From an uncultured Rhodospirillales bacterium (GTDB lineage: Bacteria > Pseudomonadota > Alphaproteobacteria > Azospirillales > Azospirillaceae): a stretch of 45,992 nt of DNA. Below are positions 1-45,992 of this stretch, in pieces (position 1 is the stretch's first letter; every line of letters starts with the position of its first letter). The stretch is from the NCBI GenBank assembly GCA_903927615.1, contig CAIYNU010000076.1, forward strand, positions 1 through 45,992, in the 5' to 3' direction. Both the position numbers and the translations under genes were made by a program. The notes under the pieces were generated by a model. The model searched no databases and was not told the DNA's origin. It saw only the letters and a list, made by a program, of their open reading frames with translations.

Positions 1-12
1 CCTACCACCCCA

Positions 13-33
13 CCAAAGGCCGACGGCCTTTGG
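13..33. terminator. Perfect hairpin downstream of the first gene
   Basis: A 9-bp perfect inverted repeat (13-21 with 25-33) encloses a 3-base loop, 37 bases beyond the stop codon of the minus-strand gene ending at 70. No T tract follows on the minus strand, so it is a possible rather than a canonical intrinsic terminator. Confidence 0.4.
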
Positions 34-69
34 AAACCGTTAACCTAGCAATTTTGCTGACACGGCACA

Positions 70-570
70 CTAGTGTACCGCGGCGGCGGTCCAGCGTTCG
101 TCCCGGGCGGCCTCTTCCTCCTCGTCACTATCCTCGATCCGCAACTCCTGAATGATGCAACCCCAGTCCGGAATGCCGCCCAGACAGTCGATCAACCGTT
201 CGGCCAGGGTCGACACCGCCAGGGTCACGGCGGTATTGCCGGGGAAATAGGCATTCAAGGTCAGACACGACATGGCCGCGTCCTCCAAAATCGCCGACGC
301 CCGCCGGGTCGCGCTGCCTCTGACCGGTAGCGACACCGGCGGCAGCGCGTTGGTTCCGAACGCGGCCAGCGCGCGTTGGACAAACACTGCGTGGATGGTA
401 TCGTCCAAATTGAAGGCGGCACTGTACCCGGCCTGGACGCTCACCACCGTTCGAATGCGCTTCAAGGCAGCCAGCAAACCACATGCCAGGTCGTCGTTTC
501 CAGCGTTCCGCGCGGCGCGATCAAGCGCCGAGCCAATCACCGCGCTGATCAAGGACGGAAGCTTGTTCAT
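70..570 (-). CDS. Hypothetical protein with acidic C-terminus
   Basis: A 166-residue protein I do not recognise. I chose the ATG at 570 because a GGAAGG ribosome site lies about 7 bases upstream; the frame stays open further upstream but that extension is arginine-rich and looks non-coding. The N-terminus (MNKLPSLISAVIGSALDRAA) is mildly hydrophobic and amphipathic, not a clear signal peptide. The middle is alanine- and leucine-rich with three or four scattered cysteines. The tail carries an acidic run (EDSDEEEE). It is divergent from the SNase-like gene at 827, with about 256 bases between the two starts for both promoters. No function is proposed. Confidence 0.6.
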   Translation of the reverse strand: MNKLPSLISAVIGSALDRAARNAGNDDLACGLLAALKRIRTVVSVQAGYSAAFNLDDTIHAVFVQRALAAFGTNALPPVSLPVRGSATRRASAILEDAAMSCLTLNAYFPGNTAVTLAVSTLAERLIDCLGGIPDWGCIIQELRIEDSDEEEEAARDERWTAAAVH

Positions 571-826
571 CAAAAAACCCTTCCGTGAGCGATATCCCGA
601 GACCACGTCCCCTCGCCGGCCATCGCGCGCCCTGTTCCGCCGGCATCCGCCAAGCCGCACCCTTCACCCGTCTTCAAAGACATGGCGGCGATCAATTGTG
701 GGTTCAATCTTTTCCACCGGTCATCGCCAAACTCTCTGGGTCACCGCCCGACTCACCCCCATCTGCAAACAGGGTCCTTCACACCGATCTGCGTCGACGC
801 CGCAACCCCCTCAGAGACCAAACCCA

Positions 827-1378
827 ATGCCCGCTTCGCTTCGCCCGTCCGCCGGGGCCTGCCTCTTGGCGATGATCCTCATGGCGACACCCTGGCAGCC
901 GGGTGCGGCTCAAACGTCGCCGCCGGCCCGGGCACCCGCGGCGGCGTTACCCACTGTCGAAGGCACGGCGGTGGCCATGACCGGAGACCTGATCACGGTG
1001 GGCGGGACGTCGGTCCGCCTCGCGGGTATCGCGGCACCGATTCCCGGCGAAACGTGCCAAACCCGTTACGGCCAGACTTACGACTGCTACCGCCGCTCCA
1101 CCGACATTCTCCAGGCGTTGATCGGTGACGCTTCAGTGACATGCACCATCACCGCCACCGACCGCAACGGCCAGAAAATCGGCGTTTGTCGAGCCCACGA
1201 CGCCGACCTGGCCTCGGCGATAACCGCCCGTGGTTGGGCCTTCGCGTATCGCCGGCTGAGCCCGGCTTATGCCGGCGCCGAAGCCTTTGCCGAGAGCCAC
1301 CGTCTGGGTATGTGGGCCGGGAAGGTCGAAACACCCTGGCAGTGGCGCTCGCGCCAGCTTTCCGATACCGCCCGCTAA
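827..1378 (+). CDS. Secreted SNase-fold (thermonuclease family) protein
   Basis: 183 residues. Residues 1-30 form a Sec signal peptide (ACLLAMILMATPWQPGAAQT), so the product should be periplasmic or secreted. The rest matches the staphylococcal nuclease fold as found in alphaproteobacteria: a VEGTAVAMTGDLITVGG start, RLAGIAAPIPGETC, DRNGQKIGVC, then RGWAFAYRR and a GMWAG ending. In active members the acidic/Pro-Glu motif after the RLxGI strand and the Arg of DxYGR are catalytic. Here the first reads AAPIPGE and the second has Gln, so nuclease activity is doubtful. The ATG at 827 is chosen because the signal peptide begins there; the open frame upstream is not protein-like. Monocistronic: the next gene is convergent. 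Confidence 0.75.
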   Translation: MPASLRPSAGACLLAMILMATPWQPGAAQTSPPARAPAAALPTVEGTAVAMTGDLITVGGTSVRLAGIAAPIPGETCQTRYGQTYDCYRRSTDILQALIGDASVTCTITATDRNGQKIGVCRAHDADLASAITARGWAFAYRRLSPAYAGAEAFAESHRLGMWAGKVETPWQWRSRQLSDTAR

Positions 1379-1421
1379 CCTTCGCCGGAACAGCCGCCCG
1401 CTCGGGCCGCTGACCACCCGT

Positions 1422-2756
1422 TCAATGGCCGCTGACCGCCCGGTCCAAGCCTTCAACGCCCACGGTCCGCCACCGCTGGACCACCAACCCGACCGCCGCC
1501 AGTGCTTCGACAAAAACCGGCAAAACCACCAGCTCCGGCGGTCCTGACGCCGAGGGCACCAGGATCGGAATCAGACCATCAAGCCGAGCCGAACTCAGAA
1601 TCACCGGCAACAGGAAATATGCGGTGACAAGATAGACGCCGATGGCCAGATTGCCCGCTCCGAATCGACTGTAAAGCACCAGATAATAGAACAGTGCCAA
1701 GTCACGCACGGTAAACAACATCATAGCAACCACCAAAGCCAACGCACCGACCGGCAGCGGCGCCGTCGGCGCCTTGACACCGATGATGTTGACGATGGTC
1801 AGCACCCCCAAAATCACGGCGATGACCAGAGCCGCAAACCACGCAGGCGACAGTTGTTCCCCCTGCCGCATCCGCCCGCCCAGCAACAACACCAGCCATT
1901 GCCGTAACCGGACCAGACTCTTGGGTTCAACCACGGCGCAGGCATAGGTCAGGCCAATCGCGGCGCCAAAGGCAATGAACAGCCGCGTCACCGCCGGATT
2001 CGGCATCCCCGCAGCGCCGACCAGCTCCTGCAATCGATCGAACCCGGCAATAAACGCCACCGCGAACACCACGAACATCAACCAAGTCAACGAGCCGCTT
2101 GAATACTGCAAGGCGGTGCGCAACATCTGGTACGCGCCGAGCACGGTCCAACCGATGAAGGCCAATTGAAAGACGGTCACAAAGACATCGAACGGAATGA
2201 TGAATCCGTACCAATGCACCGAGTCCGGCCGATTGAACAGAGTAAAGAACAGAAACGGAACCACGACAATGATCGTCACGGTTTGGGCAATCGTGACCTG
2301 GAAGCGCAGGCTGTCGGGCTCGCCCCGAATCAGAACCATGCTCAACAACAGCGCCAGCGCCTGGGCCTCGAGGCCCGCCAGCAGCAACCGGATCAGCAAG
2401 GTGATGTTGCCGTGCGGACTGGCCACAAAAGCGATCACGCACCAGATGCTGCCGTACCACATGAAAGCGGTACTCCCGGCCAGCTTGCCCCAGGTCATCT
2501 CCCACGGGCCCAGCGCCGACATCCGCTGGCTGTCCCAGGTGTGGCCGATCACCTCAACCAACACCGCCTCGGCGGCGAGTCGACTGCCCCAGACGATGAG
2601 CAGCAGGGCGATCAGCAATTGGGCCGCGCCGGCAAACGACAAGCTGCCGCCGGCCAACCAGGCGGCGAAGAACACCAGCACCAGCACCGCCGGCATCGCC
2701 ACCATCCGGTGCGGCGGCAACTCCAGCCACAGATTGCGCTGGAACTCGGGATTCAT
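1422..2756 (-). CDS. ABC transporter permease-like membrane protein
   Basis: 444 residues with about ten to twelve hydrophobic segments separated by short loops, and no recognisable soluble domain. Its ATG overlaps the stop of the ABC ATPase gene by four bases (ATGA, 2753-2756), so the two are translationally coupled and the product is very probably the membrane subunit of that transporter. The fold resembles ABC-2 type exporters with several helices per subunit, but I see no family signature that gives a substrate. It ends convergently 43 bases from the SNase-like gene. The assignment rests on topology and context more than on motifs. Confidence 0.7.
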   Translation of the reverse strand: MNPEFQRNLWLELPPHRMVAMPAVLVLVFFAAWLAGGSLSFAGAAQLLIALLLIVWGSRLAAEAVLVEVIGHTWDSQRMSALGPWEMTWGKLAGSTAFMWYGSIWCVIAFVASPHGNITLLIRLLLAGLEAQALALLLSMVLIRGEPDSLRFQVTIAQTVTIIVVVPFLFFTLFNRPDSVHWYGFIIPFDVFVTVFQLAFIGWTVLGAYQMLRTALQYSSGSLTWLMFVVFAVAFIAGFDRLQELVGAAGMPNPAVTRLFIAFGAAIGLTYACAVVEPKSLVRLRQWLVLLLGGRMRQGEQLSPAWFAALVIAVILGVLTIVNIIGVKAPTAPLPVGALALVVAMMLFTVRDLALFYYLVLYSRFGAGNLAIGVYLVTAYFLLPVILSSARLDGLIPILVPSASGPPELVVLPVFVEALAAVGLVVQRWRTVGVEGLDRAVSGH

Positions 2757-3844
2757 CGCTTCATTCCCCGCATTTTTTCGCTGTATACCGACTGCATCGA
2801 CCGCTGCTCTTCTTGCAGGGTGGCAACTTGCAGCCCGGACTGGATGAGCGACCGCAACAATTGCGCCTGCGCGAAGGTGTCGCCGGTAAAGTCAAAGCGC
2901 GCCAACGCCCCGTCCACGTCCAGACCGCCCACCTGAGGGTCCGCGGTCAGGCATTGCCGCAACCCTGACGATGGCTGCACCAGGGCCACCCGCAACCGCC
3001 GCGGCCGGCCCACCGGCGCCCGGGTCGGACAGTGCTCGACCACCCGGCCATTGCGCAAAATCATCATGTGCGTGGTGTAATCTTCGAGTTCGGCCAGGAT
3101 ATGCGACGACACCACCAGCGTCATACCCTCGGCGCCCAGCGCCCGCAGCAACTCGGACAGGTTGGCGCGTGCTTCGGGATCCAGACCCGACGCCGGTTCA
3201 TCGAGCAGCAACACCTTCGGCCGATGCAACATGGCCTGCGCGATGGCCAGCCGCTGCCGCAGGCCCCGGGATAAAGCCCCAACCTTGTCGTTCAGACGAT
3301 CGGCAATGCCCAGGCGATTGACCGAGTCCTGAATGCGCCTTTGGCGATCGCGGGGAGCAATGCCGTAGGCTGCGGCCTGGTAGGCCAGACTCTGGCGCAC
3401 CGTCAGGGCATCGTAAAGGCCCAGATCATCCTGAAGCAGGCCAAGCCGTCGATGCACCTCGCGCGGAGCCTCGCTCACGTCGATCCGATCGACGGTGATG
3501 GTCCCGGAATACAGGGCATCAAGGCCAGCCATACATCGTAGCAAGGTGGTCTTGCCCGCACCAGTGGGTCCGACCAAGCCGGTGATGGTTCCCGCCTTGA
3601 TCTCGAACGACACCCCGCGCAACGCACGCTTGGTCGGATAGTCGAAGATGAGGTTCCGAACGACGATCAAGAGACTTCTCGCTTCAGCCTGGTATCGCGA
3701 CCAAAACGCCGGGCTCTCGACGGTGGTCGCCCCCGCCATCGGTTCGTCGAGAACCGAACCATACCGCCCGACCTTCAGCAACGCAATGTTTGTCATGCGG
3801 TTGGGCGCTGGCTTGTGATGCGTCGCTCCTTGACTATCGGCCAT
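2753..3844 (-). CDS. ABC transporter ATP-binding protein
   Basis: 363 residues. The nucleotide-binding domain starts near residue 60: Walker A GPTGAGKTT, Q-loop region LGLLQDDLGLYDALTV, signature LSRGLRQRLAIAQAM, Walker B VLLLDEPASGLDPEA and switch histidine SSHILAELE. This is the ABC-2/CcmA/NatA type of exporter ATPase. The C-terminal 100 residues follow the usual accessory domain of that group. The N-terminal 60 residues (up to ARSLLIVVRNL) are unusual; no clear ribosome site precedes the ATG at 3844, and internal starts are possible. It drives the permease encoded by the overlapping downstream gene. Substrate unknown. Divergent from the MBOAT gene. Confidence 0.85.
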   Translation of the reverse strand: MADSQGATHHKPAPNRMTNIALLKVGRYGSVLDEPMAGATTVESPAFWSRYQAEARSLLIVVRNLIFDYPTKRALRGVSFEIKAGTITGLVGPTGAGKTTLLRCMAGLDALYSGTITVDRIDVSEAPREVHRRLGLLQDDLGLYDALTVRQSLAYQAAAYGIAPRDRQRRIQDSVNRLGIADRLNDKVGALSRGLRQRLAIAQAMLHRPKVLLLDEPASGLDPEARANLSELLRALGAEGMTLVVSSHILAELEDYTTHMMILRNGRVVEHCPTRAPVGRPRRLRVALVQPSSGLRQCLTADPQVGGLDVDGALARFDFTGDTFAQAQLLRSLIQSGLQVATLQEEQRSMQSVYSEKMRGMKR

Positions 3845-3999
3845 TAGTGAGCTAACCGGCTGCTCCGGTCGGGGGATGCTTGGAGAGCAGCGCCGTTCGA
3901 ACCGAGACTCGGGGAAGGCCCGCAGATACCCTAATCAAAACTCCACTTTCCATATTAAAACTGCGCACCGTTAGAATATGCTTAAAAGGAAATATCATC

Positions 4000-5460
4000 G
4001 TGCTTTTTAATTCATACGTCTTTATCATTGGATTCGCGCCTCTTACGCTTTTGGGTTTTCTGATTGTTGGGCGCTGGAGTCCACAGGCAGCCGCGGCCTG
4101 GCTGGCACTGGCTTCCCTAACCTTTTACGGATGGTGGTATCCGCCCTATCTTGTTATCCTTTCGGTATCGGTTCTGTTCAATTACGGCGCCGGCGTGATC
4201 CTCGGTCGATTGGCCGGATCAATCCGAACGTTTGTGATGGCCGGGGCGATTGCCGTTGATCTGACGGCGCTCGGATACTTCAAATATGCTAATTTCCTGG
4301 TTGGAAACCTCGCCGCCCTGACCGGCCTGGACCTGCCCTTGGCCACCATTGCCCTACCGTTGGGTATCTCATTCTTCACCTTCACCCAGATTGCCTTTCT
4401 GGTTGACTGTGGCCGGGGCGAGGTGCGGGAGGTCAATTTCAGACGATACGTTCTTTTCGTAACCTATTTTCCCCATCTAATTGCTGGTCCGATCATTCAT
4501 CATAAAGACATTATGCCGCAATTTGCACGTAGGGAGACCTATCAATTCAATCATACTAATTTTACTATTGGCGTTATCATTTTCATCATCGGCCTTTTCA
4601 AAAAAGTGTTTCTGGCCGACAACATCGCACCAATCGCTAGCGCGGTTTTTAACACTGCCGACCATGGCGGTGTCCCCACTTTATTTGATGCCTGGACCGG
4701 GGCCTTGGCTTACACTTTTGAGATATATTTCGATTTCTCTGGATATTCAGACATGGCGATTGGATTATCGCTTCTTTTTAATGTCAGACTGCCAATTAAT
4801 TTCAACTCCCCCTATCAGGCCACCAGCATCATCGATTTTTGGAAACGGTGGCACATGTCCCTGTCAACGTTTCTGCGCGATTACCTTTACATCCCGCTGG
4901 GCGGCAACCGACGAGGCCGGGTCAGACGATTCCTGAATCTCTTTGTCACCATGCTGATCGGCGGGTTGTGGCACGGCGCCAGTTGGACTTTCGTCGCCTG
5001 GGGCGGACTCCACGGTCTTTACCTGATGGCCAACCATGCGTGGCGGGGCCTTTCTCCACCGACTTTCCCGGGCGCCCGGTTCTTTGGATGGCTGGCCACC
5101 TTTCTGGCCGTCGTGGTCGCCTGGGTTTTTTTTCGCGCCGAGAGCTTCTCAGGCGCCTTGGCGGTTCTGTCCGGCATGGCCGGCTTGAACGGCGTCGCGC
5201 CGATCCTGGACTGGCCGGCTTTGGTTAATGGCGCTTGGTGCCTCATCCTGTTGCTTCTGGTGGTCGGTCTGCCCAACACCCAACACTGGGTGACCCGGTG
5301 GCTGGCCTGCCCCGATTATTTCTCGCCACGCCCGCGGACCACGGATGCCGATCCCTGGCGCTGGCCGCATCCGCTCTGGGCGCTGGGGCTGGGAGTGCTG
5401 GCGATGCTGGCGCTGATGAATCTTTCGCAGCCCACCGTGTTCCTGTACTTCAACTTTTGA
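4000..5460 (+). CDS. MBOAT family O-acyltransferase (AlgI-like)
   Basis: 486 residues. A multi-pass inner-membrane O-acyltransferase of the AlgI/DltB class, which moves acyl groups (usually acetyl) across the membrane for attachment to extracytoplasmic polymers. I start at GTG 4000, giving VLFNSYVFIIGF, the usual MLFNSYxFxxxF opening of AlgI proteins; AAGGA lies nine bases upstream. Family landmarks: FYGWWYPPYL, LGISFFTFTQIAFLVD, YFPHLIAGPI, SGYSDMAIGLSLLF, FWKRWHMSLSTFLRDYLYIP, and the catalytic-histidine segment GGLWHGASWTFVAWG. The next gene, four bases downstream, encodes an SGNH-like protein, the usual second component. No polysaccharide polymerase genes are next to it, so the acceptor is unknown. 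Codons are more AT-rich than in the neighbours, especially at 3900-4850. Confidence 0.9.
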   Translation: MLFNSYVFIIGFAPLTLLGFLIVGRWSPQAAAAWLALASLTFYGWWYPPYLVILSVSVLFNYGAGVILGRLAGSIRTFVMAGAIAVDLTALGYFKYANFLVGNLAALTGLDLPLATIALPLGISFFTFTQIAFLVDCGRGEVREVNFRRYVLFVTYFPHLIAGPIIHHKDIMPQFARRETYQFNHTNFTIGVIIFIIGLFKKVFLADNIAPIASAVFNTADHGGVPTLFDAWTGALAYTFEIYFDFSGYSDMAIGLSLLFNVRLPINFNSPYQATSIIDFWKRWHMSLSTFLRDYLYIPLGGNRRGRVRRFLNLFVTMLIGGLWHGASWTFVAWGGLHGLYLMANHAWRGLSPPTFPGARFFGWLATFLAVVVAWVFFRAESFSGALAVLSGMAGLNGVAPILDWPALVNGAWCLILLLLVVGLPNTQHWVTRWLACPDYFSPRPRTTDADPWRWPHPLWALGLGVLAMLALMNLSQPTVFLYFNF

Positions 5461-5464
5461 GCCC

Positions 5465-6511
5465 ATGATGCTTCGCCTCTCGCGCCCGATATCCTTTCTT
5501 TTGCTGGTCATGGGAATGGCGGTTTCCGGCCTGATCGCCTGCTGTTTCTTACCCCATGATCGCTACATCTTTTTCCAGGCCATTGCCGCGGAAAGCGATT
5601 ATTCGGTGCCCTTGAAATGGATTTACGAGCGCATCCATCACGACTCGACGGCGATCGACATCGCCTTTATCGGAACCTCCCACACCCAAAGCGGGGTCAA
5701 AAGCGCCCTGGTGGAATCCACGCTGCACGCGCATGGCAACCCCTCCCGCGTGGTCAATTTCGCCCTGCCATTTCTGGGCCGTGATTTGGAATATCTGCTC
5801 GTCAAGGAACTGCTGGAGAGCCGCAACATTCACGAATTGGTGATCGAAGTTCAGGAATCCGAACCCATCTACCCGCACCCGTGTTTTTCGCGATTAGCCG
5901 ATCCAGCCGAGCTGCTACGCTCTCCGATTTTGATCAATACGGGTTATTTTCTAAATTTAGCCTCTTTGCCGCAGCGACAAGTATCAATGTTTATGCGCAG
6001 TCTGTTTCCATCGCTGTTCGGTCTTCACCCAACCTTTGATTCCTCGAACTATGCCGGCCATCATTGGGACGACAGTTACGCTATGCATACCCGCCAAGGC
6101 TTCGACAACCCACGCACCGCGGTTCATCCGCCGGAGTTCTTCGATCCTTACGTGGTCAACCTCCGACGGGCCGAAGATCAGAACCACGCACTGGCGCGCC
6201 ATTTGAGCTTCCTACCGTTTCGTCACAATGTGCTCTATCGTTACAATTGGCTCTATCTGGACGCGATGGTGGCCCTGGCCAGGCAACACCAGGCCAAGAT
6301 CACCTTTCTTTATCTCCCCTCGTTTCACGGCCCCGATGCTCCCAACGATGCCGCGGAACTGGCGCGATTGGGACCGATCCTGGTCCCGCGTCAGGCTCTC
6401 GAGGACACCGGCCTGTGGCAGAATGTCGGGCATTTCAACGCCGCCGGCGCGGAACAGGTATCCCGCTGGTTGGGCGCCGTGCTGAGCCAGTCATCAGGCA
6501 CAGCCCCATAG
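5465..6511 (+). CDS. SGNH-like periplasmic partner of the MBOAT protein
   Basis: 348 residues with one N-terminal membrane anchor (residues about 8-28), then a soluble domain. Two SGNH-type landmarks are visible: IAFIGTSHTQSGV, with Ser in the block-I position, and near the end NVGHFNAAGAEQVSRWL, matching the block-V histidine region (xxxHxxxxG) though with Asn-Val-Gly instead of the usual Asp. This is the architecture of DltD/AlgJ-like proteins that work with an MBOAT acyltransferase to acylate a polymer in the periplasm. The gene starts four bases after acyltransferase stop and is surely co-transcribed; ATG at 5465 or 5468 is equally possible. Acceptor unknown. Confidence 0.7.
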   Translation: MMLRLSRPISFLLLVMGMAVSGLIACCFLPHDRYIFFQAIAAESDYSVPLKWIYERIHHDSTAIDIAFIGTSHTQSGVKSALVESTLHAHGNPSRVVNFALPFLGRDLEYLLVKELLESRNIHELVIEVQESEPIYPHPCFSRLADPAELLRSPILINTGYFLNLASLPQRQVSMFMRSLFPSLFGLHPTFDSSNYAGHHWDDSYAMHTRQGFDNPRTAVHPPEFFDPYVVNLRRAEDQNHALARHLSFLPFRHNVLYRYNWLYLDAMVALARQHQAKITFLYLPSFHGPDAPNDAAELARLGPILVPRQALEDTGLWQNVGHFNAAGAEQVSRWLGAVLSQSSGTAP

Positions 6512-6555
6512 GCGTTCGGAGAGAGAATGCGCTTGAACCCTTCTCGTCATGAGGT

Positions 6556-6597
6556 CCAGGAGGCCAGCCTCCTGGCGGGTGCAGGGCAGAGCCCTGC
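6556..6597. repeat. Pair of adjacent perfect palindromes
   Basis: Two short hairpins stand in tandem: an 8-9 bp stem at 6556-6575 and a 7-bp stem with a 3-base loop at 6581-6597. The sequence looks like the CCAGGAGG/GCAGGGC-AGA-GCCCTGC type of intergenic element I recall from Rhodospirillales genomes; copy number cannot be judged here. It lies just after the SGNH-like gene and may end its transcript. Confidence 0.5.
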
Positions 6598-6722
6598 AAA
6601 ATCACCCCATCGCCCTATCCGAGCGCCTACCGGCCGAGCCCCCCAATACCCGCTCACGGGCCATTCCTCATGCTCGCCGGTAGGAATAGCCATCTCGGGG
6701 CCAACCGACCCGCCCGCAAACA

Positions 6723-6750
6723 ATAACGGCGCCCCGTCAGGCGCCGTTAT
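6723..6750. terminator. Strong 11-bp hairpin between convergent genes
   Basis: ATAACGGCGCC at 6723-6733 pairs perfectly with 6740-6750 around a 6-base loop (CCGTCA). It sits between the plus-strand SGNH-like gene (ends 6511) and the minus-strand gene ending at 6792, so it can serve as a bidirectional terminator. No long T tract follows on either strand. Confidence 0.6.
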
Positions 6751-6791
6751 CCCGTCATCCCTCACCACGCAACCAACCGGCCATCACACCC

Positions 6792-7355
6792 TCATTGGGC
6801 GCTGACCGACCCGCCTTCAGCCACCTGCCGGGTCTGCCCGCGGTCGAAACCGAGTGTCGTCAACACCACCGAGCCCGCCGCATTCGAGGCCTGAATCACC
6901 TGATGACCGGTATCCGAGGCGATCCGTCCCAGCTTGGCCGCGATCTGGTCGGATGCCCCGTAGGTCCACAGCACCGCCGGCGCCGCCACCACGCCGATGG
7001 CGCAACTTGAGGCCCCGATCTGGCCCAACAAGGCCAAAGTCAGCAACAGCGTGTTGGACGGGGTCAAAAGACCACCACCCAACAGCAGCACGGCCTCGGA
7101 GGGACCGGCCGCGAAGGTGCCGGCCAGTGCGACGCCGGCGGCGCCGACACAGCCAAGCCCAAACTGCGCCGTGTAGGCATCGGCCAGTTCAGGAGGCCCC
7201 GGAGCCTTTTTTACCTTCACCGGCGGCGCATTATCGGCCGTCGGCGCGTTGTCGGTCCCACCGCTGCCTTGGGCCTGCGCCAGCCCCGCCTTGGGCGCCC
7301 CCAGCGCCAGCACCGCCAGCAGCAGTATCAACGCCGTCCATTTACCTTTGCTCAT
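6792..7355 (-). CDS. Two-helix cysteine membrane protein, paralogue A
   Basis: 187 residues. Residues 1-27 are a signal-like segment (TALILLLAVLALGAPKAGLA). After a proline-rich linker comes the family module: LGCVGAAGVALAGTF, AAGPSEAVLLLGGGLLTPSN, then a second helix ending GASSCAIGVVAAPAVLW. The C-terminal tail ends QTRQVAEGG. The module, with Gly-Cys before the first helix, Gly-Pro-Ser-Glu in its middle, Pro-Ser at the turn and Cys late in the second helix, recurs in the three genes upstream and at 30133. GGGGGAATT stands nine bases before the ATG. It is the last gene of a four-gene set. I recognise no characterised family; exported membrane protein is the safest call. Confidence 0.75.
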   Translation of the reverse strand: MSKGKWTALILLLAVLALGAPKAGLAQAQGSGGTDNAPTADNAPPVKVKKAPGPPELADAYTAQFGLGCVGAAGVALAGTFAAGPSEAVLLLGGGLLTPSNTLLLTLALLGQIGASSCAIGVVAAPAVLWTYGASDQIAAKLGRIASDTGHQVIQASNAAGSVVLTTLGFDRGQTRQVAEGGSVSAQ

Positions 7356-7456
7356 CCGTGAATTCCCCCGATCCTGTCGCGCTGGGCGAGTCGTCCTTCA
7401 AGACCAGCCGCCCGGTGCCGCGCAAATTGTCGTGCCGATGATGCGTCCTCACCCGC

Positions 7457-8353
7457 TCAATGCGCCGCCGCCGGCTTGCCCTCGGCAACCTGAACCGATG
7501 CGCCGCCACTCCGGCCGAGTGCGGCCACCGCCTGCCCAAGACCGCCCGCGGCTTGCGCCACCATGTGGCCAACCTGACCGGTGCTCTGGGCCAGGCTATC
7601 CCCGATGGCGCTGAAATTGTTGAAGAACGCCACAATCGGCAGCACGGCGTAGTTCCCGATGCTACAGCCCGACACCACAATGGTGCCAAGCAAGCCCATG
7701 GCCAGAATGGGAGAACTCGAAGCCACGGTGATGCCACCCGCTGACAGCATCACGACTTCCATGGGGGAGGACGCCATGGAGGCCAACAGGCCGCCCAACG
7801 CTCCGGCGACGCAGCCGGTCGCCTGAACCTCGCCTTCTTCCATCGGCTGGATGGTGGTTCCGCCCGACTTGCTGGCATCATCCGCCGCTGCATCGGCGTA
7901 CTGCATCGCCTTGCCGCCGATCAGGCTATCGCTCAGCGCGCTAAACTGCTCCCCCACGCTGCTGGCAAAGGCGCCGGATTGCTCGCCGGCCCAGGCCAAC
8001 GCCGGTTGCGCAGACGCCGCCAAGGCACAACTGCCGCCCGCCAGAAGGCTGTAAAGCGGGATGAACAGCAGCGGCCCACTGGACGGAACATGCATGGCAC
8101 CGGAAACCATCATCACGATTTCCGAAGGTCCGATGGCATAGGCCGCCGCCAACGACGCCACGCCGCCGCCCAAACACGCAAGTCCCTGTTGGGCTGAAGC
8201 GGGCATCGGCGGGATGTCATCATCCGCCGGGGCCGCCGACTGATCGGCCACCACCAGCGTCGGGTTGGAGGAAGCGGTCCCCGCCTGGGCCGGCTGCCAC
8301 ACCGCCAGGCCCGACAGGGCCGCCGACAGCACCAGCAATTTCCACGAAGTCAT
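7457..8353 (-). CDS. Duplicated two-helix cysteine protein, paralogue B
   Basis: 298 residues with a signal-like N-terminus (KLLVLSAALSGLAVWQPAQA). It carries the family module twice. The first copy begins near residue 60 (GLACLGGGVASLAAAY, IGPSEIVMMVSGAMHVPSS, GGSCALAASAQPALAW). The second begins near residue 180 (ATGCVAGALGGLLASM, SSPMEVVMLSAGGITVASSS, VSGCSIGNYAVLPIVAF). The tail ends VQVAEGKPA, echoing the QVAEG tail of paralogue A. The two copies are clearly divergent, so the duplication is not recent. I use ATG 8353; a GTG six bases upstream (8359) lies closer to the GGGGGGA sequence and could be the true start. Same operon as its neighbours. Function unknown. Confidence 0.75.
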   Translation of the reverse strand: MTSWKLLVLSAALSGLAVWQPAQAGTASSNPTLVVADQSAAPADDDIPPMPASAQQGLACLGGGVASLAAAYAIGPSEIVMMVSGAMHVPSSGPLLFIPLYSLLAGGSCALAASAQPALAWAGEQSGAFASSVGEQFSALSDSLIGGKAMQYADAAADDASKSGGTTIQPMEEGEVQATGCVAGALGGLLASMASSPMEVVMLSAGGITVASSSPILAMGLLGTIVVSGCSIGNYAVLPIVAFFNNFSAIGDSLAQSTGQVGHMVAQAAGGLGQAVAALGRSGGASVQVAEGKPAAAH

Positions 8354-8412
8354 TTTGAACACTGTTCCCCCCACGTCTCGACCATTCCGGGAGTAATCCA
8401 CTTGAAAAGCTG

Positions 8413-8976
8413 TTACCGGCCAGTATCAGCCCGCTCGGCCAGTTGGCGTTGCCCGCCCGCGGCCGGAGCCGCGGCGAACAAGGAGGCCATCACGCCGTTT
8501 GAAAGCGTCGCCACTTCGCTCCCTGCCGCCTTCACCTGATAGGCGAAGTTAGCCGCGATGTTATCCTTCTGCTCGAACGCCCACAGCACCGCCGGCGTCG
8601 CCGCCGCGCCCAAGGCACAGGTGGCGGCGGCCATGGTCGAGGTCAGGCCCAACCATAAGGTGGACGACGTGGAGGCGACGGTCAGACCACCGGCCGCGAC
8701 CATCAGCGTCTCGGCCGCGCCCGCAACAAAAGCGGTGTAGGTCAGCGCCGCCGCGGCGGTGGCCACACAGCCAACCCCCTGCTCGGTGACGGGCGTCAGG
8801 GGCTGGATGCCGGAGCCCCCCGACGCCGCCCCGGCATTTTCCGTCGCCTGCGCAACCACCATATTGGCGGTCCCCAGCGTCACTGCTTCCCGGGTCATGG
8901 CCCAGCCCTGGGTGGGCGCCCCCAGCGCCAACACCGCCACGGTCGCCACCAGAGCCTTGATGCCGAAATTCGTCAT
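8413..8976 (-). CDS. Two-helix cysteine membrane protein, paralogue C
   Basis: 187 residues from ATG 8976, chosen because GGGGAA lies eight bases upstream and the signal-like segment (IKALVATVAVLALGAPTQGW) follows directly; the longer open frame upstream is not needed. After a short linker with GIQPLTPVTEQ comes the module: GVGCVATAAAALTYTAF, AGAAETLMVAAGGLTVAST, AAATCALGAAATPAVLWAFE. Here the Pro-Ser of GPSE is replaced by Ala-Ala while the Glu is kept. The tail ends RQLAERADTGR, matching the (Q)xAE tail of the paralogues. The gene lies 59 bases upstream of paralogue B and 95 bases downstream of D. Function unknown. Confidence 0.75.
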   Translation of the reverse strand: MTNFGIKALVATVAVLALGAPTQGWAMTREAVTLGTANMVVAQATENAGAASGGSGIQPLTPVTEQGVGCVATAAAALTYTAFVAGAAETLMVAAGGLTVASTSSTLWLGLTSTMAAATCALGAAATPAVLWAFEQKDNIAANFAYQVKAAGSEVATLSNGVMASLFAAAPAAGGQRQLAERADTGR

Positions 8977-9071
8977 TGTTGGCATTCCCCACTTACCTCG
9001 CCACACCCGGCGATCCGATTGATCCGCACGTCCATCATGCCGTCGAAATGTCGATGTCGAGGAAGCGCCGC

Positions 9072-9545
9072 TCACTGCGCCTGCTTCGGCATTTCAGCAA
9101 CCATGCGGTCGCCGCCCGCCGCCGAGACCTGCTGGGCGTTGAACGTGGCGCGCTTCCAGGCCCATTCCACCAGCGGTTCCACCGCCACGCCGGCACCACA
9201 GGCCACGCTGGTCATGGTCCCGATCAAGCTGATGAACAGCACCGGTGACGAGGACGGGACGACCAGGCCGCCCATCAGCAACATCACCAACTCCGACGGA
9301 CCGGCGGCATAGGTGGCGGCCAAAGCGCCGCCGCCGCTGACCAGGCAGCCGACGGCGTCCTTCTCGATGGCGTTCAGCGGTCGAATCGCGGGAGGTTGCC
9401 CGTCGGCATCCGGAGCCACAGGCCCCTTGGCCACAACCATCGGCGTGTCTGCCGACGCCTCGCCGGTCGCCGCCAGCCCGGGGCCAGCCATAAACAGCGA
9501 GGCCGAGAGTATGCTCAGCGCCATAAAGCTATTTTTAATCGTCAT
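9072..9545 (-). CDS. Two-helix cysteine membrane protein, paralogue D
   Basis: 157 residues, first gene of the four-gene set. Signal-like start (FMALSILSASLFMAGPGLAA), linker with MVVAKG and AIRPLNAIEKD, then the module: AVGCLVSGGGALAATY, AAGPSELVMLLMGGLVVPSS, TSVACGAGVAVEPLVEWAWK. The tail ends DRMVAEMPKQAQ. It is the most compact form and a good reference copy: Gly-Cys, Gly-Pro-Ser-Glu, Val-Pro-Ser-Ser and the second-helix Cys are all present. GGGGGAAG lies three bases before the ATG; an internal Met (residue 8) is less likely. About 360 bases of non-coding DNA upstream should hold the promoter. Function unknown. Confidence 0.75.
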   Translation of the reverse strand: MTIKNSFMALSILSASLFMAGPGLAATGEASADTPMVVAKGPVAPDADGQPPAIRPLNAIEKDAVGCLVSGGGALAATYAAGPSELVMLLMGGLVVPSSSPVLFISLIGTMTSVACGAGVAVEPLVEWAWKRATFNAQQVSAAGGDRMVAEMPKQAQ

Positions 9546-9905
9546 GCTTCCCCCTGCTCCGACGAAAGCCGCGTGCCCGCCAGCCGCGCCGCTATCTGAA
9601 CTGTCTCAAACCCAAACCTCTAGCCAAACCCGCCTTGCTACCGTCCGCTTCTCGACTTGCCGCTCCCGCCCGCAACGCCTTAGCACTCCTGAAGCGGCGG
9701 TGACACCGTTGACTTTGCCAGGATGGGCCACAGCCATGATCGCTACCCCCGGCCGCCAACCCTCGGTCCCGTCACGCGCGGTACCCGTTCCGGCCAAGGG
9801 CCGACACCAGCGCCCCGTCCCCGCTTATCCACGCGGCTTAGTGTAATGGCGAAATAACCGGGACTCAAGCACCGTTCCGAGCAAATGTCACGAACCCACG
9901 CCCGG
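9546..9905. other. Gene-free gap upstream of the two-helix operon
   Basis: About 360 bases between the panC stop and paralogue D, both on the minus strand. I see no plausible coding frame, no strong hairpin and no convincing -35/-10 or sigma-54 pair. It should contain the panBC terminator and the promoter of the two-helix operon. Confidence 0.5.
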
Positions 9906-10808
9906 TCAGGCCGCGGAACGGTTCTCGGGCGAAACCGGAACATTGTCGATCAACCGGGCGCGGCCCAGCCAGGCCGCGGCCAGCAGGCGTCCCGGCCGGC
10001 ACGCCCGGTCGAGCGGCACCAAAGTCCCCGCATCCCGAAAGTCCAGATAATCCAGTTTGGCGAACCCGGCAGCCAGGACACGCCCGACGGCCTCTGCCAG
10101 CACCGGCCCGGCCTCGGCGCCCTGGTGCAACCGGTCGGCCGCCCAACCCAGGGTCCGGAACAACGCCGGCGCCTGGGCCCGTTCCGCCGCGGTCAGGTAG
10201 CTGTTGCGGGACGACAAGGCCAGTCCATCGGCTTCGCGCACCGTCGGCGCGCCTTCGATCCGCACCGGAATATCCAGGTCGCGAACGAATCGGCGTATAA
10301 CCAGAAGTTGCTGATAGTCCTTTTCACCGAACACCGCCACGTCCGGCAAGGTCTGGAGCAACAGCTTGGTCACCACCGTGGCGACACCGCCGAACATCTG
10401 GGGCCGCGCCGCGCCACACAGCCCTTCGGTGACCCCGGACACCGTCACCGCGGTTGCAAAGCCGGGTGGATACATCTCACCGGCCCCAGGAGCATAAAGC
10501 AAATCACAACCGGCGGCCTGAAGCTTGGCCCGATCGCCGGCCTCGTCGCGGGGATAGCATTCCAGGTCCTCGGTCGGACCGAACTGGATCGGGTTGACGA
10601 ACAGCGAGGCCACGGTCCGCCGGCAGAGCGCCCGGCCCCGCGCCACCAGGGCCAAGTGGCCATCATGAAGGTACCCCATGGTGGGAATCAGCGCCACCGT
10701 TTCGCCGGCGTGACGCCAGGCCGCAATCGCCGCCCGGACGCCCTCGACGGTCCGAACCACCGGGGGGCCGTCAAGGACCCCGGTGGTCGCCTGCCGGTCG
10801 CCGCTCAC
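9906..10808 (-). CDS. panC: Pantoate--beta-alanine ligase
   Basis: 300 residues. Joins pantoate and beta-alanine with ATP to give pantothenate, the CoA precursor; cytoplasmic. Signature stretches: [17 protein letters not shown] (the HxGH nucleotidyl-transferase motif, here HDGH), [45 protein letters not shown] and [11 protein letters not shown]. The start is placed at GTG 10808, whose last two bases overlap the panB TGA stop; the open frame upstream lies inside panB in another frame. The short N-terminal extension ([11 protein letters not shown]) before the conserved domain is slightly unusual. Coupled to panB, the usual two-gene pantothenate operon. Confidence 0.95.
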
Positions 10809-11674
10809 GGTCCGTCGCCCCGGGTCCGCTCGCCGGCCGGCCGCACCCGCGGCCCGGGCGGCACGCCGACACAATGCTCGGGACCGGGAAAGCGCCGCTG
10901 CCGGACGTCCACCGCATAAGCCGTGACCGCCGCCGTAATCTGCGGCCCCAACTCGGCATAGCGGCGAACGAACTTGGGCGTGAAATCGGTAAAGACGCCC
11001 AACAGATCGTCCACCACCAGCACCTGTCCGTCGCAATACGGCGAGGCGCCGATGCCGATGGTCGGAATCGGAATGCGGGTGGTGATTTCCCGGGCCAACG
11101 ACTCGACGGTGCCCTCGACCACCACCGCGAACGCGCCGGCAGTCGCCACCACTTCGGCATCGGTCAGCACCCGACGCGCCGTTCCTTCGTCGCGGCCCTG
11201 GGTCCGAAAGCCGCCCAGGACATTGACCGCTTGCGGGGTCAGACCCACATGCCCCATCACCGGAACCCCTCGTGCGGTCAAAAAGGCGATGGTGTCGGCC
11301 ATTTCGGCGCCGCCCTCCAGCTTGACCGCCTGGGCCCCGGTCTCCGCCAGCAGTCGGGCCGCGGCCCGAAAGGCGATCTGGGGCGACTCCTGATAGGTCC
11401 CGAACGGCATGTCCACCACCACGCAGGCCCGCTGCGACCCGCGCATCACCGCCTGACCATGGGCAATCATCATCTCCAACGTCACGCCGAGCGTACTCTC
11501 CAGGCCATAGACCACCATGCCCAGCGAATCACCCACCAACAAAATGTCGACGAGGGGATCGAGCAGCCGCGCCATCGGGGTGGTATAGGCGGTGAGGCTG
11601 ACAATCGGCACCTCGCCCTTGCGGGCGCGCATCTGAGGTACCGTCAACCGTTTGATGTCGCTCTGGGCGCTCAT
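10805..11674 (-). CDS. panB: 3-methyl-2-oxobutanoate hydroxymethyltransferase
   Basis: 289 residues. Transfers a hydroxymethyl group from methylenetetrahydrofolate to 2-oxoisovalerate, the first step of pantothenate synthesis. Landmarks: [59 protein letters not shown] and [18 protein letters not shown]. The metal-binding Asp and catalytic Glu regions are intact. The ATG at 11674 follows AGGAG seven bases upstream. The C-terminus is extended by an Arg/Gly/Pro-rich tail of about 20 residues. First gene of the panBC operon, divergent from the HAD-UbiA gene at 11966. Confidence 0.96.
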
Positions 11675-11965
11675 TCTGGGCTCCTGCCGATTCAAAGCCG
11701 CCGCGAACCCGCGGACGGAACACCCGCCGCCGACACGCCCCCGTGCCGGCCGCGGCCATGCCGGGATAAGGCGCCGGGACCACAAAGTCCAGCGTCGTCG
11801 CGGTGCGGTTCGGCTGCTCACGCCCCGCCTCTCCATGAAAATATGGCCCGCCAGGCAAAAAAAATGGTCTACAACGGCGCGCCCGACGATGGCCTCGCCT
11901 CGGGACCGCCGCCTCCGGACGGTGGCGCGCTTGGGTGTCCCGACCATCGGCAGGGGCAAGGTATA

Positions 11966-13423
11966 ATGGAACGCCTCATGACCCCTTCGTCAGTCCCGCA
12001 AACGACACCGGCCCGGCCCCTGGTGGTGGACCTCGACGGGACGCTGATCAAAACCGATCTGCTGATCGAATCGTTTCTGGTGCTGTTGGGCGCCCACCCG
12101 CTCAAGGCGCTGGGCAGCCTCTCGGCGCTCAGCCGGGGGAAAGCCGCGTTGAAGGCCCGGATTGCCGACGAGGTGGTGATCGACCTGCACACCCTGCCGC
12201 TGAATCAACCATTGCTGGCGCGGTTGCGGGCGGAAAAGGCGGCCGGCCGGGCGCTTTACCTGGCATCCGCCTCGGATCGCCGGTACGTGGAACCCCTGGC
12301 CGCGCACCTTGGGCTGTTTGACGGGGTCTTCGCCTCGGACGGGCACCGCAATCTGGCCGGCCCGGCCAAGGCCCAACGCCTGTGCGAGGCCTTCGGCGAG
12401 GGCGGGTTCGATTATGTCGGCGATGCGCTGGTCGACATGGCGGTGTGGGACCGGGCGGCGGGCGTGCTGGTGGTCGCCCCCTCACCCGCGCTGCGGCAGA
12501 CGGTCTGCGCCCGGTTCCCCCATGCCGAGGTCATCGGCGAGCACATCATCCAACCCAAAGACTGGGTGAAGGCCCTCCGCCTGCATCAATGGCTGAAGAA
12601 CCTGCTGATTTTCGTGCCCCTGCTGGCGGCCCACGCCATCAATACCGGGTCCCTCGCCACCAGTCTGGTGGCGTTCTTCAGCTTCGGCTTTTGCGCCTCC
12701 AGCGTCTATCTGCTGAACGATCTGCTCGATCTGGCCCACGACCGGCGCCATCCGTCCAAATGTCGCCGTCCGTTTGCCGCCGGACTGATTCCGCTGAAAT
12801 ACGGACTCGCCCTGATTCCGGTGCTGATCCTGGTCTCGATGCTGCTGGCCCTGGACCTGCCCCGGTTGTTCCTGGCCGTGCTGGCGCTTTATTATCTTCT
12901 GACTCTCGCCTATTCGCTGTGGCTGAAGCGCCGGATGATGGTCGATGTGGTGCTTCTGGCCTGCCTGTACGGCATCCGGGTGGTGGCCGGCGGCGTGGCG
13001 GTGGCGGTGCCGCTGTCGGTCTGGCTGGTGGCGTTTTCGCTGTTCCTGTTCTTCAGCCTGGCCCTGGTCAAGCGATGCGCCGAGTTGATCGATCATGCCG
13101 GCAAGGGGGCCGGGGACCCGTCCGGGCGCGGCTACCGGCAGGAAGACTTGCCGATCCTGTTGCCGATGGCCACTGCCAGCGGCTATCTCAGCGTGCTGGT
13201 GCTGGCGCTTTACATCAACAACCCGGTGGTCGGCCGTCTTTACGCCGCCCCGGAACTGCTCTGGCCAATCTGCACCATCCTGCTGTACTGGATCAGCCGG
13301 GTGCTGGTCCTGACCCACCGGGGCGATATGCATGACGACCCGGTCATCTTCGCCGTCACCGATCGCGTCAGCCTGATCTCGGGCGCTTTGATCGTCCTGG
13401 CCGGCATGGCCGCGAGTCTTTAA
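11966..13423 (+). CDS. HAD phosphatase-UbiA prenyltransferase fusion
   Basis: 485 residues in two domains. Residues 15-190 are a HAD hydrolase: [12 protein letters not shown] (nucleophile Asp and second Asp), LASASD (motif II Ser) and [12 protein letters not shown] (motif IV Asp). Residues 200-485 are a polytopic UbiA prenyltransferase with the metal-binding motif [20 protein letters not shown] and a second region at YGIRVVAGG. Similar fusions are usually related to decaprenylphosphoryl phosphoribose synthase-type enzymes, which attach a polyprenyl phosphate to a phospho-sugar; the HAD part could then remove a phosphate. Substrate here is inferred only. ATG 11966 is preceded by CAAGG; ATG 11978 is an alternative. 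A UPF0104 gene follows after 15 bases. Confidence 0.88.
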
Positions 13424-13438
13424 AGGACCAAAGCCCGC

Positions 13439-14425
13439 ATGTCTTCACCCGGTCCGGGGCTCGGCCCCACGCTTCGCCGCGCCGAATTCTGGCTGATCGG
13501 CGGCCTGGCCGCCAGCGTGGCGGCGATGGCGATCATGGCCGCCATTTTGGGCAGCGCCCCCCTGCTCGCTCAAGTGGCGCGGCTGACGCCGGCCGAGGTG
13601 GTGGGACTGCTGGGCCTGTCGCTGGTCAATTATGGGGTTCGCACCCTCCGCTGGCAGGTCTACAGCCGGCGAATCGGTCTGCGGTTGCCGTGGCGGCATT
13701 GTCTTCTCTATTATTTCGCCGGTTTCGCCATGACCATTACCCCGGGCAAGGTCGGCGAGATTCTGCGGCTGTGGCTGATGCGGCGAGGCTACGGTGTCCG
13801 ATACGAACGGTCGGCCAGTCTGGCGGTCGCCGACCGCCTCAGCGACATCGGCGCCATGCTGATTCTTTGCCTCATCGGCCTGACCGCCTTCACCGGGTAC
13901 GCCTGGGCCGCGGCGGTCGTCACCGTTGTGATGGCGGGCCTCACCATCGGCCTGCTGCATCCCGGCCTGCTGGTCCGCCTGGTGGAATGGGTGTACGCCC
14001 GAATCGGCCGCGCGCCCCGGCTGTTTGCCCGGGCGCGCACGTTGCTGCGTCATCTCAAACGCCTCGGCTCCTGGCGGACTTATGGCGGCACATTGCTGTT
14101 GTCGCTGATCGGCTGGTTTGCCGAAGTGCTGGCGTTCTACTGGGTCCTGACCCTGATGGGCGCCGCCGTGAGTCTGCCGCAAGCCATGTTCGTGTTCGTT
14201 TTTTCCATGGTCGCGGGGGCGTTGGCGCTGCTGCCGGGCGGACTCGGCGGTACCGAGGTGGGCATGGTCGCACTGCTGACCGCCATCGGCGTCAGTTTCG
14301 AGACCGCCGTGGCCGCCACCGCCGTGATTCGGGTGACGACCCTGTGGTTTTCGGTGGCGCTCGGCGTCGCCGCGCTGCCGCTGGCCCTACGGTCGGTGAA
14401 TCGGACCGCCGTCGTGAAATCCTGA
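13439..14425 (+). CDS. UPF0104/LPG-synthase TM-type membrane protein
   Basis: 328 residues with seven to eight predicted membrane segments, matching the lysylphosphatidylglycerol synthase transmembrane family (YbhN-like, UPF0104). Visible family features: VNYGVRTLRWQVYSRR, YYFAGFAMTITPGKVGEILR, SLAVADRLSDIGAM and near the end LLPGGLGGTEVGMVALL. It lacks the soluble aminoacyl-transferase domain of MprF, so it is the stand-alone transporter/flippase-like half. It starts 15 bases after the HAD-UbiA gene with AAGGACC as ribosome site, so the two form an operon; a role in moving a lipid-linked intermediate made by the UbiA enzyme is plausible but inferred. Confidence 0.85.
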   Translation: MSSPGPGLGPTLRRAEFWLIGGLAASVAAMAIMAAILGSAPLLAQVARLTPAEVVGLLGLSLVNYGVRTLRWQVYSRRIGLRLPWRHCLLYYFAGFAMTITPGKVGEILRLWLMRRGYGVRYERSASLAVADRLSDIGAMLILCLIGLTAFTGYAWAAAVVTVVMAGLTIGLLHPGLLVRLVEWVYARIGRAPRLFARARTLLRHLKRLGSWRTYGGTLLLSLIGWFAEVLAFYWVLTLMGAAVSLPQAMFVFVFSMVAGALALLPGGLGGTEVGMVALLTAIGVSFETAVAATAVIRVTTLWFSVALGVAALPLALRSVNRTAVVKS

Positions 14426-14435
14426 GTCCGGCACA

Positions 14436-14461
14436 GCGCATCGTCGAGACGTCCGATGCGC
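14436..14461. terminator. 8-bp hairpin between convergent genes
   Basis: GCGCATCG at 14436-14443 pairs perfectly with 14454-14461; the 10-base loop can pair further with itself. It lies between the UPF0104 stop (14425) and the minus-strand stop at 14467, so it can serve both. No T tract. Confidence 0.5.
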
Positions 14462-14466
14462 CGGGA

Positions 14467-14802
14467 TCATTCGCTGGTCACCGAGACCCGGCCATTGTCC
14501 CGATGAATCTTATAGGTCCGACCGCTTGCCGAACTATGGCTGACGGCGTCTTCGGGGATGGCCACCCCATCGATCCAAACCTGGCTGCCCACGATGACGA
14601 CATTCCCGGTCTTGCCCGAGGCCGATGACACGCCGGTCACCGAGACCGTGGCCGCACCGGACCCGCCAGTACTGGTTACCGTAACCGCATTGACTCCGGA
14701 TTGCCCCTCAGCGGCCCAGCCCGCGCCGCTGGCAGCGGCGGCGGCACCGGCACCGGCCATCGCCTTCGCAAACCCCTTGCCGAACATCGGCTTCTTCATC
14801 AT
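14467..14802 (-). CDS. Small secreted Gly/Ser/Thr/Val-rich protein
   Basis: 111 residues. The start MMKKPMFGKGFAKAMAGAGA leads into an alanine-rich hydrophobic stretch ending at SGAGWAAEG, an acceptable Sec signal. The mature part is rich in Ser, Thr, Val and Gly with alternating residues, suggesting beta structure, and ends NVVIVGSQVWIDGVAIPEDA then GRTYKIHRDNGRVSV. ATG 14802 (or 14799) sits eight bases after AAAGGA. It follows the transglutaminase gene by about 80 bases on the same strand and may be its substrate or simply a read-through neighbour. I do not recognise the family. Confidence 0.6.
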   Translation of the reverse strand: MMKKPMFGKGFAKAMAGAGAAAAASGAGWAAEGQSGVNAVTVTSTGGSGAATVSVTGVSSASGKTGNVVIVGSQVWIDGVAIPEDAVSHSSASGRTYKIHRDNGRVSVTSE

Positions 14803-14882
14803 CAACCCAATCCTTTGCTCGCCGCGGCCCCCGCGGTCCGGCTTTTAATATGGGAAACCCACGCGTCGGCACCAGAGCACCG

Positions 14883-16892
14883 TCATCGGTTCTGGGCACC
14901 CAGCCATCGGGCGACATCGTCGGTCAGCGCCTGCGCCTCGGCGTCGGTCAGCACCTCGGGCTTGAAGGTGGCTTGGTAATGACGATGCGCCAGCGCCAGC
15001 AAGCCATCGCGATCGGTGACGGACACCGCGGGAAGCTGTTGCAGCCAGGCCAGCAAGGGCTGCCAGGGGGAACGAACCCAACCGCGGCTGGCCAAATGGC
15101 GCTCGATGGGATCGAAGGCCCCGGCCGCCCGAATGGCTTCGGCGGACGTGGAACGCCGCCGGTCCGACCAGGCCGGCCGCGGCTGGCGTAATCCGGCGAT
15201 CACGCGCCAGCCCAGAAACAGGAACCCGGGAATCAGCAGCCAGGACAGGATGGTGGTCGGGGCGACGCCGTAGGCCCCATGGCGCCACAGCGCGTAGCGA
15301 TAGGACAGCCACGAGAAGAGGTCGGGCACGGCTTGCCAAATCGGCGTCGTCGCCGCTTCGGTCCCGGCCCAACCGGCCGGCGTGGTGTCGACGGTACGCC
15401 AGGCGCCCTCGATAAAGGCTTGGGTCCAGGCGTGGGCATGTCGCCCGCGAACACGGTAGACGCCGCTCCAGGGATCGCGTTCGGTGGCCACATAACCGGT
15501 TTCGTAACGGGCGGGAACCCCGGCGGCGCGCAGCAGCAGAACCGTGGCGGTGGCGAAGAATTCGCAATGACCCCGATGACTGACCGACAGAAAATGAGCC
15601 AGGGCCGTTTGGCCGCCGGCCGCCTCCTGGGTCAGGGAATAGCGGAAGCCCCCGGCGAAATGGCGCTCGACCCGTGCCAGGGCGGCCGACGGCGCAAGGC
15701 CGGACAGACCGAGCGTCGCGGCAACCGCCATCACCGCCGCCCGCTCGTCGTCGGGAATGAGCAGGTCGGTGTCATCCGGGGGGCGATCAAAGCCGCCACC
15801 GGCGGCGGCAACCGTTTGAAAGCGAGCCAGCGCCGGCGCCCCTTCGGCGGTCACGGTGCCCAACCGTCCGACCCGGAGCTTGCGGGCCGGCAAACCCCAA
15901 ATCGCCGCGGTTCCCTCGGGAAGCGGCAACACCGCCCGCTCGGGGTCCAACCAGGCGGTGAGGGTGATCGGCGCGGTCATGGCCGTGGCCGTGTCGGGCG
16001 CATGCAGACGCCAGCCGGCCCGCGCCGGTTCGACCGCCGCATCCTGGATGTCATCCAAACCCGCATACCACGTGTTCTTCGAGAACAGGCGATAACTGGC
16101 CAGCCGCAACCTCAGGCCGCCCGGCGGCACCCCGGCCCCCTCGAGCCACAGCACAATCCGATCCGACAGCCTCAAGGTCCCGACGCGCCCCATGGTGGTC
16201 CCGGACATGGCCGAGACCGGATCGTTACGCCCCAACTCTAGCAAAAGCTGCATCGCCCAGCGTTCCAACTCGGGCATGGCGGACTCCACCCCCAACGCCA
16301 ACGCCGCGGTCAAACCACAGGCGACCAGGGTTCCGGCCACAAACCAGCGGCGCCGCCAGGCCCGGGGACGCAACGACCACAGCATCCAGGCCGCCACCAC
16401 GGTGACCGCGGCCAGTCCGGTCACGGCCGGCTGGGGATGACTGAGGGCCGCGGCCAGGCAGACCACGCCGTAGCCGTAGCCGGTGTCCACCGCCCGCCAT
16501 CGCGCGTCACCGCCGCCGGCGCTTGGTTGGCTGAGATCGCGAACCTGACAGACCCCCTCGCGGCTCCACCGTTGGGCCAGCGGCACCGGCAGACCCAGCA
16601 ACGGCAGAAGCTGGATCAGCCGCCACACCCATTGCCCGTCTTCGTTCAGGACGAACCAGGCCAGGGCCACCACGACAATGACGATGGTCAGATCGAACAG
16701 CCGCACCCAGTCCGGGCCGGCCAAGGCCCAGCGATGCCCGCTCAGGCGGCTTCCCTCGTACAGCGCGGCCACCAGCACGGCCAGGGGCAGTGTTCCGGCG
16801 CCGCTCCCCCACAGCAACAGCGTGGCCCCCACCAACAGGGGGGGCGGTGACGCCACGGTCCGGGGCGCCGCTGGTTGCGCACCGGCGGTCAT
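14883..16892 (-). CDS. TgpA-like transmembrane transglutaminase
   Basis: 669 residues of the DUF3488/TgpA architecture: five or six N-terminal membrane helices, a periplasmic transglutaminase-like domain around residues 330-530, then another helix and a C-terminal cytoplasmic segment. The papain-like triad is visible: Cys in SHRGHCEFFATATVLLLRAA, His in RGRHAHAWTQAFIEG and Asp in WRTVDTTPAGW. Such proteins act on peptides or peptidoglycan at the outer face of the inner membrane. The ATG at 16892 overlaps the DUF58 stop by four bases (ATGA), so the two are coupled. It is the third member of a MoxR-DUF58-transglutaminase set. Confidence 0.88.
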   Translation of the reverse strand: MTAGAQPAAPRTVASPPPLLVGATLLLWGSGAGTLPLAVLVAALYEGSRLSGHRWALAGPDWVRLFDLTIVIVVVALAWFVLNEDGQWVWRLIQLLPLLGLPVPLAQRWSREGVCQVRDLSQPSAGGGDARWRAVDTGYGYGVVCLAAALSHPQPAVTGLAAVTVVAAWMLWSLRPRAWRRRWFVAGTLVACGLTAALALGVESAMPELERWAMQLLLELGRNDPVSAMSGTTMGRVGTLRLSDRIVLWLEGAGVPPGGLRLRLASYRLFSKNTWYAGLDDIQDAAVEPARAGWRLHAPDTATAMTAPITLTAWLDPERAVLPLPEGTAAIWGLPARKLRVGRLGTVTAEGAPALARFQTVAAAGGGFDRPPDDTDLLIPDDERAAVMAVAATLGLSGLAPSAALARVERHFAGGFRYSLTQEAAGGQTALAHFLSVSHRGHCEFFATATVLLLRAAGVPARYETGYVATERDPWSGVYRVRGRHAHAWTQAFIEGAWRTVDTTPAGWAGTEAATTPIWQAVPDLFSWLSYRYALWRHGAYGVAPTTILSWLLIPGFLFLGWRVIAGLRQPRPAWSDRRRSTSAEAIRAAGAFDPIERHLASRGWVRSPWQPLLAWLQQLPAVSVTDRDGLLALAHRHYQATFKPEVLTDAEAQALTDDVARWLGAQNR

Positions 16893-18244
16893 CGGAGCGC
16901 CGCCAGCCCGGCCGCCAGCGCGCCGACCCGAAGAACGGTGAACCGGTCCGGCACCGCCGAAAGCGGACCGGGATCGGGCGTCGGGGCCTCGGCCGCCAGA
17001 ATCAGCAACACCCGAACCGGCAAGCCCAGGCCCAGCAGCGCCGTCACCAGCGCCCGCCGCGGTTCGTCCCAGTCGAGCAGAACACACAGGCTGCCGCACA
17101 GGCCGGCGGCGTGGCCCAGCACCAGCGCCTTCAGGCTGGCAAATGACCGGTCCCGGCACGGCGTTGCACAGGCCAGGATTTCCAACAGGTGCTCGATGGT
17201 TCCGACGCCGCGACCGGCGGTGACGCAGCACGCTTCGGCGCCGATAAACATCATGTCGATCAACGCCTCGCCCAGACCCAGCGCGGTCAGCACCGACGCT
17301 GACGCCGACAAGGCCTCCTCGAACAGCTCCTGCTGACCCGGCCCGGCAAAGGTATCGACGATCAGGGCATGGCGTTGGTGATATTCATCCCGGGTTTCCT
17401 TGACCACCAGTTCGCCTCGCCGGGCCGAACTGCGCCAGTGGATGTGTCGGCGCGAGTCGCCGGTCCGAAAGTCGCGCAGGAACAGAAACTCTTCGGCATG
17501 TCCCACCGATTGCGCTTCGGCGACACCGCCGGGCTGGGGCCGTCGTGAGCCCGACAGCAGGATCGGCGACATCGGATGGCAGCGCGGCAATACCAGCAAC
17601 GATTGCGGCCGGGGCACCCGGACCAGCCCGCGAACCAGCCCCAGGGGATCCGCACGCCCGACGATGATCTCACGGAACCGCACCACACCACGACGGAGCG
17701 GCATCGCCTGTAACCGGAGTTCGGCGGTCCCGCCGGCCGGCACCAGCGGGACCGATCCCGGCATGACCGTCACCCCACAGGCCCGACGGGCCAACCACGA
17801 CCAACGATAGAATCCCACCACCCGATCAAACCCATTACGGCGGCTCTCCCCGGGTTCCCGGGCATCGCGAAACAGGGCCGCGTCGGGGTTCCGATCAAAG
17901 GCCCGGTCGAACACCGTCAGATCGGCCAGGGGATGCCGGCCCCCATTGTGCAGCACGACGCTGTAGGTGAGCGGGGTCCCCACGCTGGCGAATTTGGGCA
18001 GCATCCGCTCGGCGCCGAGCGGGCGATGGCGCCTGGGAAAAACCACGGCAAAGGGCGCGGCAATCGCCAGCGCGGCCGCCGCAAAGACGCCCAACAGGCC
18101 AAGACGGGTCTCGTGGGCATTGAAGCCGATCGGCGTCGCCACCTGAACCAGCAAGGCAACGTTCCCGGCAACCGTCAGGTGCAGCTTGCGCCACGCGGTC
18201 ACCCGCCGCAGCATGGCGAACAGGGCCAGACTAAACCCGCGCAT
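16889..18244 (-). CDS. DUF58 domain-containing protein
   Basis: 451 residues. Two N-terminal hydrophobic segments (VAGNVALLVQVATPIGF and LLGVFAAAALAIAAPFAVVF) precede a beta-rich region and then the DUF58 signature RDFRTGDSRRHIHWRSSAR with following GELVVKETRDE. The C-terminal part resembles a degenerate von Willebrand A fold (HALIVDTFAG). DUF58 proteins are regular partners of MoxR AAA+ ATPases, probably assembled or activated by them at the membrane. The start ATG at 18244 follows GAGG by eight bases; the frame stays open further upstream inside moxR but is not protein-like. Coupled to the next gene by a four-base overlap. Confidence 0.88.
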   Translation of the reverse strand: MRGFSLALFAMLRRVTAWRKLHLTVAGNVALLVQVATPIGFNAHETRLGLLGVFAAAALAIAAPFAVVFPRRHRPLGAERMLPKFASVGTPLTYSVVLHNGGRHPLADLTVFDRAFDRNPDAALFRDAREPGESRRNGFDRVVGFYRWSWLARRACGVTVMPGSVPLVPAGGTAELRLQAMPLRRGVVRFREIIVGRADPLGLVRGLVRVPRPQSLLVLPRCHPMSPILLSGSRRPQPGGVAEAQSVGHAEEFLFLRDFRTGDSRRHIHWRSSARRGELVVKETRDEYHQRHALIVDTFAGPGQQELFEEALSASASVLTALGLGEALIDMMFIGAEACCVTAGRGVGTIEHLLEILACATPCRDRSFASLKALVLGHAAGLCGSLCVLLDWDEPRRALVTALLGLGLPVRVLLILAAEAPTPDPGPLSAVPDRFTVLRVGALAAGLAALR

Positions 18245-18249
18245 CCCGA

Positions 18250-19215
18250 TTACCTCGGCACGGGAAGCGACTTGATCAGGCCTTCGACCACTCCACGCTG
18301 GGTCAGACCCGAGAATCGGGCCTGGGCATCCAGCACCAACCGATGGGCGATCACCGGTTCCGCCAGCGTCTGGATATCCTCCGGCACCACGAAGCTGCGA
18401 CCGTCGATCATGGCCAGGGCCTGGGCCGTGCGGGCCAGGGCCAGCGATGCGCGCGGACTGGCGCCCAGCTTGACCCCGGCCGCCTGCCGGCTTTCCGCCA
18501 CCAGATCGACGATGTAGCGGCGCAGGCTGTCGGCCACCGTGATGCCGGCGATTCCCTGCCGGACGGCCAGCATCTCGGCCAGGGACGCGCAAGGCGTCAG
18601 GTCGTCCAGGGGATGGCGTTGGACATGGGCGAAGGTAAAGGCAACCTCCTGCGCCCGTCCGGCGTACCCCAGCGTCAACCGCAACGCAAACCGGTCCATC
18701 TGCGCCTCGGGCAGCGGGTAAACGCCATGGAATTCCACCGGATTCTGAGTCGCGATGACGAAGAAGGTCGGCGGCAGGGCCAGACTTTCGCCATCCAGAC
18801 TGACCTGGCCCTCGGCCATGGCCTCCAGCAAGGCCGACTGGGTGCGCGGGCTGGCCCGGTTAATTTCGTCGGCAAGAAGAATATCGGTGAAAATCGGCCC
18901 CCGGTGCAGCCGGAAGCTTTGGTCGCGGGGGTCAAACACCGACAGCCCCAGAATATCCGAAGGTAATTGATCCGGCGTGAACTGCACCCGCTGAAACCGC
19001 CCACTCACCGACCGCGCCAACGCCTTGGCCACCGTGGTCTTGCCGGCGCCCGGGACATCTTCCAGCAAGACATGCCCGCCGGTGGCAAATGCCGCCACCA
19101 GCTTGACCAACTCGCCGTCCTTCCCGACGATCACCGCCCTCAGATTGCCGAGCAAGCGATGCAACAGCGCGTGTCCCGAGTGTATCGCATCGTCAAGCCG
19201 ATGGGTGCTGGCCAT
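18250..19215 (-). CDS. MoxR family AAA+ ATPase
   Basis: 321 residues, full length. Walker A is EDVPGAGKTTVAKALA, Walker B ILLADEINRASPRTQSALLE, sensor 1 FFVIATQNPVEFHGVYPLPE, arginine finger region EAQMDRFALRL, and the C-terminal lid has the usual LGASPRASLALARTAQALAM. MoxR proteins act as chaperones for VWA/DUF58 and transglutaminase partners, which is exactly what follows (stop at 18250, DUF58 start at 18244). Upstream on the same strand, 99 bases away, is the pseudokinase-FGE gene, possibly co-transcribed. Confidence 0.93.
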   Translation of the reverse strand: MASTHRLDDAIHSGHALLHRLLGNLRAVIVGKDGELVKLVAAFATGGHVLLEDVPGAGKTTVAKALARSVSGRFQRVQFTPDQLPSDILGLSVFDPRDQSFRLHRGPIFTDILLADEINRASPRTQSALLEAMAEGQVSLDGESLALPPTFFVIATQNPVEFHGVYPLPEAQMDRFALRLTLGYAGRAQEVAFTFAHVQRHPLDDLTPCASLAEMLAVRQGIAGITVADSLRRYIVDLVAESRQAAGVKLGASPRASLALARTAQALAMIDGRSFVVPEDIQTLAEPVIAHRLVLDAQARFSGLTQRGVVEGLIKSLPVPR

Positions 19216-19314
19216 GGGTCAAGCGCCTTTCGTTCCGGAAGTTCGTATCATACAGACCGGTTGGATTCCTGGGCCGATCGGAATTCCCCGCCAAATTCAT
19301 GGCCGAAACCCGGA

Positions 19315-20991
19315 TCAGGGGCAACCCGTTTGCTCGGTTTCGGCGGGGCGACGGTTTTGGCAATAGACCAGACGAAAACCGATGTCGTGTCGCGATTCGG
19401 TCGGCAGCGCGGAAAAGCGGCAGGCACATCGCCCCTGTATGAACAAGGACTGAAAGCTGCCGCCACGCAGAACGCGCTGAGCTTCGGCATTGACGGAGCG
19501 CGGATTATTGACGGGATTTATAGCTCCTGGATGAATAGTCGCATAGAATTTCTGCTCGTAGACGTCCATACACCATTCCCAAACATTACCACACATGTCA
19601 TAAATCTCAAATTGATTGCTGCCTTCGGGATAAGTCCCAACGATACTTGTAGTTCTGGAAATGTTGTTGATATTGGCGTGCAACGGGGTTGGTGGTTCAT
19701 CACCCCAAGGATATTCAATCAGTTTTTGCCCGGCGCGCGCCGCATACTCCCATTGGGCCTCGGACGGCAGCATCCCCCCCGCCCACCGTGCGAACTGCAT
19801 GGCTTCATCAAAGGTAACGCCAACCACCGGATGATCGGGCGCCCCGAACACCGGGTGATTGTGAAAAGGCGGCTGGCTTCGTCCGCTGGCCGCCACAAAC
19901 TGCTGGTATTCGCGGTTGGTGACCGGCGTGCGATCAATCCTAAAGGGCGTCAGAAGGATCTTCCGAGCCGGCAGTTCATTGACATTGGTCGTTTTGCGTC
20001 CGGGCCGACTGCCCAAGATATACTCGCCACCCGGCACCGCCACCGCCCGTGCCGAACGACACTCCAAGGGTCCCTCGTCGTGGATCGGCCACTCGAAGGG
20101 CGGCGGATACAGCAGAGTCGCCGGGCTCGCCAACAGCGACGCCAACTCGTCGGCGGACTGGATGCGACGGTCCGGTTCATAAGCCGTCAATTGCAAAATG
20201 ATCCGATCAAGGGCTGGACGGACCGCCCCATTGACATCACTGGGCGGCAAAATTTCGTGAAGGGGAATGCGGGGCGGCTTGCGGGTCCTCAGAAGGTCTT
20301 TGAGCGAATGGGGCGGGATCCGACCCGTGAACAATTCATAAGCAAGAATACCAAGGGCGAACAAATCCGCCCGCCCGTCCACCTGATCAGGCGTTTCGAA
20401 CTGCTCAGGCGCCAGGTATTTGGGCGCGAAGACCGGCATCGCACCGTCCCCCTGGTACCGGCCGTCGATCTGCGACCAGCCAAACTTCATGATCACCGGT
20501 TGACGGATATCGCCGTCCCGCAAAAAAATCGTTTGCGGCTTGAGGTTCCCATGAATGATACCGGGAGAACATTCCCTAGTATGCGCGTAAGACAGCGCCT
20601 CGGCAATTTTGCGCAGTAGGTCCAGCCGTATGTCGGCGGTATCAAGGAGATCGTCGAGATGACTGTTCATCCAGTCGCGAAGGTCTATCCCGTTGACCAA
20701 ATCCATAACGGTGCCGAAGCCCTCAGGACCGTCATAAAATTCATGGGTCGTGCAGATGTTCGGGTGACGAAACCGGCCCAGTATCCCCGGCCGCAGGTGC
20801 CTCTTGATCGTTTCTAAATCGGAGGCCGTCCTCAATATCTCGGGTTTGATTATCTTGATCGCGACGTCATAGCCTAATTCATTGTCGCGGACCCGATAAA
20901 CGTTGCTGGTGCCACCCTTTCCCATCAAGCGCCAGTCTGAGTAGCGCATCATCTTGATGGCTGATTTCTCAATGTCACCCGTTCCCGACAT
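19315..20991 (-). CDS. Pseudokinase-FGE (SUMF1-like) fusion protein
   Basis: 558 residues. Residues 15-300 are an eukaryote-like protein kinase: glycine loop LMGKGGTSNVYRV and the VAIKIIKPE lysine are kept, but the catalytic loop reads IIHGNLKPQT (HRD Asp replaced by Asn, metal-binding Asn by Thr) and DFG reads KFG, so phosphotransfer is unlikely. Residues 330-550 are an FGE/SUMF1 C-type-lectin-like domain: GGEYILGS, TPVTNREYQQFV, MLPSEAQWEYAARAG, YPWGDEPP, DMCGNVWEWCMDVY, VLRGGSFQS and IGFRLVY. The oxidase cysteine pair after RGGSF is not in its usual place, so this is probably a binding domain. ATG 20991 follows GGAGGAG. Same strand as era upstream and moxR downstream. Confidence 0.87.
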   Translation of the reverse strand: MSGTGDIEKSAIKMMRYSDWRLMGKGGTSNVYRVRDNELGYDVAIKIIKPEILRTASDLETIKRHLRPGILGRFRHPNICTTHEFYDGPEGFGTVMDLVNGIDLRDWMNSHLDDLLDTADIRLDLLRKIAEALSYAHTRECSPGIIHGNLKPQTIFLRDGDIRQPVIMKFGWSQIDGRYQGDGAMPVFAPKYLAPEQFETPDQVDGRADLFALGILAYELFTGRIPPHSLKDLLRTRKPPRIPLHEILPPSDVNGAVRPALDRIILQLTAYEPDRRIQSADELASLLASPATLLYPPPFEWPIHDEGPLECRSARAVAVPGGEYILGSRPGRKTTNVNELPARKILLTPFRIDRTPVTNREYQQFVAASGRSQPPFHNHPVFGAPDHPVVGVTFDEAMQFARWAGGMLPSEAQWEYAARAGQKLIEYPWGDEPPTPLHANINNISRTTSIVGTYPEGSNQFEIYDMCGNVWEWCMDVYEQKFYATIHPGAINPVNNPRSVNAEAQRVLRGGSFQSLFIQGRCACRFSALPTESRHDIGFRLVYCQNRRPAETEQTGCP

Positions 20992-21059
20992 GGCGCTCCT
21001 CCCTTTGCCCACCCTCGGCGTCACCCTCGGGAACGCGATGGTGACGCCGAGGGGTGGAC

Positions 21060-22011
21060 TTACGCCGTAAAATCCAGCCCCATTTCGCGATAACGCTCGG
21101 GATCGTCGGTCCAATCGCCGCGGACCTTGACGAACAGTTTCAGGTGCACCCGGCGTTCCAGCATCTCTTCCAGCTCGTGACGGCTGGCCTCCCCCAACTT
21201 ACGCAGGCGTTGGCCGCCCTTGCCGATCACGATGGCGCGCTGGCTGTCGCGCTCGACGAAGATCACCTGGGAGATTTTAACGCTGCCGTCGGCGAACTCT
21301 TCCCAGGTTTCGGTCTCCACCGTCGCCGAATAGGGCAACTCCTGATAGAGCTGGATAAACAGCTTCTCCCGGGTGATCTCGGCCGCCAGCAGGCGCATCG
21401 GCATGTCCGAAAGCTGGTCGGCGGGGGAAGTGCCACGGCCCCGGCGGCACCCGCGCCGCCAGCATCGCCCGCAGATCGGCCACCCCGTTGCCGGTCAGCG
21501 CCGAAATCATAAAGGTGTCGGTGAACAGGCCATCCTGGTTCAGCGCCGCCGCCAGCGCCAGCAAGCGGTCGCGCTTGATCAGGTCGATCTTGTTGAGCGC
21601 CAGAATCGCCTGGCGGTGTTCGGCGCCGAGTCGGGCCATCAGCCCCCGACTGTCGTCGTCCACCGTGCCGTGCGAGGCATCCACCAGCACCACGATCAGA
21701 TCGGCATCCCCGGCGCCCTGCCACGCTGCCGCAACCATGGCGCGTTCAAGACGAACCTTTGGCACAAAAATTCCCGGCGTATCGACGAAGATCAACTGAC
21801 TGGAACCGGCCTCGGCGATGCCCAGCACCCGGCGCCGGGTGGTCTGAACCTTGGGGCTGACGATGGACAACTTGCTGCCGACCAGGGTGTTCAGCAACGT
21901 CGACTTGCCGGCGTTGGGGGCGCCGACCAGGGCGACAAAGCCGCACCGTCGGCTTTCGCCATCGACGTCGGCGCCGGGCAGCAGGGTGTGGTCATCCGGC
22001 AAGGCGTTCAT
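21060..22011 (-). CDS. era: GTPase Era, frameshifted as written
   Basis: Essential 16S rRNA/30S maturation GTPase. The first 195 residues are a normal G domain: GAPNAGKSTLLN, SPKVQTTRRRV, VDTPG, NKIDL and SALTGNG. After PPGPWHFP the frame is lost; the KH domain continues in another frame from about 21435 to 21060 (MRLLAAEITREKLFIQLYQE, IVIGKGGQRLRKLG). A run of five G on the plus strand at 21423-21427 has one base too many; with four, the reading is PGPWHFPADQLSDMPMR, the normal family sequence, and the protein is 316 residues. Because era is essential this is more likely a sequencing or assembly error than a true mutation. ATG overlaps the rnc stop by four bases. Confidence 0.9.
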
Positions 22012-22769
22012 TCCACGGGGTATCCCAATTGGCGCAGCAAGTCCCGCGCGGCGATGGTTTCGGCAAGGCGCCGGCTGCGACCGGTGCCGTGAGTTGGCGG
22101 ATAGCCCTCAACCCGCACCGCCACCTCGAACTCGGGTTCGTGAGCCGGCCCGGTCCGCCGGACGATCTCGTAAGCGGGCAGTGGCTTGCCGTGCCCCTGG
22201 GCCCATTCCTGGAGCGCGGTTTTGCAGTCTTGGGGCGGACGTTGGGCCGCATCGATCTGAGCTTCCCAGGCCCGGCGGACGAAGCGCCGCGCAACGTCCA
22301 GCCCCCCGTCAAGATAGAGCGCACCGATCACCGCTTCACAGGCATCGGCCAGGATGGTCCGGTTGGCCCGACCGCCGCTGCCCTGCTCGCCCGGCGACAG
22401 GCGCAGATGGTGACCGAGATTGATGGCATCGGCGACCGCCGCCAGCGCCTCGCGCCGAACCAGGCCGGCGTGGCGTTTGGCCAGACTGCCTTCCCGCTCC
22501 CCTGGAAAGCGTTCCAGCAGCCACTCGGCCACCACCAGGCCCAGGACCCGGTCGCCCAGGAACTCCAGACGCTCATAGGCCTGCCCGGGACCCCGGGCAT
22601 CCCCGCCGACCGCAACGCTCCGGCTCACCCCAGCCAGGCTGGGATGAGTCAGGGCGTCGACCAGCAATCCGGGATTGGCGAACCCGTGGCCCAACGCCGG
22701 CTCCAGGCCGGTCAACCGGCTCACCTCCGCCGGCGGTGGTTCGACCTGCACCCTGGTCACGACAGCCAC
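22008..22769 (-). CDS. rnc: Ribonuclease III
   Basis: 253 residues. Double-strand RNA endonuclease for rRNA and mRNA processing. The RNase III signature is YERLEFLGDRVLGLVVAEWL, with the second metal-site region at ILADACEAVIGALYLDGG. The C-terminal dsRNA-binding domain starts near residue 175 (KTALQEWAQGHGKPLPAYEI) and ends RRLAETIAARDLLRQLG. The start is GTG 22769, four bases after the lepB stop. It is coupled to era by an ATGA overlap and lies in the alphaproteobacterial lepB-rnc-era order. Confidence 0.95.
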   Translation of the reverse strand: MAVVTRVQVEPPPAEVSRLTGLEPALGHGFANPGLLVDALTHPSLAGVSRSVAVGGDARGPGQAYERLEFLGDRVLGLVVAEWLLERFPGEREGSLAKRHAGLVRREALAAVADAINLGHHLRLSPGEQGSGGRANRTILADACEAVIGALYLDGGLDVARRFVRRAWEAQIDAAQRPPQDCKTALQEWAQGHGKPLPAYEIVRRTGPAHEPEFEVAVRVEGYPPTHGTGRSRRLAETIAARDLLRQLGYPVE

Positions 22770-22773
22770 CCGA

Positions 22774-23679
22774 TCAATTCACCCCCTGGAACAACCGTTC
22801 AGCCCGAAGTTCGGCCGGCCAGCGCCACACCTCCCAGAACGGCGTCTCATGATTCAGGGAAAAGAAAATGAACTCGGCCCGGCCGACCAGATTTTCTTCC
22901 GGAACAAAGCCCACACCGCCTTCCAGCGGTGATACCCGGCTATCGCTCGAATTATCGCGGTTGTCACCCATCATGAAATAATGATGGGGCGGCACCAAAA
23001 AGATTTGAGTATTATCATAACGGCCTTCATCCCCAACGTTGACCGGACGCGGGTCATTTGGGTCATTATCACCGTTATTGTCACTTTGCTTGCGGATGGT
23101 ATGAACTTTGCCGCCGGGTAAGGTTTCCAGGAACTCGGCTATGCGCGCCCGATGCCCTCCACTATTGTTATCCACCACATCCTTGATCCGCTCTAACTTA
23201 ACCGGCGCGCCATTGATATTAAGCACCCCGTGTCTCATTTGAATGGTATCCCCGGGCAGACCGATAATCCGCTTGATATAGTCGGTCTTGTTGTCGCGCG
23301 GCAGTTTGAACACCGCGACATCGCCCCGCTCCGGTTCATGGCCAAAGGGTCCGTGGCGGCCGTCAAACGGCGGCGGCGGCAGGTTGACGGCGGGTAACAC
23401 GCCGAACAGCGGCGGCACGCCGAAGGCGAAGGTATACTTGCTGTAGCCGTAGGAGAATTTGGAGACAAACAGGTAATCGCCGACCAGCAGTGTCGGAATC
23501 ATCGAACCCGAGGGAATGTTAAAGGGTTCGTAGGCAAACGTGCGGACGCCGAAGGCGATAATGACGGCATAAAGAAAGGTGCGCCACGTCTCGCCCCAAC
23601 CCTCGGTGTGCGGGTGGGCGAAATAAGTCGGCGACGATGCCGCAGGAGGGGGACGGGTGGTGGGACGAGGAACAATCAT
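22774..23679 (-). CDS. lepB: Signal peptidase I
   Basis: 301 residues. Inner-membrane serine protease that removes Sec signal peptides. One N-terminal membrane segment ([15 protein letters not shown]) is followed by box B with the catalytic serine ([19 protein letters not shown]), box D with the catalytic lysine ([11 protein letters not shown]) and box E ([11 protein letters not shown]). The insertion between boxes D and E is long and rich in Asp, Asn and Gly ([11 protein letters not shown]), and locally AT-rich. ATG 23679 overlaps the acpS stop by four bases; no strong ribosome site is seen, so translation is probably coupled. Confidence 0.95.
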
Positions 23680-24122
23680 CGGAATGGGACCATGGACGGG
23701 ACGGTGGTTACGGGAGCGCAGTCGGGAACCGCGCTGATGATCACAAAGGCTTGCGCCAACGGATAATCGTCGGTCAGAGTCAGGTCGATCCGGGCAATCA
23801 TGCCGGCGGGTGTCAGGGCGTTCAACCGTTCGAGCGCCCCCCCGGTCAATTCCAGGGTGGGCTTGCCGTCCGGGGTATTGGCCACCCCCAGGTCGCGCCA
23901 AAAGACGCCGCGACCAAAGCCGGTCCCCAAGGCCTTGGCGCCGGCCTCCTTGGCCGCGAACCGCTTGGCGTAGCTCGCGGGCCGGCCGGTGCCGGCCCGC
24001 CGCTCCGAGCGTTGGCGCTCGCACTCGGTGAACAGCCGGTCGATGAAGCGATCACCAAACCGCTCCAAACTTTGTTCGATGCGCCGAATGTCGACGAGAT
24101 CGCTGCCGATGCCGAGAATCAT
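23676..24122 (-). CDS. acpS: Holo-[acyl-carrier-protein] synthase
   Basis: 148 residues. Transfers 4'-phosphopantetheine from CoA to apo-ACP. Motif 1 is [16 protein letters not shown] (metal-binding Asp) and motif 2 [18 protein letters not shown] (catalytic Glu and Lys). The C-terminus is about 20 residues longer than usual ([18 protein letters not shown]). The start overlaps the pdxJ stop by four bases (ATGA, 24119-24122). The pdxJ-acpS-lepB order is typical of alphaproteobacteria. Confidence 0.95.
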
Positions 24123-24874
24123 GAGCGAAACACCGCCACCGGGTCCCGGGCGACCGACATCAGGGCGCGCATCCGCCGGATCGCAGCGTCAAGCCCGATG
24201 AAGATCGCCTCGCCGATCAGGAAATGGCCGATATTGAGTTCAACCAGGGTAGGAATCGCCGCCACCGCCGCCACCGTCTCGTAACACAGGCCATGGCCGG
24301 CGTGGCATTCGAGCCCGATCGCCGCGGCATGGGCCGCCGCCCGCTGCAACCGCTCTAACCGCCGGTCGCGCTCGGGACCTGGCGGCGCCTCGCAATAGGA
24401 ACCAGTGTGCAGTTCCACCACCGGCGCCCCCAACTGCCGCGCGGCGTCGAGCTGTTCCGGGTCCGGTTCCACAAACAGCGAAACCCGGATGCCGGCCCGC
24501 CCCAGTTCGGTAATGACCGGCCCGAGGCGGGCACGGCCGCCCACCACGTCGAGCCCGCCTTCGGTGGTCACTTCGGTCCGTTTTTCAGGCACCAGGCACA
24601 CCGCATGGGGGTGATGGGCCAGGGCGATGGCCAGCATCTCGTCGGTGGCCGCCATCTCCAAATTGAGCGGCAGGTCAATCTCCCGACGCAATTGCTCAAT
24701 GTCCTGGTCGCCAATGTGGCGCCGATCCTCGCGCAAATGGGCGGTGATGCCGTCGGCCCCCGCCGCCGCGGCCAGCCGGGCCGCCCGCACGGGATCGGGA
24801 TGACGCCCGGCCCGCGCGTTGCGGATGGTCGCCACATGATCGATGTTCACCCCCAGGCGCAGCCGTCCGGTCAT
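24119..24874 (-). CDS. pdxJ: Pyridoxine 5'-phosphate synthase
   Basis: 251 residues. Condenses 1-deoxyxylulose 5-phosphate with 3-amino-2-oxopropyl phosphate to give pyridoxine phosphate. Landmarks: [88 protein letters not shown] and [17 protein letters not shown]. The ATG at 24874 is chosen for GGAGG five bases upstream; the open frame further upstream is not part of the family. First gene of the pdxJ-acpS-lepB-rnc-era operon. Confidence 0.96.
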
Positions 24875-25243
24875 CACGCCTCCGCCCGGCAGCACCGCCG
24901 GCCAACGCCCCCCCCGCCGAGGGACCACCAGCGGGGGGACCGCGCCGTGATACGATCCAGCACTAGTAACCTTTGCAGAACCATCGGCACCGGCATCTGC
25001 CCTTCCTGATTTCGCCCCCATCGGCCGGCCCACTATAAGTCAAGATTGGCCGGGCGTCACGTCCCTTGGCCGCGATTGACTTCCCAACCGCGACGGGTGA
25101 TACCATGGCGCCGAAGAGCTGACCTTCGACCACTCAAACGTGGCCACGCTTCGCGTGTGTGGGCACGGATGGCCGCGGTTGCGGTGGCCGTGCGGTGACC
25201 AATCTTAAAACGCCGACCCCACGGCATCCGGCGAGGAGCACAC
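24875..25243. other. Divergent promoter region pdxJ / mltB
   Basis: About 370 bases with no credible gene. It must hold the promoter of the pdxJ operon (leftward) and of the transglycosylase gene (rightward). GC-rich, with runs of C near 24908 and 24916. Besides the possible promoter at 25076 I see no distinct element. Confidence 0.5.
25076..25104 (+). promoter_or_regulatory. Possible sigma-70-type promoter for mltB
   Basis: TTGACT at 25076-25081 is a good -35 box. GATACC at 25099-25104 with a 17-base spacer is a weak -10 match. It is correctly oriented, about 140 bases upstream of the transglycosylase start. Confidence 0.3.
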
Positions 25244-26584
25244 ATGGCCATGGCCGCGATCCACCGAGGACCCGATGCCCCAATCCGCCGGCACCATTCG
25301 CCAGCCTCCCCCCTGATCAAGGCGGGACTGCTGGTGCTCATGCTGATGGCCGGCTGTTCCTCGAGCGAAGCCACCGCACCGCCGGTCGCCACCGGCCCCA
25401 CCGGCAACGCCGCGACCGCCCACCCCGAACCCAATGCCGACCTGCGCACCCAGAGCTTTCCGGAGTGGCTGGCCGACCTGCGCGCCGAGGCCCAGCGCCA
25501 GGGCATCCAGGCGACCACCCTGGATCACGCCTTCGCCCAGATTCACCTGCTTGACCGGGTGCTCGAACTGGACTCCACCCAGCCCGAGTTCGCCCGCCCG
25601 GTCTGGACCTACCTGGATTCCGAAGTCTCCGACCAGCGGATCCACCAGGGCTACGAACGGATGGCGGTTCATGCCGGCCTGTTATCCCGGGTCTCGGCCG
25701 AGTTCGGGGTACCGCCGCAAATCCTGGTGGCGTTTTGGGGTATTGAAAGCGATTATGGCCGGGACTGCGGCAATTTTTCGGTGGTGGATGCCCTGACCAC
25801 CCTGGCCTACCGCAGCCGCCGCCCCGCCTTCTTCCGTGGCGAGTTGCTGGCCGCGCTTCATATTCTGGATAAGGGCGATATTCCGCTCGAAAAAATGCGC
25901 GGCTCGTGGGCCGGCGCCATGGGCCAGACCCAATTTGTCCCGACCATCTTCCTCCAGCATGCGATCGACTACGACCATGACGGTCGCCGCGACATCTGGG
26001 ACAGCCTGCCCGACATCTTCGCGTCCACCGCCCATTTCGTCGCCGGCATCGGTTGGCGTTCCGGCGAATCCTGGGGTCAGGAAGTGCGCCTGCCCGCCGA
26101 CTTTCCCTGGGATCAGGCCGAACTCACCATCACCAAGCCCATCGCGGAATGGGTTCGTCTGGGTGTGCAGGCGGTCCGCGGCCCGGCCCTGTCCGGCGAC
26201 GGCCCCGCGTCGATCCTGGCACCGGCGGGCCATACCGGACCGGCATTCCTGGTCCGAGAGAATTTTCGGGTCATCATGCGCTACAACCCGTCGGTCAGCT
26301 ATGCCCTGTCCGTCGCGCTGCTGGCCGACCGGATCACCGGCGGCGCCCCCATCGCCGCTGCTTGGCCCCGACAGGAGGTGCCCCTCAGCCGGGCCGAGCG
26401 CATCGAGCTGCAACAGCGGCTGGCCGCCCTCGGCCTCAATCCCGGCGTCCCCGACTCTCTGATCGGTCCCAGCACCCGCAGCGCGGTCCGCGTGTTCCAA
26501 AAAACCCTCGGCGAGGTCCCCGACGGCTTCGTCACCAAACATGTGCTGGACGCCCTCCGCCACCACACCCCCAGTCCCACCTGA
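25244..26584 (+). CDS. MltB-type lipoprotein lytic transglycosylase
   Basis: 446 residues. Cleaves the MurNAc-GlcNAc bond of peptidoglycan with 1,6-anhydro product; anchored in the outer membrane by the lipobox LLVLMLMAGCSSSE (Cys near residue 43). The SLT-2 domain spans residues 70-360: catalytic Glu in AFWGIESDYGR, then NFSVVDALTTLAYRSRR, RGSWAGAMGQTQFVPTIFL, DYDHDGRRDIW and RVIMRYNPSVSYALSVALLAD. Residues 380-440 are a PG_binding_1 domain (LQQRLAALGLNPGVPD, IGPSTRSAVRVFQKTLG). GAGGAG lies six bases before the ATG. The N-terminus before the hydrophobic core is long (about 25 residues), so a later start is possible. Confidence 0.93.
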   Translation: MAMAAIHRGPDAPIRRHHSPASPLIKAGLLVLMLMAGCSSSEATAPPVATGPTGNAATAHPEPNADLRTQSFPEWLADLRAEAQRQGIQATTLDHAFAQIHLLDRVLELDSTQPEFARPVWTYLDSEVSDQRIHQGYERMAVHAGLLSRVSAEFGVPPQILVAFWGIESDYGRDCGNFSVVDALTTLAYRSRRPAFFRGELLAALHILDKGDIPLEKMRGSWAGAMGQTQFVPTIFLQHAIDYDHDGRRDIWDSLPDIFASTAHFVAGIGWRSGESWGQEVRLPADFPWDQAELTITKPIAEWVRLGVQAVRGPALSGDGPASILAPAGHTGPAFLVRENFRVIMRYNPSVSYALSVALLADRITGGAPIAAAWPRQEVPLSRAERIELQQRLAALGLNPGVPDSLIGPSTRSAVRVFQKTLGEVPDGFVTKHVLDALRHHTPSPT

Positions 26585-26740
26585 TCCAGGGCCGCCGGTG
26601 GCCAAGGGCGCTGTTTGATTGACAGTCCAGGACCCAGATTCTATGGTGCCGGGCACTTGGTCGGGCGGTTGGACGCCTGACCCGCCGTTGATCGACTTTC
26701 CGGGCTTTGTCGGCCCCCGACCTGGCGCAAAGGTAAAGCG

Positions 26741-27490
26741 ATGAAGATTCTTGTTCCCGTTAAGCGGGTTATTGATTACAATGTCAAGATTCGCGTCAAG
26801 CCGGACGGCTCGGGCGTCGAGACCGCAAACGTCAAGATGTCGATGAACCCCTTCGACGAGATTGCCGTCGAAGAATCGGTACGGCTCAAAGAGAAGGGCA
26901 CGGCAACCGAGGTGATCGCGACCAGTCTGGGCATCCAGGCCTGTCAGGAAACCATCCGGACCGCACTCGCCATGGGCGCCGACCGCGGCATTCACGTCGT
27001 CACCGACCAGGAGCTTCAGCCGCTGGCCGTCGCCAAGGCCCTGGCCGCCATCGTCGCGCGGGAAAAGCCCGAGCTGGTTCTGATGGGCAAGCAGGCCATC
27101 GACGATGACTGCAACCAGACCGGCCAGATGCTGGCGGCGCTGTTGGGTTGGTCCCAGGGCACTTTCGCCTCCAAACTGGTGGTGTCCGACGACGGGGTCA
27201 TCGTGACCCGGGAAGTCGATGGCGGGCTGGAGACGGTGTTGCTCACGCTGCCGGCGGTGGTGACGGTGGACCTGCGGATGAACGAGCCGCGTTACGCCTC
27301 GCTGCCCAACATCATGAAGGCCAAGAAAAAACCCATCGCCGCGCTCACTCCCGCCGACCTTGGCGTGGACCTGACGCCGCGCCTGAAGACCCTCAAGGTC
27401 GAAGAACCGCCCAAACGCCAGGGCGGGGTCAAGGTGGCCTCGGTCGAGGCGTTGGTGAGCAAGCTCAAGAACGAAGCGCGGGTGATCTGA
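26741..27490 (+). CDS. etfB: Electron transfer flavoprotein beta subunit
   Basis: 249 residues. With EtfA it carries electrons from acyl-CoA dehydrogenases to the quinone pool via ETF-QO. Landmarks: [65 protein letters not shown] and [15 protein letters not shown] (ETF beta signature region). Starts ATG 26741 after AAAGG. It is separated by one base from etfA and about 30 bases further from hbd, forming a three-gene fatty-acid or hydroxybutyrate oxidation operon. It is the ordinary short-chain type, not FixA, as judged by the neighbours. Confidence 0.96.
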
Positions 27491-27491
27491 C

Positions 27492-28433
27492 ATGGCCATC
27501 CTGGTAATCGCCGAACACGATAACGTCGTTCTCAAATCGTCGACCCTGACCACGCTGGGGGCGGCGGTACGGCTTGGTGGCGACATTCACCTGCTGGTGG
27601 CGGGTTTGGGCGCCGACGCCGTGGCCGGCACCGCCGCCACACTGGCGGGTGTCACCAAGGTGTTGCACGCCGACGCCGACGAATACGCCCATGGCAGCGC
27701 CGAAAACCTGGCACCGCTGGTGGTTCGCCTGGCCAAAGACGCCAGCCATGTGCTGGCGCCGGCCACCGCCTTCGGCAAGAATCTGCTGCCCCGGGTTGCG
27801 GCTCTGCTGGATGTCGCGATGATTTCCGAAATCATCGGCGTCATCGGCCCCGACACGTTCACGCGGCCGATTTATGCCGGCAACGCCATCGCCACCGTGC
27901 AGTCGTCCGACCCGATCAAGGTGCTGACCATCCGCGGTACCGCCTTCGAGCCGGCCCGGGCCGGGGCAACCCAGGCCCCCGTCGAAGGCATCGCCGGCAC
28001 CGGGGACCCCGGTCTCTCGGCCTTCGTCGGTCAGGAACTGTCCAAGTCGGAACGTCCCGAGCTGACCACCGCCCGAGTCGTGATCGCCGGCGGGCGCGGT
28101 CTGCAATCGGCCGCGAATTTCCGGATGCTGGAGCGACTGGCCGACCAGTTGGGCGCAGCGATCGGCGCGTCCCGAGCGGCGGTGGACGCGGGTTTCGTCG
28201 CCAACGACACCCAGATCGGCCAAACCGGCAAGATCGTGGCGCCTGAACTGTATATCGCCGTCGGCATTTCCGGGGCGATCCAGCATCTTGCCGGCATGAA
28301 GGACTCCAAGGTGATCGTCGCCATCAACAAGGACGAGGAAGCGCCGATCTTTCAGGTCGCCGACTATGGCTTGGTTGCCGATCTGTTCAAGGCGATTCCC
28401 GACCTGATCCAGGAACTGGAAAAGGCCGGCTGA
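27492..28433 (+). CDS. etfA: Electron transfer flavoprotein alpha subunit
   Basis: 313 residues, FAD-binding subunit. The C-terminal FAD domain is clear: [75 protein letters not shown] and [15 protein letters not shown]. The N-terminal half has the usual ETF domain (LVIAEHDN to [17 protein letters not shown]). It begins one base after the etfB stop. No iron-sulfur or extra N-terminal domain is present, so this is the standard dehydrogenase-linked ETF. Confidence 0.97.
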
Positions 28434-28467
28434 TCCAAAAGCATCACCCGCGCGGAAGGGAACGGCC

Positions 28468-29340
28468 ATGATAGAGACCATCGGCATCGTCGGTGCCGGC
28501 CAGATGGGCACCGGCATTGCTCAGGTCGCGGCGACGGCCGGTTATCAGGTCAAGATGCTTGACCTCAAAGACGACCTGCTCTCGGCCGCCATGGCCAGAA
28601 TCCGGGCCAGTTTCGAGCGGCAGGTCAACAAAGGCAAGATCACCGTCGAGGAACGCGATGCGGCCCTGGTCCGCATCATCACCGGCACCAACTACCAGTT
28701 GTTCGGCGACTGCGATCTGGTGATCGAGGCGGTTGTCGAGAACGAGGCGATCAAACGGGACATCCTCAAGAAGCTGTGCGCCCACCTGAAGCCCACGGCG
28801 ATGATCGCCACCAATACATCGTCGATTTCGATCACCCGGCTGGCCGCGGTGACCGACCGGCCGCAAAAGTGCCTGGGCATGCACTTCATGAATCCGGTCC
28901 CGGTCATGGAACTGGTCGAGATCATCCGCGGGATCGCCACCGATCAGGATACGTTCAATCAAGCCCGGGATGTGGTGGCCAAACTGGGCAAGATCGCGGC
29001 GGTCGCCGAGGACTTCCCGGCCTTCATCGTCAACCGCATCCTGCTGCCGATGATCAACGAGGCGGTCTACACCCTGTACGAAGGGGTGGGTACGGTGGGC
29101 GCCATCGATCTCGCCTTGCGCCTTGGCGCCCATCACCCCATGGGGCCATTACAACTGGCCGACTTCATCGGTCTCGACACCGTGCTGTCGGTGATGCAGG
29201 TGCTGTACGAGGGACTCGCCGACAGCAAGTACCGGCCCTGCCCGCTGCTGGTGAAGTATGTCGAGGCCGGCTGGCTCGGTCGGAAAGCCGGCCGCGGGTT
29301 CTACGACTATTCCCAGACGCCGCCGGTGCCCAGCCGGTAG
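28468..29340 (+). CDS. 3-hydroxybutyryl-CoA dehydrogenase
   Basis: 290 residues. Oxidises (S)-3-hydroxyacyl-CoA with NAD, or runs in reverse, in butanoate or fatty-acid metabolism; cytoplasmic. The Rossmann motif is IGIVGAGQMGTGIAQVAA, followed by ATNTSSISITRLA, GMHFMNPVPVMELVEI (catalytic His region), FPAFIVNRILLPMINEA and LGAHHPMGPLQLADFIGLD, ending RKAGRGFYDY. The single-domain length fits Hbd/PaaH. GGAAGGG precedes the ATG. Last gene of the etfBA-hbd operon; a large inverted repeat follows at 29372. I would call it hbd-like rather than fix a symbol. Confidence 0.95.
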   Translation: MIETIGIVGAGQMGTGIAQVAATAGYQVKMLDLKDDLLSAAMARIRASFERQVNKGKITVEERDAALVRIITGTNYQLFGDCDLVIEAVVENEAIKRDILKKLCAHLKPTAMIATNTSSISITRLAAVTDRPQKCLGMHFMNPVPVMELVEIIRGIATDQDTFNQARDVVAKLGKIAAVAEDFPAFIVNRILLPMINEAVYTLYEGVGTVGAIDLALRLGAHHPMGPLQLADFIGLDTVLSVMQVLYEGLADSKYRPCPLLVKYVEAGWLGRKAGRGFYDYSQTPPVPSR

Positions 29341-29371
29341 CCTCCCGTCGCCCCCCGTTGCCTGTTTGTCC

Positions 29372-29411
29372 CTGTCGGATGTCGGACATGCTCGCGTCCG
29401 AGATCCGACAG
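29372..29411. repeat. Large imperfect inverted repeat after hbd
   Basis: Outer arms 29372-29380 and 29403-29411 pair over nine bases and inner arms 29382-29387 and 29396-29401 over six, with one G-G mismatch and an eight-base loop. It may be the etfBA-hbd terminator. Its left arm contains the TGT-N10-ACA site listed separately, so one function may hide the other. Confidence 0.65.
29373..29388 (+). promoter_or_regulatory. Possible NifA upstream activator site (TGT-N10-ACA)
   Basis: TGT at 29373-29375 and ACA at 29386-29388 are exactly ten bases apart, the consensus of NifA binding sites. The centre lies about 120 bases upstream of the start point predicted from the sigma-54 promoter at 29473, a usual distance. 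It overlaps an inverted repeat, so coincidence is possible. Confidence 0.45.
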
Positions 29412-29472
29412 CGGGTGTCCCGATTCCCGGTCCTCTCCCCCGTGAAACCATCGTTGCCTGCCTGATCCCGCG

Positions 29473-29488
29473 TGGCATCATGTTTGCT
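29473..29488 (+). promoter_or_regulatory. Sigma-54 (RpoN) -24/-12 promoter
   Basis: TGGCAT-CATGT-TTGCT matches the RpoN consensus TGGCAC-N5-TTGCW at all but one position, with GG and GC exactly ten bases apart. Transcription would start near 29499, leaving a leader of about 130 bases before the FeSII-like gene at 29627. Confidence 0.65.
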
Positions 29489-29626
29489 TGGCTCCCTCCT
29501 CGGGGAACGACGTCACGTCGCTGTGTTGGCGGCGGCGCGCCCCGGGGCGCGGCAAGTCCCGCCGGATCGGGACTTCACCCGGACGGCAGGATTGGGTGTC
29601 TTCGCAACAGATTCTGGAGGGACTCT

Positions 29627-30022
29627 ATGGCCAATATCACGTTTAGCGGCCTGACGATGGGTAAAGACATCACGGTGTACGGAACGGCCGGCGATACCGG
29701 CACGCTGCTGGCCATCGCCAAGAAACATAGCATTCCGATCCCGTTCCAATGCCAGGACGGTGAGTGCGGCTCGTGCCTGGTCAAAGTGACCTATCTCGAC
29801 GACAAGGCGCCGCTCGCCATTGCCCTCTCGGAGAAGGAAAAGCTGACGCTCAGCGTCAATGGTAAGCTGAGCCGGGAGCGCCTGGAACAGGCCGAGGTCA
29901 ACGACCGGCCGCCGCCGTTCCGCCTGGCCTGCCAATACATCGTGCGTGACGAAAATATTCTGGTGGAGTTCACCGGAGAACCCGGCGTCGAAATCGATCT
30001 GCGCCGGCAAGCCAAAAAGTAA
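29627..30022 (+). CDS. FeSII (Shethna protein II)-like [2Fe-2S] ferredoxin
   Basis: 131 residues. A plant-type [2Fe-2S] fold: the cluster loop is FQCQDGECGSCLVKVTYLDD (Cys-x4-Cys-x2-Cys) and the fourth Cys is in FRLACQYIV. The ending DENILVEFTGEPG and the loop with QDGxCGSCLVK closely match, as I recall them, the Azotobacter FeSII protein that protects nitrogenase from oxygen by forming an inactive complex. ATG 29627 follows GGAGG by six bases. A sigma-54 promoter and a TGT-N10-ACA site upstream agree with a nif-linked role. Monocistronic: a perfect hairpin follows at 30069. Function is inferred from similarity and promoter type. Confidence 0.88.
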   Translation: MANITFSGLTMGKDITVYGTAGDTGTLLAIAKKHSIPIPFQCQDGECGSCLVKVTYLDDKAPLAIALSEKEKLTLSVNGKLSRERLEQAEVNDRPPPFRLACQYIVRDENILVEFTGEPGVEIDLRRQAKK

Positions 30023-30068
30023 CCGCACCCCCTTCAAAGTCCGGAGGCCGGGCCGAGCCATCCTTGCG

Positions 30069-30099
30069 CGCTGCCACCCCATCGGCTAGGGTGGCAGCG
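30069..30099 (+). terminator. 11-bp perfect hairpin after the FeSII-like gene
   Basis: CGCTGCCACCC at 30069-30079 pairs with 30089-30099 around a nine-base loop, 47 bases after the ferredoxin stop and followed by a short pyrimidine-rich stretch. Probable terminator of the ferredoxin transcript, 34 bases before the next start. Confidence 0.65.
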
Positions 30100-30132
30100 T
30101 CCGTTCTCCCCGCCTGCCCCCGGTCTCCCCCC

Positions 30133-30603
30133 ATGGCGTCCCATCGCCCCGTATATTCGGCGTTAGCCGCCGCCCTGATCGCCCTGCTGATGACGGGCCC
30201 GGCCGCCGCCCAAACGCCGCGCAGCCCGTCGGTATTCGACCCGTTGGCCACCCCCTTCACGGACAGTGAAGTCGGAGGCATCGGCTGTGCCGTGGCGACC
30301 ACCGCCGCCGGCATCGGCATCATCGCCGCCATGGGCGGCCCGGCTGCGATGGCCGCAGCATTGCAAAGCGTGCTGACGCCCCGCGCCGTACTGGAGGCGT
30401 CGGCAGCCACCGCCTTCGTCGCCTCCAGCGCCTGCTATGTGGGTCAGGCCATGGCGCCGGTGGTCATGCTCGGCTGGTTGTCCGTGCTCGACGCCCTCAG
30501 CGGCCCGATCGGACCCCTTCCGGCCAACCCCGGGGTCGGCGGTCGCAGAGCCGACCTTTCGGTTCCCCCTGCCGACGGCGGGCAGGGCAGCGCCGCCCCA
30601 TAG
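30133..30603 (+). CDS. Two-helix cysteine membrane protein, paralogue E
   Basis: 156 residues. Signal-like start (YSALAAALIALLMTGPAAAQ), then the module seen at 6792-9545 in diverged form: TDSEVGGIGCAVATTAAGIG, a Gly-Pro in the first helix (AAMGGPAAMAAAL), LTPRA at the turn and VASSACYVGQAMAPVVMLGW. It keeps both cysteines and the Pro after the second helix, but has lost the GPSE glutamate, and its tail lacks the xVAE ending. It is about 20 kb from the other four on the opposite strand, next to the FeSII-like gene. No good ribosome site precedes ATG 30133. Membership in the family is by eye. Confidence 0.65.
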   Translation: MASHRPVYSALAAALIALLMTGPAAAQTPRSPSVFDPLATPFTDSEVGGIGCAVATTAAGIGIIAAMGGPAAMAAALQSVLTPRAVLEASAATAFVASSACYVGQAMAPVVMLGWLSVLDALSGPIGPLPANPGVGGRRADLSVPPADGGQGSAAP

Positions 30604-30622
30604 ATCACAAAGAAAAAGAAGA

Positions 30623-30639
30623 GCGGGCAGGATGCCCGC
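30623..30639. repeat. REP-like palindrome GCGGGCA-GGA-TGCCCGC
   Basis: A perfect 7-bp stem with a 3-base loop followed by GCTCCCGGG. It has the form of the REP-type intergenic palindromes found in many Proteobacteria. It lies between the convergent genes ending at 30603 and 30713 and could act as a transcript end. Confidence 0.5.
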
Positions 30640-30712
30640 GCTCCCGGGACAGGACCTCGTCTTGCGCCGATGGAGCCCTGCCCCCTGCCCTGACCCGGCG
30701 TTCCCGATGCGC

Positions 30713-31129
30713 CTAGGGCGCCCGCGGCGGCAATGCAGCACCCCGGGCCGGCTCGCCGGCCCGCTCGGCACGGCCTTCCCCTTTTTGCGCTTTACGCGAC
30801 TCGGCCAACACGCCACCGCGTGCTGCCGCCCGCTGGCTCAATGTGGCCTTCATCTCGGTGCGAATCTGAACCCGCGCCTGTTCGGTGGTGGCGGCGCGCA
30901 TGGACTGACGATAGGCTTGGCGCTCGGCTTGGGTCATCAACTCCCGCGCCCGGAACACCGGCTGTTCAGCCGCCGGCCGAGCCGGGGCCACAACCGCCGG
31001 CGCGGGGGCCGCCTGCGCCGCCGCGGGGGCCCGGACCTGCTGAGCCGCGGCCTGTCCCGGAATCATCGCCGACGCCACGAGTGCCGTTCCCAGCATCATC
31101 GCGCCGTAAAACGTCTTCCACTGCTGCAT
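30713..31129 (-). CDS. Small secreted Ala/Arg-rich protein
   Basis: 138 residues. The signal peptide is clear (FYGAMMLGTALVASAMIPGQ with AAAQ cleavage). Then comes an Ala/Pro-rich linker and a helical, charged segment: ELMTQAERQAYRQSMRAATT followed by EQARVQIRTEMKA. This 'LMTxxERxAYxxxMRxAxT' segment is familiar from short periplasmic proteobacterial proteins of unknown function. The tail is very basic and low-complexity. ATG 31129 follows GGGAGAG by four bases; the longer open frame upstream is not supported. Divergent from pyrF, convergent with the two-helix gene. Confidence 0.7.
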   Translation of the reverse strand: MQQWKTFYGAMMLGTALVASAMIPGQAAAQQVRAPAAAQAAPAPAVVAPARPAAEQPVFRARELMTQAERQAYRQSMRAATTEQARVQIRTEMKATLSQRAAARGGVLAESRKAQKGEGRAERAGEPARGAALPPRAP

Positions 31130-31152
31130 GCTGCTCTCCCTCACCTGTTTCA

Positions 31153-31178
31153 ATCCTGAAGTACGATCCTGAAGTAAG
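31153..31178. repeat. Short tandem repeat, two 13-base units
   Basis: ATCCTGAAGTACG is followed directly by ATCCTGAAGTAAG (one unit each of 13 bases, 12 identical). It lies in the divergent region between the small secreted gene and pyrF and might be a pair of binding half-sites, or chance. Confidence 0.35.
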
Positions 31179-31425
31179 GCCTTAACGTACGGACCAGGCC
31201 TGCCGGCCCCCGAAACCACTGCCACGCCCGGTGGATCAGCGCCGGCGCCCAACGCCCACTTACTCTCTCCGGCTGGGAAGTCAAGGCTGGTTTCCGCCCC
31301 CCTGTCTCTCCGGGATTGCCGAAGGCCAGCCCCGCGGTGCTCGGCGCTTGCCGATGAGGCCGGTTTCTGGTTTTGATGACGCATACCCGTTTCCTGACGA
31401 ATGCCCCCGTGAGGAGGATGTCACC

Positions 31426-32169
31426 GTGAGTCACGCTGGTTCCTGCCTGTTCTGTGCCGTCGACACCACCGACCTGGCGGTAGCCCGGCGGCTGGCACGG
31501 CAACTGACCGGCGCCGTAGGCGGGCTCAAGCTCGGGCTGGAATTCTTCGTTGCCCATGGATCGGCCGGGGTGCGGACGGTGCTGGGCGAAACCGGACTGC
31601 CGCTGTTCCTCGACCTTAAGTTTCACGACATTCCCAACACCGCCGCGGGCGCCGTGCGGGCGGCGGTAGCCTTGGCTCCGACCTTCCTGACGGTCCATAT
31701 CAGCGGCGGCGCCGCGATGATGAAAGCGGCGGCCGAAACCGCCACCAGCGAGTCGGCCCGGTTGGGTGTGCGACGACCGCGCCTGCTCGGGGTCACGGTG
31801 CTGACCAGCCTGACCGACCGCGAGCTGTTCACGGTGGGTCAGGAAACGCCGGTCGCGGCCCAGGTGGCCCGATTGGCCGCGCTCGCCGAGGACGCCGGAC
31901 TCGACGGCGTGGTCTGCTCACCCCACGAAATCGCGCTGGTGCGCGACCAGACCCGGCCGGACTTCGTGATCATGGTCCCCGGCATCCGCCCGGCGGCCAG
32001 CCTGCATGGGGACCAGAAGCGGGTGATGACCCCGGCCCAGGCGCGCGCCGCCGGGGCCGATTATCTGGTGGTCGGCCGCCCGATCACCCAGGACAAAAAC
32101 CCCGCGGCCGCAGCGGCGCGTATCGCTGCGGAGCTGACGGAGGGGAATGCCGGCCCACCTCACGACTGA
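31426..32169 (+). CDS. pyrF: Orotidine 5'-phosphate decarboxylase
   Basis: 247 residues. Last step of UMP synthesis. The catalytic stretch LFLDLKFHDIPNTAAGAVRA carries the Asp-Lys-Asp network; other landmarks are LFCAVDTTDLAVARRLA, GLKLGLEFF, LGVTVLTSL, GVVCSPHE, MVPGIRPA and ADYLVVGRPITQDKNP. I take GTG 31426 as start: GAGGAGG stands eight bases upstream and the conserved domain begins ten residues later; the open frame upstream is not family-like. About 300 bases separate it from the divergent small secreted gene. Confidence 0.96.
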   Translation: MSHAGSCLFCAVDTTDLAVARRLARQLTGAVGGLKLGLEFFVAHGSAGVRTVLGETGLPLFLDLKFHDIPNTAAGAVRAAVALAPTFLTVHISGGAAMMKAAAETATSESARLGVRRPRLLGVTVLTSLTDRELFTVGQETPVAAQVARLAALAEDAGLDGVVCSPHEIALVRDQTRPDFVIMVPGIRPAASLHGDQKRVMTPAQARAAGADYLVVGRPITQDKNPAAAAARIAAELTEGNAGPPHD

Positions 32170-32265
32170 TCCATCAACGGAACCGTTGGCTCCTTCTCGA
32201 GACTCGCCGGTCCGCGGCTCGCGACCGCCACCGCGCAATCGGCGTCGGCGCCGCACAGGCGGGTT

Positions 32266-33501
32266 TTAGTGGATCGGGACCGGTTGTTGTTGGTGCAGCA
32301 GGTTTCCCAGCAATTCACCAAAGCCGGCCGGATAACCAACCACCGAGGTCGGCAACTTGCCGTCCGTCTTCTGGCCGAACGCCCGCACCGCTTCGGCCGA
32401 TGCCAGCGCCCCGATGGTCGGGGCCAAGGGAGCCAGCAGTTCGGCGATGGCTTTGTCTTGCTGGGCGACATACCGCCGGTTGATGGCGTCCTGGATTGGC
32501 TGATCGAAGGAAAAGGTGTCGGCCCAACCGAGAAAATCCAGGTCGATCCCGAACTTGGAAAACTCGCTGGCCGCACTTTTCCGGACCGCCTCAAGAATGG
32601 CGTTGGCCTGGGCGTTGTTGTCATCCAACGTGCGGGTCGTCATTTCACTACAGATCAGCGAGTTAACCAACTTTCGACCGACGTCATCCATCACATCGGC
32701 GACTTTGCGGCTGTAGAAAACCGAAGTGAAAATCACGTCCAGACTGGTCGGGTCCCCTTGTGGCGGAATCACACCGAAGTGGTACAGGTATTTCGCGGCA
32801 TTGTCTTCGGTGATCGAGACCCCGATGTTGATCCCTCCGGAAATATTCAGACCCTCCTTGCTCTGGCAGAAGAATCCTTCCTTGCGGACCGATGAGCCGC
32901 GATCACTCGCGTTGACCCATTCCCGGCTGTAGGTGGTCCGATCGACGATGATCAACCGCCCGGTCGACACATAAAAGTCCGGCATGCTGAACCACGCGGT
33001 ACCGCCCGATCCCGACAGCTTGGCGTGAGGAATCTGAAAACGCTTGAGCGGTACCCGATTGGCCGCCAGGAACGCTTCCGATTCAAACCGGGCCTGGCTG
33101 TCCTTGTTGCCCCCGGCATCGGGGATGAAGAACGCCGATTGGTTCGGCAGAATGGTGTAGACTTCCGTGCGATCGGCCTTGTCGGCAAACGCCCAGGCCC
33201 CCTGGGGCGCACCAAGCCCCGCCAGCAGCAGCAGGCCGAACGGCGCGCGGCCCTTGAGAACCCGGCACAGCGGTGCCCACCAGACCGCCAGCAGCGCGAC
33301 CAGCAGCAACCCCAGGGGCAACGCGCCGACATGGCTGAGGGACCGCAGCGACCACGCCGTCGTGACCGCCGCGCCATCGCTGTTGGCGAATTGGTTGCCG
33401 GCCACACTGGCCGAAACCAGCGTGGCCGCGGGATCCAGCAGGATCGCTTGCAGTCCGTAGCCGACCAGGGCGACCAGACTGAGAACAAGTCGGATTGGCA
33501 T
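32266..33501 (-). CDS. SPFH/Band 7-like membrane protein
   Basis: 411 residues. Three N-terminal hydrophobic segments (LVLSLVALVGYGLQAIL, LPLGLLLVALLAVWW and FGLLLLAGLGAPQGAWAF) precede a region that resembles the SPFH fold: ILPNQSAFFIPDAGG, RLIIVDRTTYSREWVN, GINIGVSITEDNAAKYLYHF and SRKVADVMDDVGRKLVNSLI. The C-terminal part is helical (TLDDNNAQANAILEAVRKSA). SPFH proteins form large membrane-attached oligomers. The ribosome site (GAGG) is eight bases upstream of the ATG. Monocistronic. The match to SPFH is by motif pattern, so moderate certainty; other short-chain scaffold families are possible. Confidence 0.65.
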   Translation of the reverse strand: MPIRLVLSLVALVGYGLQAILLDPAATLVSASVAGNQFANSDGAAVTTAWSLRSLSHVGALPLGLLLVALLAVWWAPLCRVLKGRAPFGLLLLAGLGAPQGAWAFADKADRTEVYTILPNQSAFFIPDAGGNKDSQARFESEAFLAANRVPLKRFQIPHAKLSGSGGTAWFSMPDFYVSTGRLIIVDRTTYSREWVNASDRGSSVRKEGFFCQSKEGLNISGGINIGVSITEDNAAKYLYHFGVIPPQGDPTSLDVIFTSVFYSRKVADVMDDVGRKLVNSLICSEMTTRTLDDNNAQANAILEAVRKSAASEFSKFGIDLDFLGWADTFSFDQPIQDAINRRYVAQQDKAIAELLAPLAPTIGALASAEAVRAFGQKTDGKLPTSVVGYPAGFGELLGNLLHQQQPVPIH

Positions 33502-33565
33502 TGGGAAACCTCATCGCTCAAAAAAACCGGCGTGACCACCGGCTTTGCTTGTTGAGACGACCATC

Positions 33566-33646
33566 ATGTCCTCAAATTCCCCTCAGAACCAGAATGAAGA
33601 GGCGATTCAGATCGTGCGGCGGGCCTACGCCATGGGTGCCGTTTGA
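33566..33646 (+). CDS. Possible 26-residue peptide
   Basis: A short frame MSSNSPQNQNEEAIQIVRRA followed by six more residues has normal-looking codons and a polar, helix-forming composition, but no strong ribosome site. It lies alone in the 270-base gap between the SPFH gene and the reductase gene. It could also be the remnant of the start of a lost gene. Confidence 0.2.
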   Translation: MSSNSPQNQNEEAIQIVRRAYAMGAV

Positions 33647-33770
33647 CCGGTCCGTCAGATGATGGCATTCTTCAAATGAGGGCCGGACTCATCATTGATA
33701 ACCCATCGGGCAGGCAGCCTGATCCTGCTCGGCGACGTTTTCCGCGCAACCTCACGAACCGGGGACCAAG

Positions 33771-34748
33771 ATGCGGGCGGCAACATCGGTTCTGGTGACC
33801 GGCACCAGCGGCTTTCTGGGGGGGGCGCTGGGGCGTCACCTTCGCGATCTCGGCTACCGGGTGACCGGTGTCAGTCGGCGACCGGCCCGCCCCGGTGCCG
33901 TGGATCATCAGGTGCGGCATGATCTGCTGATGCCCCTTCCCCACGATCTGGCCCGCCATGACGTCGTGGTCCATGCGGCGGCGCTGGCCTCGCCCTGGGC
34001 CAGTCCGGCGGCCTATCAGGGCCATATTGTTCAGGCCACCCGCCATGTCCTGGACTATGCCGAACGGACCGACGCCGAGCGTTTCATTCTGATCTCGACC
34101 ACCGCGGTCTTCTATATCCTGGGCGATCAATTCGGTATTACCGAAGACACGCCCTTCCCGGCCACCGCGGTCAACGGCTACGCCGCCGCCAAGCGGGAGG
34201 CCGAAACCCTGGTTTCACGACGACGGCCAGAAAGTCTGATCATCCGGCCCCGGGCCATTTACGGTCCCGGCGATACCGTGCTGTTCCCGCGCGTGCTCCG
34301 GGCCGCCCGCAAGGGTCTGCTGCCGCGGATCGTACGACCGGACGGCAGGGCCGCGATGGCTGATCTGGTGTATATCGGAAATCTCGTCCATGCCATCGAG
34401 GCCGCCCTCCGCCTTGGCCTCACCGGCACCGTCAACGTCACCGATGCCTGTCCCCAGGACACCTACGCCTTGCTTTGCGACGTCCTCGCCCGGTTGGGCT
34501 ACCGCCAACCCCGGTTTGTGCTGTCCCTGGACGCCGCCATGCGCCTGGCCACGGCGGCGGAATGGCTGTCGGCCCATTGTTTCGGCTGGCGCGAGCCGCC
34601 GCTCACCCGCTTCGGGGTCTCGGCGGTCGCGCACGCCAAAACCTTCGACGTCCGCCGCATGCTGGGGTCCCTCGGGCCGCCGCCCTTTACACCGGACCAG
34701 GGCATCGCCGCCTTCGTCGCCTGGCAGCGGGCGGGTGCGGGGCCATGA
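33771..34748 (+). CDS. NAD(P)-dependent epimerase/3-beta-HSD-like reductase
   Basis: 325 residues, extended short-chain dehydrogenase. Rossmann motif VLVTGTSGFLGGALGRHL, then VVHAAALASPW, the active-site Ser/Thr region ILISTTAVFY, YAAAKREAET (Tyr-x3-Lys) and IIRPRAIYGPGDTV. The closest family pattern I see is the 3-beta-hydroxysteroid dehydrogenase/OleD/NSDHL-like group that reduces a 3-keto acid or a ketone. First gene of a four-gene plus-strand operon with overlapping stops and starts (ATGA with the next gene). Substrate unknown. Confidence 0.85.
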   Translation: MRAATSVLVTGTSGFLGGALGRHLRDLGYRVTGVSRRPARPGAVDHQVRHDLLMPLPHDLARHDVVVHAAALASPWASPAAYQGHIVQATRHVLDYAERTDAERFILISTTAVFYILGDQFGITEDTPFPATAVNGYAAAKREAETLVSRRRPESLIIRPRAIYGPGDTVLFPRVLRAARKGLLPRIVRPDGRAAMADLVYIGNLVHAIEAALRLGLTGTVNVTDACPQDTYALLCDVLARLGYRQPRFVLSLDAAMRLATAAEWLSAHCFGWREPPLTRFGVSAVAHAKTFDVRRMLGSLGPPPFTPDQGIAAFVAWQRAGAGP

Positions 34749-35896
34749 CCCCCGTCACGCTGCTGTTCCTGGCCCTGGCCGCGACCCTGGCCGGGCTGAC
34801 TCTGGCCCGCGTCGGCCTTGCCGCCGCGGAAATCCGCCGGCAGTCCCGAACCCGCCCCGCCCCGGTGGCCGAAAACGACATCACCGTCCTGCAACCCATT
34901 CTCGGCGGCGATCCGGCCCTGGCCCAGTGCCTGGAACACACGCTGCGCGAGGCAAGCCGGGCGCGCGTCATCTGGCTGCTGGACGACGATGACCCGCCGG
35001 GACAGCAGGCCGCCCGACAGGCGCTGGCCGCCAGCGGTCGCGACGATGTCATCCTGCTGTTCACGCCGCCGCCGCCGGCCGATCGCAATCCCAAAATCTT
35101 CAAACTGATCCAGGGGCTGGATCAGGTGAAAACGCCGTTCGTCGCCATTCTGGACGACGACACGATGGTGCCGGCCGGGACCCTGGGACGGGCGGCCGCC
35201 CTGGCGGAACCGGGCGCCCTGGTGACCGGACTGCCGGCCTATCGGGCCAGCGGCACCCTGTGGTCGCGGCTGGTCAGTGGCTTCGTCAACGCCCATTCGA
35301 TCCTGACCTATCTGCCGGCCGCCCGGCTGGGACTGACCCGGACCATCAACGGCATGTTTTCGCTGATGCGCACCGACGACCTGCACGCCCGCGGCGGCTT
35401 CGTCGCCATCGCCGACGAGATCACCGACGATTACGCCCTGGCGCGGCTGTTCCTGTCCCGGTCCGGCCGGGTGATTCAAACCTGTCTCGGCCTGACCATC
35501 GTCACCACCGTCGACGGGCCCGGCCATTACGTTGCCCTGATGCGCCGATGGCTGGTGTTCGCCCAATTGTATGTGCGTGAAAACCTGTCGCCGGGGCTCA
35601 TCGCCGTCGTCTTGCTGCCGGGCCTGCTGCCCCTGCCGCTGCTGCTGACCGGTCTGGCCGCCGGAGCCGGTTGGACCGCCGCCGCGCTCGCTGTGCTGAC
35701 CGGTAAGGCGCTGTTGGTCCGATGGCTGGCCAGACGGCTGGGCCATCCCCCCGGACCGTTTTCCGACCTGATCTTCGAGGTCGCGGCCGAACTGCTGTTG
35801 CCGCTGCATGTGCTGGCCGCGCTGCTGAACCGTCGCCACATCCGCTGGCGCAAGCGGCGGTTCGTGCTCCGGGGCCGAAGGATCGTCGATGGCTGA
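34745..35896 (+). CDS. GT21-like (ceramide glucosyltransferase-type) glycosyltransferase
   Basis: 383 residues with one N-terminal membrane segment and two to three C-terminal ones. The catalytic domain resembles family GT21: ENDITVLQPILGGDPALAQC, PKIFKLIQGLDQVKTPFVAI, the metal-binding LDDDTMVP, then DEITDDYALARL and the RRW motif (MRRWLVFAQLYVRENLSP). GT21 enzymes transfer a sugar from a nucleotide donor to a lipid such as ceramide. The gene overlaps the reductase stop by four bases. It overlaps the next gene by eight. Lipid acceptor inferred from family only. Confidence 0.82.
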   Translation: MTPVTLLFLALAATLAGLTLARVGLAAAEIRRQSRTRPAPVAENDITVLQPILGGDPALAQCLEHTLREASRARVIWLLDDDDPPGQQAARQALAASGRDDVILLFTPPPPADRNPKIFKLIQGLDQVKTPFVAILDDDTMVPAGTLGRAAALAEPGALVTGLPAYRASGTLWSRLVSGFVNAHSILTYLPAARLGLTRTINGMFSLMRTDDLHARGGFVAIADEITDDYALARLFLSRSGRVIQTCLGLTIVTTVDGPGHYVALMRRWLVFAQLYVRENLSPGLIAVVLLPGLLPLPLLLTGLAAGAGWTAAALAVLTGKALLVRWLARRLGHPPGPFSDLIFEVAAELLLPLHVLAALLNRRHIRWRKRRFVLRGRRIVDG

Positions 35897-36527
35897 GCGG
35901 TATCCCGAACGGCTGGCCGGCCTTGATCCCGCCGGCTTTCTGCTGCCGCCGGCCAGACGACGGCTATGCCTGCTCACCGGTCAGAGCAGCTTCACCTCCA
36001 GCGCCCTGCCCGCCGACAAGCTCCGCTTCCTGAACGCGGTCGCGCCCGCCGACGTCCTGGTGACGCCGGCCGGCTTTCCCTGGCACGCCGCCCTGACCGG
36101 GGCGTTTGCCGCTCCCGGGTTGTTGCCGGCCTGTCTGCGCAACGCCCGGCAATGGCGATGGGCACGCCGACACGAGGGATTCCGCGGAGCCCTGTCCGCC
36201 ATCCTCGAGCTGGCGCTGAAGCGAACCGAAGACCGGTTGCTGGTGGTCACCGGCAGTTGCGGCGTCGAGTTGCTGGCCCAGGCGCTCAGCCGACTGCCGA
36301 CCGGCGGCCCCGCGCTGTGGGCCGCGGTGCTCGGCCCGGCCGGCCGGGTGCCGTCCGCGCGGCATGTGGCCAGACTGCTGGTGATCCAGGGGCGGCGGGA
36401 TGTCTGGAGCCGGATGTTGTGGCAGGGACCGGTGCATCGGCAGCCCGATTGCGGTCATCTGGAGTATTACCGCGACGATGACACCATCGCCGCGGCGTCG
36501 GCGTTCTTTGCCGGGTCGGCGCCATGA
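35889..36527 (+). CDS. Alpha/beta-hydrolase-like protein of unknown activity
   Basis: 212 residues, cytoplasmic, no signal peptide. Features point to an alpha/beta-hydrolase-like fold: LLVVTGSCGVELLAQALSRL has a nucleophile-elbow shape with Ser-Cys between the glycines, LLVIQGRRDVWSRM supplies an acidic residue at the usual place, and DCGHLEYYRDDD a histidine near the end. If so the nucleophile would be Cys rather than Ser. The size is short for the fold. It starts inside the end of the GT21-like gene and overlaps the next gene by four bases, so it belongs to the same pathway. No firm family. Confidence 0.65.
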   Translation: MAERYPERLAGLDPAGFLLPPARRRLCLLTGQSSFTSSALPADKLRFLNAVAPADVLVTPAGFPWHAALTGAFAAPGLLPACLRNARQWRWARRHEGFRGALSAILELALKRTEDRLLVVTGSCGVELLAQALSRLPTGGPALWAAVLGPAGRVPSARHVARLLVIQGRRDVWSRMLWQGPVHRQPDCGHLEYYRDDDTIAAASAFFAGSAP

Positions 36528-37774
36528 TCCCCAAGCGCATCAGCTTTGTCGCGCCCCCTTTTGCCGGTCATCTCAATCCGCTGCTGGAACTGGCGACCGC
36601 GGCGGCCGATGCCGGCTATCAGGTTACGGTGGTCACCGGCACCGCCAGGTTGGCTGCCGTGGCCACCCTGGGGTTGCGCGGGGTGGCGCTGCCGTGCCTG
36701 GCCGGCCAGCCGATGGAGCGCATCGCCGACACCGAGCGGCGGGTCGGCAGCCATCCCGGGCGTCTCCTGGACCAATTGCGCCGCAGTCTGACGCTGATGG
36801 CCACCGCCCGCGACGAGTTGAGCGCCCTGTGGCATACCGAACCGCCCGATCTGGTGGTCGCGGACTCGGTCGCCGCCGCCGCCGGCCTGGCTGCCCATCG
36901 CCTCGGCTTGCCGTGGATCACCACCATCGCCACCCCGTTCGCCCTGGAATGCCGGCGCGGCGTACCGTCGTATCTGGGCGGCTGGAGCGAAGGCACCACC
37001 CTTTTCCACCGGCTGCGCGATGCGGCCGGGCGGGCGGTGGTCCGGGGCGTCAAGCGGAGCCTGGCTATGGCCGTCCGGCGGCAACTGGCCACGCTGGAGA
37101 CCGGCGTTTATCGCGCCGATGGGTCCGAAGCCTGCTATTCCCCGACCGCGATTCTCGGCTTCGGCCTGCACGAATTGGAATTCCAGCGCGACTGGCCCGC
37201 AGTTTTCCGGATGATCGGCCCCTGCTTCCGCAATCCCGAACCGATCGGGATGCCCTCGTTGCCGCCGGGCGGTCCCCGGGTGCTGGTGACCTTGGGAACC
37301 CACCTGCCGTGGGCCAAGGCCACACTCGCCGACGATCTCGCCTGGCTGGCCGCCCGCCGGCCCAACCTCGTCTTGGTCGGCAGCCTGGGAATGGCCGCAG
37401 CGGGCACCGACGGCCGCCCGCTGGCCGCCAACGCCGTACTGTTTCCGTTCCTGCCCTATGCGGCCGGCTTGCCCTGGTTCGATGCGGTCATCCATCATGG
37501 CGGCGCCGGCATCACCTACGCCGCCATCGCCGCCGGCAAACCGGCGGTGGTGGTACCGCACGACTATGACCAGTTCGACTACGCCGCCCGGGTGGTCGCC
37601 AAGGGGGCCGGCCTGCGGGTCGCCCGGTTGCGCAGCCAGGCGACGCTGACCGCGCTCGACCGTGTGCTGGCGCCGGCAGCCTTGCCGGCCCTTGCCGGCT
37701 TGGCCGCGGCGGCGGCACGTTACCGGCCAGGCGCGGCTTTTCTGGCCGAGGTGGCCCAGCTCGTCGGTTCCTGA
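36524..37774 (+). CDS. UGT-type (GT1) glycosyltransferase
   Basis: 416 residues, GT-B fold. N-terminal FVAPPFAGHLNPLLELATAA is the usual acceptor-side motif (PFxGHxxP). The C-terminal donor-binding signature is IHHGGAGITYAAIAAGKPAV with VVPHDYDQFDYAARV (the HGG...PxxxDQ pattern). These enzymes glycosylate hydrophobic small molecules or lipids. Start overlaps the hydrolase-like gene (ATGA). Its 3' end overlaps the convergent ligase gene by 55 bases. Second glycosyltransferase of the locus. Confidence 0.88.
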   Translation: MIPKRISFVAPPFAGHLNPLLELATAAADAGYQVTVVTGTARLAAVATLGLRGVALPCLAGQPMERIADTERRVGSHPGRLLDQLRRSLTLMATARDELSALWHTEPPDLVVADSVAAAAGLAAHRLGLPWITTIATPFALECRRGVPSYLGGWSEGTTLFHRLRDAAGRAVVRGVKRSLAMAVRRQLATLETGVYRADGSEACYSPTAILGFGLHELEFQRDWPAVFRMIGPCFRNPEPIGMPSLPPGGPRVLVTLGTHLPWAKATLADDLAWLAARRPNLVLVGSLGMAAAGTDGRPLAANAVLFPFLPYAAGLPWFDAVIHHGGAGITYAAIAAGKPAVVVPHDYDQFDYAARVVAKGAGLRVARLRSQATLTALDRVLAPAALPALAGLAAAAARYRPGAAFLAEVAQLVGS

Positions 37775-39015
37775 AGGCGCCGCCGGAGACCGTCGCCGTC
37801 CGGTTGGATCGGGCCGACCACCCGGCGAAACTTCCCGGCCAAGTCGCCCAACACCAGCGTCCGCACCGCCACCCCCCGAACGAGTCCCGGGCCATCCCGG
37901 GCTGCCAGCGCGCCCAGACTTTCGGCGGCCCGGCGGCCGGCGGCGGCCGGCAGCCCGGCCGGCACCTCCAGAGCCAGCCCGTCAACGGCCTCCTGAACCA
38001 CCCGAAACGGCGCTCCGCCCAGCTCGGGTGCCACCGCGGCATGAACCTCGCCGGGAAACAGCAGACTCTGGGGGGGCAGCACCAGCACATCGGCCAGCCG
38101 CCCCTCGATCCCCGCCACCGCGGGCAACGCCGAGCCACAGGGACAAGCCCGGGGGTCACAGTCCGGACGCTCCACGGCGAGATCGTCGGTTCGGTAGCGG
38201 ACGATGCGTTGGGGCCCATCCCGAACCAGATCGGTGACCACCGGCACGAACCGGCCGGACACCCCGCTCAGGCGGACCGCGTCCACCCGCACCACATCGG
38301 TGTTCAAATGCAACCGGCCGTGCCGGCACGATGCGCCGAAGAATCCTTCGGCAGCCTGATAGACCTGACGCACCGGGGCCCCACCCAGGCCGTCCCGCAA
38401 AACCGCTTCGTCTTCCGGCCACAACGGTTCGCCCCCGACGATCACCAGCCGTGGCGCCCAGGGCGCCTGACGAAACGCCTGACTTTCGACGATTCGCCTC
38501 AAGGCAAACGGCGGTCCGACCAGAATCTGAGGCCGCAGCGCCCCCAGCCCGGCCGCCACCGCCTCGGCCCCGTCGGCCAAACCGAAGAAGACCGTGCGGC
38601 CTTTGGTCTGGTGATAAAGCGGGTTGTTGTGTCGCAGCAGCACGGCGGCCCGGGTTCCGATCATCAGCTCGGGCGGCACCACCCGGGCGAAGAACGTGCC
38701 CAACCAGCGGGATCGATCCCGGGCCGAGGTGATGAAGACCCCCGGTTCGCCCAGCGTGCCGGTCGACAGGCCGAAGCTGAACTGCGGATGGCCGGTCGCC
38801 GTACCCGCGGCCTCGCCCATGGCCAAATGGCGGGCGGCCGGCAGATCAAGGCCCAGATCATTCCAGGCCGCGAAGTTAGCACGGTACTCGTCCCGCGTCA
38901 CCACCGGACCAGACGCCAGCTCGGGCCGGCGCCGTTCGGCCGCCGCCAGCAGGGACGGCGCGCCCCCCAACACCGCGGCGCGCATCAGGGCGGCCAGGGC
39001 GTCAAGCCGACTCAT
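37720..39015 (-). CDS. Adenylate-forming ligase (PaaK/LuxE/F390 synthetase-like)
   Basis: 431 residues. The P-loop-like adenylation motif is FSFGLSTGTLGEPGVFITSA, followed by LLRHNNPLYHQ, LVIVGGEPLWPED, VYQAAEGFFGASC and VRYRTDDLAVERP (the YxTxD adenylate motif), with CPCGSALPAVAGIEGRLADV. This order is typical of PaaK/F390-synthetase-like ligases that activate an acid as acyl-AMP. It probably activates a fatty or aryl acid for the KAS III. The ATG at 39015 is preceded by GGGAA and overlaps the MBL gene by 14 bases. Ends convergently inside the UGT gene. Confidence 0.82.
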   Translation of the reverse strand: MSRLDALAALMRAAVLGGAPSLLAAAERRRPELASGPVVTRDEYRANFAAWNDLGLDLPAARHLAMGEAAGTATGHPQFSFGLSTGTLGEPGVFITSARDRSRWLGTFFARVVPPELMIGTRAAVLLRHNNPLYHQTKGRTVFFGLADGAEAVAAGLGALRPQILVGPPFALRRIVESQAFRQAPWAPRLVIVGGEPLWPEDEAVLRDGLGGAPVRQVYQAAEGFFGASCRHGRLHLNTDVVRVDAVRLSGVSGRFVPVVTDLVRDGPQRIVRYRTDDLAVERPDCDPRACPCGSALPAVAGIEGRLADVLVLPPQSLLFPGEVHAAVAPELGGAPFRVVQEAVDGLALEVPAGLPAAAGRRAAESLGALAARDGPGLVRGVAVRTLVLGDLAGKFRRVVGPIQPDGDGLRRRLQEPTSWATSARKAAPGR

Positions 39016-39853
39016 GGTGCAATTCCCGCTGCAAGGACTGGATCGCCTCTTGGCAATGCGAGGGCACAATAGCGATGTCGGGGCGGCACCGGGCCAGATC
39101 GTGCAGCCCCCGGAGCGTGCTGCAATAGGCGCGGTAATCGTCCAGAAAGGCCCGTGCCGGGAGCAACGGCTCCAGCAGGTCGCGGTAACAGCAGGACAGC
39201 CAGGCCGCATCGGCGGCCAGCAGCACCGTCCGGCCCTGCTCGGTTTCCAGTGTCAGCCCCAGATGGCCGGCGGCATGGCCGGGCAGCGGCACCGCGATCA
39301 GACTCCCGTCGCCGAACAGGTCGGCGCCCCGATCGAACATGCCCCATCCCGGCCCCGGCGACACCGCCCGGCAGTCTTCGATCGGGCGCAACCGGGCCGC
39401 CAGATCATCGGGAAACAGGTCGCGGATCAGCCCCAACCGGCCGCACCGGCGAAAGCCGGTGGTCGCCAGAGCCGTGAACGCGGCGCGGGACAGGTAGAGT
39501 TCGGCACCGGGAAAGTCGGTCAGACCGCCCGCGTGATCGGGATGCAGGTGCGACAGCACGATCGCGCGCACCTGCTCCGCCGGAACGCCGGCCGCCGCCA
39601 ATTGATGGACACAGGCTTCGCCCGGCGCCAGCCGGTAGGGCAACAGCCGGCGATACCAGCGCGCCACCGGATCGGCCGACCGTTCCAAGGCCGCACCATA
39701 GCCGGTATCGAACAGCACCGTGCCCCGGCTGGGATGGGTCATGCGTCCGACCAGGGCCGGAAAGGTCACGCGCCCCGGTTCCAACCGGCCGGTCACCATG
39801 CACGCGGGATGACGGCAACGGCCGACGGTCAGGAGTTCGAGCCGCACCCGCAT
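39002..39853 (-). CDS. Metallo-beta-lactamase-fold hydrolase
   Basis: 283 residues. The metal-binding signature is VLSHLHPDHAGGL (HxHxDH), with a following His in PLPGHAAGHLGL, Asp in LLAADAAWLS and His in IVPSHCQE. The layout is like lactonase/AttM-type MBL proteins, acting on thioesters or lactones. It sits between the KAS III and ligase genes (3-base gap on one side, 14-base overlap on the other), so it probably hydrolyses an intermediate, or proof-reads. No signal peptide. Confidence 0.88.
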   Translation of the reverse strand: MRVRLELLTVGRCRHPACMVTGRLEPGRVTFPALVGRMTHPSRGTVLFDTGYGAALERSADPVARWYRRLLPYRLAPGEACVHQLAAAGVPAEQVRAIVLSHLHPDHAGGLTDFPGAELYLSRAAFTALATTGFRRCGRLGLIRDLFPDDLAARLRPIEDCRAVSPGPGWGMFDRGADLFGDGSLIAVPLPGHAAGHLGLTLETEQGRTVLLAADAAWLSCCYRDLLEPLLPARAFLDDYRAYCSTLRGLHDLARCRPDIAIVPSHCQEAIQSLQRELHHESA

Positions 39854-39856
39854 GGC

Positions 39857-40837
39857 TCAGTACCGGAACAGCATGGCGCCCATGCCGAAGCCGGCGGCGG
39901 TGCCGACCATCAGCGCCAGATCACCGCGGCGCAGATGGCCTTCGGTCACCGCGACATGCAGCGCAGTCGGCAACGAAGCCGTCACCTGATTGCCGTGATC
40001 GGCGAGGATGTCAATCATCACCGGCCCCTGCGGCCCCAGCCAGCGCCTGAGAAACTTTAACCCCAGGCGACTGGCCTGATGCGGAATGACGCAGGCGAGC
40101 TCCGACCGGGCAACCCCGGCTTCCGCCAGCACCTTGTCGATGAAACCCGGCAGACGATCCATGGCCAAACGCGCCAGCCCGCGGCCATCCATCCGAAACA
40201 GGTAATCACGCGGCGACGGCGGCGGCCGGCGCAGATTCCAGCGCGAGCCGCCGGCCCGGATCTCGCACAACGAAACGCCCTCGGGGTAAGTTTCCAGACG
40301 GTGCGCCAGGATGCCGGCCTTCCCTTCGGCGGGAATCACGATCGCCGCGGCGGCGCCGTCCCCGAACAACGGAGCGGTCGCGTCGTCGCTCTCGTCAAGA
40401 CCAAGGGTCGCCTGTTCCACCGCCACCACGCCGACACACCGCGACAGACCCAAGGTCACAGCCGCCGCCGCCCCTTCGAGCGCCTGCAAGAACCCCAGGC
40501 AGGAGGCATTGACGTCGTAGGTCATCAGCCCCGGAGTCAAGTCAAGCCGCTTGGCGACCAAAGCCGCGGTGGTCGGGATCGGTTGTTCGGGCATGATCGA
40601 CGTCACCACCAGCCGATCAATATGACCAAGCCGATCACCGCCGGCCGCGGCCAGCGCCGCCGCCGCCATCATTGACGCGCTTTCCTCCGCCCCAGCCCGC
40701 CGCCGCGCCGTCACGCCGCTCCGCCGCGCGGTGGTTCCCGACGGCCAACCCTGGGCCGCATCCAGGACTGAGGCCAGCAACACCGACTCCGGACGGTAAA
40801 TCCCAGTGGCGGCAATAGACACGGGAAGAAACGGCAC
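39857..40837 (-). CDS. 3-oxoacyl-ACP synthase III-like condensing enzyme
   Basis: 326 residues, FabH fold. Triad: Cys in DVNASCLGFLQALEG, His in VIPHQASRLGLKFL and Asn in DHGNQVTASLPTAL, all in the expected order. Start is GTG 40837 after AGGAG. The order of its active-site residues is intact, so it should condense an acyl-CoA or acyl-AMP-derived acyl group with another chain. Context (ligase, MBL, reductase, glycosyltransferases) suggests a specialised lipid product rather than housekeeping fatty-acid initiation. About 270 bases to the next gene upstream. Confidence 0.9.
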   Translation of the reverse strand: MPFLPVSIAATGIYRPESVLLASVLDAAQGWPSGTTARRSGVTARRRAGAEESASMMAAAALAAAGGDRLGHIDRLVVTSIMPEQPIPTTAALVAKRLDLTPGLMTYDVNASCLGFLQALEGAAAAVTLGLSRCVGVVAVEQATLGLDESDDATAPLFGDGAAAAIVIPAEGKAGILAHRLETYPEGVSLCEIRAGGSRWNLRRPPPSPRDYLFRMDGRGLARLAMDRLPGFIDKVLAEAGVARSELACVIPHQASRLGLKFLRRWLGPQGPVMIDILADHGNQVTASLPTALHVAVTEGHLRRGDLALMVGTAAGFGMGAMLFRY

Positions 40838-41109
40838 AGCGGCTCCTGTCGGTGAACACTTTGAAACTCATCCGCCATTGCCCGCTCCCTGTCAATCGTG
40901 ACCATTGCCGGGCACACGCCCTGATTGGAGTTGTTCGTAGCAACCGCTGCTGCCAAACTCAGCCTGTTCGGACACCATGCCTTGACGTTCAATCAATCCA
41001 TTGAATAGGTCATGGGCTGGTCGGATTGGCGGCGATGGCACCAAGCCATCGCACGCAAATGCCGCGTCAAGCGCAAGATTGCCACAATAAGAAAAGTGAC
41101 ACTGTAGAA

Positions 41110-43218
41110 CTACCGAGAACCGCCATCAACCGAGGCGCTTTTCTGGATTTCCCGAACACCAGCTTTATCAACCTTGAATACATGGCTAATCAGCCAATCG
41201 CGAAGGAAAGACATTAAATCGGTGGTAAGTGTAGCCGTTCCAGCTTGAAGTTGTTTCTCAAATTGCTCGACCTTCCCAACCAAATCAGAGTGCGTCTTTA
41301 AATGTTGCGGAAGGGTAGACAGACCACCTTTCCGCCATATTTCTTCTTCCCGCGCAAAATGATCTCGCGTATATTGGACGAGATTCCGAAGAACCTGAAG
41401 GACAAGGTTCCGGCCACGCCCCTCCATCATTGCCAAGTTCAACTCATTCACATACTGGACAAGCACCTTGTGATCCGCATCGATGATCGGATGCCCCGTC
41501 AACCAATTTGCCCCCCACTCCAGGCTCGCGCCACCACTCTGGAGACGGACCAGAAAGTTGTCCGCAACAGCCCTCATAGTTTCTGCCTTTTTGCTTAGTT
41601 CCTGTGCCGATGAAAATACTTCATAAGCAGCCTGAGTATTGGCCTCAGCCCCCTTTCTTACGCCCATAATATTGCACGCGACGTCTGTGGTGCCGGTGTA
41701 GGCCGCTTGAATATTCCTAGTGATTTCTTGGGTGGCGGCGCCTTGCTCCTCAGCGGCCGAGGCGATGGCCGCTGATACTTCGTCAAGCTCGTTAATCGTC
41801 TTAGCTATACCGCTAATCGCATCCACGGCACGAATAGTTTGGTCCTGAACCGCAGAAATCTGCCCCGCAATCTCTTCGGTAGCTTTGGCGGTCTGAGTCG
41901 CCAGGGTCTTGACCTCATTGGCGACCACGGCAAACCCCTTTCCCGCGTCGCCCGCTCGGGCTGCTTCGATCGTGGCATTGAGCGCCAAGAGATTGGTTTG
42001 CGCCGCAATGCCATTGATGAGGTTGACGATCACACCGATCTTACTGGCAGCTTCTGACAGACCACGGACGAGCTGGTCTGTTGTTTGCGCCTGGCCAGCG
42101 GCATTCTGCGCGATCCCACTCGCACGGCATATTTGGGAAGATATCTCTCGGCTCGAGGCGGCGAGTTCTTCCGAAGCGGCTGCGACCGTCTGGACATTCG
42201 TTGCGGCTAACTCGCTGGCCGTCGCTACGTTGGTGGCTTGCTGACGGGTCAGGTCGGATACTTCCGTCATTGCCTTAGCGTTATTTTCAAGATTTACTGA
42301 AGCAGAAATGACGGTCCTAACCACTTCGACAATCTGATCATTGAACTCTAAAACAAGTGCCGCTTGTGCCTTGGAACCACGATCCTTCTCCATCTGCTCG
42401 TTGTATTGTTGTTGAGAAAGCTCTTTTACCTTTACCATTCCATCGCGAAACACCTCCAAGGCTCTCGACATTTCACCCACTTCATCTTTTTGCTCCGTGA
42501 ACGCAATGGGCACACTGAGGTTGCCAGACGCCATACTGGTCATCTCGCCAGTCAAACGTCTTAAGGACCAAATGAGTTGGAGTGCCACGATAGCGGCAAT
42601 GCCTATAATGATAACCGCAATAAGAAAAGCCACGAGACTGAATCGTATGGCCTCGTTTTGGAAAGTTGCGGCAACATCATCCAGGTAGACGCCGGTTCCG
42701 ATGATCCATCCCCAAGGCGCAAAGCCCTTGACATAGGAAATCTTCGGCACCGGTTTGTCAAAACCGGGCTTCGGCCACAAATACTGGTAAAAATCTCCGC
42801 CCCGATCTTGTATAATTTTGACCATATCACGAAATAAAAACGCGCCATCAGGCGTCTTTATATCGGCGATATTTTTGCCATTTAACTCTGGCTTAATCGG
42901 ATGCATTAGCATCGTTGGGGTCATATCATTGACCCAGAAGTAGTCGTTGCTCCCATAACGCATCGCGCGGATATCCGCGAGTGCGGCCTGCTGGGCAGCG
43001 TCCTCTGTTAGGCGACCTGACCGAACCTCGCTTTCGTATCGCGCCACAAGAGAGTATGCGCTCTCGATAAGTTGCTGAACCTTGACCTTACGGCCATCAA
43101 GAAGATCCGCATAAATAGAGTTAAGGGCAAGCCAAAGCGTTATTATTAAGCCCGCCACCATCAAACAAATAACTGCAACCAACTTACTCGCAATCCTGAT
43201 ATTTTGAAACCAGACCAT
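41110..43218 (-). CDS. Chemoreceptor with Cache, HAMP and hemerythrin domain
   Basis: 702 residues. TM1 ([20 protein letters not shown]), periplasmic single Cache domain (residues 35-190; [36 protein letters not shown]), TM2 ([18 protein letters not shown]), HAMP (residues 215-265), methyl-accepting signalling domain with the tip [20 protein letters not shown] and [15 protein letters not shown], then a C-terminal hemerythrin domain (residues 565-690) with [29 protein letters not shown] and HVFKVDK, all metal ligands in place. So it should sense a ligand outside and oxygen or redox inside. Starts ATG 43218 after GGGAGGAAA. Lower GC than the neighbours. Confidence 0.93.
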
Positions 43219-43702
43219 CGTTTCCTCCCAAACGGTATGCCGCCAGCGGGCTCTTTTCCTCATCCGGCCATCGTCGCTATGAGAGTAGCCAAGATCGACT
43301 TGAAGAGAAAGCGATTACCTCATTGAGACCGCCGCCCTCGGGTACAACCCCATTCATCCTCTTGATCTTGGGGCTGATATGTGAGTCCACGGCGTTGCGG
43401 TAGCCTTGACGGAGACGATGCCGGACGTTTTCTAACGGAGTGATGGGGCGTGGGCGGCAATGGAGTCGCATCTTCCGAAGAATCGACCTGGGGCTCATCG
43501 TGTTGACGAGCGTCGGAAAGGGATACTCTCATTGCTGGCCGAAGGCCAATGGATCACGTCTCACCCCTGCTGACCCTGCTGGACGGTGGATGTCGCCGAT
43601 ATTGGCCAAAAAGTTTTGGTCAGACAACCGGGTTAGTGTTGTGAACGAGACGCTTCGTTCCTGACGATCGTGTCGAGGACACAACACAACCCATTGAACA
43701 GG
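43219..43702. other. Non-coding gap with nested inverted repeats
   Basis: 484 bases between two minus-strand genes. No convincing gene. Near the stop of the GGDEF-EAL gene, GTGTTGTG at 43636-43643 can pair with CACAACAC at 43680-43687, and inside it GAACGA at 43643-43648 pairs with TCGTTC at 43655-43660; a possible terminator. The rest should contain the chemoreceptor promoter, but I cannot place it. Confidence 0.45.
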
Positions 43703-45844
43703 CTAGTGTACCGGCCCAACGGGGTCGGAATGGTCCGTTGGAGTCGGAACACGAGCGTCCGAGATTTTTCTTCCGTAGGCCGCCGCAAAGTCCACAAAGG
43801 CATCCGCGGGCATTGGTTTAGCGATGTAATAGCCTTGAATCTCGTCGCAGCCAAGACGGCGCAGATGCTCAAGGGTTGGTGCATCTTCAACGCCCTCGGC
43901 AATCGTTCTTAAATTCAAGCTGTGAGCCATCTGAATAATTGTACGAACGATGGCTGCATCTTCAGGATCGGAGGTAAGATCACGAATAAATGATTGATCT
44001 ATTTTTAGTTTATCAACCTTAAAGCGTTTTAGGTAGGCGAGACTGGAGTATCCCGTCCCGAAATCATCAATTGATAACATAAGCCCTAATGTTTTTAACC
44101 GTTTCACTATATCAAGAACATTATCGATATTCTTGATCATAATGGATTCTGTAAGTTCTAGTTCCAGGCATGAGGCGTCAAGCTGGACATCTCTTAACAC
44201 AGTTGCAACCGTCTGTTCAAGGTCTCCTCGCCGAAACTGAAGAGCAGAGAGATTGACGGCCACTACCATTTTCGAGATGCCCGACTTTTTCCAGGCAGAC
44301 AGTTGACGGCAAGCTTCATGGATGACCCATTCTCCAATGGGAACAATCAGCCCGTTGTCTTCAGCCGCTGGTATGAAACGTCCCGGTGGGATGATGCCAT
44401 GCACGGGATGCTTCCAGCGAATGAGGGCTTCAACGCCAATGATGTTGTTGTCGAGTAAATTAATTTGTGGCTGATAGTAGAGTATGAATTCGCCGTTCTC
44501 AAGTGCCTTGAGCAGGCTGTGCCTAAGATACAAATAGGATTCAGTGCCTGTCTTCATTTGATGATTGAAGAACCGAAATGTATTTCTGCCGGCTTCTTTT
44601 GCATGAGACATTGCGGCATCGACGTTCCGTATCAACACCTCGCTGTCATATCCATCATCTGGATATACGGCAATGCCGATTGAGGCCGATGCCTGAAGTG
44701 TTTGCCCGTGTATTTCATAGGGAAGGGCAAGACGCTCAAGAACAAGCTTGGCAATGTCAGCAATATGGTCAATGCTGGGTCTGTCTACGGTATAAATCAT
44801 AAACTCGTCGCCGCCAAGGCGGCAAACATTGTCTGCTGGCGAAACGCATTCAATCAACCGATGAGCGACACGCTTTAGTAAGTGATCGCCAAATATGTGT
44901 CCATATGTACTGTTTATTGACTTAAAGTTATCGATGTCAATAAATAGTAATCCCGAATATCCCTCCGCTCGTCCGTATTTTTTAATTGAAGTGGCGATGT
45001 GCTCTTCAAGATGAGTGCGATTCGATAATCCTGTTAAGTGATCATGGTAAGCCAGAAACTTCAGGCGTTCCGAAGCCTCCCAACGTTCCGTCATATCCGT
45101 CAGCACACCGGCGTAGTGCCGAACTTCACCATTCTCATCGCGAACAACCGTGATTGACAGCCACGAGGGCCATTCAGTACCGTCCTTGCGCCTGTTCCAG
45201 ATTTCGCCCTGCCAATACCCGTCCCGCGAGAGCGATGCCCACATTGAACGAAAGAAGTCCGCTGAATGACGCTCAGACCGCAGCAGGCTCGGATTCCGTC
45301 CGCGAACCTCTTCAAACGAATATCCCGTGATATGAGTGAATGATGGATTGACCATGGTCAGTCGAACCTCTGGATCAGTCACCATAATTCCTTCACGGCT
45401 GGCCTGAAAAACAGTCCCGGCAATCCGCAGCTTTTCTTCATCTGCGCGGCGCTCCAAAGTTAAACGGGTACTTTCTACAACAGAGGCTAACGAATATGGC
45501 AGTCTTATTATATGTCTTGGCGTTTTCAATATGTAATCGGAGACACCGCGTTTCATAGACTCAACCGCAAGTTCCTCGCTCCCAGTCCCAGTCAAAATGA
45601 CCACCGGTAACTCTGGGCGCAGTTTCTTAACAATGTCGAAAACGTCAAGGCCTGTATATCCAAGAATATTCAGATCCGATAAAACACAATTATATACATT
45701 ATTGACCAAGGCGGCTTCAAGCTCACCCCTAGTCGAGATTTCTGTCACTAAAAAACCATCGCCGGTGGCTGTCAAGGCATCCCTGACGAGATCACGGTCA
45801 AATGGATTGTCATCTATATATAGAACGTGGATTTGTTTGATCAT
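43703..45844 (-). CDS. Receiver-PAS-GGDEF-EAL cyclic-di-GMP protein
   Basis: 713 residues in four domains: receiver (1-125; YIDDNPFDRD, phospho-acceptor Asp in CVLSDLNILG, ILTGTG, YILKTP), PAS (140-265; FQASREGIMVTDPEVRLTMV), GGDEF (275-430; DHLTGLSNR, intact RLGGDEFMIY) and EAL (445-690; GVEALIRWKHP, ELTESIMI, DDFGTGYSSLAYLKR and AEGVED). Both enzymatic signatures are intact. The inhibitory RxxD site before GGDEF is missing (SPAD in its place). Its ATG overlaps the stop of the upstream receiver gene by four bases, so the two form an operon and probably a phosphorelay. Confidence 0.94.
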   Translation of the reverse strand: MIKQIHVLYIDDNPFDRDLVRDALTATGDGFLVTEISTRGELEAALVNNVYNCVLSDLNILGYTGLDVFDIVKKLRPELPVVILTGTGSEELAVESMKRGVSDYILKTPRHIIRLPYSLASVVESTRLTLERRADEEKLRIAGTVFQASREGIMVTDPEVRLTMVNPSFTHITGYSFEEVRGRNPSLLRSERHSADFFRSMWASLSRDGYWQGEIWNRRKDGTEWPSWLSITVVRDENGEVRHYAGVLTDMTERWEASERLKFLAYHDHLTGLSNRTHLEEHIATSIKKYGRAEGYSGLLFIDIDNFKSINSTYGHIFGDHLLKRVAHRLIECVSPADNVCRLGGDEFMIYTVDRPSIDHIADIAKLVLERLALPYEIHGQTLQASASIGIAVYPDDGYDSEVLIRNVDAAMSHAKEAGRNTFRFFNHQMKTGTESYLYLRHSLLKALENGEFILYYQPQINLLDNNIIGVEALIRWKHPVHGIIPPGRFIPAAEDNGLIVPIGEWVIHEACRQLSAWKKSGISKMVVAVNLSALQFRRGDLEQTVATVLRDVQLDASCLELELTESIMIKNIDNVLDIVKRLKTLGLMLSIDDFGTGYSSLAYLKRFKVDKLKIDQSFIRDLTSDPEDAAIVRTIIQMAHSLNLRTIAEGVEDAPTLEHLRRLGCDEIQGYYIAKPMPADAFVDFAAAYGRKISDARVPTPTDHSDPVGPVH

Positions 45845-45992
45845 ATTGCTAACGGAGGTGGAATGTTAAGCTTAATCCAGTAATCTTCGACGATCTTGAC
45901 AACAGAAAGGAAACCGGCAAACGAGATCGGCTTCAATATATATGAATTCGCGCCTGTGTCGTAAGCCTCTGCCCGATCTCTATCTTCCTTAG
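45841..45992 (-). CDS. Response regulator, C-terminal part (runs off the window)
   Basis: Only the last 49 codons are inside the window. They read AEAYDTGANSYILKPISFAG, then FLSVVKIVEDYWIKLNIPPP and the stop: the end of a stand-alone receiver domain of the Rcp1/CheY-like type, with the conserved Lys-Pro of beta-5 and the YW near the end. The stop overlaps the start of the receiver-PAS-GGDEF-EAL gene by four bases. The N-terminal part with the phospho-acceptor Asp lies beyond 45992. Confidence 0.8.
   Translation of the reverse strand, partial: KEDRDRAEAYDTGANSYILKPISFAGFLSVVKIVEDYWIKLNIPPPLAI

Follow-up and report, generated by a model that had tools for sequence, protein, structure and literature searches.

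A conserved convergent gene cluster that probably encodes an undescribed assembly line in an uncultured Rhodospirillales bacterium

Introduction

In the Ole pathway, a ketosynthase (OleA), an OleD-like reductase, an adenylate-forming enzyme (OleC), and a hydrolase (OleB) are encoded in a cluster, and OleA uses a glutamate base (Glu117) for unactivated chains. According to an excerpt of PMC7064751, a reported oleACD cluster also contains a glycosyltransferase. A second type of condensing enzyme is known from the myxopyronin and corallopyronin pathways, which involve polyketide synthases and in which MxnB and CorB make alpha-pyrones. Excerpts of two papers describe MxnB as binding and condensing two long chains (PMC5724707) and assign MxnB and CorB to a KAS III group with a Cys-His-Asn triad and no glutamate base (PMC4578411). 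The adenylate-forming family TIGR02304 is called "F390 synthetase-related", a name that carries no tested function.

The window analyzed here is the whole 45,992-nt stretch of DNA from an uncultured Rhodospirillales bacterium (assembly GCA_903927615.1, contig CAIYNU010000076.1, positions 1-45,992, forward strand). It has a locus in which an MxnB/CorB-type ketosynthase, an OleD-like reductase, and an F390-like ligase are encoded with two glycosyltransferases. The gene set is probably an undescribed assembly line in which fatty chains are joined, the product is reduced, and two sugars are added. No product for the cluster was found in the literature.

Results

Locus and its conservation

At 33771-40837 of the window, seven genes lie in two compact arms that converge tail to tail. 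The plus strand encodes an OleD-like extended SDR reductase (33771-34748, 325 aa), a GT21-family glycosyltransferase resembling ceramide glucosyltransferases and HpnI (34745-35896, 383 aa), a small alpha/beta-hydrolase (35889-36527, 212 aa), and a GT1 (UGT/MGT-type) glycosyltransferase, or UGT (36524-37774, 416 aa), and these genes overlap successively by 4, 8, and 4 nt. On the minus strand, a KAS III ketosynthase (39857-40837, 326 aa, GTG start) is followed after a 3-nt gap by an MBL-fold hydrolase (39002-39853, 283 aa), whose gene overlaps by 14 nt with that of an F390-synthetase-related, PaaK-like adenylate-forming ligase (37720-39015, 431 aa). The UGT and ligase genes overlap tail to tail by 55 nt (37720-37774 in window coordinates). 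Among ten other convergent loci having both genes, nine have such a 3′ overlap of 20-152 nt and the tenth has a 24-nt gap. The convergent layout described in an earlier note on this DNA was confirmed, as the ORFs, the coordinates, and the family calls all hold.

With the ligase alone as an anchor, 80 related loci were found. A four-gene core (KAS III, OleD-like reductase, MBL hydrolase, and F390-like ligase) is complete in 69 of them and is found in distant bacteria, including Escherichia coli. The MBL hydrolase, which had been regarded as an addition to an Ole-type set, belongs to this core, with 72 of the 80 loci having it. For the four core proteins, pairwise distances are correlated (r 0.82-0.87). 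The GT21 arm occurs in 16 of the 80 loci; the KAS III, the MBL hydrolase, and the ligase are present in all 16, and the reductase in 15, a contig end cutting the last one. Since the identical gene set is kept elsewhere, the locus is not a product of chance. The two arms belong together, as the earlier note had supposed. The convergent layout was seen again in Pseudomonadota, Actinomycetota, and Bacteroidota, while four of the 16 GT21 loci (three acidobacterial and one of Rubellimicrobium) have both arms on a single strand. An accidental convergence of two unrelated operons, for which only the opposite strands speak, is thus almost certainly wrong; it is already refuted by the co-occurrence in 16 of 16 loci and by the single-strand versions. 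Another locus (G210) has both arms on one strand and keeps both glycosyltransferases, but it has no ligase in the 18.5 kb read. Thus, the ligase is not always local.

Ketosynthase

The window KAS III matches the Pfam families ACP_syn_III and ACP_syn_III_C (72 bits) and is one of two PF08541 matches in the genome. It has a C113-H253-N283 triad and Ile87 at the position of OleA Glu117. This position is Ile, Met, or Leu and never Glu in all 76 cluster KAS III rows, while Glu is present in five of five OleA rows and five of five Herbiconiux-type rows of the same site table. In trees rooted at the midpoint only, the window KAS III falls with MxnB/CorB (support 100/94 and 99/94), and a 100/99 split separates the OleA rows from the cluster KAS III rows. 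Four FabH rows, one of them from the genome of the window, form their own 100/100 group, which comes next in the tree and excludes the window KAS III. A housekeeping FabH was therefore rejected, in line with the earlier note. The nearest solved relatives by both sequence and fold are two-chain enzymes: MxnB scores 275 bits (PqsD, 145 bits) and is also the closest fold (Z 45.4, 1.6 Å over 320 residues), although the FabH fold match, at Z 44.1, is merely 1.3 lower. Judged from its grouping, triad, and missing glutamate, the window KAS III is neither a housekeeping FabH nor an OleA but an enzyme of the MxnB/CorB type. Unlike the myxopyronin and corallopyronin enzymes, it is flanked by a reductase, a ligase, and an MBL hydrolase, and a Pfam scan of 19 window proteins, which represent part of the window, found no polyketide synthase.

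Ligase and MBL hydrolase

The best NCBIfam family of the window ligase is TIGR02304, although its score of 158.1 bits is below the cut-off of 251.9; the only other model listed is DVU_1553. TIGR02304 was the best family for all five ligases tested. Those of E. coli (755 bits) and L091 (350) pass the cut-off, and those of L058 (165) and L090 (167) fall below it like the window protein. The nearest solved chains are AjiA1 and PaaK-like ligases, including phenylacetate-CoA ligases. Residues S84, G86, G89, E223, D278, C291, C293, G305, and R306 are conserved in 84 of 84 rows, while K395, the presumed catalytic lysine, is replaced in ten of the 72 readable rows and retained in the other 62. Five actinobacterial loci (three of Herbiconiux, one of another Microbacteriaceae, and one of Psychromicrobium) combine an F390-like ligase with an OleD-like reductase and a Glu-containing OleA-type KAS III. 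With no OleC-like ORF above 100 bits found across the 80 loci, this combination links the ligase family to two-chain condensation.

The MBL hydrolase (Lactamase_B, 58 bits) has a complete HxHxDH-H-D-H metal set. H102, H104, D106, H107, H193, and D215 are conserved in 76 of 76 readable rows, and H266 in 19 of 19 class A-labeled and 22 of 26 class B-labeled readable rows. Its nearest solved chains are acylhomoserine lactonases, but its score with the AttM lactonase model (86 bits) is below the cut-off of 390.

Reductase, glycosyltransferases, and small hydrolase

The reductase matches Pfam Epimerase (93 bits). Its best NCBIfam models are two OleD models, with scores (103 and 100 bits) far under the cut-off of 580. 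The residues at S109, Y137, and K141 are S, Y, and K in all 80 aligned rows.

The GT21 protein belongs to Glyco_transf_21 (PF13506; 104.6 bits against a gathering cut-off of 21.7), while it scores 91 bits with the HpnI model (cut-off 310). At E 0.01, its solved-structure matches are ceramide glucosyltransferases only, with which, as with HpnI, it has the GT21 family and the acidic motifs in common. DDDT is present in 19 of 19 rows, and all 18 readable rows have DD and RW. At the Q/R position of the GT21 motif (Q/R)xxRW, the window protein has Leu, and the 18 readable rows all have Leu or Ile. In contrast to the ceramide and hopanoid systems, Pfam identifies no enzyme of a ceramide or hopanoid backbone among the seven proteins of the locus. 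The UGT matches EryCIII-like_C (52 bits, cut-off 31.7) and UDPGT, and scores 66 bits with MGT (cut-off 260). Its HHGG motif is present in 17 of 17 rows. The nearest solved chains are CalG1, CalG3, and SsfS6; sterol glucosyltransferases and two chains named "Rhamnosyltransferase" (9ke1 and 9ke2) are also listed.

The remaining plus-arm protein, called alpha/beta-hydrolase-like in the earlier note, has no Pfam or NCBIfam match at E 0.001. The fold was nevertheless found in its AlphaFold2 model (mean pLDDT 93.2), which matches the TesA thioesterase with Z 11.0 (159 residues at 3.5 Å). RhlA is absent among the fold matches listed, which excludes nothing. The residues of a putative Ser-Asp-His triad (S123, D171, and H190) do not vary across the 11 aligned rows, and the protein is a small alpha/beta-hydrolase.

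Alternative tails

The core also carries two other tails, neither of which was found together with the sugar arm. One is ATP-grasp/Rieske/GNAT-like. The other consists of PAP2, a fatty-acid hydroxylase (FA_hydroxylase), and a desaturase (FA_desaturase), and is found in E. coli and Burkholderia stagnalis. The core with this tail is present in 672 of 5,426 complete E. coli genomes (about 1 in 8), and the KAS III gene adjoins narI in 671 of the 672, including Nissle 1917. At least the narI-side KAS III is present in both Nissle 1917 and ATCC 25922. This unnamed operon has the four core genes of the window, but they are arranged KAS-SDR-MBL-ligase on a single strand and are followed by lipid-modifying enzymes where the window has glycosyltransferases.

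Discussion

The pathway is best read as Ole-like but non-orthologous, with its chemistry inferred. The comparison with OleABCD made in the earlier note is valid only as logic, and only the reductase is of the Ole type, being OleD-like; the KAS III lies outside the OleA group and lacks Glu117, a PaaK-like ligase takes the place of OleC, an MBL-fold hydrolase takes that of OleB, and two glycosyltransferases and a small alpha/beta-hydrolase are added. Searches with two OleC control proteins found no window ORF at E 1e-10 and nothing above 100 bits across the 80 loci, whereas the control OleC in locus L154 scores 1002 bits with NF045785. The OleB-type family PF00561, which two control OleB proteins match with 108 and 115 bits, has no match among the seven proteins at E 0.001. 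The same controls found no window ORF at E 1e-10 and exceeded 60 bits in one of the 80 loci, outside its cluster. Conversely, when 12 loci around other OleD-like genes were searched with the ligase and MBL profiles, 11 gave no match and the twelfth was a core cluster. Membership in OleABCD was thus refuted. It is highly improbable that the locus is an ordinary cluster for olefins (OleABCD) or beta-lactones (oleACD), even though the OleD models match the reductase best, the broad enzyme classes are alike, and a glycosyltransferase is reported beside oleACD.

Tentatively, and with somewhat less than an even chance, the seven genes may form one pathway to an aglycone that is lipid or polyketide-like, hydroxylated, and probably two-chained, and that is glycosylated twice. 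Cys113 of the KAS III would take an acyl chain and condense it with a second thioester activated at the alpha-carbon (beta-ketoacyl, malonyl, or alkylmalonyl); such activation is expected since the enzyme lacks the glutamate base of OleA. The OleD-like SDR would reduce the beta-keto group to an alcohol. The MBL hydrolase may hydrolyze a thioester or a lactone, and adenylation of the carboxylate may fall to the F390-like ligase, in the position held by OleC in Ole clusters; either step could come first. The GT21 would then glycosylate the lipid alcohol, the small hydrolase would trim or move an acyl group, and the UGT would add the second sugar. The glycosylated lipid proposed in the earlier note is a fair guess as to product type, because the solved matches of the GT21 are ceramide glucosyltransferases and the E. 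coli tail is lipid-modifying. Counted against this pathway are the low OleD scores, the replaced ligase lysine, the ligase-less locus G210, and a crude motif scan that found no carrier protein around the window cluster.

MxnB and CorB make alpha-pyrones within polyketide synthase pathways, and the FabH group comes next in the tree, so two-chain condensation falls short of proof. Might the product be a single-chain glycolipid of the rhamnolipid kind? In that case the KAS III would join an acyl chain to malonyl, the SDR would turn the beta-ketoacyl thioester into a beta-hydroxyacyl one, the hydrolase would be an RhlA-like acyltransferase, and both glycosyltransferases would add sugars. The missing glutamate, the proximity of FabH, the presence of an alpha/beta-hydrolase, and the two rhamnosyltransferase chains agree with this. 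I consider it unlikely, since the nearest relatives of the KAS III are two-chain enzymes and the conserved ligase, MBL hydrolase, and OleD-type reductase would be left unexplained. A glycosylated small signal or antibiotic, for example an alpha-pyrone or a butenolide, made by a ketosynthase like MxnB/CorB seems similarly unlikely. The MxnB/CorB grouping, the lactonase-like MBL hydrolase, and the CalG1-like UGT would suit it, and as the nearest solved relatives of the UGT are antibiotic glycosyltransferases, a non-lipid aglycone fits too. On the other hand, the reductase present in 15 of the 16 GT21 loci would eliminate the keto group on which pyrone closure depends, the GT21 and the PAP2/hydroxylase/desaturase tail indicate lipids, and the Pfam-scanned part of the window has no polyketide synthase.

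PqsA, PqsD, and PqsE are of the ligase, ketosynthase, and MBL classes, respectively. A PQS-like route would start with activation of an aromatic acid by the ligase and its extension by the KAS III in the manner of PqsD, with the MBL hydrolase as a PqsE-like thioesterase; the phenylacetate-CoA ligases among the ligase relatives would also agree with it. This route is very unlikely given the lower score of PqsD than of MxnB against the window KAS III, and no counterpart of the OleD-like reductase or the GT21 is known in the PQS route.

The distribution of the core allows a wider, more speculative reading, which is rather doubtful: the four enzymes might make a pan-bacterial family of two-tailed beta-hydroxy lipids of ceramide- or mycolate-like shape with interchangeable head-group modules. 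The modules would be glycosylation in the window, the ATP-grasp/Rieske/GNAT-like set, and the PAP2/hydroxylase/desaturase set. Sphingolipids are tailored by similar classes, which hints at a bacterial mimic of these lipids. The exchange of tails on a common core provides a natural series of related products for structure comparison. If the proposed pathway is true, the F390-synthetase-related family would gain a function, as would a KAS III group that is annotated today only as beta-ketoacyl-ACP synthase III. Since gene removal and lipid analysis are routine in E. coli, an unassigned lipid-type pathway of a model organism would be directly testable.

Gene Set and Layout of the Cluster

It was found that the seven ORFs of the convergent cluster reported in the earlier note (33771-40837) are all present at those coordinates of the window. 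In the plus arm, the genes for an OleD-like reductase, a GT21 glycosyltransferase, a small protein (p3), and a UGT glycosyltransferase overlap by 4, 8, and 4 nt, in this order. In the minus arm, a ketosynthase (KAS III), a metallo-beta-lactamase-fold hydrolase (MBL), and an F390-like ligase of the PaaK type follow each other with a 3-nt gap and then a 14-nt overlap, and the UGT and ligase genes overlap tail to tail by 55 nt. The enzyme classes proposed earlier were recovered by family searches for all but p3, which has no Pfam or NCBIfam match at an E value of 0.001; its assignment as an alpha/beta-hydrolase-like protein agrees with the predicted fold (pLDDT 93.2). The G+C content of the window peaks at 34001-40000 (0.704 and 0.710), with the other 4-kb steps lying between 0.556 and 0.688. 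A tRNA-Val(gac) called by ARAGORN inside the KAS III gene (40346-40426, minus strand) is probably false, and Rfam gave no match at 33000-41500. The cluster is adjoined by a chemoreceptor gene with a C-terminal hemerythrin domain (41110-43263, minus strand). Elsewhere in the window, an FGE-sulfatase domain is fused to a Ser/Thr kinase (19315-21114, minus strand) and a UbiA prenyltransferase is fused to a HAD phosphatase (10874-13423).

Co-Occurrence of the Two Arms

Are the two arms found together in other genomes? Genome contigs were scanned with a profile of a four-member ligase alignment, and the best 80 of 98 confirmed loci were kept; a scan anchored on the ligase misses ligase-free clusters such as that of genome G210. 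For each gene, a profile was made from the window sequence and those of at most four relatives and applied to the ORFs of the 80 loci at a threshold of 60 bits; all loci were counted, including two from one organism (L015 and L059) and two near copies (L062 and L063). Among these best 80 of the 98, KAS III is present in 77 loci, the reductase in 76, MBL in 72, and the full four-gene core (KAS III, reductase, MBL, and ligase) in 69, while GT21 is present in 16 and UGT in 14. The 11 loci with an incomplete core are L057, L071, L077, L098, and seven actinobacterial loci of Herbiconiux and its kin (L091, L094, L105, L113, L120, L126, and L133). Pairwise distances of the four core proteins are correlated (r 0.82-0.87), with organism kinship ignored and L059 and L063 left out. 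Carrier-protein motifs were not found at 30000-43500 of the window, and the scan gave two unconvincing matches in the best 80 of 98 loci.

The earlier note had treated the two arms as one unit, and they are indeed conserved together: KAS III, MBL, and the ligase accompany GT21 in all 16 GT21 loci among the best 80 of 98. The reductase is present in 15 of the 16; L057, the remaining locus, lies on a contig that stops inside GT21. Carriers of the sugar arm include Bradyrhizobium sp. U87765 SZCCT0048 and a Micropruina isolate. The ligase and UGT occur together in fourteen loci of the same set. They converge in ten of these, nine times with a 3′ overlap of 20-152 nt and once with a gap of 24 nt, and they share one strand in the other four (L067, L079, L085, and L107). 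G210 has a KAS-MBL-OleD-GT21-hydrolase-UGT order on one strand, and no ligase was found in it within the 18.5 kb read. As a control, 12 loci surrounding other OleD-like genes were examined with the ligase and MBL profiles; only L160 was matched, and it is itself a core cluster. Thus, a chance neighbourhood of two operons is ruled out by the co-occurrence and the strand layouts, and since the same set occurs in single-strand and convergent versions, these results argue that both arms serve one pathway.

Alternative Tails of the Core

I found that the core is also accompanied by gene sets other than the sugar arm (GT21, p3, and UGT). The second tail consists of an ATP-grasp protein, a Rieske oxygenase, and a GNAT-like protein (e.g., L090 11073-13249 and L093 11110-12231), and its carriers include Roseobacter-type bacteria, Halomonas, and Bradyrhizobium. 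Among the best 80 of 98 loci, the ATP-grasp protein is present in 41, all of them GT-free, the Rieske protein in 28, the GNAT-like protein in 34, and at least one of the three in 42. None of the three occurs in the 16 GT21 loci, nor in 22 of the remaining 64. The best NCBIfam model for the ATP-grasp protein is PRK06849 and the sole Pfam hint for the third protein is GNAT, both below cut-off. The core is joined by ATP-grasp and GNAT-like genes in L074, from a MAG whose given label is Akkermansia muciniphila.

The third tail was detected on plasmid records. In Escherichia coli clone D i2, an operon of KAS III, SDR, MBL, F390-like ligase, PAP2, fatty-acid hydroxylase, and fatty-acid desaturase genes (L165 3001-9882; record 1469592-1476473) is flanked by narI and tRNA-Tyr genes. 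Burkholderia stagnalis has the core with PAP2, hydroxylase, and desaturase at 48, 42, and 41% identity to those of E. coli. In L161, L164, and L165, the stretches from these two species, neither the sugar-arm genes (GT21, UGT, and p3) nor the second tail were found. The gene set and its co-occurrence are established, and in the loci covered the tails were not found together. The operon matches 672 of 5,426 complete E. coli genomes, with at least 80% of its length in 671, and narI adjoins its KAS III gene in 671 of the 5,426. Nissle 1917 and ATCC 25922 are among the matches listed with at least the narI-KAS III end, and UTI89 has an IS4 element at this site. In the searchable part of the literature, in which subscription journals are thinly covered, I found, judging by titles and the openings of abstracts, no account of the core or of a product and none of the E. 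coli operon or its function. The phrase 'F390 synthetase-related', which the earlier note gave as the annotation of similar neighbourhoods, is in none of the papers searched.

KAS III Ketosynthase

The own genome (4.57 Mb) has two matches to the KAS III C-terminal domain: the window gene and a gene of contig C29 whose product falls in the FabH group. The nearest solved chains of the window KAS III by sequence are MxnB (275 bits) and CorB (274 bits), followed by FabH-type enzymes (at most 246 bits), and the OleA entry 3s21/3s23 scores 117 bits (3S23 is named as OleA in the available part of PMC5724707). The predicted structure (pLDDT 92.7) is also closest to MxnB (Z 45.4, 1.6 Å over 320 residues); FabH reaches a Z of 44.1. 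The cluster KAS III sequences form one group with MxnB and CorB (100/94) in a 68-row tree, separate from FabH (100/100) and OleA (100/99). A thinned 51-row tree, with 21 rows fewer and the E. coli, B. stagnalis, Paracoccus, and Ketogulonicigenium members added as four rows, agrees (99/94). Both trees are rooted at midpoint only and have five OleA, four FabH, MxnB, and CorB sequences as references, with no PqsD, PpyS, or DarB; the first includes only 52 class A and B rows, L071 having been dropped for its short aligned part. A grouping with housekeeping FabH, which the earlier note had regarded as damaging to its reading, was seen in neither tree, and a FabH identity is ruled out by the two trees and the separate FabH of the genome. 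The KAS III that lies nearest to MxnB and CorB in both trees belongs to a core cluster (L070 19-5450) of a MAG with the label Sandaracinus (Myxococcota). The sugar-arm rows are placed at three points of the 68-row tree, which suggests that the sugar arm may have undergone more than one move, gain, or loss.

Every one of the 76 cluster rows has Ile, Met, or Leu at the position of the OleA glutamate base, Glu117 (L059 was mistakenly counted in class B in the table of sites, with totals unaffected). The residue is Leu in E. coli and B. stagnalis, Ile in Paracoccus and Ketogulonicigenium, Val in MxnB and CorB, and Phe in the four FabH rows. Glu is present in the five OleA rows and in five Herbiconiux-type rows. 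In the available part of Kresovic et al. (PMC4578411), the equivalent Glu is essential in PpyS, MxnB and CorB carry Val and fall within the FabH clade of the authors' tree, and it is suggested that MxnB and CorB may not need the base for a substrate whose alpha-carbon lies between two carbonyls. By this reasoning, a second substrate that is already activated would be expected for the window KAS III, which lacks the Glu.

Other Enzymes of the Cluster

Two OleD models are the best NCBIfam matches of the reductase, at 103 and 100 bits against a cut-off of 580. Among solved chains, the ligase is nearest to AjiA1 and PaaK-like enzymes. All 84 rows retain nine of its motif residues, and the presumed catalytic residue is Lys in 62 of 72. 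The metal set of the MBL is complete, and its similarity to acylhomoserine lactonases stays below their cut-offs. Ceramide glucosyltransferase is the sole solved-chain match of GT21 at an E value of 0.01, and CalG1 is among those of UGT. A search of p3 against solved structures gave nothing below an E value of 0.18, and its model matches TesA (Z 11.0), Bacillus subtilis lipase A (10.5), and MenH (10.4) as a tie. RhlA and OleB are absent among the 50 fold matches listed, which excludes neither. A putative triad of p3 (S123, D171, and H190) is invariant in 11 of 11 rows. Genomes G188 and G394 have weak p3 matches with no other cluster gene in their 18-kb stretches. The KAS III grouping and these motifs and folds are established; I infer every reaction, the reaction order, and the product of the cluster.

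Distribution among Relatives

At an E value of 0.001, ligase matches were found in four of 58 relatives (59 genomes including the own). Only G025, taken as Nitrospirillum viridazoti CBAmc, has a strong match (5e-123); that of G035 is partial and weak (at best 1.6e-9). Two of the four same-genus genomes have partial, weak matches (8.4e-7 and 3.9e-5), and the other two have none at this threshold. G025 has all seven genes in the convergent layout of the window (L015 5891-14272; also L059). This copy looks decayed: its GT21 gene is split by an ORF that resembles a transposase, and three residues, the catalytic Asn among them, are missing from its KAS III. Given the few matches and the decayed copy, the locus is patchy and was probably acquired.

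Relation to Ole Chemistry

The earlier note drew a parallel with OleABCD. A similar logic is seen, and membership is not: a true Ole cluster is ruled out by the residue at the Glu117 position, the grouping of KAS III in the trees, and the ligase tests. The beta-lactone synthetase model gives 1002 bits with a true OleC taken from a control locus and is not among the NCBIfam matches of the window ligase. The two OleC control proteins, in a search that had no positive control of its own, gave no match above 100 bits in the best 80 of 98 loci. The best support for the Ole-like logic comes from five actinobacterial loci, mostly of Microbacteriaceae (L091, L094, L113, L120, and L126), in which the F390-like ligase occurs beside an OleD-like reductase and an OleA-type KAS III that carries the Glu; neither MBL nor an OleC-like ORF was detected in these five. 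The ligase of L091 scores 350 bits, above the TIGR02304 cut-off. The presence of the ligase beside an OleA-type KAS III, with no OleC detected, suggests that the F390-like ligase family may stand where OleC serves. By the tests applied, the cluster of the window is Ole-like in logic without belonging to Ole. With TIGR02304, the E. coli ligase reaches 755 bits, which makes the core a native setting of this family.
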